From Mesodorylaimus sp. YZB2_4 (Eukaryota; Nematoda; Enoplea; Dorylaimida; Dorylaimidae): a stretch of DNA of 64,000 nucleotides. The notes below the pieces were generated by a model. It made no database searches. It was given only the letters and a program-made list of their open reading frames with translations, and was not told the DNA's origin. Of this stretch, positions 1-64,000 are shown piece by piece. The stretch's first letter is position 1, and each line of letters starts with the position of its first letter. The stretch covers positions 62,001 through 126,000 of the forward strand of contig JASANH010000167.1 of the NCBI GenBank assembly GCA_030248295.1, written 5' to 3'. The position numbers and the translations under genes were made by a program.

Positions 1-270
1 TCCTTGACAGCGTAGCTAAGCCCGACACCACGTGGCAGGCTTCCAAATCTTACAAACGCGTTTACGCACAGGGGACTCTACAGTTTTGATTAATTGGTTC
101 TGTTAGATTGGTCGGCAGCAAGAGTCAGTATAATCCGAGAATCGTACTAGTGAATTGTGCGTTGCCTTTCCAAACTGTCGTATCTTTCATTCCTTTTGGT
201 ATCAACTTTGATGAGACCCCAAAACTGACCCCTATACTGATATGGCATTACTGTACGACTTTTTTAACTT

Positions 271-275
271 TTTAG
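271..275 (+). promoter_or_regulatory. Splice-acceptor-like site just upstream of the neuropeptide ATG
   Basis: A T-rich tract ending TTTTTAG finishes at 275 and the ATG follows at 283. It fits either a 5' UTR intron acceptor or a trans-splice acceptor. No spliced-leader sequence is visible in the window, so the two cannot be separated here. Confidence 0.4.
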
Positions 276-282
276 AAGCATC

Positions 283-643
283 ATGGCACACGGCATTTCC
301 GCTGCAGTTTCTATTCTCCCATTTTTGATTCTATTGCTGTCAAAATTTGAGCAAACAGAAGCATCTCCAACGAATTCCATAAAATATAAAAATCTTGTTA
401 AAAGACTGGTTGATAATCAACTGATTGGAAACAACGAACGTGGATTGCTGGTGAAAGCGTATGGAAATATTCACCAAGCAGCGACTGCATTGAAAACGAT
501 TTTGGATCACAATGGTAAAATTTAGGAAATTTTTTATTTTCAATCTTAATAAAGCATTTCTTGTAGGTTATTTGACAGAAACGAATGAGAATGTGGACAA
601 ACGAGCTGCCGCGGACAAATGGGAATATATGCACTTTGGATAG
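283..643 (+). CDS. Neuropeptide-type precursor, one predicted amidated peptide ending EYMHF-Gly
   Basis: Two exons: 283-514 and 567-643. The donor GGTAAAA and acceptor TTGTAG join in phase 1, giving about 102 residues. Residues 1 to about 27 look like a signal peptide, with the hydrophobic stretch SILPFLILLL. The C-terminus reads VDKR, then AAADKWEYMHFG, then stop: a dibasic cleavage site followed by a short peptide whose terminal Gly would become an amide. The end resembles nematode FLP-14 (KHEYLRF-amide) at K, E, Y and F. There is no second copy. Without splicing the frame would stop at 525 and lose the peptide, so the intron matters. A strong acceptor-like TTTTTAG ends at 275, eight bases before the ATG, so the mRNA may have a 5' UTR intron or be trans-spliced. 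The assignment to a neuropeptide family is inference; the processing sites are directly visible. Confidence 0.68.
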
Positions 644-956
644 TGCCCCTCCTCTGTCAATATACTTGGTTATGACCTGACGATCATGCTTTTCTTGCTA
701 TGATCTTATGATCCCCAGAAACGTGGGGTGTGGTAAAGAATAGCAGTGGGTGGTGGTGGCTGCAACTGACACCACAGTGCTGCATGCAGAGCAGAAGCTG
801 GACGTGGGGAGCTTGCACGTATGTAACTAGTTATGGTTGTTCAAAAACGTCACTGCAATTCTTCCAGTTTTATGGACCTGGCGGGGCGTCTCGCTGTCAG
901 TGTGGACTGCAAGGTCATCTGGCTCCTGTATCCTGCTGGGATCCCAATAATGGACC
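644..956. other. Intergenic space between the two neuropeptide-type genes
   Basis: I see no gene, RNA or clear repeat here. The open frames in this stretch lack signal peptides, splice logic or recognisable domains. Confidence 0.5.
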
Positions 957-962
957 TTTATT
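957..962 (-). terminator. Polyadenylation signal AATAAA of the FLP precursor gene
   Basis: TTTATT on the plus strand, so AATAAA on the minus strand, about 115 bases after the stop codon at 1077-1079. It is the first such hexamer downstream of the gene. Confidence 0.5.
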
Positions 963-1076
963 GGCACAACGCTGGAGTCACAAGACCCGCTGCCACAGGA
1001 AGTAATCTCACTCGACTACTGTATATTTGTTATCATTATGTGCAAGTTCTATTTTTCCACAGAAAGCTGTTTCTTT

Positions 1077-2168
1077 TCAGCCAAATCGCACAAACTCGTT
1101 CTTCCTCTTTTCGATGGCTAGAAAAATATAAAGCATAATTTTAGCTTTTGTTTGGCTCACAAACTGATGGAAATTGCTTACCTTCGGAACCGTCGTCGCT
1201 TTTCTTTCCAAAACGAACAAATTCGTTTTTGCGCTTGCCAAAACGGACGAATTCGTTCTTGCGTTTACCAAAGCGCACAAACTCATTTTTACGCTTGCTC
1301 ATATCTACAGCAGTAGAAACAAAAGATTTTTGAGGAACCTGAACAATTATGAAATGTTTTACCGTGAGAATCTTCCGCGGATGCGTCGTCCAAGTCGGAA
1401 CGTCCGAATCGCACAAACTCATTTTTTCGTTTTTGCATGTCCGCACCTGCAGTACATAGTCCTGCAGCTTGAAGCTAGACTTGCCCCACTGCGATGCAAT
1501 GACTAGGTCAAGACAGACCAGAGTGGCACCGGCTACTGCTCCAAACATTCAAGCTGTTTTCTTGACAATGTGTAGAAATCCATAGAAAGTAGTCACCTTA
1601 CCAGGCTTCGAACCCAGGACTTCCCCTACTGAAGAGGCTTATAGGATACAGCCAGAGCAAGACTGCTATGTGCTTATTCCCCCCTGAATTGTGGAAAATG
1701 TCACCTGTTCTTTGTCTCATTGTTGTTCGCAGCCATGGAAGCTCCCATCTGAAACCGTAGTTTACCCTTGTGCAGTTATGTGCCATTTTCGGTCTTATTA
1801 TTCGGCTGCCCTATTCTTTATAGCTGTTTTTACGAAGCCAGCGTAAGATCTCTCTGCTGGCGGTGCCACATAGCCGCACGTGCGGATAAAAGTTGGTTTC
1901 GTAAGGGTTTCTGTGGGTACACCTGCTGTGTTTCAGCAGCACCTTATCACCCTCTGGTCACCTTACCAAGCTCTGGCACCAATTTTTCAGCCAAACGTTC
2001 CAATCGATTTTGCACCGAGTCCACATCCATCTGAGCCCCGCATAAATCGGCCAGCACTTCATTGTGCTCATTGCTGTATCGGCACAAATCGATGACTGAT
2101 GCTTGGCTCGAAGCCATGATCGAAGCTAAGATAGCCAAGCAACCAAGAAGCAATTGCTGAGAGGCCAT
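1077..2168 (-). CDS. FMRFamide-like (FLP) neuropeptide precursor with five KNEFVRF-Gly copies
   Basis: Four exons on the minus strand: 2168-1967, 1446-1363, 1304-1182 and 1117-1077. All join in phase 1 with GT-AG introns, giving 149 residues. The start is the ATG at 2168-2166, followed by a signal peptide ([16 protein letters not shown]). Exon 1 then encodes a cysteine-containing propeptide (two Cys, 12 residues apart). KNEFVRFG occurs once in exon 2, three times in exon 3 joined by KR, and once more at the C-terminus in exon 4. Each copy follows KR, and each Gly is a C-terminal amide donor. Nematode FLP-8 carries repeated KNEFIRF-amide, so this is probably that type or a close relative, secreted by neurons to act on G-protein-coupled receptors. 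A TATA-like CATAAAAGG lies about 50 bp upstream and AATAAA about 115 bp downstream. Confidence 0.9.
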
Positions 2169-2216
2169 TCTTATCCGAAAATATTCCCGAACAAACCGAC
2201 TTTGATAACGTTGTCC

Positions 2217-2226
2217 TTTTATGGCT
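2217..2226 (-). promoter_or_regulatory. TATA-like box of the FLP precursor gene
   Basis: On the minus strand the sequence reads CCATAAAAGG, about 50 bases upstream of the ATG at 2168. A start site 25-30 bases downstream of it would leave a very short 5' UTR. Confidence 0.5.
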
Positions 2227-2229
2227 AGC

Positions 2230-5200
2230 TGAGAACTGCAGGCGAGAGAATGCGAGCCTAAAAAAATTATTGTAGGAAAAAGTAAACGCGCGATTTTCAC
2301 GTCAGTAAGGTCAGAATTTCCACAGACCTAATCTGCTCACTCTGTCATAGCTACTTCACACAGGAGCCGCCTTTTTTTTCCAAGCAATCCTCCTTTTGAG
2401 GTGACATAGTTCGCACTGACAGTTCACCTCCGAAGATTGGGAAAGTTCTCATTCGATGAGCAGGTGATGCGAAAAACACGAGCTCTCGTAGATTCGAATT
2501 CGCTCGAGCTATTCAAGAGATTAAATGCTTACTGCTCGAATGGTTAAAGGGGCAAGGTGCCTCTTTTGGCATCGAACTGTTGAAGCGTGGTTAAAGATCA
2601 GGAGAAAGAAAAGAGGGTGCCTTGGTCATGGGATGATGTCTCGTGCTAGTCAGCTGCTCCTTGAGGTCTCAAGGACCACCCACTGGCCGACATGACGTTT
2701 CACACGCACCCGAGAGCACTCACGCTCGAATTTAGGATCACAACCACTTTCTTTTAATCCACCTCAAATGTTCTTGACTTTTGCACCCTTTAGTATAAAC
2801 TAGATGGGCCCTCTTCGGGAGGACATCCTGGCGAGTACACGAGGCTGACAGACCGAATATCAACCACCTGCCTGCTACCTTTGACGCAGACCAGCAGACC
2901 CCTGGCTATCACGGACGTCAACAGCGACCTATCGCGGCAACCTGGTTACGTCCCGGGTTTTTTGAAAACACTTCCACCATCTCAGTTCTTCTAGACTCGA
3001 GTTTGTTTCAAGAAAGCTTTTACACGACTAATTCAATTTTAGTTCAATTTCAATTATAAAGTCATTTTCTTTAATGAGTTCTGAAAATGAGTTTCTTGAC
3101 TGCACCTCTGGTCTAATTTTATTTTCTCCATCATCTGGCTCGGTTAATTTCCAATTTCGACATAGTTTAGAAGTTTTGAGTAGGCTGTTGTGCTAGAAAG
3201 AATCCTTTCGGGGCCCTTGTAGTGCTGTGAAAAACAGGAAGAACGAGTGTTTATTTGGGCACCATAAATATGACTCTAGCATAGTCATGTGTCCATCTCT
3301 AACATATCCTTATAAGCATCAAAGACTATTCCTGCTGGCACATACAGGCAGCAGAGGCCTCGTCGACCCTACAGCACCAGAAGCAATCCTACAGATTTCT
3401 ATCATAGCCTGCCTCCATCGCAATGCAGCCTGCTGAAGCGAAGGATGAAGACATGCCTGGACCATCCGGGAATCCAAGAATGTCTGCTGATGAATGTCCC
3501 GTATTGTTAGACGGAGTGCATCTAGCTACTTCCTTACAGTTTTCAAATTTTAAACTTCGCGCACTTTTTTCAGGGGCCACAAATTAGAAAACTGAGCATA
3601 GTTTTCAACGCGGGCCAACACTCTGTTGGAGTACATTTCTTGAATTCAGAAAAGACCACTACAATGCACTGGTGTTAACACAGGGACAGGACAGGTGGAA
3701 GCCAGAACAGGGATTCCCGAAAGTGTGGTAGGTGTCTAGACTCGAACCTATCCACAGCTATTGATGTTTGGTGGGCCATTCGGAGGCTAAGTGAGGAGAA
3801 TGAACCTGATGGGAAAACCTAGATCGAGCCTAGCATCAGCTAAGAACGGGCCATCTGACAATCATATGCAAAAGTGTGTGTACGAAGCCAAGCCGAGTCA
3901 TCATCCAGAGACCCCAGAACCTGGTGGATGGCAGCCCTCATATTGCTAGCCGAGCGAATATTATGCCAACGACCAACGCCCACACACCAATTATCTGCAA
4001 CAGAAATAAGTAGATGTGGGTTGATTATTTTTATACCTCGCTGTCTTTTTTATATTATCATGCATTTGCCCTTAACGGACCTCCAGTCAGTCAGAATAAG
4101 GACACGAAAGATGTAATCAGGTCTCGTTATCGGAAGGGTTATTGATGTGTAAAGCGATAATTGGAAAGAATCTATGCTTGGCTGAATGTTGGAGAGAATA
4201 ATTACAATTTTTTTGTTTTATGCTCGCACGAGTCTTACGCTAAATCAGAGCCTCAGAGTTGGATTAGAAAAGCAAGGTTTATTTTTTTTTTGGTATTCTC
4301 TTGAGAATTGAGTAAGCCCACATTGAGATGGCGATTTTGTAGCACAATCTTTTTTTTGAAAGTTTCAAGCAGAGCTTTATTTTTTCTGCCATGACTTTGT
4401 GGAATTCTCTGACTGAGGATGTAGCTTTATCGAACTATAACTCCTTCTATCAAGCGTTTTTTAAATTAACATTTTCGTTGATGTATTTTTTGCTTTTTCA
4501 CGTTTTACTGTGTGACTTGCTATTCGAGTGCGCACCGCACAGTATGCGTTTTGGCACGTAAAACTAGAACTAGAACCTTGTCTGCTACTGCAGAGTGGGC
4601 ACCCTGGAAGCATACTACAAAAAACACAAGAGCAGTATAGGACATCAAAGCAGCATGTAGGGGGCCGGTACCACGCTAGACCGCGACAAGTTCCTGTGAA
4701 ATCCACGCAATAGACTCATTTCTGATGGGCATTGTATACGCAGGGTGCCGCGCCCTCCCTGCGGTAGCACACAAGGGTGGGTACCGCGAAGTCTTCAGGC
4801 ACGCATGGCCCCAAACCTGGTTTATACGCTGTGCACACAGCTAGAGTCCGAAATGACCTCAAGGTCAAGGTCAGAACTCTGTCAAAACGCTGACTGACCG
4901 ACCAATGGTCAAAGTCAGGGTCAAGGTCAGAAAATTTTTTGGGGTTTGGTCAAGGTCAAGGTCAGGTTAGAAAATTTTTTGAAGGGTCGGTCAAGGTCAG
5001 GGTCAGGTTAGACAGTGAAAAACCCCAGTGGAACACTATACAAAATCCATCAGAAATGAGGCCATTGAATGGATTTCACAGGAACTTGGCACAGTCTAGC
5101 GTGGTGCTAGCTTCCCACGTGCTGCTTTGGTGTACCGTACTGTTCTTTTGTGCTTTGACTTATTTATGTGCAATTTCTTTCCTGCGTGTACCACGATCTT

Positions 5201-6085
5201 AGTGCGCTGAAGCGTTTACGTGTGGAGTAAAGTACAGTCCAGCGTGGGCTGGCCTCCTGAGGGCTGCTTTGCGTTTCTGCATGTGCGACATGCAACCATA
5301 TCATTTTATTCTGATGCGCAGCACAAAAATCTTGCTTGCAGCAATGTTGTAACATGCTGCGCCCCGAATGCGTATACTGGCCGCTGTCTCTACTGACGAT
5401 GAGTATACATGCTGGCTCATAGACTCACTGCCGCAAGATTAGGTTCAGCTAGCGAAGTCTCTTCACGCTGCCGCACGCCTGGGTGTCAGCACAATGGTAG
5501 CGCGTCTAGCCCCAGATCGACACCTACTTCCTTTTTGATAACTTTTCCTTCGGTTGTGGAGGCGAAAGTGCAATAGGCCTTGTTTACAGTCCCGCAAAGG
5601 CCATTTATACGTGCACAAACATTACCCCAAAAAGATCAAACACCTAAACGCACATACTTCTCACCAAAACTATGACAAATAACCGGGTCACATTCAGATC
5701 GACAATTCAATAATTCCCCAGTGTTTAAATAGATACGACTACATGAAAAATACTGCCTAGAACTACTGTTATACAGTAAGTATTCGATTAGCACTTTTGG
5801 CTGTAACAGACAAATCCTAACAAGTAGGGGGCATTTAAAATCCGTCTACAATCGATATATGAAATCATGCAGCTCTGATATACCGATTGATTGGGCAAAA
5901 CATAATCACGCATGCTGCCAAAAAAAGTTGAAAAAGTGATTATCGATACCCAATAACCACTGATCAGTAATCTCATATACAAATCGATAATTCAAAAGTT
6001 GATTTTGTTTTAAAGTCACTAACTATCAAACGTAAAATCAGCAAATCGATAAATTACGACTTGGATATCACAAAAACCCAAAACT
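2230..6085. other. Intergenic region without a recognised gene
   Basis: Nearly 4 kb between the FLP gene promoter and the 3' end of the SAXO-like gene. Open frames here are short and show no signal peptide, domain or splice structure that I could support. The only structure I noticed is the TCAAGGTCA array listed separately. Confidence 0.5.
4858..5013 (+). repeat. Degenerate tandem array of TCAAGGTCA motifs
   Basis: Four clusters of GGTCAAGGTCA, with variants such as GGTCAAAGTCAGGGTCA, lie in about 150 bp. Two of them are followed by AGAAAATTTTTTG, giving a unit of roughly 45 bp. TCAAGGTCA is the extended half-site known for NR5A and ERR-type nuclear receptors, but a plain minisatellite explains the sequence equally well. 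Confidence 0.6.
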
Positions 6086-6089
6086 CTCG

Positions 6090-9000
6090 TTAACTGGACG
6101 CAGCCCCGTTAGCCTTGGGCGGACCACTAGCCGTGGGCAAAGGGGCGAAATACTGATGTCCACCACGTTCATGCAAATACTTGAATCGACCCTGTTTGGT
6201 TTCGACTGCCGGCACATGCTTGGCCACTCCTTGCACTAATTCACCAGCCACGCAGGGTTGTGGGACGAAAGTGATTGGATGCGGACCGAATGTCTCGCTG
6301 TACATGGTCTTCACGTCCATACGCCCACTGGGTGGTGTGTAAGCTTGACGAGGTTTGACGGGTGTGCTCTTCTCGACGTGCCTGGCCTCTTGGAACTGGT
6401 CTCGATACATCGATTTAGTGTCCATTGCACCACTTAAGCTCAGATTATCTTGGGGGCGTCGCACTTCGTAGCGTTCACCACGAACCACGTGTTGGAAGGA
6501 CTCCTGGTGCACTGAGCTGATCGGTGTCGAAGTGCCCAATGGTTTGGGGAGCGTGTCGGTCGGTTTCTTCACGTCAAATCGTTCACCTTGTGTGTGATGG
6601 AAAGTTTCCTTGGAGACTGTGGTTGCGTCGAATGAACCATCTGATTTTTGGATGTTGTCCGTCGGACGTTTTGGTTGGACCCGTTCGGCTTTTTCTTGCT
6701 AAAATGAGGATGATTAGTGGGCAAAGCTTTGAAACGTAGCGTGTGCATGTCAGTGATGACTGCGCTTTACTGAATGTGCGCACCTCCAGGAGGTGTCTTG
6801 TAGGTATGTACATGCGTGCACCTACGCTTTACATACACAGTATACCATACATTTGAAGGCATATTATGTTTCAAATGACAGCTATAGTTATTCTCAAATT
6901 GTCATCCGTTTGATATTGTTCTTGAACCCAGCATATATACCTATGTATAGAAGTATATAACACACACAAATATTTATATATATATGTACATACACTATAT
7001 ATATATAGATATACTGTAGTGTATGTACTGATATATATAGTGTATGTATAGTGATATATATAGTGTATGTAAAGTGCATATAAATAAATTTATATAATTT
7101 ATATATATAAATTTATAAATATATATATATATATACATACATATATATACATTTACTTATATAAACATATGCATGCACATATACATATAGATGTACAAAT
7201 GTAAGCAAATAAATATACTATGCATATAATGTTAGATGGAATGAATGATGGGATATATATATACAGACTGCACAGATACAAATACAATATATTGAATAGC
7301 TGTTTGAGCATGCGAACACATTCTGAGACAGATGACATAAGTTTTATTGGCTCCCTTTTGCACTAACGATCAGGTAAAACTGAATGGTTTCAGATTGACG
7401 TTCGTGGTTTGGGGTGTGGATTAGATTAGCTAGTTTTCACGCTATCCATTGGAGCATCTGGTTTACTTTTGAGCGTATAACCATAAATAGTCAGAGATTC
7501 AGCGCTAGCATTTCACTGAACGAACCAGTCTGCATTGAACGAAGGGGCAGAGCGCATCGTTAGCCTAGTTTATTGGACTAGCATTGTTTCAGCGTTATGA
7601 CACGTCCTCATAGGCCAGCTGTTTGTCAAAATCGTTGGACTTTAATGAAACGGGACCAAAGTGCTAGTAATTAAACGTGAGTCTTTTGTCAATGTCTTTA
7701 GACACAAAAGTTAAAGGAAATTTCGCACTTTAGTCTGCGTTTTTTGCTGTTCGTCGAACAAGATTTTGTTGAAGATTACGTTAACAGAGAAAATTTCGTT
7801 GCGTTCCGCTAACGCCCAGCCAATTTGTAATGAATGGCTTGGGCAGTTGTTCGACGAGATTCACACAATTTTATTTGCTGTTCGCGGAACAGCGTTTGGA
7901 TAACGCGCATAATAACGATGGATTAGGGCAGCTGCTTTGAGCGGGTGGTTGCTAGGTATAAAAAAGGTGAGCCAGAGCTTGCAGCACAGACAAAGTTTTC
8001 GACAAAGTAGGTAGCAGATCGACTGAACTGAAGATCGAAGTGTCAAAATGAAATCCCTTTTTTGCGTGTTCCTTGTAGCCACGACTTGGCTCGCGGACAG
8101 CTGGACAGTGAGAGCAGCGCCATCGAATGCTTTGGTCATTAGGACTGCGAGGCAAGGTATGTACAAAACGGAATTAACCTTATGTCGGGATTTACTGAAT
8201 GCCTGCCTGAAACTATATTTTGAGACAGGTGCAGCTTTAAAAACGACTGGTGGCGCCACAACCATGCATGTGTAAAATATAGTTTCAGGCAGCATCTGCG
8301 CAGGCTGTAGATGCTGTGTAGGATAAGGTAGGCCAGGTTTGCACCTCAGAAGCAGCGGCATGGCAGGAAAAGAAATCAGTGACAAGTGGACCGCGAGGAG
8401 CACTGCATTATTGCTGATTCTTGCATTCTAGCCGCTGCGCCATCCGTTTTTGGTGATCTGACTCTCAATAACGAAACCAGCAGTGTTTCACTGATTTTGG
8501 GCATCAGTTCGCCATGGGAAGACTTCATCACACCAGCCCCCACCGTCATCGCTCTCCTCGGTCAACTGATGGTCATCTCGGGAAAAGTCGATTTTTCACT
8601 GGTACCAAACGCTCCTAATGGCGGTTTCAAATATATGCGTCATCCTGAGTCGTTTCGCGCCTCTTTGGTTCAAGTCAGCAACGATGGTTGGGAGGCGTTC
8701 ATGAACGCTCATAGGAACATGGATAAAATTCAATTGTACATGCAGCAAATTCCAGCCCAAGTAAAAACGGCCATGAAGCTTTTGTCTCAAGCATCGCCCA
8801 AACTGATCGCTCGTCTTCTGCCCATATCTTTAAATAAGATTCAAGAAATAGGCACCACGTGCGTCGCACTATCGGCAGAAACTGAATTGAAATTCGGCAA
8901 CGTTATGCTTTTGTTGGGCGAACTGTTGGCGGTCACCGAAAGCAGTCGAGGAACGCACCAACAGAAACTGGCCGAAGTTCAAGCCGAGTTGAATGTTACA

Positions 9001-12000
9001 GCCATTCAGAAACAACATTTGGAGAGGATTGGAGAAGAATTAAGAAAACATCAAGAAGCGATCGATCAGGAAGTGAAAAAATATCGTCAACAGTACGACA
9101 GCGCTCTTCGCGAGATTCCGACCGGCTGGCGCGCCATTGCTCAAGATCTGGGACGCGCCATGGTGAATTTTGTCAATATCGCCCCTCAACTGCTCGGCAT
9201 GGGATGGCTTCGTGGGGGATCAGGTAGTGGCGGCAATGCGGGCACGATCGGTGGTGGACCATCACCAGATTTTGAAAAATCAAAAAGTTTTGGTGTTATT
9301 CAAAATTTATTTAATACTGTATCAAATCTCAAAACTATTCTCGCAAATTTTTTCAATGGAATTATGCAACCTGGATTGGGCAATCCGGCTGAGATGCCAG
9401 CAGCGTTCACTACCGTTTTGAACACTTACAAAAAAATGCTGAACACTGAATCGCCAAACGAAATTGGTACGCAAGCATCAGAATTCATCAACGAAGGTAA
9501 AGATATTTGTCAAGAATTACAAGGTTTGCTCAGCCAATATCCGATGCGTTCGGCCAACGAGTCTGAGCAGGCTCAAATAAACGCTCGTTTGGACAGTCTG
9601 TTGAATTCAATGAAGCCCTTGGTCGCACAAGCGTCCACGATGATTGGTGGATTGGCGACTGGACAAGGAGGCAGCAGAGAGGGCGGTTCTGGAGGCGGTA
9701 GCGGCCCCTCAACCACAGGCGGCAACGAGCGGTTCAAAGCTGAACTAGCGCGAGCTCGTTTGAGAGATGCAGAAAGTCGCTATGATCAAATTTTTGGCGA
9801 AATGTTGAAATATCACAACGAAATGAAAGAGCTGGTTAGCAAAATGGCATCACTTAATATAAACGAAATTAATTTCAAAGAGATCTTGGAATTACTGAAA
9901 CAAGGCATCAAGATTCTAGCAAAGATTCGAGAACAATGGGGAAAATTGGTTCAATTTTTCTCTCTCGTATCAGTTAGAGCTCAAGTGGCTTTGAATGGCA
10001 CCTTGTCCACATTTTTAGAACATGCTAAAACTGCTGAACAAATGATTGGCGAAGCTGGTTTGAGTCAAGAAGACCGCGCATTCTTCCTGAATCAATTGCG
10101 AGACCAAGCGGGCGATATCAACCAGGTAACTTAAACTGAGCTGTCTGACGATGAAAAGATGTAGTTCCTTTGCTACCATTTCAGGTCGCCTACTTCCTTT
10201 ACACCCTGTCAAGCACCTATTTCGATGTGTCAACTCGTTTCTTGATGAATCGCTTGGCTGGGCTGGCACAAATGCTAGCTACCGATAATGAGGCCGATCG
10301 AGGCAGGCTCTTGATTCAATTGCGGAACGACGCGGATTCTGCCCAAGATGCCATCAAAGAAATGTCTCAGCGAAAACGTCAAGATTATGAAAATTTGATC
10401 AGTGCCAGAAAACGAGAATTAGATAATGTGATTGAGAGATTGGGTGGTCCCAGTGAGAATGATAGGCAAGCAATTCAGACAGCTTATGGAAATTATTGAG
10501 CTGTCTTGAATCGTAGAGTATCGTTTTAGTGATAGGGTTTTTGGCGCCTTAAATTTTGGATGCCACGCAAAAATAATTACGGCACTATTTTGCAAAAGCA
10601 GTTTTGCCCGAGCCCAATAAAAATTTAGAGTGTGATTCTAAAAAACGAGTGAAAACAGTTTTGAGTTAATCTTGACTGAAACATATCAGCCCCTGATGAC
10701 CTTATCAAAATACATATATGTGCAGTGCGAAATGAAAGAATTCTGATAACTGGCATGAATTAGCAGTAAAATTTGTGCCTGTGCCTGAACTACGTACATG
10801 CAAATTAAAAAAAATTGCAGGCTGTACCTTGAAAGTGGATTGATAAACTGTCGTTGCGTCCAGGCCGCCCTCCAATTTTCCAATGTTATCCTCTGGTTTG
10901 CGCACATCGTATCGTTCGCCTTTAACGTGTCTGAAGGACTCTCTGTTGACTGTTGTCGCATTCAATGCTCCTTCGGCCTTTTGGATACCATCTGCTGGTA
11001 CCCGTTTTTCATATCGCTCACCCCGCGTATGCTTGAAAGCGTCCTTGGAACTCGTGGTTGCATCAAAAGTTCCTCCTGATTTTGGCATTGAGTCAACGGG
11101 CCGCTTTACTTCTGCTCGATCTCCTTTGGTGTGTTGGTGATAGGCCGATTGATAACTGGTACTTGTGTCCAATTTGCCATCGTTCTTTAGAGTATCTACT
11201 GGGCGCTTCGGATCGTAACGATCGCCTTTGGTCGCTTTGTAAGCCTCTCTGTGCATTGTTGTGCCTTCAAATGAACCATCTAATTTTTGGATGGAGTCAT
11301 TCGGACGTTTTGCTTCCTGTCGTCCACTTGTTGACGATCCTGTGAAATTTTCTTGATACATTGTTCGTGTATCGAGTTCTCCGTCAGATTTCGGGAAATT
11401 ATCCTTGCGTTTCTTCATGTCGTATCTTTCTCCTCGCGTTTCTTTGAAGGTTGCTTTGTTGACTGTGACAGCATCGAATGCACCTTCCGCTTTTGGTATG
11501 TTATCTTGTGGTCGCTTGACATCGTAACGCTCCCCTTTAGTCGCTCTGAATGACTCACGATTGACTGTAGATCCTTCAAATGCTCCACTAGATCTTTGAA
11601 TGGAATCAGTGGGTTTCTTAGCTTTAGCTCGTTCCATTGACGCACCACCAGTAAAGTTTTGTTGGTACATTGTCCGCGTATCCATTTCTCCATCAGATCT
11701 GGGGAAGTTATCCTTTGGTTTCTTTACATCATATCGTACGCCTTTGGTCTCCTTGAACGACGATCTGTTGACAGTTGTGCCGTCAAAATTGCCTTCCAAT
11801 TTCAAAGTGTCCTGAGGCCGCTTAGTCTCATAGCGCTCTCCTTGGATGACTGAGTAAGCCTCTTTATGAATCGTTGTGGCATTGAATGAGCCTTCTTGTT
11901 TAGGAAAACTGTCTTGTGGTCGCTTGACTTCGTAGCGGTCGCCTCGAGTCTCCTTAAATGTCTCTTTGTTTACAGTTCTTGTATCAAAATTGCCTTCAGC

Positions 12001-15000
12001 TTTTGCAATGGAATCCACAGGTTTCTTAGCTTTCGCACGCTCAGCGCTTGAATCTCCAGCAAAGGCATCTTGGTACATTGTTTTCGACTGCACAGCACCA
12101 CCTGCTTTCAGAAACTGATCTTTTGGGCGTTTGGTCTCATACCGTTCACCATGAGTGGCCTTGTAAGCTTCTTTATTCACTGTTGCACTATCGAATGAGC
12201 CTTCAGCTTTTATGAATGTATCAGTAGGTTTCTTCGTATCGTATCGCTCCCCTTTTGTAGCCCTGTATGATTCCTTATTTACAGTGGTGCCGTCGAAGGA
12301 ACCTTCAATTTTCTGAATTCCATCAGCTGGTTTCTTCATGTCGTATCGTTCTCCTCTGGCCTCCTTGTAGGCTTCTCTGTTGACTGACAGGCCCTGAAAT
12401 TCGCCTTCTGGTCTTGATAAGTTATCAACTGGACGTTTAGGCACAGCACGTTCTGCAGATCCTGCCACAAAGCTCTCTTTGTACATTGTCTTTGATTCGA
12501 GATGTCCCTCATTCTTTAGCGTATCTTGTGGTCGCTTCATTTCATATCGTTCTCCATGCGAAGCTGTAAAAGCTTGCTTATGAACTGTGGTCCCATCAAA
12601 AGCTCCTTCTGGTTTCGGAATTGATCCTTCTGGTCTTTTTGCCTCAAAGCGCTCTCCTTTTGTGACAGTGTAGGTGGTTTGGTTTATAGTAACTGCGTCG
12701 AACGCTCCTTCAGACTTTGGCATCATGTCTTTCGGCCTTACTGCATCGCAGCGTTCTCCTCGCATTTCTTTGTAGGCCTCTCTGTTGACAGTGGACGCAT
12801 CAAAAGCACCTTCGTTGCGTGATAAATTATCAGTTGGCCGTTTGACAGTCACTCGTTCAGTTGCTCCAGATCCAGTAAAATTGTCCTGGTACATAGTTCT
12901 TGTTGTGATCTCGCCCTCTGATTTTGGGAAGTTATCTTGGGGACGCTTAGTCTCGTATCGCTCACCCTGAGTGACTATGTAAGCTTCTCTGTTTACAGTT
13001 GCGCTGTCGAAATGACCCTCTTGCCTCAAAGTATCTTGAGGCCGTTTCACATCATATCGTTCCCCTTTTGTTGGTTGATACATCTGTTTGTTCATAGTCA
13101 CACCATCAAATGACCCATCGACTTTCTCAATACCATCTCGTGGTCGCTTGACTTCATATCGTTCGCCTTTCGCCTCCTTGAATGCTTCTTTATTTACTGT
13201 AGTCGCGTCAAAGACCCCTTCAAATTTTTGGATGCCATCAGCTGGTTTTTTTACATCATATCGATCCCCGCGAGTCTCTTTGTATGTGTCTCTGTTGACA
13301 GTTGAAGAATTGAATTCGCCTTCAGGTTTTGACAAGTTATCAGTCGGTCGTTTTGCCACTGCTCGCTCAGCAGAGCCTCCTGCAAAGTTCTCTTGGTACA
13401 TTGTCCTGGCTTCAAGATCTCCACCCTGCTTCAAGCTATCTTGCGGACGTTTTGTTTCATATCGTTCTCCTCTAGTCTCCTTGAACGCTTCCCTGTTCAC
13501 AGTGGTCGCATCGAATATTCCTTCTGCTTTGGGGATCTGATCAGCTGGTCGTTTGGTCTCATATCGCTCGCCTTTGGTTTCTTTGAATGATACCCTATTT
13601 ACTGTGGTAGTATCAAAAGCTCCTTCCAGCTTCTGGATAGAGTCGATGGGTATTTTAGCCTTTGCTCGTTCTGCAGAAGCATTAGCACTAAAATTTTCCT
13701 GGTACAGAGTTGTCGCTTGAAGTTGTCCATTGGGTTTTGGAAACTGATCTTGTGGTCGCCTTGTCTCATACCTCTCCCCATGAGTGGCCACAAAAGTCTG
13801 TCGATTTACAGTCGTTGAATCGAATTCCTCTCCAGATGTAAGTTTCAGTTGATCTTCAGGTCTTTTTACATCATACCTTTCCCCGCGGGTTTCCTTGAAT
13901 GCTGTTCTGTTCACAGTACTCCCATCGAAATTGCCTTCTAACTCGAGATTGTCGTCAGGACGCTTTTTCTGGTGCCGGTCCCCAAGAGTGGCCACGTATG
14001 CCTCCTTGTTGACTGTAGTCGCATCAAATTCTCCTTCAGGTCTGGGAAAATTATCTTGTGGCCGCTTCATTTCATACCTTTCTCCGCAGGTTTCCCCTTT
14101 GAACGCTTCCCTGTTCACAGTAGTCGCATCAAAATCTCCTTCTGATTTAGGGATCTGATCAGCTGGCCGTTTTGCGTCATATCGCTCCCCTTTGGTTTCT
14201 TTGAATGATTCTCTATTGACTGTTGTTGAATCAAACGTGCCTTCAAGCTTTTGAATAGAGTCGACTGGCTTTTTTGCCTTTGCTCGTTCTGCAGAAATAT
14301 CCCCACTGAAATTTTCTTGGTACATGGTTGTTGTTTGAATTTCGCCATCTGATTTTGGAAACTGATCTTCCCGCCTATCCACCTCTCCCCTTTAGGGAAA
14401 CAAAGCCTCTTATTCAATGGTTGTCATTTTTCCCGCGCTAGCTTTAGTTGATCTTCAGGCTTTTTTACATCATATCTTTCGCCACGTGTCTCCTTGAATG
14501 TTGTTCTGTTCACAGTACTCCCATCAAAATTGCCCTCAAACCTAAGATTGTCTTCAGGGCGCTTCATCTGGTATCGATCCCCCTGGGTGACCACATACGC
14601 CTCCTTATTGACTGTAGTTGAATCAAATTCACCTTCAGATCTTGGGAAATTATCTTGTGGACGCTTTGTTTCATATCGTTCTCCTCTAGTCTCCTTGAAC
14701 GCTTCCTGGTTCACAGTGGTTGCATCGAAAATTCCTTCTGATCTGGGGATTTGATCAGCTGGTCGTTTTGTCTCATAGCGTTCGCCTCTGGCTTCTTTGA
14801 ATGCTTCCCTGTTGACAGTGGTCGCATCAAACACTCCTTCATGATGTTGAATAGAATCAATTGGCTTTTTTGCCTTCGCTCTTTCCACACAGGCATCACC
14901 AGTGAAATTCTCCGAATACATGGTTTTTCGTTGAAATTGTCCACCTGGTTTTGGAAACTGATCTTGCGGTCGCCTTGTCTCATACCTATCACCTTGAGTG

Positions 15001-18000
15001 GCCACAAAAGTCTCTCGACTTACAGTTGTTGCATCGAACTGCTCCCCAGATGTAAGTTTCAGTTGATCTTCAGGCCTTCTTACATCATACCTTTCACCTC
15101 GAGTCTCCTTGAATGCTGTTCTGTTCACAGTACTGCCATCAAAATTTCCCTCAAACCTGAGATTGTCTTCAGGGCGTTTCATCTGGTATCGATCTCCATG
15201 AGTTGCCACAAAAGCCTCCTTGTTGACTGTGGTCGAATCAAATTCACCTTCAGGTCTTGGAAAACTATCTTGTGGACGTTTCATATCATATCGTTCCCCG
15301 ATGGCCTCCTTGAACGTTTCCCTATTCACAGTGGTTGCATCAAAATTTCCTTCTGATCTGGGGATTTGATCAGCTGGACGTTTTGTCTCATATCGTTCAC
15401 CTCTGCTTTCTTTGAATGCTTCCCTATTGACAGTGGTCACATCAAAACTACCCTCTGGTTTTTGAATAGAATCCACAGGTTTCTTTGCCTTGGACCTTTC
15501 TATACTCATATCGCCAGTGTAAGCATCTTGATACATGGTTGTCGAATAGATCTCACCATCAGGTTTTGGGAATTGATCTTGAGGGCGTTTTGCTTCATAT
15601 CGTTCGCCATGTGTAGCAATGTACGCCTCGCTGTTAATGGTGGTTGCATCAAAAACACCATGCGCCAACTGAAGTTGATCTGCTGGCCGTTTCATGTCAT
15701 ACCGTTCTCCATGAGTGACAATATAAGGCTCTTTGTTCATAGTCGCTCCATCGAATTGTCCTCGAGATGTAAGCTTCAGTTGATCTTCAGGCCTTTTCAC
15801 ATCATATCTTTCGCCACGTGTCTCCTTGAATGTTGTTCTGTTCACAGTACTCCCATCAAAATTGCCTTCAAACCTAATATTGTCTTCAGGGCGCTTCATC
15901 TTGTATCGATCCCCTTGAGTGGCCACATAGGCCTCCTTATTGACTGTAGTCGCATCAAATTCTCCTTCAGGTCTGGGAAAATTATCTTGTGGTCGCTTCG
16001 TTTCATACCTTTCTCCACGAGTTTCCCCTTTGAACGCTTCTCTGTTCACAGTGGTTGCATCAAAATTTCCTTCTGATCTGGGGATCTGATCAGCTGGTCG
16101 TTTCATTTCATATCGCTCACCCATGGTTTCTTTGAATACTTCCTTATTTACAGTGGTCGCATCAAAAGTTCCCTCAGGATGTTTAATAGAGTCGACTGGT
16201 TTCTTTGCCTTTACTCTTTCCACAGAGATATCACCAGTGAAATTCTCCTTATACATGGTTGTGGTGTGTAGTTCTCCATCTGGTTTTGGAAACTGATCTT
16301 GTGGTCGCTTTGTTTCATACCTCTCCCCATATGTAGCCACAAAAGCTTCCCTGTTTACTGTCATTGCGTCGAATAGCTCTCCAGATGTAAGTTTGAGTTG
16401 ATCTTCTGGTCTTCTTGCATCATACCTTTCACCACGAGTTTCCTTGAATGCTGTTCTATTCTCAGTGCTTCCATCAATATTTCCTTGGAACCTCAGATTA
16501 TCTTCAGGGCGTTTCATTTTGTATCGATCCCCTTGGGTGGCCACATACGCCTCCTTGCTGACTGTAGTCGCATCAAATTCTCCTTCAGGTCTGGGAAAAT
16601 TATCTTGTGGTCGTTTTATTTCGTACCTCTCTCCATGAGTTTCTCCTTTGAACGCTTCCCTGTTCACAGTGGTTGAATCAAATTTTCCTTCTGATTTTGG
16701 GATCTGATCAGCTGGTCGTTTAGTCTCGAATCTTTCACCATGTGTAGCAATGTACATCTCGCTGCTGACAGTCGTGGGATCAAACCGGCCAAGCTCCAAC
16801 TGAATTTGATCTGCTGGCCGTTTCATGTCATACCGCTCTCCATGGGTGACAATATAAGCCTCCCTGTTAACAGTCGTTGCATCAAACTGACCATCTGTCC
16901 CAAGCTTCAATTGATTGGATGGTTTTTTCATATCATAGCGGTCTCCTTGAGTGGCAATATAGGCTTCTTGGTTTACAGTTTTCGATTCAAAAGCACCTTC
17001 TGGTATTTGAATTCCATCTTGTGGACGCTTGACGTCAAATCTTTCGCCCCTAGTTTCTTTAAATGTTTCTTTACTGACAGTTCTAGCGTCGAAGTCGCCT
17101 TCAGGTCGTTGGATACTATCTGATGGTTTATTGGGCTTTGATCGTTCTGCAAGTAATTCTCCAGTAAATGTATCTTGATACATGCTCTTTGATTGAGTGA
17201 CACCTTCTAGCCTGGGGAACTGATCTTCTGGTCGTTTCACTTCATAGCGGTCACCTTTGGCTGCTTTAAAAGCTTCTCTTGAAATAGTTGTACTATCGAA
17301 ATCTCCTTCAAACTTCAGGCTGTCTTCTGGACGCTTCACCTGGTACCGTTCTCCATGCGTGTGGATAAAGTCATTTCTGTTCATCGTCCTTGCGTCAAAT
17401 TCGCCTTCCAGCTTTGGAAACTGATCTTGTGGTTTCTTTAAATCATAACGTTCACCTTTCATTTCCCTATACGTTTCTCTGTTCACTGTAGATGCAGCGA
17501 GCCCCCCTTCAGGTTTAGGGAACTGATCTGCAGGTCGTTTTAAGTCATAACGTTCCCCATGCGTGGCGATATATGACTCCATATTTACAGTCTTTCCTTC
17601 GAATCCACCCTCAGCTAGTGGAAATTGATCTGATGGGCGTTTTGTCTCATATCTATCGCCTCGCGATTCTTTGAAAGCGTCTTTGGAGACAGTGGTGGCA
17701 TCGAAGGCGCCTTCAAGCTTCAGAGTGTCTTCTGGTCGTCTCATTAGATATCTGTCGCCATGAGTTGCTACAAAAACTTCCTTATTGACAGTTGTGGAAT
17801 CGAACTGGCCTTCAGGCTTGGGGAATTGGTCCACTGGTCTCTTCAGATCATAGCGCTCTCCACGCGTCGCCACATAGGCATCTCTGTTGACTGTTTGGCC
17901 TTCAAAATCTCCCTCATTTTTTAAATTATCAGCTGGTCGTTTGACATCGTAGCGGTCTCCTGTTGTGGCGATAAAGGACTGGTTGTGAACTGTCGTTGCA

Positions 18001-21000
18001 TCAAAGACACCCTCAGGCCTTTGAATATTGTCCATGGGCTTCCTTGCTTTTGCTCTCTCGCCAACTAATTCGCCTGTGAAATTTTCTTGATACATTGTTC
18101 GTGAATTTACTTCTGCATCTGGTCTCGGGAATGAATCTACTGGTTTCTTCATTTCATATCGATCACCTTTAGTTTCCTTGAATGCTTCCTTACTTACAGT
18201 GGTGTCTTCAAAACAACCTTCTAATTTTAAACTGTCCTCCGGTCGCTTCATTTGATATCTTTCCCCTTGAGTGGCGATGAACGCTTCTTGGTTGACTGTT
18301 TTTCCATCAAAATCTCCTTCTGGCTTTGGAAAAGAATCAGCAGGGCGTTTCGTTTCATATCGCTCTCCACGGGTGGCCGTGAAGGCTTGTTTTGAAATAG
18401 CGGTACCATCAAAGTCACCTTCTTGCTTTAGGCTAGCTTCGGGACGCTTCAGTGGATACCTGTCTCCCTGTGTGGCCACATAGGCTTCTCTGTTTACTGT
18501 CGTGGCATCGAACCCGCCTTCAGGTTTTGGGAATTGATCCTGCGGGCGTTTAAGATCAAACCTTACTCCTTTGGTTTCTTTGAAGGCCTCCCGGCTCACT
18601 GTAGATGCTTCAAAACCACCATCAGGTTTGGGGAACTGATCAGCTGGTTTCTTCAGGTCATATCTTTCACCTTGTGTGGCAATATAAGCTTCTTTGCTCA
18701 CTGTCGTGGCATCAAGAGCGCCTTCTGGTTTCGGAAACTGATCCTGCGGCCTCTTTAGGTCATATTTGTCTCCATGAGTGGCTGTATATGCCTCTTGGTT
18801 GACTGTCCTTCCATCAAATCCACCTTCGGGTCGTGGAAATTGATCTGCTGGGCGTTTTAGATCGTAGCGTTCGCCTTGTGCAGCCACAAAAGCTTTTCTA
18901 TTTGTTGTTGTCGCATCAAAGGTGCCTTCGGATTTTGGGAACTGATCTTCTGGTCGTTTCATGTCGTACCGTTCGCCTTTAGTCTGCTTAAAAGCGTCTT
19001 TGCTGATTGTGAGTGCTTGAAAGTCTCCTTCAAGTTTCAAGCTGTCTTCAGGACGCTTGAGGGGATACCTATCTCCCTGTCTGGCCACATAGGCTTCCAT
19101 GTTGACCGTGATGGCATCGAATTCACCATCTGGCCTTGGAAATTGGTCAGCTGGTCGCTTTATGTCGTACCTTTCTCCATGAGCGGCTATGTACGCTTCC
19201 ATATTGACAGTCTTGCCATCGAAGTCGCCTTCCGGCCTTGGGAAGGTATCCTGGGGTATTTTCACGTCATAGCGGTCACCTTTCGTCACAGTGAAGGTTT
19301 GATTGTGGACAGTTGTTGCATCGAAGGAGCCTTCTGGCACAGGGAAAGAATCTTGTGGTTTCTTCAGTTCATATCGGTCTCCCTTGGTGACGACGTAAGT
19401 CTGATTATGAATTGTGCTCGCGTCGAACTGGCCTTCAAGCCTCAAATGGTCTTCTGGTCGCCTGACATCGTATCTGTCTCCTTTGGTCTCCTTGTATGCT
19501 TCGCGATGGACTGTGGATGCATCGAATGCACCTTCCGCTTTTTGAATGCCGTCTATAGGCCGCTTGACGTCGACTCGGTCGCCCCTGACATGTTCACCTG
19601 TGTAATTCGCTTGGTACATGGTGGTAGTGTCCAGATGACCATCCAATCTTGGAAATGTATCTTGGGGTTTCTTGAGCTCGTATCGCTCACCTTTGATTTC
19701 TTTGAATGTTTCTCGATTTACAGTTGACCCTTGAAAGGCTCCTTCAAGTTTGGGGAATCCATCTTCAGGACGCTTCATTTCGTAACGATCTCCTTTGGTC
19801 TGCTTGTAAGTTTCTTTTGAAACTGTTGTTCCTTCGAAGGCACCTTGCAGTTTTTCGTAAGTATCTTCAGGCTTTTTGGCCGACACGCGCTCACCACGAG
19901 CACCAGTAAATGTATCTTTGGCAACAGTACTGGCTTGGAATGCTCCTTCGATTTTGGGAAACTGATCTTTCGGTTTTTTCGCATCGTAACGGTCGCCTCT
20001 CGTCGCTTGATATTTTTCTTTGTGTTCAGTATCTGATCGCATTTTTCCACCACTCACCAGCCGAATCTGTTGGTTTGGTCTTTTCGGCACTTCGCGTTCA
20101 GCTTGCTTGGGCGAATATTCTTCTTTGTAAGCACTTGCTAACAAGTGCATGTGTCCTTCGGTTTCCAATTTGAGTTGGCTCTCTAACGGTGGTCGAATTG
20201 GCTCGGAGCGGGAGGCGTTCTCGTGTTTAATATAGTCAGTCTGCAAAGAAAAATGTCAGATATTTTTGAATTGGCGTGAAAGAAGAAGGTGTCAGTTCTG
20301 ATAACTTTTAACGTGAGTGGTGAGAAGATACACATTTGTGAGCTGTGTTTAATATGTTCAGTTTCGGAACCGTTTTGGTAATTTAGTATGATATTTTGCT
20401 TATTCCTTGACTTTATCTTTTCCTTGTAACATCATCAACTGTTTCGTATCCCAAAGTTGCGCCTTGGTATTACGATAAAAAAGCATGAATACATGAATGA
20501 AGTGTGTGCAAAAATAGATGCATGTTTTTCAAGTAAAACTAGTAAGTCCATTGATGTTTACAAAAAAACAATATCCTGCAATCTAAAAAAATCCTGTGCA
20601 TTTAACCCGCCACATTAGGACAAGATTATTTTTTTCGCATTGGAATATCTTTTTAAAGAACTTTTGCAATGGCTTTTGGATTATTTTCAATTTTCCTATG
20701 AAAGATCCTTTGGATTATATTGATAAAAGTAATAAAAAGTGGTAAAATTCCAGAAAGCCTTATAATTAACATACATATTGCTATTATGATCTCCCATGCC
20801 AAACATCAGATAACTGATAGGTACTGTCTCTTATCCTCCAGGCTGTAAGCTTATCAAGACCATGGGCAATATGACACACTTTGCCCCCTCATCAGCCACT
20901 CGCCTACTGATCCTGGCTCCAGGCTCCATGTTGTAACATACGACAGATAGTTATTCTAAGGTTCATGGGGCGGCGGGTGCAGGCTGATCTTACAAGCGAG

Positions 21001-22432
21001 AGGTCCAAGATCTTCTACAGTATAGCTAAAGTCTGGTATAAGGGATTATCCTGCGGAGTATCGATTGCTGAGACCCTGATTCCTGCAGCAGCTCTCTGGG
21101 GTGCCTGCAACTGCTCTGTGCAGTGATACACTTTCCTGGCTGCTGGTCGAATGCACCCAGTCCTAAGATGCCTACGCTGGTGAACAGTGCCACTGTCCAT
21201 TGCACAGTAAAGACCCCAGACAAAACCAAAAGATCCTTTAAGAGCACAGCAATGCACGACGATGTCTCAACAGTCCAGGAGACCCGCAGTCCCGCAGACT
21301 CGACGTCTTACCCGCAGACAAACCATGCACCTGGCCTGGAGTCAACTCCTGGACTCTTCCAGTGTGAACCAAAGAGAGATGGCTGCAGAAGGTCCCTTGA
21401 AAGTATGCTAATCGAAGTCCCTGACCCAGTTCCTCCCCACTGAGCCAGCTGCCCGAGCCACAACCTAAGAATTCTAGGCGCCATCAAGCGGCAAAAGTCA
21501 CAACACCGAACTATTGCCCCTCACTTATGAACCCATGCCGGGCTGCTGGTCTACAATACAGTCTTACTGTTAATTGGGTGTCTTCTATCTACTGTGAAAA
21601 ATTGAACATGTGATATCTGCTTTTCCTGGGCCACAATGCTCTGAGGTAACAAGTTTGCAGTTCTAGCAAACCAGAGTACTTCCCTAAGTGGACTGTTAAA
21701 GACCAAGTACACTCTAGAATCGACGTCGGAATATTGAACAAGAATATGATGATTAGATTCACCACCCACGCGCGCCAAAATTCTAGACCCCCAGTACGTA
21801 TTCAAAAACAGTCGGAATTCTTGATTGCAAAGGGGGACTATTAGGAAATGAAATTTTCGACTTCCTTAAATAATTGAGATGGCGGTCCAAAATTATTACT
21901 ACCCCATCAAGTGCTGAATCTGAATATCATGCTCTTTTTTTACTATTCTGACATCGATTACATTGTATGATTGGTCTTCACTCAGAGCGCATTAAAATCT
22001 GCAGCATAAGTATGTGCACCACTATGCCACATGCACAAAGCTGTGTGCTATGCAGTTCAAAAGTGCGAAACATTAACGTTTCAGAAATTACCCCTTCTGC
22101 AAATTACTAGCTCATACACACATCCACGCCCACACTAGGCCTACCTCTCTTTGCCCAAAGTCACTCACCTTTTGCACACTATCCGTCTCGATCGTTCCAC
22201 TGTCCAACCGTAATGTTTCTTCTCTTTTTACTACACTTTGTTGACTCGATTTGATTTCTTCAATTTGAAATTGCCTGTAGGTTTCTTGCGTTACTGTTTT
22301 GCCATCGAAATAACAAGCTCCACTGGCCCCGTTCGCTCCATCTCCTCCCACGGATGCATTTGTCGGATCCAACTGACTTTTCGGGTAGACTGGTGTTGGC
22401 CTCACGACGGAAGCAGATTTGGTCGAGAATTC
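6090..22432 (-). CDS. Giant SAXO/Mn-module-like protein (stabilizer of axonemal microtubules type), frame broken once
   Basis: Visible coding exons run 22432-22169, 20240-14424 and 14382-10828 (separated by a short frame lesion), and 6698-6090. All real junctions are GT-AG in phase 0. Together they encode about 3,400 residues. By reading I count about 95 units of 33-36 residues with the pattern GERYDxKRPxDxxPxxEG, then FDATTVNREAF. This matches the Mn module of SAXO (FAM154) and MAP6/STOP proteins, which bind and stabilise microtubules. The usual SAXO has around a dozen modules, so this is a large expansion. Some units carry a TMYQENFTG variant that marks the end of higher-order repeats. The C-terminal ~80 residues are non-repetitive. 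No ATG precedes the first visible exon, so at least one upstream exon is missing. A plus-strand gene lies within the last intron (6699-10827). Microtubule function is inference from family. Confidence 0.82.
6893..7340. repeat. TA-rich microsatellite tract in the last intron of the SAXO-like gene
   Basis: The stretch is dominated by TATATA and TGTATGTA-type repeats, including several repeats of TATATATAGTGTATGTA around 7000-7080. It is non-coding and lies between the final SAXO-like exon and the nested plus-strand gene. Confidence 0.75.
7957..7965 (+). promoter_or_regulatory. TATA box of the nested secreted-protein gene
   Basis: TATAAAAAA lies about 90 bases upstream of the ATG at 8048. An initiation site near 7987 is plausible. 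Its position supports an independent promoter inside the host gene's intron. Confidence 0.6.
8048..10499 (+). CDS. Secreted alpha-helical protein, nested in the SAXO-like intron; family not firmly recognised
   Basis: Three exons: 8048-8156, 8432-10125 and 10185-10499. Phases (1, then 0) match, giving 705 residues. Residues 1 to about 23 form a signal peptide ending VRA before AP. The mature protein is almost entirely predicted helix, with heptad-rich stretches around residues 215-260 and in the last 100 residues. Two glycine-rich linkers (about 297-314 and 447-468) divide it into three helical blocks. A PTGW motif near residue 266 follows the first coiled coil. I recall uncharacterised helical proteins of invertebrates and fish with a similar GW motif after a coiled coil. 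Their layout recalls alpha-helical pore-forming proteins, but that link is weak and no function is claimed. It has its own TATA box and AATAAA and lies opposite to its host gene. Confidence 0.85.
8203..8292. mobile_element. Short MITE in intron 1 of the nested gene
   Basis: About 90 bp bounded by an inverted repeat: CTGCCTGAAACTATATTTT on the left and its near-exact reverse complement on the right. The same termini bound a 174-bp copy at 26881-27054. Confidence 0.6.
10616..10621 (+). terminator. Polyadenylation signal AATAAA of the nested gene
   Basis: AATAAA about 115 bases after the stop codon at 10499. It falls just before the host gene's exon donor on the opposite strand (10828). Confidence 0.65.
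14383..14423 (-). other. Frame-breaking lesion between the two halves of the SAXO-like array
   Basis: The upstream frame runs through a normal unit (KKPEDQLKL), then reaches a TGA at 14424. The array resumes in another frame near 14370 (EDQFPKSDG). The intervening bases still resemble the expected repeat, including the traces ACAACCATTGAA and GAGGCTTTG, but with several single-base insertions or deletions. There is no usable GT-AG pair. Sister units elsewhere in the array are intact, so this is either a local consensus error in near-identical repeats or a real disabling mutation. Confidence 0.8.
14440..16800 (-). repeat. Higher-order repeats (about 610 bp, six units) inside the SAXO-like array
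   Basis: In this part of the big exon the units recur in a fixed order of types: KAKKPxDSIQ, KRPADQIPRSEG, KRPQDNFPRPEG, MKRPEDNLRFEG, RPEDQLKLTSG, then RPQDQFPKP ending in MYQENFTG. The six-unit block is about 204 residues. I see about four blocks here, one with two extra units, and a further one or two on the other side of the frame lesion near 14.4 kb. Similarity between blocks is visibly higher than between neighbouring units, which points to recent block-wise duplication. Confidence 0.75.
20241..22168 (-). other. Intron of the SAXO-like gene
   Basis: On the minus strand the donor is GCAAAAG before GTGAGT and the acceptor is CTTTGCAG before ACTGAC. Both sides are phase 0. It contains one TA-flanked MITE (21710-21965). 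Other open frames here have no support. Confidence 0.8.
21710..21965. mobile_element. TA-flanked MITE, copy 1
   Basis: 256 bp with long imperfect terminal inverted repeats, starting CACTCTAGAATCGACG and ending GACATCGATTACATTG. Each end is flanked by TA, as expected of Tc1/mariner-type targets. The internal ends read AATATTGA..AAGAATATGAT and its reverse complement. Related copies lie at 53373-53694 and 58904-59121. There is no coding capacity. Confidence 0.7.
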
Positions 22433-25400
22433 CTAAATGGCGGAATAGCATATTCTAGACAGTATTTTTTGAGTGATTATGGCGGGGTCATATCCATATG
22501 TACGCCGTTACTATGTCTGAAGGCGGTTCCTAAGGAAACTCTTGACGGGAGTGTTAGGCACTGGCGAGTCGAAAGGTAGGCCGTCCATAAAAGGCTAACA
22601 TTTAATACAAACAGGCAAGTCAAACATCACTTGGCAACCGATTTACACGAAGAGGTAGAGCAGAATTTGAGAATGGAGGCAGTAGAATGCATTCGATAGA
22701 AGAAACTTGGTCGATGCAATTCACGTGCACGCGAAACGCGTCTCAGACTCGGGCTTGGATATTGATCAGCGACGAGAATAAAGCCACTGGCATATCCATA
22801 TAAGGCGCGGCAGGCAGGGAAATATTGCCTGTCGGATGCACTGACTGGCGCATATACGACGAAAAACATGCAAAAAAACAATCTACTATCTCTCGCTGGA
22901 CGTGGCAGCTGGAGATTTAAAATCTATCAAAATCGATTGGTTGGACATTTAGCGAAAAGGATTAAAAACAGAAGGAATCGCCTAGGCGATTGCTTTCTCA
23001 CACGCCACCCACCAACAAGCCCATATATGCTAGAATGTAAGCAAGCCAGGCCCGTTTAATCGTTAGGCAACGGGCCATCTGGCGATGGAATGCTTGCTGA
23101 GCTAGCTGGCCCGACTGACTCACGTACAAGACGGGGAGACGAATCCGCGGGGAATCGTGTCTAATAGCAACATGAAAAGGTGCTTAGGAAAGAATCGACG
23201 AAAAAAAGCTTAGCTAGCTGACGTGTTGCCAATATTTACGCCAAGAAATTTTAGCAGCAAGGAAGCTGTAGTGGGAAACAGGGTGCAGATTGACTCACGA
23301 TTGTTGGCCGCCTCCCCTCTCCTCTCTTGGAAGTCTTGATGAGGACCGTAGCTCTAGCTCCTCGAAGCACTCTTCTTGAGTTAATACAAAATGAGCAGAG
23401 GAAACGAGAAACGTGCCACGAAGAAGCAGGGAATGAGAGAAATGAGGAAAGCGTGCTTTGAAAGGCGTGGATGGAATACGACAGGGAAAATAGTGAATTG
23501 GGGAGATAATAAGCGGGAATGAGGGAATCCAAGGTTGGGTCATTAGAAATTCATGGAATCAGGAGCGAAAGTGGGCAAGTAAACAGCAATGAGCTGATAA
23601 TTTGGTCACACTTTTTCAAAAGTGACAAAGTCGTGAAAGTGCCGAATCCTTCTGTCAACTTGAGGTGGCTCATCCAGCAGTTATTTCTGTCAGCTCCAAA
23701 AGGATCGCGGACACTTTTTCATTTATTAGCCATGCTTTTCAGTGTTGACTACAGTATATTGTCCGATGATGGAACATACTAAAATCTTATCGATTCTTTT
23801 GTCAAACAGGGTTACGTACTCTTGTTTTTTTTTGCCTTTTAGGCAGCATTTGAGAACAGCCTAATCGATGCGATAATTTGCACTACCATACTTGTAAGTC
23901 ATACAAAAACCAGTTCAGACAGAAAAACGAATTAGACACTGAACTAACCGTACTGTAAGGGCTAACAGCTGTCAAGGCCAGGACCCAGGGATAAGTTTCA
24001 ATCAGTCCACATTCTATCCCAAATTAGTGATTCTGGACCAAAATGGCTGGAATCTGATCATTGCGACAGTGCTGCTGAAAAAAAAAGGCTCCCGAGAAAA
24101 TCGCACCAATCAAAGCGCTGAAGACATTTTACCAAAACTGTGCTTATCATCTGCTTCAGCATTCAACTCTTCGACCTGCTTCTGTTCAGGTTCAATACTG
24201 CCTTCTTCAGTTCAGGTACTATCTCTGAGGTAGACCTCTCAGGACCACAGTCATGAACAGAGGAGTGCGGAGACAGAATGAAAAATTTAATCAGTAGAGC
24301 TTGTCTCTGACTTCAAAAGTTGAAGTTGAAGTTAAATTTAAAATTAAAGCTTGACCTGATCGATTTGACAGTGTCACCGTGGTAGCTATAGTAGACCACA
24401 CCGCATGCAGGCGGAGTTAGGACAGTCAGCTGGTGGGACGATCTAGAGGGAGAAAGGTCCGGAGGACCAGCTGGCCAGTAACACCTCATCACCACACCTT
24501 ATCAATCTCAAAATTTTAGTCAATGACTACTCCATAAAAAATATTTGCTACAAGCTAACTTCGCATCTGATGCAATCCTGGTGCTTTATTTGGCGTCGAA
24601 GAGTTTTTGCATTCCTTACATCAGCTCACACAAAGATGATCTGAAAATGACTTTTTCTTCGCTCCAAACTAGGACTTTGGGCTCACTAATCGCACCTTTC
24701 GCCAGGATTTTACAAAATTCGTCAAACCCCCTTGAAAAAAAATCAAAAGCGGCTTTTCTCGCGGCTGGTGACAAACAAACCAGAAGCGGACATTTTTGCG
24801 AGGTCCCATTTTTGTCAGATCACCTTGTCACGCGAGAGTGACAAAAAACGTGCCACGTACCTCTGTGTAGACAGAATGCTGCAGAATGGCAGAACCATTA
24901 TTCTGGTCTAGCAGAATGTGACTCGGCAGGTGCTGATGTTGGTTGTGTGGGCAACGATGGCGTCTAAAAGAAGAGTAGTGCATTGTGACTGCATTGGTGG
25001 ATGCGGAATCTTTTGAAATAGGCATGCTACCAATAAGATTTGCTTCATATTTTATGAACAAAATCATTTTGCAACCTCACCCGCAAGTGCAAATTTGACA
25101 AATACATTGGTGAACCATTTTCATGAAGTTTCAAATAAATTTGAAAAAACCAAAGTTTCCGAGTTGTTTGCTGAATGAATTCCTCCAAGTAAGGATCAAA
25201 TTACTAAATTGGTGCCTTTGTTGTCTTTGGTACCGTTTGACCAACCTAAATCACATAAAATTATGATCTCATATTTCTAAGAAAAGTAGTCATTTCGCCA
25301 ATGTCAAACATTGTCTGCCAGCCTCACCGAAGTGGCAGTATGGAGGATAGAAACGGATCTGTCAGCATATGCGTGCCTAGGTAGGCGAAATGGCACCATT

Positions 25401-26880
25401 CGTATTCTCCTGCCACCCCGAGTGTAAATAGGCTTCAAAAAAGGACACACACTTGAATAGGAGCGCAATAACCGGTTATAAATTTCGACTTGGTCCAGAA
25501 CCAGTCGCAGATTCTACGTTTTACGATTGGTTCAATAAAAGTATACTGTCCATATTCTTAACAGTTAGGTAGTTGGCTGGCATAAAATGTGAAACTAGTG
25601 GGGTAAGATACACAGACACGGATTCACCTTCGCCAGGTATCTAGACACGATGAGTCAAAACGACCAGTTTCACTACGCTACTGCCGCCAGTTTCAATAGG
25701 GCATGATAGGCGGAGGATGAATGGAGGGGAGAGTCGAAAGTGAAAAGGCCATCGCCCATTCCATGGCACGATGGATTGGTTGGCTGAAGGAGTTTATAGC
25801 CGGAACAAAAAGGGTAAACTTTGATAGGGCTATGAAGTTGGGCGCGGATCGATAGGGTGCATAGAGGACTAAATCCCCTATACTTCAGCAGAATTTTGGC
25901 AGATGTGATCCATTTTGAGGGAACGAGGAAGGCTGCCACTTGAGGCCAACAATATACAGCAAAGGGGAGCAAGTACTTTTGGGGACAGAGTGGCGGGAAC
26001 AGACATATTCACACAAGTAATGATTCGGTTGTTGGAGCGTACATCTGTAAAACTGCACTAATTCTACCTGAAGGTCAAAGATTCCGTCAGAAAAAACTCC
26101 CAAAATGATGCGCGGCAAGCATAAAATTCCGCGACCTTTGGCAGCGCCTGTAAAACATGAAAATGAGTCAATCAAAGCGTATCCTGCGCGCACTCGGCAT
26201 GTGCACTGGCCTCTCCCTGAACCAAGCTAGATCTGTATGGTAGCTTGTGAGTGGCTAGGTCTCCTTGGCGATGTCGTCGATGGCTGACGTCACGTAAGTA
26301 AACGTGGAAAGAAGGGAGGGAGAGGGCAGGAACGTTATTGCTAGTCACAATCTCCCATCATAGTCGACGGAGGGGGCCCGTTGATTCGATATAGGCACGC
26401 CAGGCGCCGTTGCTTCTGCAAGCTGCTGCCAATGCCGTAAAAGGCCTTCTTTATGTTCGATAGTTAGAAAGAGAAGCGCGGACAAAAACTCGTGTTCGAA
26501 ATGGAATTGAGTATTGACGGAACTAGGCGCTCTGGGAGGCCAGTCCAACAACGGGTGGATACAGATTACATGCTGAGCTCACATTGGATGTCCAACATGG
26601 GGTGGGAGAACAGAGTGAGTGACAGCAGGGGCTTGTGCACAAATAGAAGCTTCTGATGGCCGCAAAAACGGAAAGTGCACTTTTAAAAAAATGGATAGCG
26701 TAGTGGTAAGGTGAGTAGAGGGCGAATCATGAGTCAGGAGTTTACATAAAGAATTGGCCCATCAGACATTTCGTGCGTCATTTAGCCTACAGGGCTGACT
26801 CTGCAGTGATAAGAACTGAATGATGTGGTGAACTAAAGCTGGCGGGCTCTATGGGTGCTGCGATCTAAGGAAACGTGAAT
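22433..26880. other. Intergenic region upstream of the SAXO-like gene
   Basis: It must contain the missing first exon(s) and promoter of the SAXO-like gene, if these are in the window. I could not identify an ATG exon with a phase-0 donor. No other gene is supported. Confidence 0.4.
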
Positions 26881-27054
26881 CTGAAACTATATTTTACACA
26901 CTTTTACAAAGAATGTGACGCTTAAGTAGTAATACTGTAGATACGGCCTATTTGTTTCATACTTTGCTGTAGTTAGTGTCTCGGAGTCTTGTCTGCAACA
27001 GACTCTTACGCTGAGCGCCAAATTCTTTTTATGATGTGTAAAATAAAGTTTCAG
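26881..27054. mobile_element. MITE with CTGAAACTATATTTTACAC ends
   Basis: 174 bp. The left end is CTGAAACTATATTTTACAC and the right end is its reverse complement with one mismatch (GTGTAAAATAAAGTTTCAG). It shares these termini with the element in intron 1 of the nested gene. There is no coding capacity. Confidence 0.65.
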
Positions 27055-27163
27055 ATAAGGTTTTTTGCTGCGAGTGGACTGCAGTGCAAATTTACTGACT
27101 TTTAAAATAAGGGATGTGTGCTTACCAAAAAAATCAAAATAAAGACAGGATACAAGAAAAAGG

Positions 27164-27169
27164 TTTTAT
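27164..27169 (-). terminator. Candidate polyadenylation signal of the SLC26 gene
   Basis: TTTATT on the plus strand (AATAAA on the minus), about 170 bases downstream of the SLC26 stop codon. Confidence 0.45.
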
Positions 27170-27337
27170 TCAAGCATGTGTATACATTGCCAGGCCAAAA
27201 TATACGTATTTATGAGTGAGCATATAGCCAAGCCAAAAAGTGAGTGAAAGTCGGTAATTATTACCAGAATCGGCAGTGAAATTTGGCTGAGTATCTTTAA
27301 AAATATAAGCTAATTAGCTAATAAGTGAATTCTGCGA

Positions 27338-30300
27338 CTAGCATCTTTTTGTCAAGCCTCCATCACAAACGCATTTCGGCAATATTCCTACAAAAATAAA
27401 AAGATGTACCGCCAAAAAGTCATTGACCAATCCGCTCGCTACCCTGCGCTTGTTTCGGTATGAAAAATGGTTGGTGATAAGAACAAGACAGCATCGTGTA
27501 TTGAAGGGAAGAGAGCAGTTTTGGGAACGCGAGCGAAAAAATCTGAGGCTTCCATCGTTTGTCTGACTGCCACTGAAAATAAAATTTCCTGTTGCACAAA
27601 AACAATTTCTCAGAAAAGAATGCTTGTTGTCTTACCACTGAAGCAGGCGAATGCTACTTTGATGCCAAGGAAGGTATAATCTTCATAAACCTGTTTTAAT
27701 GCCTCCAATCCTGTCAAATCGACGTAAGAAAATTGCGAACAATCCACTATGATTGATCGAAGACCTTCTTCACGACAAATCTACAGCAAGGAAAATTTCA
27801 AAATTAAGATGAATCAGATTTTCACGGCAGAAAATCAAATTTACAAACTTTACCTCAGCCATATTTATTTCAGAGGCTGGTGCAATTGTAGATTTTTGTT
27901 TGGCTTTTTTCCTCTTACGCAAATATTTTTCTCGAGCTGTATCGATGCCAGTATGACGAGTCAATTCTTTCTTAAATGCATCCGAATTGGCAAAATATAC
28001 ACAAGATTCGAAACGATAAATTTTAATGCCAGGAATTTCTACAGCCTAAAACAGTAAGTGTGGAAAAATGGAACTCGAAGTTTTGATTATCAAATAATTG
28101 ATAAAATTCAGTGCAGAAACTAATCTATTGAACTGCACTCAAGCAGTCAGCGGTGTCGTCAGGTCCAGTGTCGCATGAGTCAATGCGAAACTGTGTACAG
28201 TGAATTTGTTGGCCTAGTTTTGCACATAATCTGCATTTCAGTCTTTTCTCATGGATCTTCAGAAAATGCAGAATTTCGCAAAATCACCGAAAATGCAGTG
28301 GCTACAGCAAAATATCAGCTGACCACCTGACTGACAGTCTTCCATCTGGTCCTCTGACGGGCAGAGAATAACCGCAATGCAGCTAATCAAGCCAAACATT
28401 GTCCTGCAAGGTTTTACTCTGACAGTGACTAGTGAGTGATGGTCGTCGAGCAGCTTCGCCCAAAGTCTACTGTGCATATACAAAGCAGATGGCAAGGTCA
28501 GGTTGACAGCTGGTATCCGGGCACTTGTTCGCGGCGAATGGTTCGCCAGGTCAATTGTTAGCGGGTTTTTTTGTTGCATCTATATTTGGGGTCATTACAG
28601 TAGATATCCTGATCATGGAAATCAGAGGTCGCACCCTTTGGTAAGCGTCAAAATCTGCAGCCCGGTCAAATTATTGGCATCTCCAGGTGAGCGTCACCAT
28701 TTTTGAAGCAACCTCACCGTCATAGTGTGGATAGGACGTCCTCCTTTATTTACGCATCAAGTCTCTGGAGCTCCGTGCTGGATGGAGTGCGAAAACCTAG
28801 CACTTTAGAGAAGAGTCGGATAACAAGTGCAATAAAACATCGTAACTGCGTCACAGGATCGTCAGCTCTGTCGGAGAGCATGGATGGAGAAATATCCTCT
28901 TGCTGGCTATGTACGTGGTCTAATGAGCAGTGTCAGATACTAAGGTCAGTCTTGTACACCAATGTGTTTTAGTGGTTGATAAACTGATGAGTTTGAATTT
29001 GATTTCTAATCTTATCGCTGGTCTTGCATACAGCTTTTGACGCCATTGGTTTCTCTCTTACTGTTTAGTGCTTCCAACCATTCGACATTTCTTATTCCCT
29101 TCTTCTCGATTTGCAAATCTCTGCTGGTTAATCGTTGCTTGGTAGCGACTAGGATAAGATGATGATTTATGCTGCAATCTGCAATTACTTTTCGCCTACT
29201 GTACACTCGACAGTGCTTGCTTGTCGAGCAGAAATGCGTGAATTTTCATATCCGACTGGGAATTCAAACTACAGCAGTGATATTGACCTGATTCAAGCCG
29301 AAACTTTCAGCTGCAACTTTTCATGCCTCTTTTGCTTTGAACTTTTTGATAATCAAAGTATGCCTGCAGTATGCGACTGAGGTGTATTGCCTCCCTCTAT
29401 TTCTTGAAGTATTACCTTTGAGAATGGAAACCAAAATTTTGATCAAAGATGTGCATATGCTGTATTCTCGATCGGCTGTACATATTAGAAACTCGACGAA
29501 GGTGAGATCAGAAACAAGGGATCAAAAAGCTCTTCATCGATGACGAGTCAGGAATCATTACAAATTGGACCATTTGGTGATGAGAAATGGAATATTTTGA
29601 GATTTCAACTGATGTGAGATGTCAGTGTATCTCAGTCCTTCATACAGTAATATGACCCTCAGCATGGGTGGGTGATGTGATGCACATACCGTACTGGGTA
29701 CAACACACACTACATGCGGGTTACATATTCTCTCTGGGGGACCACCGAACTGATTTCGAGTAGGCTAAACGAAGAATTTAAATGAACAGTACGACATTAT
29801 GATTGAATCATTCACCTAGTCAATGCTAAAAAATAGACAAAAATTTAGTCTATTTCGCATTTTCAAGATGGCCTGCTTGCAAAAATTTCTATTTCATGCA
29901 AAAAATTTGTACCTTGCCCCACTACTTTTGTGAATGAGAGGCCTCTGTCATGCAGCTCGATCGATCTAGCAGTCATTTTCTAGATCATAGGTCGATCTTG
30001 CATGAAAACATTCTAAAATATTCGAGAACTCTACAAAATCAACTTACATTTTGATAAGCATTGAGTCCCTTGTACAGTTCAGTATTCGGCAGTCGACCAA
30101 GACAAGTGCTGTCGGGCCTGGAAGAATAAGCATCTGAGTAGGAAACAATAATTGCAGGCAGCCACTTTACCATTGCGATCGAAAAACAAAAGTCAGCAGA
30201 GCAAAGATAACTGAGACAGCTAAGCCCAGGCTTATGTCGAGAAACGTGACCGAGAGCAGGGAAACGAGCCAAATGGTCTGCAAAATATAAACAGCTTGTG

Positions 30301-33300
30301 GGAAAATTTTTAGAAAAAAAAGTGCTTCTATTAATTACAAAATCAGGTTTTGACTTTTTCCATAGCGGAGGTAATTTCCGAAAATGAAGGCACATGCCCT
30401 TCAGATTGACAATAATTACAGCAGCCAAAGCGCACTGAAAGAAGATCAGTTTTTAAATTTCTAGATGCGATGCCAACCTTTCTCATACTCGTGGTAGATT
30501 CTGGAATAATGGACCCAGTGAAAGCAGCACAGCCAAAATCACAAGGGAACCAGCGATATTTGCGATCTGGAACACAAAATGTTGTGAGAAAATAACTTGA
30601 AAATCAAAGTGTATTGAAATTTTTGGCAGCTCTTGCAGTCAAGACAGTGCCTGGCGATGAGGATGTGACTGCGTGCAAACTTTGACACCTGGCTTACCGC
30701 AGCGAGTGAGTAGCATGAATGAGTGGTCGCAAAAAGGTTTCTATCTTTTCTACACAAAAAGCGTTTTTGGGGACGTAGAGTAAAAGTGCTTCGGAAAACT
30801 GAAAAATGAGGTTTCTTATGTTTTGGTTGAGTCCAACAAAAGCTCGCTCAGTTAATGTTTCCGAAAAACTTTTTAAGCTGATGCTGCTGCCACAATGACC
30901 ATTGGCTGGTCAGAAGGTGCGAAGCTCTACTCGATTTGGCCACAAAACTATTAGCCAGAAAGCAAAGCAAGTGCGTAAAGGCAAAGCGTGGGGAGCTAAC
31001 GTGATCAAGGCCAATTCGAAACTAGCATTGACATGGCCTAACTCTGCGTGCAATACACATCAGTTATAAACCTTGGCTCGGTTCTGGGTCTGCAAGTAGA
31101 TGCTTACTAAGCTTGGGATGTACCGCTTTCACAGCTGCAGCAAGGCTGTGACTTGTCCGATGGCTTCAGGTTATCCGCGAGGAAGAATTTGTAGCACAGA
31201 CAAGAAACGGTGGGAAAGAGTCTTCGTGGAATCTGTCATTTGGTAATTGACTAAAAGAGAAGCTTAAGTTTAGCTTCTCTTTAGTTTAGCTCAAGTAAAC
31301 TAAACTCAAGAATGTGAAGGCAAGTTCCTGACGTCCAGGTCAAATTTGTGGATTCATATTCTACAATGCAGGGCCCACACTTTCGAGGGTGTTTTTGATC
31401 GATATCTCCTAAATCGATCAAATTTCGCGAAACCCCATCAAAGTGTTCTCGGGTATCGTGTCGCATCTTGGGGTCAAAAATTACTGTAATCCATCTAGCC
31501 TTCATCCCTCCAGGAGAGGTTATCGAATCTGGGTCCCATCACGGGGCACGGGCTGGGTATGGTGTAACCACCGACATCGCGGGATGGCGACTAACATGCG
31601 CCCTGGCATGGCATGCATCCCGGATTGACATGTCGATGACTACATAGGGTCAACTAACAAGTCCCCTAGTCCGTGGGAAAAGGGCCCCCTGGAACGACCT
31701 AAATGGATCAAAAAAGAAAGGGAATGGGTGAAAAAGTCTCTGCGCTGGAATCATGTTAGACCACATCATCAAAGCTTGCGCGCACTCCAAGGTGAAGGGA
31801 CATTACGTAGATAAGAAATGATTCACCAGGCCGCGAGTCGAACACTCGCCCGTAACTGGCTGGCGTGAGAGGCAGACGCCGAACAGCAGAGCACAGCATC
31901 CTGAGTGGGCTACAGAATTTGAAGCAGCTGGATCATTTAATATGCTCAAAATAAATGGACCAATATGTTTGGACCAGCCGTTGACCGAACCTGAATCCAC
32001 AACCTCACTCGGCTCGTAAGTTTGGGTGGCTTATCTGCAAGTTGTGGATTAAAACCTGACTTTATCTTTGCTAAGTCAAGAACTGTCAAAAAAAGTCTCT
32101 GCGAGAGAAGTTGAGATATTAACTGGAAATTATCCTCGAGCTTTTATAACCAAGCACTCCTGTCAAGGAATAGCATAGGAGAAAGAGGGTGCCCTAAATC
32201 GATGCATTGAAACTATAAAATGCAAGGACTGACCTGACTTTTACTTCTTTGCTCTTCTTGCAAAGCGCTGCGGTTCAGCGATGAGCCGCCGCAATGACAG
32301 GAGAAGAAACTGCCTATGAGATGTGTGATGCCCAGGGCGAACCATTCCTGCAAATTATGGAAATTATACCTTAGTTTTGTGAGTTCTCGATTTGTCCTCT
32401 TGCTCAGCCTGGTGCCTCAAAGAGAGCAGGTAGAAATTCTCTACCTGGTTTATTTGAGGCATCATCTGGCAGTTTGTGCACAAATCAATCGATCAATGGT
32501 TTTTGATCTCTGAAAAACCAGTATCCGCACCTGATTGGCTTTTATTTCATATTCGTTTTTCTTTGCATAAAGCTTTCCAATGGAGATTCCGATCGAAAAG
32601 ACCACAATGCTGATTGTTATTGCATTGGGCAGAAGGGTGGGAATGAGTTCCATGTTGGGCAGCCTAGGAGCCTTCAAGCTGAAAATAGGGGGTCACCTAC
32701 AGTAATTGCCAAAGTGCAAGAAACATAGCTCTCAAGCACACTGTATTTCACAGGGGTTCGAGAGAAGTCATGCAAAAAGTTAAAGGCACAAAATGAAGTC
32801 ACCCAGGCACAAAATGATGCATACCCAGTTGGTATATGTCCGACAATAGTCATCTCATAGAATTTGCTCAAATGTCCAAAATGAGATGCCATAGTAGAAA
32901 AGACGAGCTGCAGTGAAAAATATTTTTATATCTGGCAGAAAATTTACAGAAAATTACTTACCACCAACAATTCGGATGGTATTGGGAACTTGAATTTTCG
33001 ACGAAATGGTGGCCCGATTACTTCTTTAGCCACAATTAAAAATGCGATACACAAAAGTGCGATAACCACTGTTGCCCAATTAATACGAGAGAGTTTTGAA
33101 AAGAAGCACACATAAAACTAAAAAAATTTGTTTTGTTGAAAATTCCAAGTATTTTTTGAGTTACTTTTACGATTCCAAAGGCGCCATTAGCTTGCGGCAG
33201 TCCCTCGATTCCGAAAACATGGGCTACCTGACTTGTGAGCACAAGAATAGCAGCACCTGCTGTCAGGCCTTCCACTAGTTGATCGGATAAATAGACTGAG

Positions 33301-34229
33301 AGAAATCCAAGTTGCAAAAAACCAAAAAGACACTAAAAGTGATTCGAGATTATGAGCTTACTTTGAAAAATCAATAAGTTTACTTGACATATTCCAACAA
33401 GAAAGGTCAGAGTGAGAGCTGCATCAACAGCCATTTTTTCATCTCTAGCCAGATGCATGCCCTGCTCCCCGCAAAACCAGGATAATAAAGCGTTTGTATC
33501 GGTACTGTTTCCAGTGCCGATCAAAGGAGCTGCCTTGTCTACTCCAGCTGCAACCATCAGACTGATCACAGCGAACACACCTGAAAATATATTTCTTAGA
33601 TACAGCTTGAGTGGAACCGTAGTTTTTCTGTTAGCCGTGCAACTCAAATTTTTTATTTTCTCTGCCCAGCGATGATCGACAGGCTACGAATTCAATTGAC
33701 AACCTGATAGCTTCTAGCTTTACCCACTGCAGAGTGGCACTAATCAAAAGAGGGTGGAAGGCAGCATGCGAACTGTACTGCTAACAGGAAAACTTCATGC
33801 AACTTTGGGGTTTACCAATCGACATGTGCAAGGAAGTTCCAAAAAAGGCGTAAATGAAGGGCAGGTAAAAGGAAGTGTAGAGGCCGTAGACTGGTGGCAA
33901 ACCAGCCAACATTCCGAAAGCCATGCCTAGAATTGATTAGCAGGCTGTAAACACCGGGTCGAAATTAAAGGATACTCACCTTGTGGAATATTCATGACAC
34001 CGATGGTCAGACCAGTTATCAGATCTTTGGCAAAATATTTTTTCCATTTGTAGTCCTTTAACCATTCGGAGGGTGGGAAATAGGTGGAGCAGAGATGTTC
34101 TGCCATTTGCCTCTTATCACCGCATAATTTTTTGAATTCCCGCCGTAAACGAGATGCCATACTGTAGTCCACGTAACGAGGAACATAGCGTTGGTCCAGA
34201 GTTTCCTGCAATACTTCTTCTGCTAACAT
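27338..34229 (-). CDS. SLC26/SulP-family anion transporter with C-terminal STAS domain
   Basis: Fifteen exons on the minus strand: 34229-33980, 33926-33816, 33580-33384, 33332-33165, 33117-32962, 32907-32825, 32678-32531, 32347-32234, 30566-30489, 30434-30339, 30277-30171, 30117-30048, 28045-27854, 27780-27636 and 27387-27338. Every junction is GT-AG and in phase, giving 654 residues from ATG to TAG. Family hallmarks in order are the N-terminal [12 protein letters not shown], the signature [18 protein letters not shown], then [28 protein letters not shown] and IIVNLKGM. The STAS domain (about 520-650) includes [15 protein letters not shown] and [20 protein letters not shown]26 proteins exchange or conduct sulfate, chloride, bicarbonate or oxalate across membranes. 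The substrate cannot be read from sequence here. The loop usually read as PVTGSxSRS is changed to [10 protein letters not shown], and the tail after STAS is only a few residues. Confidence 0.93.
31815..31880 (-). repeat. tRNA-like SINE relic in an SLC26 intron
   Basis: On the minus strand it reads GGCGTCTGCCTCTCACGC and then, further on, a B-box-like GTTCGACTCGC. The same head occurs at 35396-35455. It lies in the 1.7-kb intron between exons ending at 32234 and starting at 30566. There is no tRNA cloverleaf. Confidence 0.45.
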
Positions 34230-34403
34230 TCCGATTCCGGTTGTGTTTCTGTTAGCCGTGACCTCTGACTGCTAAATAAGTCAAGCACCCAGTTGGACCC
34301 CCAGGTGTGTCGGAAACCCCGCTTTTGTATTTCTGTTTGCTGTGACCCCCGATTGGAGAAATCAGAAATCACGGAGAATTGTCAGTTATCCAGTTGGACA
34401 CCA

Positions 34404-34531
34404 GGGGGGCGGTTTCACAACCAGCTAGGACATGTCCTAAAGTTAGGACGATAAAATCGCAGTGATTCAGGATGGGACTTGGGGTGTCCTAATATCTAGG
34501 ACATGTCCTAGCTGATTGTGAGACCGGCCCC
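34404..34531. mobile_element. Palindromic MITE with AGCTAGGACATGTCCTA arms
   Basis: About 128 bp. The left arm runs GGCGGTTTCACAACCAGC and then TAGGACATGTCCTAA. The right arm is its inverted copy, ending AGCTGATTGTGAGACCGG. The palindrome AGGACATGTCCT is in both arms. The flanks are a duplicated piece of host sequence (CAGGTGTGTC.GAAACCCC at 34302 and 34531), so the element interrupts an older tandem repeat. Confidence 0.7.
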
Positions 34532-35309
34532 AGGTGTGTCAGAAACCCCCGCTTGTCAGGTTTTTTGCAGGCAGAAATGATCAGCTAACAGAAATAGCAT
34601 ATTATTAGTTGGCCATACTTGAGTGAAAACATCTCTGTTGATCTCGAGACACTGAAACTGACCACTGACCATATGTGTTATGGTCATATTTGCAGATGAA
34701 GGTGATTTCCAATCGCGCCTGCACTGCGATCGTGCCTGAACAAAACTGAATGTTGTACTTGTTGAAGGGATGGGTGTGGCTGGAGGGCGTGGACCATGTT
34801 TACTCTGTCCGTCCAGCCTGATCATTACAAGGCATCGAGCGCATGAAGTAATTATCGTCGACCCAGCCTGGATCTCGTGATTCTCGTAGAGCAGTCCAGC
34901 CAGTATCCCCTGAATTTGTGTCAGTGCCTGTACGTCAACGCCCTGTCATTCAGCCATGCACGTCATTCGCTCCAAGTAAACTTGACAATAGGATGATTCC
35001 AGCCAACCACAGTCCAAAGGGCGAGTCATGATCAAATCGCACCCATTTTGTGCTAGGCCTCACATTACAATGATTAATCGATAGTTCTCCACCTCTCCAC
35101 CTGGGAATAACAAAAACTAGATTTCTAGAGGTCAAAGTACAGTCCAGGGTGCGACGAATGAGCCGCTCTGATCATCCGCTATCAGTGCAAGTCATGCTCA
35201 GTCATGTGTTCACACTGGTGCATAAAAGTGCACAGCCGAAAAGCAGCTTTTGAGGCAATGTAATCTTGTTTGGGCTCAGTTTCACCATGGCGTTGATGAG
35301 CTTGGCGAG

Positions 35310-35455
35310 TCATGCCATACTTTATCCATAGCCATCACCATGAGGGGCACTCGAGGGCTAAGGAATCATATACTCGACAATCATTTTTTACCCAGGCGGG
35401 AGTCGAACCCTGCCCTGTAAGCGTGAGAGGCAGACGCCTTGACCCACACGCTGCC
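35310..35455 (-). repeat. tRNA-derived SINE, copy 1
   Basis: On the minus strand there is a tRNA-like head (GGTCAAGGCGTCTGCC, then GGGTTCGACTCCCGCC as B box). It is followed by a body containing TTGTCGAGTATATG and TATGGATAAAGTATGGC. The same head and body occur at 54405-54550 and, more diverged, at 55836-55961. Confidence 0.65.
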
Positions 35456-36128
35456 AGCACTAATGTCGCTACGTTACGTTAGTGCTAGTAAAAGTTTGCC
35501 TGCCAAACGGGTGGTCAGACAAGTCCTTGTAAAAATGTGTATTCGCTGTGTGAGCATATACTATAGTAAGTGTGTGAACTTTGGGGAAGGGGGCGATAGT
35601 TCCGTCCTTTTCAGATGGCGAGTACTACATGGCAGTGAGCGTGACCCTGCCTGCATTCGCGCTGATCTGTTTGATTCTTCGAACTGGTACGCGGGGCATT
35701 CTTGCACTGTGCGTGCGTAAGGTGGCCAGGGAGTATGAGCCATTGCCTCGGGTGGGTGTGTGGCAGGCTGTGCTAACATAATCAACTGACGTTGATGGGG
35801 GATGAGAGGATTGTGGGTCACTTCTCTGCTGGCCTGTGCTTCATGCAGCGCCTATTCTTGTCGGGAGAGCAATTAATGTTGGGCGCACCATCTCGACTGG
35901 CCGCGACCCCGGTGCTCGTCTTTGTTGTAAATGAGTTTCACCAAGATTTGTAAGCAATTACAGTTTGTCTGACAAGCGCCTTTCAAGCACACTCTCCATT
36001 ATTTCTGCTGATCGATGAATGGTTTTCTTTCTCCCACTTTACGGAACAGTTTTTGATTTTTGAATTCCAGGATTTATGAATGCTAGCAATTATCTTGGCC
36101 CTAGAAGCATTGTGTGTAGAGTTATAAC

Positions 36129-36200
36129 CTGTTTTCTTTGGGAATATACACGCCTGCCGCGTTAAAGAATAGTCCGCGTGTACATTCCCGAAGAAAACAG
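36129..36200. other. 72-nt near-perfect inverted repeat (hairpin)
   Basis: Two 25-base arms (CTGTTTTCTT.GGGAAT.TACACGC and its reverse complement, 23 of 25 matching) surround a 22-base loop. The size fits a pre-miRNA-like hairpin or a foldback transposon relic. No second copy was noticed in the window. Confidence 0.5.
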
Positions 36201-36831
36201 ATAATAGAAATTATGGCTCAGCCTCTATCTTGGTTAATGGGAGGGCAATTTACTGTAGGAATTTCGCATCTACTGTACACGTACCCTATTGTGTGGTCTT
36301 ATGTGCACTGTGGGCCAGCATCGACCGAATCCTTAAATCCACCGAAACGAACCAGCTTTTTTAGACCAAACTAGTGCTGCAAATGACGTCGGTTTTTCGT
36401 TTTGACTTTGACGCGTGTCCCTAATTATACTTTGAGCCCTGTGTGCTGGTTGTGTTAACAAAAATTTTTAGTCGACAGTTTTCCTTATTCATGATTTGAA
36501 TTGGTTTTCTTCTCAATTAAGTGGTCCGAATTTGTTGCCATTCAGTTTAAAAAAGCTTCAAGAGCGGGACGCACTGCGCACAAGCTTTGAAGCGAGGAAC
36601 TTTTGATCAGCAATAAACTGTCATAAGCGGCTTGCAGCGGGAAATTCAAACTTTGCGCGTACAATTCGTGTGAAATGGTCAACAGTATGCAGGCCTTCCG
36701 TGGAGGGGTCATAGGAGTTTACGATGCTTTATTCGATGACGACAATATAAGCGCATGCGTCCATAGCATGTTCACGATCTTGCTCTGGAGAGTAATTTTC
36801 AAAAACAATCCTACTCTATGACAGCCCTTGG

Positions 36832-37255
36832 GGGCTTTTCAAAAAACTGAGGCATGTAAATACGCATGCACACGTACACATCTGCATGGCTTGACTAAAG
36901 ACACGCACGATCATTACAATCGCAATCAATCGCTGACATCGGCTACTCCGAGCGCACATATATATCCCTCCTCGTTACTTGAGTTATAGGTAGCGGATAC
37001 CCCGCCACCACAGCAAAAAATTCCCATCAAGCGCATCGCGCAAGGCGAAGGCTCGAACTTGAGACGTACCTCAACACTATGGGTAAATCCCAGTCGATAC
37101 ATGGAGAGCAGCTGGAGTAGCCCAGTCGTGAAACATCGAATCGACGGGTTCAGGTGCCTAGTCATCGATCCATTTACTTGACCCGGCGACAAGGTGGCAC
37201 TGACGCGAGAATTGACTGGTGGGCACGCAATAACTCAGGATCGGGCTCGAAATGG
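36832..37255 (-). repeat. 430-bp repeat, lower copy (possible LTR)
   Basis: Nearly 90% identical by eye to 40546-40966, in the same orientation. It starts GGGCTTTTCA and ends GGGCTCGAAATGGACT. The two copies flank about 3.3 kb that contains a zinc-knuckle ORF on the minus strand. That layout fits LTRs of a degenerate element, although the TG..CA termini and a primer site were not seen. One internal 45-bp block differs completely between copies. Confidence 0.6.
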
Positions 37256-38220
37256 ACTTGGTGGACTCGAAATACAACGAAAAGCCCTCAATAAAGACTG
37301 GCAAGTAACCTGCTTTTCCTGACAACCTTTTCCGATCACTCGTAAACCCCTGAATATGCACTTGTCTGCTGCTTGTCACGACCAGTGACAAGCTCATTGA
37401 TTTCAAAGTTTTGGTGGAACTCATTTACTAGTCAGACCAGAGGCCGTGTTCTCGAAAGTTGGCTGGAAAACAGTGAGCTGACTGGAAAAACCCATTGAGG
37501 TCATCCCTAAATTTCCGATGAGGTGAACGCGGAGCTGACCCTAATATTCCAGTGAGGTGACCGGAGAAAGGCCTCGCGGAATTGTGCCATTCTCGAAACA
37601 AAACTTGGTGGACGAAAAGTTCAGCGTCAGCGTAAACGCGCAGTTTCAATGGCGCAAAGTGCATCTTCTATTTACCAGCCTAGACGACTCAACCTAGGGC
37701 GACTGATGACCGGATGGATATAGGTTTGCTGCCGTGTTATAATTACGGGACAACACAGGCGATATACGTAAAAACAGGGTATCTAAACTAGCGTTCAGCA
37801 AAGTCCATCGGTGCTTGTGTGCATATACAGTACACCAACCATTAAACTATTGTAAGCCCCGACAAATTCCAGCAGGACAAAAAAAATGTTCACCAAAAGA
37901 ACCGGAAGAAATGTGAGCTTGAATCCGCAAGACGCAGAGGGCTGTACAAAATAAAGACAAAAGAGCAAAAAAGCAGGCCCTGCCCCGCGGCGGACTAAAC
38001 GCCCAGAAAATGATGACTTGACGCTTGCTCGGTCCCAGTTCGGGCAGCGTCAGTTTGATCTTAATTCTACAAGAGGAACTATACGGGCCAGAAAAATGGT
38101 CTTTGCAGATACTTAGTTTGCCCTAATAAGGAGATGCCGGTAGTGCCTGTTTATGGTCATTCGAGCACTATAGTCTTGCCTACGTGTAGAAACAAGCTAA
38201 TAGAAGCATCAGATTACTTG
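37256..38220. other. Non-coding stretch inside the direct-repeat-flanked region
   Basis: I see no gene or RNA in this kilobase. It lies between the lower direct repeat and the minus-strand zinc-knuckle ORF, so it may be decayed interior sequence of the same element. Confidence 0.35.
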
Positions 38221-38229
38221 CCTAACTCT

Positions 38230-39540
38230 TCAGCAAAGTCTTATGCAGAGGGGATTCGGATCTTCTTCGCTTGAATGAGACCAATGAGAATGAGATTGTG
38301 CGGCAGGTTGGTGCATGAGTCCAGTCAAGATGCGTAGGACTTCCTCGTGCTTCCCTGGTTGGATCGTGCCATCGACTCCGCTGACCTTGGCGCGAAGGCG
38401 ATTGATGAGACTGTAAAGGTCCTGGTATTCCGGCAGGTCAGGTACTGGCTGCTGTGAATCAATGGCAGCGAAACGATCCTTGGTTGGCTTCTTTCTCAGT
38501 TTCTCCGCCATTGGATGAGCGAGTTTCGGCGCAGGTTTGCTGCCAGCTGTCATCACTCGCGGCGAGTGGGTTTGCTCAATTGGGGTCAGAGCCTTGGCTG
38601 GTGTAGGTTGGACGGATCTGTGCTGAAGTGACGGCTGCAGCGATGCTGGTTTTTCAGGTTCCGCCGGTTTTGCGTTTGCCTGTTTTGGGGCAGGCATTGG
38701 AGCGGTCGGGTTTGGGCCAAGGGTTATTGCATGAGTCGCGACATCGGCTTGTGGTGGTGGCGTTGGGGTCATGCATTGTGGGAACCATGGTGGGATCAGT
38801 CTTGTCAGCGCTGGCTGAAAGAGTTGTCGCAGACGATGATCCATTCGATGTCGTGCTGGACGAAGAGGAAGAGGTGGAGAATTCTGAACGACTTCGTTCG
38901 CGTCGTCCTTTTGGTTGCGGCGGTGTGATGGGTGGGATGGCTGGAATTGGTGATTCGGACGGCGGTGATGAAGAACTGGCGGAGCGTTTGTTTTTTCCGT
39001 GCTTGGGCGGGGCGGATTGTGTGCGGGAAGTGCGCTGCTCCTCTGGCGCATGACGGGGACGTGGTTTTTCGAAGGAAATCTGACCGCTTGGCAACTGCAG
39101 AAAAGCTCGTTGGATCAGAGCTGAGCCCGACTCATGGTGGGCAAATACGATAAATGCCGTGTTCGCTGGAGTGCGGCCAGTGGCGTAGATGCGGACTGAC
39201 TCGACTAGTCCATGAATGAAGCAGTGAGTTAGATGGCTTCCCGGTTGCACGAGGTGGGTACATGAGTGGCGACTACGGTGCGGTCGTCGTCGGCTGGGAT
39301 GGTGATGGTGTGCTGCTGCCACAAGACAAGGAAAAGCGGATTAGGTGTCTGGTGCACGGTGAGCAGGACGGTAAGGAATCGCGGAGACGGACAGTCACGC
39401 GCATAGTGGCCTACGCTGCCACACTTTCTACACTTATCATTGCTTACCCGTGGTTTTTGTGTAGCGAGTTGATTCGGTGCGCTCGATCGAGTGGAGTAGA
39501 ATTGACCAGGTTGGTGTCTGGAAAAGGGGGGTCCTTACGC
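38230..39540 (-). pseudogene. Degenerate transposon-type ORF with CCHC zinc knuckle
   Basis: On the minus strand a CCHC knuckle, CRKCGSVGHYARDC, is encoded at 39432-39391 (Cys-x2-Cys-x4-His-x4-Cys), as in nucleocapsid and ORF1 proteins. The frame stops near 39230. A second frame is open at 39322-38654 with an RRM-like patch (NTAFIVFAHHESGSALIQRA) and a serine-rich, basic stretch. The first frame reopens and ends at 38230 with a proline-rich stretch and LPEYQDLYSLINRLRAKVSG. At least two frameshifts would be needed to join them. The 430-bp direct repeats on both sides support a mobile-element origin. Class (LTR gag or non-LTR ORF1) is undecided. Confidence 0.55.
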
Positions 39541-39543
39541 TGA

Positions 39544-40340
39544 TTGCGGATTAGGCGTGGGCTCGTGCTGCACAACAGGCACGATCTGCTGCCCAGTGGA
39601 TCAATATTCGACGTACAATCCCACATATTGACCCGAAACAAAAATCACCTAAGGTTCCAGCCGGAGCTGATACATCGGACGATGAGGAGTCCATCCCACA
39701 AAATTCGTCTGATGCTGAATCAAATATAGCAGACTTTGGTAAGCCCTCGACATTCGCAGCATAGCGACAGACTGGCAAATGTGCCATACAATTTGCGTCC
39801 GCGCTGTCAGCAAGCACGGCGGCCCAGCCCTTTGGCCCCGCAGGCTGACACTGCCCAGGCTAGTCATGAAGACACCCCCAGACAAGAGCGAAAGAGAAAC
39901 AGGAAGAATAAAAGACACCAAACAAAGAATGGAAGAGAAGCATAGGACTTATTTGTTCTCTTATGAGCATGATTCGTAAGTTACTTTATCGTAATATCTA
40001 ATCTTTATTTACAAGAGCGTATATCATGACCTTTTTGCCTTTTATTGCTTATTTTATTTTTTTGTGATCGGAATGGGCGTCCGTTTTTTAAGAAGGGGAG
40101 AGTGTAGTGAACAGGATGATGTTAGTTTCATATTTACCGCGCATTGCTATTTGAATATGTTTGCCTTCATTTTTATTTGGCACTAGTACATTTGTTATGT
40201 CTAATCGTGAATCATGCTATCTTTGCGTGTTCTACGAAACCTATACAAGCTCGCCTTTTCGTGTCATTAGTGTGCTCTAGTCTGTTCGTGAGTTTCGGTG
40301 AGCCAATAAAGAGTTGCTTTTAATTGAGTAGAGCCCCCTT
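39544..40340 (+). mobile_element. 3' end of a Ty3/gypsy-like LTR retrotransposon (pol tail, PPT, start of 3' LTR)
   Basis: The plus-strand frame 39736-39945 contains PYNLRPR, typical of the C-terminal tail after integrase in gypsy-like pol proteins, then a basic stretch and a stop. The preceding acidic, Ser-rich stretch is in a different frame, so the coding part is broken. A polypurine tract AAGAAGGGGAGAG (40090-40102) is followed directly by TGTAGTGAACAGG, a typical LTR start. AATAAA follows about 200 bases later. Integrase, RT and protease are absent, so only the 3' end remains. It lies opposite in orientation to the zinc-knuckle relic. Confidence 0.7.
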
Positions 40341-40545
40341 TATAGGAACCCACCCAAGCTCTGCAGACTTTCTTCGATGAATCATTTTTTCCAAGGCGAA
40401 ACCTGTTTTTTACAGAGGGAGAATAGGCGCTCCGCGGAGCAAAAACAGACACGACCGCCCATTACGGCCCCAATCATTAGTTTGGTGGCACAGCTGCAAA
40501 TGTTCTCCAGGCTGAAGTGTCTGGGCCTCAGAAAGACTTTATTGA

Positions 40546-40966
40546 GGGCTTTTCATGAAACTAAGGCATGTACACACAAACGCACACGTACACATCTGCC
40601 TGGCTTGACTAAAGACACGCACGATCGTAACAATCGCAGTCAATCGCTGACATCGGCTGCGACAAGCACGCGCGTAGCATCAAATATTCAGAGAATTACA
40701 GGCAGCGGATACCCCGCCACCAAAGCAAAAAATTCCCATCAAGCGCATCGCGCAAGGCGAAGGCTCGAAGTTGAGACGTACCTCAACACTATGGGTAAAT
40801 ACCAACTTGAAAACGGAGAGCAGCTGGAGTAGCCCAGTCGTGAAACATCGAATCGACGGGTTCAGGCGCCTGGTCATCGATCCATTTACTTGACCCGGCG
40901 ACAAGGTGGCACTGACGCGAGGATTGACTGGTGGGCACGCAATAACTCAGGATCGGGCTCGAAATG
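40546..40966 (-). repeat. 430-bp repeat, upper copy (possible LTR)
   Basis: Pairs with 36832-37255. The sequence from CGGATACCCCGCCACC to GGGCTCGAAATGGACT is almost unchanged between the two copies. A block around 40663-40705 is replaced. The right boundary lies at the point where both copies diverge after ATGGACT. Confidence 0.6.
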
Positions 40967-40969
40967 GAC

Positions 40970-41455
40970 TCGGTTTCTGCTGCATTGAGGATTTCGGCAA
41001 AATTGAATTGTAGGTCCAAGTTCTGCTTATTAGGTCATCACATGAGAATACGAGTTGCACGACTGCTCTGCTAGGATTTTCTTTTTTCCTGAACGCGCTT
41101 TGCTTACGAACAGTTATTTGGGCGACAAACACTTTCTGCTCACATGGCCAGGCAGGCGTCAATGACCAAGGTACCACAGTATACAGGCAGTCCTGTGATC
41201 AAAGAACCAGTGCCTCACCATTACTACAGTATGGTGTGCCTGCTTATGGCTCAATGAACCACCCTAACCTGTCATTTGTGTGCACTAGACAGCCAGGGCC
41301 CACAAACTCAATATTATCCTCATCCAGTTACTCGTACAAACGACCCACGACACGACCGACTGTCGAGTGAAGGACCCACAAAGAACATCACTTACTCATT
41401 CATGGGTGCGGTGCAAGTTATAGGCAAGACAGAACGACAGCAAATCACTAACCAA
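40970..41455. other. Non-coding stretch between the upper direct repeat and the WTAP-like exon
   Basis: No gene, RNA or repeat seen. It should hold the 3' UTR of the WTAP-like exon, but no clear AATAAA was found on the minus strand. Confidence 0.35.
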
Positions 41456-41456
41456 A

Positions 41457-41958
41457 TCACACATGCAAGTCAGGGGTCTCCTCGTCCCCCACGCCAGCAC
41501 CCTGCTGACCACTCTCCTCGAACTCGTCCGCATTGTCCTTGGTCGGCGTCGGACACTGCTCCTCGACATCATCGCCACTGCGATCCTGTTGGCCCTCCAC
41601 CGCATCCTCCACTCCACTCTCCTCCTCCTCCTCCAACATCTTCTCCTCCTGCTCGTCCGCACCCTTCTCCATCTGCTCCTCGTCCAGCCTGGCCTTCTTG
41701 CTGCCCCCCTCCTCCTCCTCGACGCCCCTCTTGGCCCCACCCCGCCCCACCTTCCCCACCCCGTCCACCTTCTTCTTCTCCAACTCCTCATCCAACGTGC
41801 CATCCAATCCCAGCCCCAGCAACTCCCTCATCCTGCCATTCTCTTCGTGCACTTTCCTCAATTGCCTCTGCAAGAGGACGATGGTCGACTGCATTCCTTC
41901 CATATTCTCGTCCATTTCCAACAAGAAATCATCCAAATCCTTGTGTTGGGTTTTCGAG
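41457..41958 (-). CDS. C-terminal exon of a WTAP / Fl(2)d homologue (m6A writer subunit), partial
   Basis: One exon read on the minus strand. It has an acceptor CACGTCAG before CTCGAAAAC at 41958 (entering in phase 2) and a TGA at 41459-41457, giving 166 complete codons before the stop. Its start (KDLDDFLLEMDENMEGMQST, then IVLLQRQL) matches the end of the WTAP coiled coil, which in vertebrates reads DELNDFIIQLDEEVEGMQST. After it comes an acidic, low-complexity tail with basic clusters (GGAKRG, SKKARLDEE). WTAP holds the METTL3-METTL14 methyltransferase complex in nuclear speckles and affects splicing. The earlier exons should lie upstream (higher coordinates), but nothing recognisable is found up to TAF1. 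They may be diverged or absent, and this could be a detached fragment. Confidence 0.72.
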
Positions 41959-41959
41959 C

Positions 41960-43700
41960 TGACGTGAGTTGTCACTAATTATTCGAGACTTCCTGCACGT
42001 CAGATCACGAGTCCCTGAGGTGTGCAGTAGGTCGAATCCCTCACACTGGCAGGCGCCCACGCATCTTGCAAGCAGCAGCAGCAGCATTCCAGCAGTTTTT
42101 TATCATCGTATCGATCCGTATAATTAGTACGATGACCACTCACTGTCGTTTATGGAGGATGGAGGCAATGACTTGTCATTCTTGCTTAGCCACGACCTAA
42201 TAAGGCGAAAAACGAAAGACTCGACGTGGTTATGCTCTAACATGACCAGCAGCTATGTTCACCTGCGCTTCGGTTTTATGCAAGCAGCGAACTGCTCGGT
42301 GGTGATTCACTTGGCATTTTACAACTCGCTTATCGAAAGCGATTACAGCTTCTCTGAAGCACTTTGCGAAAGGGTCAAGCAAAAATTCCTAAAAACGCAT
42401 GCTTGAGAACGTGTGCGAGGCTTTTACGAATTGACCAATTTTTCGGTGAGGTTTAGCTGTTGAGGCGCCTTCGAAAAACCACCAGCAATATCGATCCGAA
42501 AAAAGCCTGTCAGTGCGATCATCATCAGAATTCCACAAAAGTCGCTCGCTGACCTGGGTAATCCCACAAATCGCACATTCTTTGACAAAGCTGTCTTGGG
42601 ATATCGTGGAGGGATAACCAGCGAGGATCGTTTTAGGCGACTCTGCCTATCCATGCTGGAAATGGCGTACAGTATGACACCATTTAAAAAGAGCCTCTTA
42701 CGGAGGAAGTTTAAAAAAGTTAGCAGAAGAAGTGAGCTCAGCACAGTACAGCTCACAAGAAAACGAGGGTGAAACTCGAGGACATAATTGGCCAGTGAAA
42801 GAACGTCAGAACGTTGCTTCATTCTGTCTCAAAAATGTTGGATACGTTTGCTCGCGCTGTGCTCCATGGTCCAGCTATAGGCATGCCCAAGTTTGTTGAA
42901 GAGGCCGAAATAGATGAAGGACGGCGTGATCGCCATTGGCAACCAAAATGATCATCTGGCGACGGCTGGGTGATGAGACTTGACAGTGCAGGGCCATTTC
43001 TTCAGTCAGGCATGTGTGAGTGCATGTAGTAGCACCCGAACATGTAGTCGCTAGGTTGAAACCGTGACATCCACTGAGCTAATTCCTTCAAGCTCACTGG
43101 AAGTTTCCTTTAAGGGCGCTGTGCGTCTGGAATAGGGTCACTTCGATGGGCGATTTTCATTTAAGCTCACAGGAAAGTCCCGTCGAGCTCAAAGAGATTT
43201 TTTCCCGCGAGCTCCAATGAAAGTTCCAGTTACCTTGAAGGAAAATTTTCCTTTCACCTCGAGGCTTTCTTCGAGTTTCTGGAATACGGCCTCAGGTTGC
43301 AATTCCCGTCTAATCGGTGGTCAGTGGGCGCTGCTCATTCATTGATTGTATAGTATAAAGCCACCTGCGTGATTTTCTTGGTTTTTTTTGTTCAGCATCC
43401 ACTTGACATGGATCAGGTCAGCATAGTTTCCGTCAACAATTTTCTATTTTCTTCAAGTTCCAAAAAAGTTTAGTATGATATTTCTTCAAAGTTACAAAAG
43501 TGAAGTCTGACAAAGGACGTACCTACCCTGTTCCGCCAACTAGGTCATCTCTCTTGGTTCTTTCATATTGCCTCTGTATGCACTAAGCGCGTTTGTACCT
43601 GCGCATCATTTTAGGCACGTCTTACTGTAACCCCCATTTGGAATTTGGATTCGTCAATCGGATTTTATGATATTTTGTTTTCATGGGTTCCTTTTTTAAA
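41960..43700. other. Region between the WTAP-like exon and TAF1, mostly non-coding
   Basis: No confident gene apart from the tentative ORF at 42424-42822. A loose repetition of AGCTCA..GGAAAGTTCC-like blocks occurs at 43090-43270. This is where upstream WTAP exons would be expected, but none was recognised. Confidence 0.35.
42424..42822 (-). CDS. Tentative small protein with two hydrophobic segments, unrecognised
   Basis: An ATG-initiated 132-codon frame with an in-frame stop. It has two membrane-like segments: LVSCTVLSSLLLLTFLNFL (about 22-42) and ASDFCGILMMIALTGFF (about 91-107). A basic stretch (RQSRLKRSSL) lies between them. Immediately upstream a 35-codon frame (starting MAITPSFIYFGLFNKLGHAY) ends just before this ATG, like an upstream ORF. 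I do not recognise the family, and chance cannot be excluded for a frame this short. Confidence 0.25.
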   Translation of the reverse strand: MKQRSDVLSLANYVLEFHPRFLVSCTVLSSLLLLTFLNFLRKRLFLNGVILYAISSMDRQSRLKRSSLVIPPRYPKTALSKNVRFVGLPRSASDFCGILMMIALTGFFRIDIAGGFSKAPQQLNLTEKLVNS

Positions 43701-43706
43701 TTTTAG
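43701..43706 (+). promoter_or_regulatory. Acceptor-like TTTTAG just upstream of the TAF1 ATG
   Basis: A T-rich tract ending in TTTTAG finishes 20 bases before the start codon. It implies either an upstream 5' UTR exon or trans-splicing of the TAF1 mRNA. Confidence 0.45.
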
Positions 43707-43726
43707 GATAAATATCGTTTGTATAA

Positions 43727-46700
43727 ATGTCTGATTCAGCAGAATTCACTTCATTCCTTTTTGGAAATGTTGACGAAGACGGAAATTTAGAAAGCGATTT
43801 TCTCGATGAGGTATGCGAGGTGCTTTTGTTGGCAGATTTTTGAATGTTTCCTTTTTCTTGTGTCCCACCGCCTGCAATTTCTACCTTGTTCCGCAATTCG
43901 AACTAGAAAACCAGAAAAATCAGGGACAGGTTTCCGCGCATCGCATGACCCTTTTGCCGTGATCAGGTCTAGTGATGTGCCAAATTCAACGAAGTTCTCT
44001 TCTTTTTAGGAAACCAAGGCTCATCTTTCAAATCTTAGTTATTTTTTAAATCCAACTGACGGAGCTGGGGCTGCATTCGAAGAAGCGGATGGGCAAGGCG
44101 AGGAAGAAGGGTCGAATCGAGATGATGATCGATCAAGCAATTCAAGCCCTGCGTCCGGCCGCCCCGAATCGAAAGGTAGGACGAGTTATGCTCTTTCCTT
44201 TGTTTGTTGCAATTTAATTTAAATTTTACAAGTTTTTCGTGACCGAAGGCCCTGCAAAATCTAATTTTCGATATTTTCAAGGATAAAACATGTTTTCTTG
44301 AAAAAATCCAACAAAGTGATTTGTTTTATTAAATTTTTAGAAGCTTTCGCCAATTTTTAATGACTAAATGACCTTGAAAAACCTTTTTCGCATTTTTTTA
44401 AATAAAAAACGTTTTTTCTCGAGTAATTGTAAAGGCCTATCAAAAGATTTTAGGTTTTTTTGCGGGTCTGCTTTTTATCTTATCTTTTATACAAAGCTAT
44501 TGTTTATATCTGCTTGGCTTTAAAATTCAACTGATGAAGCTGCCGCTCCATTCGAAGATTCCTAATTCATTTAGCTTTTCTAAACATTTTTCATATAAAA
44601 GTTTTATTAAGAGTTGGAAATTGAATTTTTTGGAACTGTTTTCTAAATATTTTCTGGTTTTTAGCTTCAAGTGCAGTCGATTTTGCCGAAATCGATGAAA
44701 TCGCAATAGACGAGGAAGCAAATTTTCTTGACGGGGAGGAAGCTTTGCCAGCATTTTATGAAAGTATGTTGGCTTTTTCGAGTCCTTGATTTTGTAACTG
44801 GTGGATCGAGGGTGATCAGAATCGAGAATTTTCATTGTTGAGATATTGTTAGGAATATGCATGGCCTGGCAAAGTATGGGAGCGGTTACAGTCCAGCATC
44901 GACCGACCCGCCGATCCGGGCCGGATCGGTTTGTGTGGGTCGGCCGGATCGGAATTTTGAATTCCCGCCAAAATATCTTCTCTGGCGTCAAGTCATGTCT
45001 TCATGCAGGCAGCCAGGATCGACAGTTCAACCCACTAGAGTGGCCGCCCATGCATGACGTCGAAGCTATTTTTGAATTTTTCGACCCCACCCACCTTCTG
45101 TGCACATAGGAGCGCGGGGGCTGATTTGGCTTGTGAGAGCTTGATTGGGGGCAACCCTGACTGAAACGCCTCAGTTATATTCCGGCTGAAGACGTCTGTT
45201 TAGGACACCCGTTCTTAGAGAACTGGCTGCGGGCGATTCACAGGATTTTTCATTGGAGGTGGAAGTGGTGCCCTGGATTGAGAAAACTGGTCCTAATTGC
45301 CAGTCGAGACTCTCTGTTCTCGCTCCCTATCATCCAGGGACGCTGGTGCTGGCGCATGATGCCCTCGACGGTGATACTCCAGCGGAGCAGCTCCAAGTGA
45401 GAGGGAGCCTGCCATGAGACTTGATCGCCTCACACACTGCCGCACTCGTCATTATGACTGCTGGCTGGCAATTGGAAAAACCCTCAGGGCAGTGGGGTTG
45501 GTGTGAGCCCAGCCCAAAAATATTTAAAAGGCTGTCTTCATACTAGCCACCTGCCACTCTACAAAGTCAAGTCTAGAAGCGGAACGGGATATTGCAGCTG
45601 AAGTGCAACAGTAAAAATTTGTGAAATTCTTCGCTATCAGCTCAGCTAGACAGCATGTGGCAAGGGACGATCACGTCAACTTATTCCTGAAGTTTTCCTT
45701 TCCTGTCTGTTTTGTTCCGAAATCCGTCAGCCCCTTCCTCCCTGACTGCGGGTGTCTGTTATCGATGGTCCTTTATCAAAGAAAGGAAGCGCATCATGCC
45801 AGAAAACAAATGAATGGATGCAATACAACGTTGGGTCGGTTTTGGATCGGGTCGGTTTGGTGACCTTACACCAGGGTCGGTCGATGCTGGGTTACAGTAA
45901 TCTTGGGTTAGACAATTGTCAGATGAACAGAATAAGTCGCGATTGACTAGAAAGCTCAGGGATGCCAGGGTTTCTGACTGACACGATCCTAAGCCAGCAT
46001 CGACTGATCCGCCGATCCGAGGGATGGGTCGGCTCCCGATCTGACCCGACCGCTGGACCGGCCGGTTCGGATTGGTCGATACTGGATTCCAAGATGGCTG
46101 TGTGAAAAACTGACTTGATCATCCGACATTGGGGGTCGCCTATGTGACACCCTGGCCGGACCCCCTGTAGGAATCGAGCTTGTGTATGAGTCTAAGACCT
46201 GAGGCACGGAGCGAGCCAAGCTCAAGTCACTGTCAGGGAAATGGCACTCTATCCTGGGACCAACCTTTAGTGCCGAGCTGGGGACCATGGCCCACTGGGG
46301 TATCCATCCTCTGCAATGTATGTTGCTGCCCCTCAACTGTGCACAGGCTATTGCATGGTACAAAGCCCCGGCCAGGGGCTAGGTTTCGGATGCTGCAGAT
46401 GGCCATATGAGGACAGGGGGTCATCATTTAATCCAAAGATTTTTGAATTTCGTGAGATTGAAAGAAGAATTTTAAAAAAAAGAAGCAATTTCTTGCACCA
46501 AAAACTAGAATTTTGTTTTTTTCAATGTTAGGTCATTGATCCTTGGTAATTCGAGAAAATATTGAATGGTTTTTTGCAGTTGGAATTTTTTAGATTTAAA
46601 AACGTGTAATTTAGCGCTTTTTTGTTTGGAAATTTGAGCAGATGACGAATGAGTGATCAGATCAGAGAAAATACGTTATCTTTTTTGTTTTTTAAGCTGA

Positions 46701-49700
46701 GCAGATAGAAATCAGAGAAGATACATGAGTAATCTTTTCGAGGTAGATAGTCGCCGATGGAAGCACGTAGGGAGCACTCAGTTATGAGTCGAATAAGTTT
46801 TCGTTGGCTGATCTAGCTCGAAAATTTGATTTTTTGGTGACATAAAGCCAAGCAATTATTTGAGGGTTTTTTCAAAACTTAAGAATTCGATGAGCAGAAT
46901 CTTTTGGTCGAAAGATCTTGGGTCTCGACTCTCGAATGGAACCCTTCGTTTAGTCAGCTAGAAAATTTGCTTTTTTTGTTAGAAAGCCCGTCCGGAAAAA
47001 AGTCTTTTAAAACTGTAAATTAGACGCATCCACTTATTTTGCAATTATTTGGAATATATTGCTTGATTTTTAGGACAAGAGGATAGAATCGAGGAAGAAT
47101 TGGACGAAAATGAGGATATTAATGGGCGAATCGAGGTAAGAGATTAGAAAAATCTTCATTTTAGTCAGATTTTTACTGTGCAAAATTTTCTTGCCTTTGA
47201 AAATCTGTGGGTTCTAATAAATTTATAAGAAAGTATTTATCTGCTTACTATTCTTTTTTTTGACGGGCCTTTGTGAAAGCAAAGTCCCGTCAAAAACAGC
47301 ACAAAAGACTTTGGCTTTATGAAAAAATTTTCTGGTTTTTTGATGTTTTAAATAATCCTTAAAGTACTTGCCGATTGTTGCGTAGACTTGATCGACGGTG
47401 GGTGTGACGAAATTTGAGATACTAATATTCTTGATCTGTCTTTATTCAGGGCGATGTCCTGGACGAGGAGGAAGTATCGAAGGAGGGCGATATCGAGAAA
47501 CCCTTGGCCAGTATGCTGCCTACTGGATTTCGGGACACCGATGTCCGTCTATATTTTCCAGAATTTCGTGAAGGGAAGGTGAGTTTGGGGCTGATAATCA
47601 GGATCGATCATCAGTCAAAGTGGTGATCGATCGGTCTTTGATCGATTATTGACCGCAATGATGATCGATCGATCGTGATCACTCATCTGTTATTCCGATT
47701 GGGTGAAATGCTTGGCGGGATTATGTGATCAGTGTTGGCGATCGAGCTACTGATCACTATTTTGGATTAATCAGTCGCTGGTATCGATTGAATCGATTTG
47801 TTTCAATCAGTCAAAAATTGACGTCATCACTAATAATGACACGCACACATAACCTAGTCGATTTCAATGGTTGCTAATCACACTTCCATTTCAGACTCTG
47901 CGATTCTCACGTTTGTTCGGACCGGGCAAGCCGACGAGTCTTCCCCAAATATGGCGTGGTGTCAAGTCCCGTCGAAAACCAGCCGCTCCAGGTTCGGAGG
48001 CGAGCACGAGTCAGCAACGGAAAAGTGTGGATGAGGGTAAAGAGACAAGTGGAACGGAGGGAGGTGGTTTCGAGTGGGATTTCGCACCGCCACCACCAAT
48101 CGATCAGTGCGAAATGGATGATGAGGTAGGTGGCTTGGGCTGGCCGTTCTTGCAGGTGGGGGCATGTGCACTACTCTGCTATAGACGGTTACGAAGAGTA
48201 AGTGTGCTTGTGGGCCTGCATGTTTCAACTTTTTGACCCTGATCTGTCCGTATTCATGTCAAAACCTTCAGGGAACCATCAGGCAAAAGAAGTTTCTGTT
48301 AAAAGTTTTTTGAAACTTCAAGATGCAGTATCAGAACAGCAGCAGCATAAAAACAAAAGCAGTGATGATCAGATATTCTTGAAAGACCAGTTCAGAAACT
48401 GGCAGGTGGGAACTGCCCGACGACCCAACCCCTCCCCTCCTGAGCTAGCTGTGCCCCCTTCTTGCGAGTTAGTCCGCCTCGCCAAGGTGACGGAGCTGAC
48501 CGCGGGACGTTGTCTGCCTTGATTGATTATTGGATTAGGAGGATCGATGATCATATCATGAAGAATAGTACGACATATGATAGTTCTTTGCGGATGACCA
48601 AAGTGTAATGTCGAGCGCGAGCATTGTAGGACTGGCCTGTAGGCTGTGATCTGATCTTTTTCCCGTTCTAGCTGCTTCTAATGAAACCGGACGAGCCGAA
48701 TGACAAGCACAACAAGAATGGTTCGAGTCAGGATGACAAGAACGAGTTGGGGTCGGTGGCCCCGTGGCGATTTGGTCCGGCGGCCTATTGGTACGACTTG
48801 TTGGGAGTGGCCCCCGACGGGGAGGGATTCGATTATGGGATGAAGAGGAAGGAGGAGAATGTAAGTGGCGAGGAGGAAAATGAAGTGGTTGGTAAAATTC
48901 GGTTTTGTAGGATGAAAATGTGGAAGAAGATCAGCATCATAAAGAGAGGTTTGATCAGGAACAGTCGAACTCGATGTGGAAAGAGCAAGAGGACATGTTC
49001 CCGCCTGCCGCCTATCTGCCCATCACGTGCACACGATGGGAGGACGAGGTGGTGTTCGATGGGGAGGATATCAGGCAGGACATGTTGCACAAGTTGACCT
49101 CGGGACGGCAGCCGATTTGTGGATGGATACCCACACAACAAACGAGGACGTACGAAAGTTTTATGGCCACGCGTAAGTCCGTTATCGATTAGTAGGCGAT
49201 CGATAAGTGCTTGTTTACCGATCGATTGGAACTCGATTGGTGTTTTGATCAGAGATTGATTTGAAATCAGATCCTTATCGATCGGTGATGATCGATCGAT
49301 TGATTGCTGGATTAAAAATTGATGATGTAAGATAAATCATAATCGATTGACTGTGATCTGATCTTAAATCATCATGATATGATCACTCCCTGATCCTTAT
49401 GAGTGATCAATCATCGATCATCATGGTCTGATCAATCATTGGTCGTCATTATCTGATCGATCATTGTGATATGATCATCGTTAATCATGATCTGATCATC
49501 GACAGTCATAATATGATCATCGATAATTATGATCTGATCGTCGATAGTTATTATCCTATCGCTGATAATTGCGATCTGATCTTCGATAATCATGACCTGA
49601 TCATCATAACTTGATCAATCATCGATTATCGATCATCATGATCTGGTCGTTTCATTAATGATTATCGATTATCGATGATATCGCTTGAGCGTGGATTCCG

Positions 49701-52700
49701 TAATGTCTTACTTTTTCAGTTAAAAGTGGTGGATTTGCTCAAATTTTTGGTGGCAGAACTACTCCGACGACATCGGTCAAACCTGCGTCGTCGATGAGTC
49801 TTGGTAAGCTAATGTTATATAATGAAGATTGAAATACACGTTGACCGTGGAATTTCAATATCACGATTGTTTTTTCTTTCCTAGATACGTCTGATCCGGC
49901 ACCAAACTTCTGTATATTCCCAGCGGATAACGAGGAATTGTTGAGTGGGCGTTGGTTGCACGATGTGATTATCGATCCCGAGCAGATGGATCACATTCCT
50001 GAACCAAAGATCGTGACCATGGATGCGTCGGAGGATCAGATGCTGTTCGGTATTCCCGACGATGTGGCCAAGGAGAATCAGGAATCGATGATGTCGGACG
50101 ATGGGGGACTGAATAAGTCGTCGTCGGACAGGAAGGTAGGAGTAAAGAGAGGGCGAATTTTTGATTGGGATACACGCAAAAAGTAAGCGTTTAGTGGGAG
50201 TCAAACCCCTCGTGGAAGGTCTGAAAGCGAACTGTCAAATGGTGTTCTGGCGCTGGTCGACACGCGATATGTGGCCGTGCTGCTGAGAGTTTTGATGGTG
50301 CAGACTGAATGGTTAGGAAGGTGGGTGTCCGAGGCCTGTATTCGGCGCCTGACCGAGCAAGGCTCAAGTTTTTGCATGGCGTTTGATAAAATTATGAAAC
50401 CTTTCTATTCCGAGCTTACATCTTGTCTACGAGAGGTCGCACCGCAGGTTAGGTAGAGGTGCTTGGAGGTAAAGACAAGCTTAGCAGGTGGCCACGATTG
50501 TTGAGAAGATATTTCCCTGCGCCACTTCCTGTGGTATGGCCTCTGGTGTCACCCGGGGGCGGGTATGTCGTGAGGTGTGTTTACTTTATGGTATTACATT
50601 TCAGGACCATCAGTTCACGAAGAAATCGCAGATGATTCTCGGCAAAGTTGCGCAGAGGCAGCGTGAGGAAGAGGAAGAGGCTGCGTCGCAAATGGTCGAG
50701 AAGGACCCGTATAATTTGTCCAATGACGAGTACTACTTGCCCAAAGGGACGTCGACTGTCAGCACGTTCGGTGGCAGTATGATCCAGGTGAGTGTGGGGT
50801 GTCGGCAATTCGATGAGACTATGGGGGGGGGGGTGTCAGAGACAGGACTGATCTGAGTGCCGAGGGTGGGGTTGTCGAGTTCAGACTGCCTCGTCCTGCC
50901 TAGGCATACATCTGCGATACAAGAAGGTAGGACTGTTAAGGGCGAGCATGGGCTCTTATGTAATAGTCGATGTCACTTGGTCGGCGGGGCTCGGGTGAAA
51001 AATAAATCGGGTTGGGCAACAGTGAAATTTTTTGTTTCAGCATTCTATCCCAGCCCAGAATTTGATGCGACCATTTTTCCCGACTTTTTTGAGCGTTGCC
51101 AAATTGCGTCATTTCCATCGTTGGCCATTGAAACGATACGTGGCGCGTGGGCCTTTGTCGAAGCCGGGCTATCATTCGGTGCAGTCGTTGGAGAAGCATA
51201 TCCAGAAGAAGGAGAAGGTAGGGACTGGTCATGCTGAGGAGGACTCGCATTTCCGCCAAATTTCAGTTTGAATTTGTTGAGCGAATTGTGGAATTTAGAA
51301 AATTTTGAGTTTTCGAAGATCGTTTAATATTGACATTTCGTTTTTCTCCAAATCCGTCACCGAGGGATATCAATTTTTATACCGGCCAATCGCGGGGGGG
51401 GGGGGGGGTCCTGTGACTTAGCAGATGCTGGGTATGGTTGGTTTGTACTTGATTTATGTTTACAGATAAGAGAACAACAACGACTGGCATCGGGCGGCGG
51501 GGAGATGTTTTTCATGCGTGAGCCGGAGGATCTGAGTGGCAAGGACGGCGAGTTGATATTGTGCGAGTACTCGGAGGAACACCCGCCCTTGCTCATGCAG
51601 CCTGGAATGGCCACTAAGATTAAGAACTTCTATAAAAGGGTAAGTTGTGGTGTGTTGGCTCGTGGATGGTGGCTCACTTTGTCCCTTCGTTGGTCCCACA
51701 TTGTTGGTCGAGAGGGTGCAGTGCTTTTCCAGCTGGCACGGGGGTCTAGTGTGCCCGTTCTCAGATAGGGAACCAGTCTCGGGCGATTTGGTGAATCCTC
51801 GGTGGCTGTGGACGACTCGTCCAGTACGAGTGGGGAATTAGGAAACTGGTCGTCGAGCATCGGTCGGGAAGGACCAGTCTTGGAACAATAGCGGCAACCA
51901 CTGCTATTGTTCCGAGACGTTGGTGGGTGCTGGCAAGGGATACCATCGGCGGTGCCAAATAGAACCTGCCATGAGCGCTGGTCGCCCCACGGCCCCACTC
52001 ATCAGATCATGTGACTGCTGACAGGCAGTAGGTCTCAGTGGGATGTAGGGATAGGGCGGGATCACCTTTTTCGGGATCAGAATCGGTATTTTTTGCATTT
52101 CTCTGTTTTTGGCCATGAGCTTACTTTCCTGACTAAAGCACACTTTTTAGTCGTCCAGGTTTTTTTAAGCTTTTTATTAGGTCGATTTTCAGTCATCATT
52201 CAGTCATTTTCAGTTTTATTGTCGGCTGAAATTGATGAGTACATTTGCAGGTTTGATACACGTGCAGCAATGTCAGCTCACAATCAGACTAAGCAAAATC
52301 AGTGTCGCTATCATTATCGATTTGAGCTGATGTTGCTGCTGCCTCTTCATGGAAAATATGATGGATCAGAGTGCGCCTAGCCTGCTTATGCCTGCCATAA
52401 TTATATGCAGAATGCCGATGCTTCAATGTCCCGACCTATCCCTATCAGGACGCTGGCTGACTGCAGGCAAAGCGGGTTGGAAGTCCCGTGGGGGGGTGGA
52501 GGCCCAGCCCACAAAAACTTGAGGTACAGTGGCGCAGTAGCGCGATCGAGGGTGTACTGTAGTGGTTGGGGCAAGGGTTTGTGTTGCAGCTGAAGGGTTG
52601 TTTTGCCAGCTGGAGCTGGGAAGTTGTTGGGTTGTGGAGGATCGTTAGTTAGCACCGGGACGATGCTGGTTCTAGAGAATGACTCTCTCTTTTACACGAC

Positions 52701-55700
52701 TCGTGCTTCTTAAGTTCGATCAGGTACGGACTAACAACGCTGACCATGCAGTATGATTTTAAAATGGAGTGTGTGAAACATAAAAGGTGCCTGGTTCAGT
52801 CGAGGCGAGGGGTGTGAACTCTTTTCTTGAACTGATCTATCGCGAGCGATCGAGTCTTAAAGTTCGAGTTTCTGCTCGCGAGTGACCGGGGCTTGGTAAT
52901 TTGCATGCACCAATTATGCAATTTTGAATGAAACTATTCTAGCGCAGTGTGTTCTAAGAAGTTTTATAGCGGCACTAGTTACCGAAAATAGACTCGTTAT
53001 TTTTGAATGCATAGTTCACATGACAAGGCTGGCGTGCAAGGGTGTACAATAGGAAAAGTGTCAGCAATTATGAGTGGTATGTTTTAGAAACCTGGCAAAG
53101 ACAATTCCGAACCGCGATACGATTATGGCGAGACGGCGTACACGCACACACTGCCATTTTTGGGCACGTTGGTGCCGGGCGAATCGTTGCAGGCGTTGGA
53201 GAACAGTCTGTATCGGGCGCCCATATATCAGCATCGGATGCCCGAGACGGATTTCCTGATCATAAGGACACGACACGGGTATGTGCTCAAGGCGGGTGGT
53301 TGGGTGGGGCCTGCGGGCAAGGAGGGTTGGGCGGTACTTAAATAGCTTGATTGGTCGAAGGATTTTGTACGTTTGTAGAATCTATGTTGGAATATTGAAA
53401 AAAGAATATGATATTCATAATTAGCGCCCACGTATTAATGGCGGAGGGGGGAGTGGGTAGCAAAAACTGTGTACCACCATCTCAGTTATTCAAGAAGTCG
53501 AAATTTTCATTTCCTAATTCGAAATTATTGATTGCAAAATGCAATCAGGCAAAGGGCTTGATTGCAATCGAGAATTTTGACTTTTTTTGCACTGGTGCTG
53601 GAGGTCCAGAATTTTGGGTGCTACCTGTAATAAGTGGGTGCTGAATCTGAATATCATATTCTTTTTTCAATATTCTGACCTCGATTCTAGAGTGCCCTTG
53701 GTCTAGAAAAGCGTTCGTTCGGGATCCCGATCCCGATCCCGAGAAAAAGTGGTCGGGATTCGGGAGAATATTGTGGAGATGAAATGGTTTTATTGCAACA
53801 GGGGGACTGGTGTATGGAGGAGAATGTAATGATCGAATAAACTACTACCACAAAATGCAGAAGTCCTGCTTGTTTTGAAATACAATCTGCGCGCAGTTGG
53901 ATATGGTATCAGCCAGCATGTTCCATTGCCTGTGCAGTCACGATGGTGGGCCATCATCAGCTTTCATCAAAGGAAAGGGAATCTTTGGCTTCTTATTTGC
54001 CGGCTACTTGGGGTAGGTTGCAGGTATTACTTTGAAAAACATCTTACAATCCCGATCCCCAACGAACGCTAGTCTAGAGAGGTAGGTCTAACGATAAGTC
54101 GCAAAGACAGGAAGACGAGGATGCATTTTAACAATCGTCTATGTAGGGCCTGCCGCAGATTTAGGGTGGGCATAGCATGAGATGGGACTTGTTCATCCTG
54201 GTTGTTCCCGCTCTTCAGCAAGGGCGTCTCCGTATGGGTTTGTCCAATGCGTCGTGCGGGGATGCATTGACCTGAAGGTTGTGTCTATCCACCGTTTCTT
54301 TGGTCGACCTCAGGGGCGGTGGCCTACAAGGTCGACCCGATGGCTGCTTTGGCTGGCTGGCTACTGAGTAGGCGACATTTCGGACCACGTGCCCATACCA
54401 TCATATAATGCCGTACTTTATCCATAGCCAAGCACTATACAGCGCATTCGAGGGGAACACATTTGACAATCACTTTTTACCTTGGCGGGGGTCGAACCCT
54501 CCTCAAGTGCGACAAGCAGACGCCTTAACCGCTAGGCCACGACCCGGGCATCGTAGGCGCGATTCGAGCATGTTCTCTTCGATAGTGCTGCTCCTATAAG
54601 ATGGCGCCAGGACCTGATATGTAGGATCCCAAGACCCGGGCCCGATGTTTTCTTTGCAGCTACTACGTGCGTTCTGTGCCGACCGTATTCTGTGTTGGCC
54701 AAGAATGCCCGTGCTACGAAGTGCCGAGTCCGAATTCGAAGCGGGCTAGTAATTTTGTGCGCGATTATCTGCTGGTAAGTGATCGAGGCACGGACTAAGC
54801 GATGGCCGTGGGGTCCATGAGTCTATTTTACTTCGTTGCAGGTTTATATTTATCGCCTATTTTGGGAGAGCAAAGACGAGCCGCGTCGATTGCGGATGGA
54901 GGACATTCGGCAGCAGGCATTCCCTCATTATGCCGAGAGTACGATCAGGAAACGATTGAAATTGTGCTCGGATTTTAAACGTTTAGGGCCAGGTAGCCGA
55001 TGCGGGGGGGGGGGAGTAGTTTCGTGTTCATATTTTTGGATCATTTCAGGCACGGAAGCAAATTTTTGGGTGCTAAGAGACGATTTTCGGTTGCCGAGTA
55101 AAGAGGAGATCAGGGCTATGGTGACGCCCGAATCGTGCTGCGCCTTCTTCAGTATGCTGGCGGCCGAGCAAAGATTGAAGGACGCGGGGTACGGCGAGAA
55201 GTATTTCTTCACACCGGAGGACGAGGATGATGACAACGACCAGGCCAAGATGGCTGATGAGGTGGGTGGCGGGAAGGAGTGGTTGACAGGAGGGTCTGCA
55301 ATGTCCGTGACAGGGAGGGGTTTGAGGGAGCTGATGCAGGTTAATGTGAATTAGGTGGACGCCATGAGAGGGGTAATGACCATAGTACCATGTATGGGCA
55401 AGGGGGGCTGGGCCGGCCGGGACGCTGAACCCTTCCTCTCAAAAACCCCCTACCTCAGGTCCAACAGGAAGAAGAAAAGGAAGGAAGCAAAAGCGATCAA
55501 GCTGTGTGGGCTGGACCAAGCCCTGACTGACCAAGCCCTGGTTTCCAAGCACAGGCCAATTTTCCAGCCAGCCTACAGTACTGTATGTAGACAGTCATAC
55601 AACTCACTCACTCGACTCGAACCAAACCTGACCTGGCTCACACGCAATCAGATCGGGCTTAGGCGATCTGATCTCTACCCCCTCCCCCTCTAACCCACCA

Positions 55701-58700
55701 GACCTTGCCCATACTTGATAGGTACTGGGCGCTCTTGTGCGTGGACCCCAATGAATTTTTCCCCACAGCACTAGGCTTCCTAGACCCCCAGCTTAACTAT
55801 GAACACACTGGCATAGTCGTAGGGTCATGTTATGTCCGCAGCTCACTCGAGGGCTAAAGAACATAGATTGACAATCATTTTGTTACCCGGGCTGGAGTCG
55901 AACCCTCACCTGTAAGCGTAACTGGCGGACGCCTTAACCCGCTTGGCCACCAGCCGGGCTGGAAGAATACCAAGTGTCGGATGGCGTGAATGGTTTTCTT
56001 AGGATGGGGCCTTGTGACTGGCAGTATTGAAATGTGACGTAGAGTTTATTGCAGATCAAATGCGCCCCGTGGAACACGACTCGGGCCTTCATATCGGCCA
56101 TGAAAGGCAAGTGTTTGTTGGATTTGACGGGCGTGGCGGACCCGACGGGGATCGGAGAAGGCTTCTCGTACGTTCGGGTTTCTGCCAAACCGCCGAAGGT
56201 AGGCTTAAAATTATGTTTAGGTGTGTTTGTTTTTTGAAGAATGTTTGTTTCAGGAAGAAGTGCCACCGCCAGTCAAGAGGACAGTGACGGGTACGGATGC
56301 GGATTTGAGGAAGTTGTCTTTGAAAGATGCCAAACAATTGCTCAGAGAATTCGGAGTCAAGGATGATGAGGTGAGGTGGGGGCTTGGGCTTGGATTTGGA
56401 TGGCGAAGGTGGCAGTTGGCTGTTGGCTGTGGGACTGAGGCATGGACGTGCACTCGTCAGTGGAGAACTGATATATGTGGGAAAGAGACGTAGAGATGAG
56501 GATGGGGTGTAAGTTCCTGCATAGTGGAAGGCGCACTGAAGGCACTGTATATGTCCTGCACCCTTCAGCGTATGGTCTTGGTGGGGGATTCACCAGTACC
56601 AGGGCAGTCTGAGTGCACATAAATGATGGTTTTGAAACGCCGTAGCTTGGAGTGGATCAGTTTTTTGAATGCGCCATGCTGCAGGCACCTTCCAAATTTT
56701 GGATTATCCGCCTTTTCTATGTTGCTGTTTGTCATTTTCGAAGTCAGTTAATCAGTTAAAATTGATTAAGTAGTTCGCGGGAGAGAATGAAAACATCAGG
56801 GAAAAATGAACTTTTGTTTGGAAAACCTGGGAAAATGAGGGAAACTATTTCCCGCTCCTTGTGTGAACTCTGATTGAATTTTGTTCATTTTCAGATCAAG
56901 TCGTTGACTCGTTGGGAAATAATCGATGTGATTCGTACCTTGTCCACGCAACAAGCGAGAGCCGGTGGGACGGGTATGCGAGCGTGTAGTTTTAGTTGCG
57001 TATTGAATACATTTGTGATGCATTTCAGGAATCACCAAATTCGCCCGTGGCAGTATGCGATTCAGCATGGCCGAAGTGCAGGAACGGTATAAACAGGATT
57101 GCCAACGAGTATTCGATTTGCAAAATAAGTGAGTCAAAACTAGAGGAAGAATGGAGGGCTGGTATTTGAGGGAGTTTTAAAAGTTATTTGAAAATTTATG
57201 TTGCCAGAACGAAATTTGTGTTTTATGTGTTGGATAAGTTTAGTGAGCGGTGATGGTTAGGCGTAGCGTACTTTAGTGTTCGACCAGGGCCCTCTCCTGG
57301 AAACTTTCCTGGGTAAGACGAACGAAAAGACGCACTTGGCGAAAAAAAAGAACAGTATATTTGACGGATTTCTGGCAAAAATGCAGTGAACTTCATGAAA
57401 TTTCTAGAACATGTCAGGGTGAACAGATGGACGCACTTTGACACTCAGAATTTCCTCATCTCCGTCCCTGTCGGGGTATCTCCAACCCGAAAAGACCCCG
57501 AGGACCATTCCCGTCCCAAAAATACTCACCCCTGCTCGAACATTAGCGTAGTAGCAAGGTGTCGGATTAGTGGTCTTGGCTGGATAGGATCTGAGACTGG
57601 GCTGGATTAGTGTGTCCTTGAGTAACAGATGGTGTGGGTGGCAGGTCATGGCCAGTCTAGGGCGGGTTGGCTAGTGGGTAGGGTGAGTGATGATATGGCG
57701 GATACTGTAGAAAGGGTTGGATTGGGTGGAGAAAAGCAGTCGTGAGGTCAGGCCCTTGTGTGAACCTCGTCCTTGTTGGGTTATGGTTAGTGTGAGTGTT
57801 CGTGATCTCTCCTGGCTGGGAAACATCAGCCCGACGGGTTGATGTTTCAACCGCTGATTTAGTTCTGGACTCATGTCAGTGCAGTCGATAGGTAAGTTTC
57901 ATCGACCGACTGGTCTACTCAGGATCTGGCTGATGATACCCCATTCTATGTGGTTTGGGTGGCGGGTTGGCCAGTGGCTTGATTAGCAGGGGTTCAGGAA
58001 GCAATAGGGTTTGGGGTTGGTGTCTGGTGTGAGTGACGTTGAGTCGAGGTGCCCCTTTTATGGTCAGAGCGAGACGAGACAGTGTTTTTGTTTGCAGAGT
58101 ATTGCAAAGCGTGGACGTGCTGAGTACGGACGAGGAGGAGAGCGAGGCGGAGGATTCGGATATTGAAGAGATGGGCAAGAACATCGAGACCATGTTGACC
58201 AGTAAAAGAACGGTGAGTAGAGCCGAGCTGGGTGTCAGGGGGAGTGTCAGTCGCGATTCTCGCCATAATGAACTCATTGAATTATCGCACCACCTTTCAA
58301 CTCAATGCGGACGCCGTGGCGCAGTGGTTCGCAATTAGTCTACCTGTATTGCTTGCTTGGCAGCGAGTGTCTGGGGGTTCGATCCCCGGTGATGGAGGTC
58401 GGTTTGCGAGCCATAACCCTCGCTGACCTTCGAATGGGTGACTCGCCTGGTACCGTGACTGAGGCAAAACAAACGGACGTAGACCCAAAATTTTTAAAAA
58501 ATCTTTTGAACTCTATAAGTTTTTTCAACGGCTCTTCCTAAAACAAGCCAGCTTATTCTAGCGCTCTCTGCTTCTTTTCCTAGCGCTATTCGCCGTTATC
58601 AGTTATTGTCAATTTGTTGCGGGATTTTTAAATGAGCGTAAAGGAACGACATTTTTGATGGTTTTGTTTGAGCTTAAAGAAAGCGAGCTACAAAGTTCGT

Positions 58701-61700
58701 TTCGATTTGTATTTTATATATTGCCCTGTCAATTTGAAAATTGCAAAATGTTTTAGATAGTGTGTGGAAAAGTGCAAAATGCTTTAAGGCCCGACCGGGA
58801 ATCGAACCCGGGCGTGCGGGAAGGCAGATTAGGAACTCGAGCAGAAAAGTTGATGTTTCTGTTGCTGTGTTTATAAGGTGCTGTGATTGTCCGCTGTGTA
58901 ACACACTCTCGAATTGATGTGGGAATTTTGAAAAAAGACTGTGCTATTCATATTTAGCACCCATGTTTCAGTGGGGTAGCCAAATTTCTGGATCGCTATC
59001 TCAATGGTCCCCTTTTGCAGTCAAGAATTTTGACTTTTTCAGAGATGCTGGAGACCCAGAATTTTGGGTGCTGAATCTGAATATCATATTTTTTCAATAT
59101 TCCTACATCGATTTTAGAATGTACTTCTTCTGGATTTATGCATAATCTTGTGAAACCAAAGATTTTCGAATTTGTCCAAAATTTGTATCTGTTTGATCAG
59201 AAATTTTTTTGAATACGTTTAAAAATTTGGAGTTTTTCAGGCAGCGGCATCGATGAATTCGGAAGAAAAAGAATTGCGGGAATTTCAAAAAAGTTTACAA
59301 CAAGGTGATCAAGTATCAAGTTCGAAAAAGAAAGAAAAATCGAATATTGGAAAAGGAAAAGAAAATGAAGAGAAAATAACGGATGTACAAAATACGACGA
59401 GCAAATCGATGCCGATGACTGCTGGCGGGGGTCGAAAATTGAAAATTTATCGTACATTTCGTTTGGACGATGGACGCGAACATGTGCGAGCCGAAGTTGT
59501 AACTCGACCGGAATTAATCGAAGCCTATGTTCGAATTCGTGAAACGAAAGACGAAGCTTTTATTAAACATTTCGCTCAAATGGATGAACAATATAAAGAA
59601 GAGAAAAGAAGAGAAAAAAGACGATTACAAGATCAATTACGAAGAATTCGAAGAAATGAAATGAAAATGCAACAATTGCAAAGCGGAGGCAATGAAGGAA
59701 ATGGAGGCGAAACGAGGACGTCGAGTGGATTGGTTTTGCCAAAAATGGGGAAAGCGGAAAAAGTAAAAAAACCACCACCGCCACCAAAACCGTCATTATT
59801 GAAAATGAAATGCAGCGCGTGCGGTGCGACTGGTCATATGAAGACGAATAAGAATTGTCCGTTGTATGGGAAGAAAAAGAAATTACCACCAACTCAAGTA
59901 GCGTTGACGGATGAACAAATTGAAGAAGAATTACAATTGCCGACATCGACTGAAAATTTGGTGTCAGTCGAAGGAACGAAATTGAAATTATCGAAAGTCG
60001 TTGTTGAACATGCGGAAAAAATGAAAAAGAAATCATTGAAATTGAAATTTCCTAAAAATGTAGTGACTGGGGCATCGACTGTGACATTGTCGTCGATGGC
60101 CACGTCGAGTGCGAATATACCATTTCAAATGGATACGGAGAGTGTGTCGAACGAAGGAGGCCCGTCCTGGTCGCGATTCGGTGCCGGATCGCCGATGAAT
60201 TTGGACGAATCGATAATTGGCGATGAAGAAACGAGGCCATCGTTGGTTATGAAGATAGCTAATCCGAAATTGGTGAAAGAGAAGAGGCAACACGCGGAAT
60301 ATTTGAAGGAAGTACCGCGACCGTCGGTACAGCGACGACGGGTCGATCCGAGGGTGGCCATGTCCGTCGTTTTGGAAGCTATCGCCAATGAATTGAGAGC
60401 GTTGCCGCAAGCGGGACATTTTTTGATGTCGGTGAATAAGAAAAAAGTACCCGATTATTATAGAATTATCGATCGACCGATGGATTTGCAAAAAATTCGA
60501 ATGAATATATCGAAAAATCATTATATGACGAGAGAAGAATTTTTGAAAGATGTTCGACAAATGTTGGATAATTCGAGATTATATAATGGGGATAATCACG
60601 AAATAACGGAAGCGGCGAGGACTTTGTTCGAACACGCGAGTCGAAGGGTGGCGGAAAAAGAACAGAGATTAATGAAATTGGAGAAAGCTATTAATCCATT
60701 ATTGGACGACGATGATCAAGTGGCATTTTCGTTTATTTTGGAAAAAATTGTGGAACATTGTAAATCGGTACCGAAATCGTTAATATTTCATACGCCGGTT
60801 GATAGGAAAAAGGTGAAAAATTATTATGAGAAAATAATGAAACCGATGGATTTGGGGAGCATGGAACAGAAATGTAAAAGGCATATGTACCACACAACGG
60901 CCATATTCGAACGGGATTTGGAATTAATTTATAAAAATAGTTTGATATTTAATGGAGAAACGTCTGGTTATACTTTGAAAGCGAAGGAGATTCTCGAAGT
61001 GGGGAAGAAGGAGGTGGATGAGGTAAGGGAGTCACTGGGTTCTGTGGGGGGGTCTGCATGGATGGATGTGTGTGCGAGGCCTGATGGTCGGATGGGGAGG
61101 GTATGAGCACGTGTGCTAGGCCTGGGGAGGATCTCGATTCTCGAAATTCTCGAGCTGGGAAAGAAAAAGGTGGTTGAGGTAAGGGAATCACGGGGGGTGA
61201 CCTGCACTGCACAGTACAGTACTGTGTCTAAAGTCCGCATAGACCGTTGGTTGGATGGGGGAGGGTATGAGCGCCTGTGCGTCCTAGAGCTGCCGAGGAT
61301 CGGGAATCTACAGTCTTGGACCTTGGGAAAGGAGTGGTGGATTTACCCGGACGGTTGTGGTGACTGGTGCCTCGAGCCGGCAGTGTGCCCATCGATTGGC
61401 ACAAGTCGTACGTAGTCGACCTCTTGGGTTGATGTTTCATCAGTCTTACGGTTAGACCCCTAAAGGTCGGCTGGGCAACGAAGGCAAGCCAATACACTGC
61501 TCCGTGTATAAGACGGCCAGTCGAGGCAACCAAATTCACAATCTTTTCACCGGCCAAACACGCCCATTGAATGGGGAAGGGTGTGAGCACGAGTGCAAGA
61601 CCTGGGGAGGATCTCGATTCTGGAAGTGTGAAAGATGGAGGTGGATGAGGTAATGGAATCACTGAGGGCGGGGTGACCTGCACTGTGCTGTGTCTGGGAA

Positions 61701-64000
61701 TGTGGATGAAACTGGTGGGTTTGGAACAACATCGCTGACTTCGTGTGCGGGGGGGGTCTGATCTTCTTCCGGGGGGGGGGGGGTCGGCGACATGGCGGCC
61801 CATTTTGGTTGCGTTTAAAAATTGAATTTTTTAAATTAAATTATCCCGCGAAAATTTAAATTTAGTTTGGGCCTTCCAAGGCAAAACACTGGGTCTTTTT
61901 ACTATAAAAAATGAAACCTTTCTTTTGGGGTTGGGGGTCTAAAATAGCAAAGGTACCTGCCACAACCTCGCCGGGCGGGACAGGAGGGTCTTCGCCGTGT
62001 AAAAAAATTTTCTACTGCCAAAAATAGTAGGGGGGGGGGGGGGGAACAGTAAAGTTGGAAATAGGGACGGGCATTAGCACCTGTCCAAGCAAGACCTGGG
62101 GAGGATCAGGAATCGATGGTTTGGAACCTCAGAAGACTTCTTTAAAAATTGTTTATGTATCGCGACCAGTTTACACTAAAAAATTGCCTTTGGCCTAATA
62201 TAAAAATAGGCAAGCCGGAACGAGTCGCTCTCAACGAACAAAATCTGTTCTTGATTTTTTCTCGGTTCTGTCAGAAGTCATGTCAGAAGACACAAATTTA
62301 AAGATAAAGTGCAATGTAGAGTCGATGTGGTTTATGCTGGCGCGGCTTATGCTGACAACGACTGAAAGACGAATAGTAATCTGGCTGGGAAACAATAACC
62401 CATCGAGTTGATGTTTCAGCCGCAGATTTAATTCTAGAACACCTCGACATGTATTACCGACTTCAGCATGTGGCTCTCTGAGGATACCCCGTGTGGGAAG
62501 ATAACGCACTGAATATACTTCCTAATCGGGGAATGCACAAAGGCCCTTGTGCCCTGTATTGGAGCCATGAGCTCTTAGTTTCTACGTCTTCTCACTCAAC
62601 TTTGACTTGGATTTTAGAGGCGACAGCAGCTGGCCGAATTGGAGAAGAATATCAAAGCGACCAAGGAAAAGGCGTTGGAGGAGGCGGAGACGGACTCGTT
62701 GGTGACGGGCACAAGCAGCTTGGCGGGTATGTAGTGGCAACTAGTGTTCGACTGGGGCCCTGTCCCTGAGACACATGTATTGGCGATTCACCCCCTGAAA
62801 ACGTTCCCACAGTGAGACAAACGAAAGGACCCACTTGACATAGGTGGCACAGACAGGCGGACTGCGAGACTTGCGAAGTTTTCTCTTATCCCCCCCCCCC
62901 CCCCCCCGAAGATGCGCATCAGTTTTCTGATTGAGACCGGGTTGGAGGGGGCGTATGTTACATATAACCGTGGGCTGAACTGCGTAGCCAGTGCAGGGCA
63001 AGTATACTGCAAGTAAATGTTTCTTTGTGAATTTAAACTCGAGGCCTTGGTGCAGACAAGTGGAGGTAGAAGGGAGCAATTGATCTCGTTAGATGAAGTG
63101 AGGCTAGTTTCCCACCATTTGTTAATTTGAATTTTTGAAAAAATTTGCATGAGCGCATTTAAAAAAGGCAATAATTTCTTATGTAGCTTTCGTTGTGTAG
63201 AAATTGAGACGTCTTTACAGCGACATTTTCAAAGGAACAAGAAGACCAATAAATTACTCAAATAAGACATTATTTATTATATTTTCTATTTTCGACGTTT
63301 CGTCTTAACTCAAGACAGCAAAAAGGATGGTCAATGATTTTGACCACGGTCAATGATATCTTGTTTGACTAATTTATTGGTCTTCTTGTTTCTTTGGAAA
63401 TGTAGCTTTGGTTGTGTCGGAATCCATCGTCTTGGGGTTGATGGGGGCCTGAGGACCCTTGTCAAATAATTAGGGGCTCCAACTATGACTCGGCTGGTTT
63501 TCAGGGGACGTGACGATGGAACCACGATTGGACGAACTGGCGGCCGAATCGCCGATGGGTGCGGACGAGAACAGCAATAGTATTCTATTGCAGCAGGACT
63601 TACAGTTGAGCGAGGGCGAAGACATGGACGAAGACGATGTGTTCGCTCAGGAGACCGCACCAACAGATTTCAGTCAGTTGCACGTCGAATCGACGTCGAC
63701 TCGAGAGAAAACGAGCGCGTCGTCGTCGCTGCCCAAAGTGGCTGGTGTGGCTGACGTGGAGGAGTTGGAGGAAGGGGAGTTGATGGAGGAGGGTGCCAGG
63801 ATGGGCGACGACGAGGAGGACGAGGACGAGGAGGCGGCCAAGCGATGGAAGGCCAACATCGCGGACATGTTGGATCGGAGCGATATGGGAAGGACGGGGA
63901 GACTGCACACCGACCTGGCCATGTCCGACTCGTCGGGCTCGGATCGGGACGAGGAGGGCGAGGAGGAGGGCGACGATGGGACACCCGCCTCCAAACGACC
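43727..64000 (+). CDS. TAF1: TAF1, largest subunit of TFIID (truncated by the window edge)
   Basis: Twenty-five in-phase exons: 43727-43810, 44010-44175, 44665-44763, 47074-47135, 47450-47578, 47895-48125, 48672-48860, 48911-49172, 49720-49803, 49885-50135, 50605-50787, 51041-51217, 51466-51639, 53088-53278, 54660-54774, 54842-54992, 55050-55261, 56055-56198, 56254-56370, 56895-56973, 57029-57128, 58098-58212, 59241-61022, 62618-62726 and 63505 to the edge. They encode at least 1,900 residues. The order matches animal TAF1: [16 protein letters not shown]-binding start, [12 protein letters not shown], the central DUF3591/acetyltransferase-like core (about 520-1030, with [45 protein letters not shown]), zinc knuckle [16 protein letters not shown] near 1300, bromodomains near 1480-1575 and 1590-1700, and an acidic tail. 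Both bromodomains keep the acetyl-lysine-binding Asn (YNG and FNG). TAF1 scaffolds TFIID at core promoters. Confidence 0.97.
44893..45890. mobile_element. 998-bp hAT-like non-autonomous element in TAF1 intron 3
   Basis: Terminal inverted repeats CCAGCATCGACCGACCC on both sides are exact. They are flanked by a perfect 8-bp direct repeat GTTACAGT (44885-44892 and 45891-45898). An 8-bp target duplication is characteristic of hAT transposons. No transposase frame is present. Subterminal GATCCGGCC-type repeats are dense on the left. Confidence 0.85.
45993..46085. mobile_element. Miniature relative of the hAT-like element
   Basis: 93 bp starting CCAGCATCGACTGATCC and ending GGATTGGTCGATACTGG. The ends are inverted repeats related to the 998-bp element 100 bp upstream. 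The flanking octamers ATCCTAAG and ATTCCAAG are 6/8 identical, consistent with a decayed target duplication. Only GGTCGG-rich subterminal sequence remains inside. Confidence 0.65.
47579..47894 (+). repeat. GATC-rich TAF1 intron 5
   Basis: Most of this 316-bp intron consists of GATCGATC, TGATCA and ATCGAT variants (for example ATGATCGATCGATCGTGATC). The pattern recurs more strongly in intron 8. Confidence 0.6.
49173..49719 (+). repeat. GATC/ATCGAT-rich TAF1 intron 8 (degenerate satellite)
   Basis: Nearly the whole 547-bp intron is made of degenerate units of roughly 20 bp such as CATGATCTGATCATCGATAA. The motifs are mostly self-complementary, so both strands read alike and many small hairpins are possible. 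The intron has a normal GTAAGT donor and TTTTTCAG acceptor. Confidence 0.75.
51640..53087 (+). other. TAF1 intron 13
   Basis: A 1.45-kb intron, donor AGG before GTAAGT and acceptor TATGTTTTAG. Contains no feature I could support as a gene or known repeat. Confidence 0.7.
53373..53694. mobile_element. TA-flanked MITE, copy 2 (TAF1 intron 14)
   Basis: About 320 bp. The right end AATATTCTGACCTCGATTCT and following AGAGTG are the inverted complement of the left end of copy 1. The left end is more decayed (TAGAATCTATGTTGGAATAT). The interior shares AATTTTGACTTTTT and GAATTTTGGGTGCT with copy 3. Confidence 0.65.
54405..54550 (-). repeat. tRNA-derived SINE, copy 2 (TAF1 intron 14)
   Basis: On the minus strand it reads GTGGCCTAGCGGTTAAGGCG (A-box region), then GGGTTCGACCCCCGCC (B box), then the family body ending TATGGATAAAGTACGGC. 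The head resembles a Ser/Leu-type tRNA, but the cloverleaf is not intact. Confidence 0.7.
54993..55049 (+). other. 57-nt TAF1 intron that keeps the reading frame
   Basis: It has GTAGCC at the donor side and CATTTCAG at the acceptor side. Removal restores the family alignment (DFKRLGPG then [12 protein letters not shown]). Its length is divisible by three and it has no stop, so retention would add 19 residues, including a glycine run from an 11-G tract. It could be retained in some transcripts. Confidence 0.65.
55836..55961 (-). repeat. tRNA-derived SINE, copy 3 (TAF1 intron 17)
   Basis: On the minus strand GCCCGGCTGGTGGCCAAGCG, then GTTAAGGCGTCCGCC, then GAGGGTTCGACTCCAGCCCG form the most complete tRNA-like head of the family. 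The body (TTGTCAATCTATG, CTCGAGTGAGC) is diverged from copies 1 and 2. Confidence 0.65.
57810..57950. repeat. Dispersed repeat with GGCTGGGAAACA and GTTGATGTTTC
   Basis: The block GGCTGGGAAACATCAGCCC, then GACGGGTTGATGTTTCAACC, then GCTGATTTAGTTCTGGA recurs at 62380-62500. A fragment (GGGTTGATGTTTCATC) lies near 61425. All copies are in TAF1 introns. The class of the element is unknown. Confidence 0.55.
58310..58500 (+). repeat. tRNA-derived SINE of a second family (TAF1 intron 22)
   Basis: The head GACGCCGTGGCGCAGTGGTT is a pol III A box. About 50 bp downstream, GGGGGTTCGATCCCCGG is a B box. A body of about 100 bp follows and ends in an A/T-rich tail (CCCAAAATTTTTAAAAAATC). It is unrelated in body sequence to the minus-strand SINE family. 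Confidence 0.75.
58786..58835 (-). pseudogene. tRNA 3'-half relic
   Basis: On the minus strand CCCGGGTTCGATTCCCGGTC is a perfect T-arm, followed by GGGCC as an acceptor end. The expected 5' acceptor strand (GGCCCGA) and D-arm are missing, so this is a truncated tRNA-like fragment, not a functional gene. Confidence 0.6.
58904..59121. mobile_element. TA-flanked MITE, copy 3 (TAF1 intron 22)
   Basis: 218 bp, starting CACTCTCGAATTGATGTGGG and ending CTACATCGATTTTAGAATG, followed by TA. The internal sequence GAATTTTGGGTGCTGAATC is shared with copy 2. It ends about 120 bp before the acceptor of the bromodomain exon. Confidence 0.65.
61100..61205 (+). repeat. Decayed copy of the 3' end of the TAF1 bromodomain exon, with donor site
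   Basis: CTCGAGCTGGGAAAGAAAAA, then GGTGGTTGAGGTAAGGGAAT, repeats the real exon end at 60993-61030 (CTCGAAGTGGGGAAGAAGGA, then GGTGGATGAGGTAAGGGAGT). It still encodes [11 protein letters not shown] against [11 protein letters not shown] and keeps GAG before GTAAGG. A second, more decayed copy is at 61570-61690. Confidence 0.75.
61570..61690 (+). repeat. Second decayed copy of the exon end
   Basis: It shares CCTGGGGAGGATCTCGATTC with the copy at 61100-61205, then GGAGGTGGATGAGGTAATGG. The donor is altered to GTAATG. Both copies continue into GGTGACCTGCACTG, so the duplicated unit includes intron sequence. Weaker traces of the leading part (GAGCGCCTGTGCG, GACCTGGGGAGGATCAGGAA) occur near 61268 and 62090. 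Confidence 0.65.
62380..62500. repeat. Second copy of the GGCTGGGAAACA repeat
   Basis: GGCTGGGAAACAATAACCC, then GAGTTGATGTTTCAGCCGC and AGATTTAATTCTAGAACA, match 57819-57880. Similarity continues into GAGGATACCCC. It lies in the TAF1 intron before exon 24. Confidence 0.55.
62890..62907 (+). repeat. 18-C homopolymer in TAF1 intron 24
   Basis: This is the longest of several G or C runs in TAF1 introns. The others are G runs of about 11-15 at 50823, 51394, 55004, 61771 and 62030. Confidence 0.9.

Follow-up and report, generated by a model that had tools for sequence, protein, structure and literature searches.

The stretch analysed here (the window, 64,000 nucleotides of contig JASANH010000167.1 from Mesodorylaimus sp. 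YZB2_4) carries long minus-strand open frames built from closely spaced Mn-type modules. The locus raises the question of which protein these frames encode, how far the gene extends, and what an array of such length could do in a nematode.

Gene model and module array

Four open frames mark the locus:

14424-20255, minus strand: open frame, 1943 aa
10705-14391, minus strand: open frame, 1228 aa
6090-6698, minus strand: open frame, 202 aa
22112-22432, minus strand: open frame, 106 aa

With exons joined at splice sites identified directly in the DNA, the predicted gene model comprises the following features:

25081..25124, minus strand: exon 1, MKMVHQCICQICTC(G), N-terminal SAXO cysteine motif; donor GTGAGG
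24861..24963, minus strand: exon 2, (G)RHRCPH...HSVYTE; acceptor TTTTAG, donor GTACGT
22169..22432, minus strand: exon 3, one internal Mn motif; donor GTGAGT
14424..20240, minus strand: first part of exon 4, 55 canonical Mn motifs plus a degenerate one; acceptor TTTGCAG
14350..14440 (approximate limits), minus strand: frame-broken patch holding a single module slot, interrupted by a stop and a shift of frame
10828..14391, minus strand: array continued after the patch, 35 Mn modules; donor GTACAG, preceded by AAG
6699..10827, no strand given: 4.1-kb intron, containing a plus-strand open frame at 8383-10134
6090..6698, minus strand: last exon, four Mn motifs, tail PQPCVAGELV..., stop; acceptor TTTTAG

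The gene spans window positions 25124 to 6090 on the minus strand, so that its start lies outside the extent of 6090..22432 given in an earlier note on this DNA, which missed the two upstream exons. In the predicted model, exons 2 and 3 join in frame to give the first Mn motif (SVYTEEF), the junction of exons 3 and 4 forms a further one (SVQKTDY), and motif spacing across the 4.1-kb intron is 34. Readable part 1 (from exon 1 to the point where the frame-broken patch interrupts exon 4) comprises 2,075 aa and readable part 2 (from the patch to the stop) 1,390 aa; the resulting 3,465 readable residues are almost entirely 33-36-residue modules, in agreement with the protein of about 3,400 residues made almost only of modules that had been claimed.

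Mn motifs, whose linear repetition marks the SAXO family and in which T/S and F/Y take positions 6 and 12, were scored as [T/S]x5[F/Y]. This pattern matches 59 times in part 1 and 42 times in part 2, and removal of off-register matches (one and three, respectively) leaves 97 canonical motifs; a degenerate slot with A for T and the slot in the frame-broken patch bring the total to 99 module slots. Excluding the first three intervals (50, 39 and 39) and the one across the patch, 93 intervals between motifs were tallied, of which 52 measure 34 residues, 23 measure 35, 17 measure 33 and one measures 36 (mean 34.1, SD 0.7). The longest run at a spacing of 33-36 contains 38 motifs in part 1 and 39 in part 2, compared with four in the best of 500 shuffled proteins. 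Within the 34-residue register, T/S occupies 88 of 89 slots and F/Y all 89. The previously reported figure of about 95 modules is sound for the interval it described; a correction to that account is a single break in the reading frame of the array.

An array created by assembly was rejected, given that 10828-20240 holds no exact repeats of at least 80 bases and that four six-module blocks share 73-88% DNA identity. A dispersed repeat family was likewise rejected: among the genome matches listed, all 31 protein matches to a six-module block fall in the SAXO gene.

Family membership and host

The predicted gene product is a member of the SAXO family, as the earlier note had proposed. The Pfam SAXO1-2 profile (PF05217, cut-off 26.5 bits) scores 169.4 bits on open frame 14424-20255 and 115.1 bits on 10705-14391, with no match on the 202-aa or 106-aa frame, and it is matched at E <= 0.001 by 28 of the 40 overlapping windows of six modules. 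A profile search against PDB chains retrieves SAXO1 (8ou0_D) at E 4.8e-17 with modules in register. The two upstream exons encode the SAXO cysteine motif CICQICTCGRHRCPH, and their peptide aligns with KCVCELCSCGRHHCPH of 8ou0_D (E 1.6e-4) and with the STOP-family chain 9e78_1U (E 0.0077). SAXO motif 1 is given in an excerpt of PMC3280300 as [GR][KT]CVC[ESR][LI]CTCGK[HC][KR]C; exons 1-2 give HQCICQICTCGRHRC, which reproduces its cysteine spacing and fits its letters inexactly.

At the C-terminus, the tail PQPCVAGELV places V after C, where the last Mn module of SAXO proteins is expected to carry a Cysteine-Proline pair. The alignment of this end with that of a compact paralogue (tail PCPAELV) does not exceed chance, being equalled by 263 of 2000 shuffles, or 154 of 2000 for the tails alone, and the C-terminus matches no solved chain at E up to 10.

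Other identities were considered. MAP6 and MAP6D1, described in PMC3280300 as vertebrate-only proteins with Mn modules and without SAXO motif 1, are ruled out by the presence of that motif and by the nematode host. Prefoldin_3 (36.1 and 33.9 bits, cut-off 23.4) and PET (25.5 bits, cut-off 25) pass on the whole protein, but no single stretch passes alone, and both are therefore taken as summed weak repeat matches.

That the host is a nematode, as had been supposed, follows from the cuticle-collagen N-domains (133 matches) and MSP sperm-protein domains (102 matches) in its genome. CFAP20 is also present. A genome search for tektin, in which none of the control genomes was known to contain it, gave no match, a radial spoke search gave none in the genome and was also silent in the controls, and the exact SL1 leader had no matches. 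Nematodes possess sensory cilia and are not known to have motile ones.

Proposed role and alternative readings

The giant SAXO probably works in the microtubule lumen as a lengthwise staple along one protofilament, holding on through approximately 98 modules, with the doublet microtubules of sensory cilia as its most likely site. We infer location, span and function alike, helix docking and the 8-nm span per module being drawn from solved relatives. The short helix of each module, between the conserved T/S and F/Y, would contact the luminal wall at an interface inside one tubulin dimer, each 34-residue unit would correspond to one 8-nm dimer, and a single molecule could extend for approximately 0.78 micrometres along one protofilament. 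Such a staple would bind with high avidity and might resist both depolymerisation and breakage.

According to excerpts of PMC8144581 and PMC9564825, Mn motifs sit on the luminal wall and, in SPM1, along one protofilament. A lengthwise staple consequently fits better than a crosslinker between microtubules, and the ruler or crosslinker suggested earlier is conjectural. The excerpts further indicate that a continuous SPM1 line along one protofilament requires all 32 repeat residues (PMC8144581) and that SAXO motifs lie 8 nm apart (PMC9564825). The six motifs of FAP363 are distributed over two protofilaments (PMC8144581, excerpt), and a single straight line is thus not certain for the giant SAXO. 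A review attributes longer primary cilia to SAXO1 overexpression via the Mn modules (PMC8131560). Counted against the staple were the approximately 40 residues per 8 nm of other SAXO proteins (PMC13087473, excerpt), compared with 34 here; an AlphaFold2 run on a six-module block that yielded neither a structure nor any secondary structure (mean pLDDT 49.6); and a genome search for SPACA9, a SAXO partner in human cilia, without match and also silent in the controls.

A serious though not favoured possibility, compatible with the staple, is that array length is a neutral outcome of unequal crossing-over, in which what counts is the module total alone and length is free among relatives. Six- or seven-module blocks are local duplications, the closest module pairs occurring at lags 6, 7, 12, 13 and 19 and for the most part in modules 30-63. 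The duplicated modules are under purifying selection (dN/dS 0.127 across 35 similar pairs); this and the tight spacing show that each module matters, with no bearing on total length. Across the array as a whole, mean identity is greatest at lag 6 (0.496), a peak that stems from modules 28-64 (0.63) and is missing from modules 0-18 and 55-91. Since this signal is limited to mid-array and Tyr+2 modules show no phase lock to six, a 48-nm axonemal ruler in six-module register over the whole array was rejected.

The frame-broken patch could reflect a mistake in the assembly, a short intron or a genuine truncation to about 60 modules, and given this single interruption of the array, the full-length giant protein is only predicted. 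A real break, which we consider unlikely, would yield a product of approximately 2,075 residues with 59 module slots, ending in the patch, and leave 39 later motifs untranslated or expressed from a second transcript. The assembled sequence itself has a stop and a frame change at about 14350-14440, and none of 170 in-frame splice candidates tested across the patch is better than those in the intact array: the best (donor GTGAAT at 14632, acceptor TTCTGCAG at 14288, 344 bases) scores 5.8, which 8 of 16 intact stretches equal or beat, so that nothing singles out an intron. Nevertheless, the frame after the patch is open for 1,188 residues with a motif in 35 of 35 slots, the damage is confined to one short stretch in approximately 9 kb of open array, resembling a local consensus error rather than decay, and an intron is also possible. 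All six genomic matches to the patch DNA fall within the SAXO gene itself.

There is a minor chance that the giant SAXO instead lines cytoplasmic neuronal microtubules, such as the stable bundles of touch neurons. PMC9788383 (excerpt) places the Mn protein MAP6 in the lumen in neurons and reports luminal material in those of C. elegans, but the giant SAXO carries SAXO motif 1, reportedly absent from MAP6 (PMC3280300, excerpt). A true axial ruler of approximately 0.8 micrometres in a non-motile cilium, with a gradient of two module classes as a position code along the lumen, appears improbable. The gradient it would draw on is one of Tyr+2 module spacing, which falls from 15 modules towards the N-terminus to 1-4 towards the C-terminus.

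If the staple reading is true, approximately 98 consecutive tubulin dimers would be read from inside, offering a natural test of Mn-module number against microtubule stability and cilium length, for which nematode sensory cilia would be a simple setting.

Comparison with known SAXO and Mn-module proteins

A literature search of open papers, as excerpts, found none on long Mn arrays or nematode SAXO. The earlier note regarded a role in a nematode as especially unexpected, yet it is less so than claimed: T08G11.3 (NP_492403) is named as the SAXO of C. elegans in an excerpt of PMC3280300, where the ciliated sensory neurons of that animal are also mentioned. The surprise is the array length.

The host genome encodes, at another locus, a compact SAXO (G000 contig 3, L018 6194-7735), which shares with the giant SAXO a CICQLCNCGRHRCPH start and Mn modules but differs in its nine motifs (by inspection, with two exon junctions provisional), TTHRT[DI][FY]-type modules and PCPAELV tail. 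Human and mouse SAXO1 (FAM154A; 8ou0_D) and the giant SAXO both combine an N-terminal CxCxxCxCGRHxCPH with tandem Mn modules in the same register; SAXO1, however, has 12 modules (PMC3280300, PMC8131560, excerpts), about eight times fewer than the approximately 98 here, and its chain 477 residues against approximately 3,500. TbSAXO and the STOP-family axonemal protein 9e78_1U likewise carry the cysteine motif and Mn-like motifs, but the former has six motifs and acts in a motile flagellum (PMC3280300, excerpt), whereas the latter, at 266 residues, is far shorter. Toxoplasma SPM1 is also built of tandem repeats, each of 32 residues with one Mn motif; unlike the giant SAXO, it has six repeats and belongs to cortical microtubules (PMC8144581, excerpt).

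Gene model and family assignment

The minus-strand SAXO gene of this contig, hereafter the giant, is modelled as one gene of five inferred exons, with splice sites read from the sequence. Its components and neighbours in the window are as follows.

25124 to 6090 (-), giant SAXO gene
22112-22432 (-), 106-aa frame
14424-20255 and 10705-14391, two large frames of the giant
14350-14440 (approximate), frame-broken patch
10155-10499 (+), second intron frame
8383-10134 (+), 583-residue intron frame
6090-6698 (-), 202-aa frame
54821-61106 (+), pieces matching DUF3591, zinc knuckle and bromodomain, presumably TAF1-like

Three junction coincidences support the inferred model. Exons 1 and 2 yield MKMVHQCICQICTCGRHRCPH...HSVYTE, whose junction with exon 3 would create the Mn motif SVYTEEF; the exon 3/exon 4 junction creates a further motif, SVQKTDY; and the last intron separates two modules that, once joined, stand exactly 34 residues apart. 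The gene begins outside the interval 6090..22432 given in the earlier note, with exons 1 and 2 lying beyond it. On the opposite strand, the last intron holds a 583-residue open frame adjoined by a second frame; no Pfam match above cut-off was found for either, glycine-rich stretches are present, and the two probably constitute a nested gene.

The SAXO reading put forward in that note is borne out by HMM search, as Pfam SAXO1-2 matches the two large frames at 169.4 and 115.1 bits (cut-off 26.5). Pfam returned no match for the 202-aa and 106-aa frames. Of 78 possible six-module windows, which overlap one another, 40 were aligned, and 28 of these match SAXO1-2 individually. Among solved chains, the profile built from the 40 retrieved SAXO1 (8ou0_D, E 4.8e-17), with weaker matches to STOP-family axonemal proteins (9e78_1U, E 0.0056; 9e2g_3E, E 0.12) and to 8glv_zj, a flagellar associated protein (E 0.23). 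The N-terminal peptide aligned to SAXO1 (KCVCELCSCGRHHCPH, E 1.6e-4). SAXO proteins are defined by an N-terminal cysteine motif followed by tandem Mn-like motifs (PMC3280300), and the predicted giant carries both main features. Where SAXO proteins have a Cysteine-Proline pair in the last Mn module, the tail of the giant reads PQPCVAGELV, with V after C.

Size, selection and internal order of the array

The readable residues (2,075 in the first part and 1,390 in the second) contain 59 and 42 matches to [T/S]x5[F/Y], respectively, of which one and three were removed as off-register, leaving 97 motifs. One slot in which A replaces T and another in the patch bring the total to 99 module slots; the approximately 95 modules first estimated are correct for the interval 6090..22432. 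The motif also fits the minimal Mn unit, [TS]-[TS]-X(4)-[YF], given in a paper on cilia inner proteins (PMC10973386). Excluding the first three intervals (50, 39 and 39) and the interval that crosses the patch, spacing is 34 residues in 52 of 93 intervals, 35 in 23, 33 in 17 and 36 in one; the longest in-register runs comprise 38 and 39 motifs, versus 4 in 500 shuffles.

T/S occupies 88 of 89 slots and F/Y all 89, counts that mean only that the 34-residue register has a single motif-less slot, since slots were located by this motif itself. Glycine six residues upstream of the anchor (the conserved T/S), which was not used in slot finding, is kept in 85 of 89. For 35 module pairs (lags 6, 7, 12, 13 and 19; amino-acid identity >0.75; 24-residue core), changed sites amount to 0.37 synonymous and 0.062 non-synonymous, with a corrected dN/dS of 0.127 that is biased downward by the selection of similar pairs. 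Across all 3,916 pairs, the raw changed proportions are 0.77 and 0.37.

Among lags 1 to 24, mean identity over the whole array is highest at lag 6 (0.496), with 0.488 at lag 12 and 0.479 at lag 13. The lag-6 signal stems from modules 28-64 (0.63), within which blocks of six and seven modules are duplicated, and is unremarkable in modules 0-18 (0.50) and 55-91 (0.42). A second module class carries Tyr two residues after the anchor (TMYQENF..., then ERAKAKKPVDSIQ), and its density rises from the N- to the C-terminus. Over array modules of index 3 to 93 (counted from the motif at exon 4 residue 105 as index 0), successive intervals are 15, 9, 9, 7, 6, 6, 6, 3, 5, 4, 4, 4, 3, 2, 3, 3 and 1 (Spearman -0.94), and none of 5,000 random placements was as graded, by a statistic picked after the pattern was noticed. 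Unequal duplication could have produced this gradient.

Integrity of the coding sequence

The patch combines a stop and a frame change in one module. Splicing across the patch offers 170 in-frame candidates, and the top-scoring one (14632 to 14288; 344 bases) reaches 5.8. Intact array stretches, of which 16 were scored, give 4.8 to 6.6, and 8 of them equal or exceed 5.8, so the candidate does not stand out as an intron, though it may be one. Real truncation of the protein to about 60 modules is possible, and a local consensus error is likelier given the about 9 kb of open sequence that surrounds the patch. No second copy of the locus was found, all six genome DNA matches lying inside the giant gene, as do all 31 matches listed for a six-module block. 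Assembly duplication as the source of the array is ruled out by the lack of exact repeats of at least 80 bases within it.

Host, paralogue and comparison with known systems

A nematode host, which the earlier note had considered, is supported by the genome: the nematode cuticle-collagen N-domain has 133 matches among 137 scored candidates, and the MSP domain (PF00635) has 102 among 129. Many MSP-domain matches share equal scores, none above 60.6 bits. Together with the absence of an exact SL1 leader, these scores suggest that the host may lie far from the well-studied nematode orders. CFAP20, a protein of doublet microtubules including those of non-motile cilia (PMC9633640), is present as four pieces on one contig, two reading through a stop. 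None of five tektin candidates matched, in a search whose sole responding control genome, Bacillus subtilis, fell below cut-off, leaving it with no true positive control; radial-spoke and SPACA9 searches were negative in the host and in every control genome. This complement would fit an animal with sensory and without motile cilia.

A compact SAXO at locus L018 (6194-7735, contig 3 of the host genome, G000) starts, like the giant, with the cysteine motif (here CICQLCNCGRHRCPH) and has, by inspection, nine Mn motifs. The giant is thus an expanded gene additional to this compact SAXO, and its host has more than one.

In Toxoplasma SPM1, which has a single Mn motif per 32-residue repeat, the T/S and F/Y of the motif bound a short helix that sits on the intradimer interface, and a continuous run along one protofilament requires all 32 residues (PMC8144581); in human cilia, SAXO motifs are luminal and 8 nm apart (PMC9564825). 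The giant, with 34 residues per module versus 32 in SPM1, might likewise engage one tubulin dimer per module, in which case 98 modules would span about 0.78 micrometres; another figure for SAXO proteins is about 40 residues per 8 nm (PMC13087473). At such avidity it could act as a microtubule staple, and it might have to be taken up while the microtubule is polymerising, a route reported for MAP6 (PMC9788383). AlphaFold2 gave no structure for an isolated module block, nor did AlphaFold3 for SAXO6 (PMC13087473).

In the open-access literature consulted, no description of a long Mn array was encountered. A C. elegans SAXO is named in a figure legend as T08G11.3 (PMC3280300), and the same source counts 6 motifs in TbSAXO, 12 in PfSAXO and 12 in MmSaxo1, compared with 97 in the giant.
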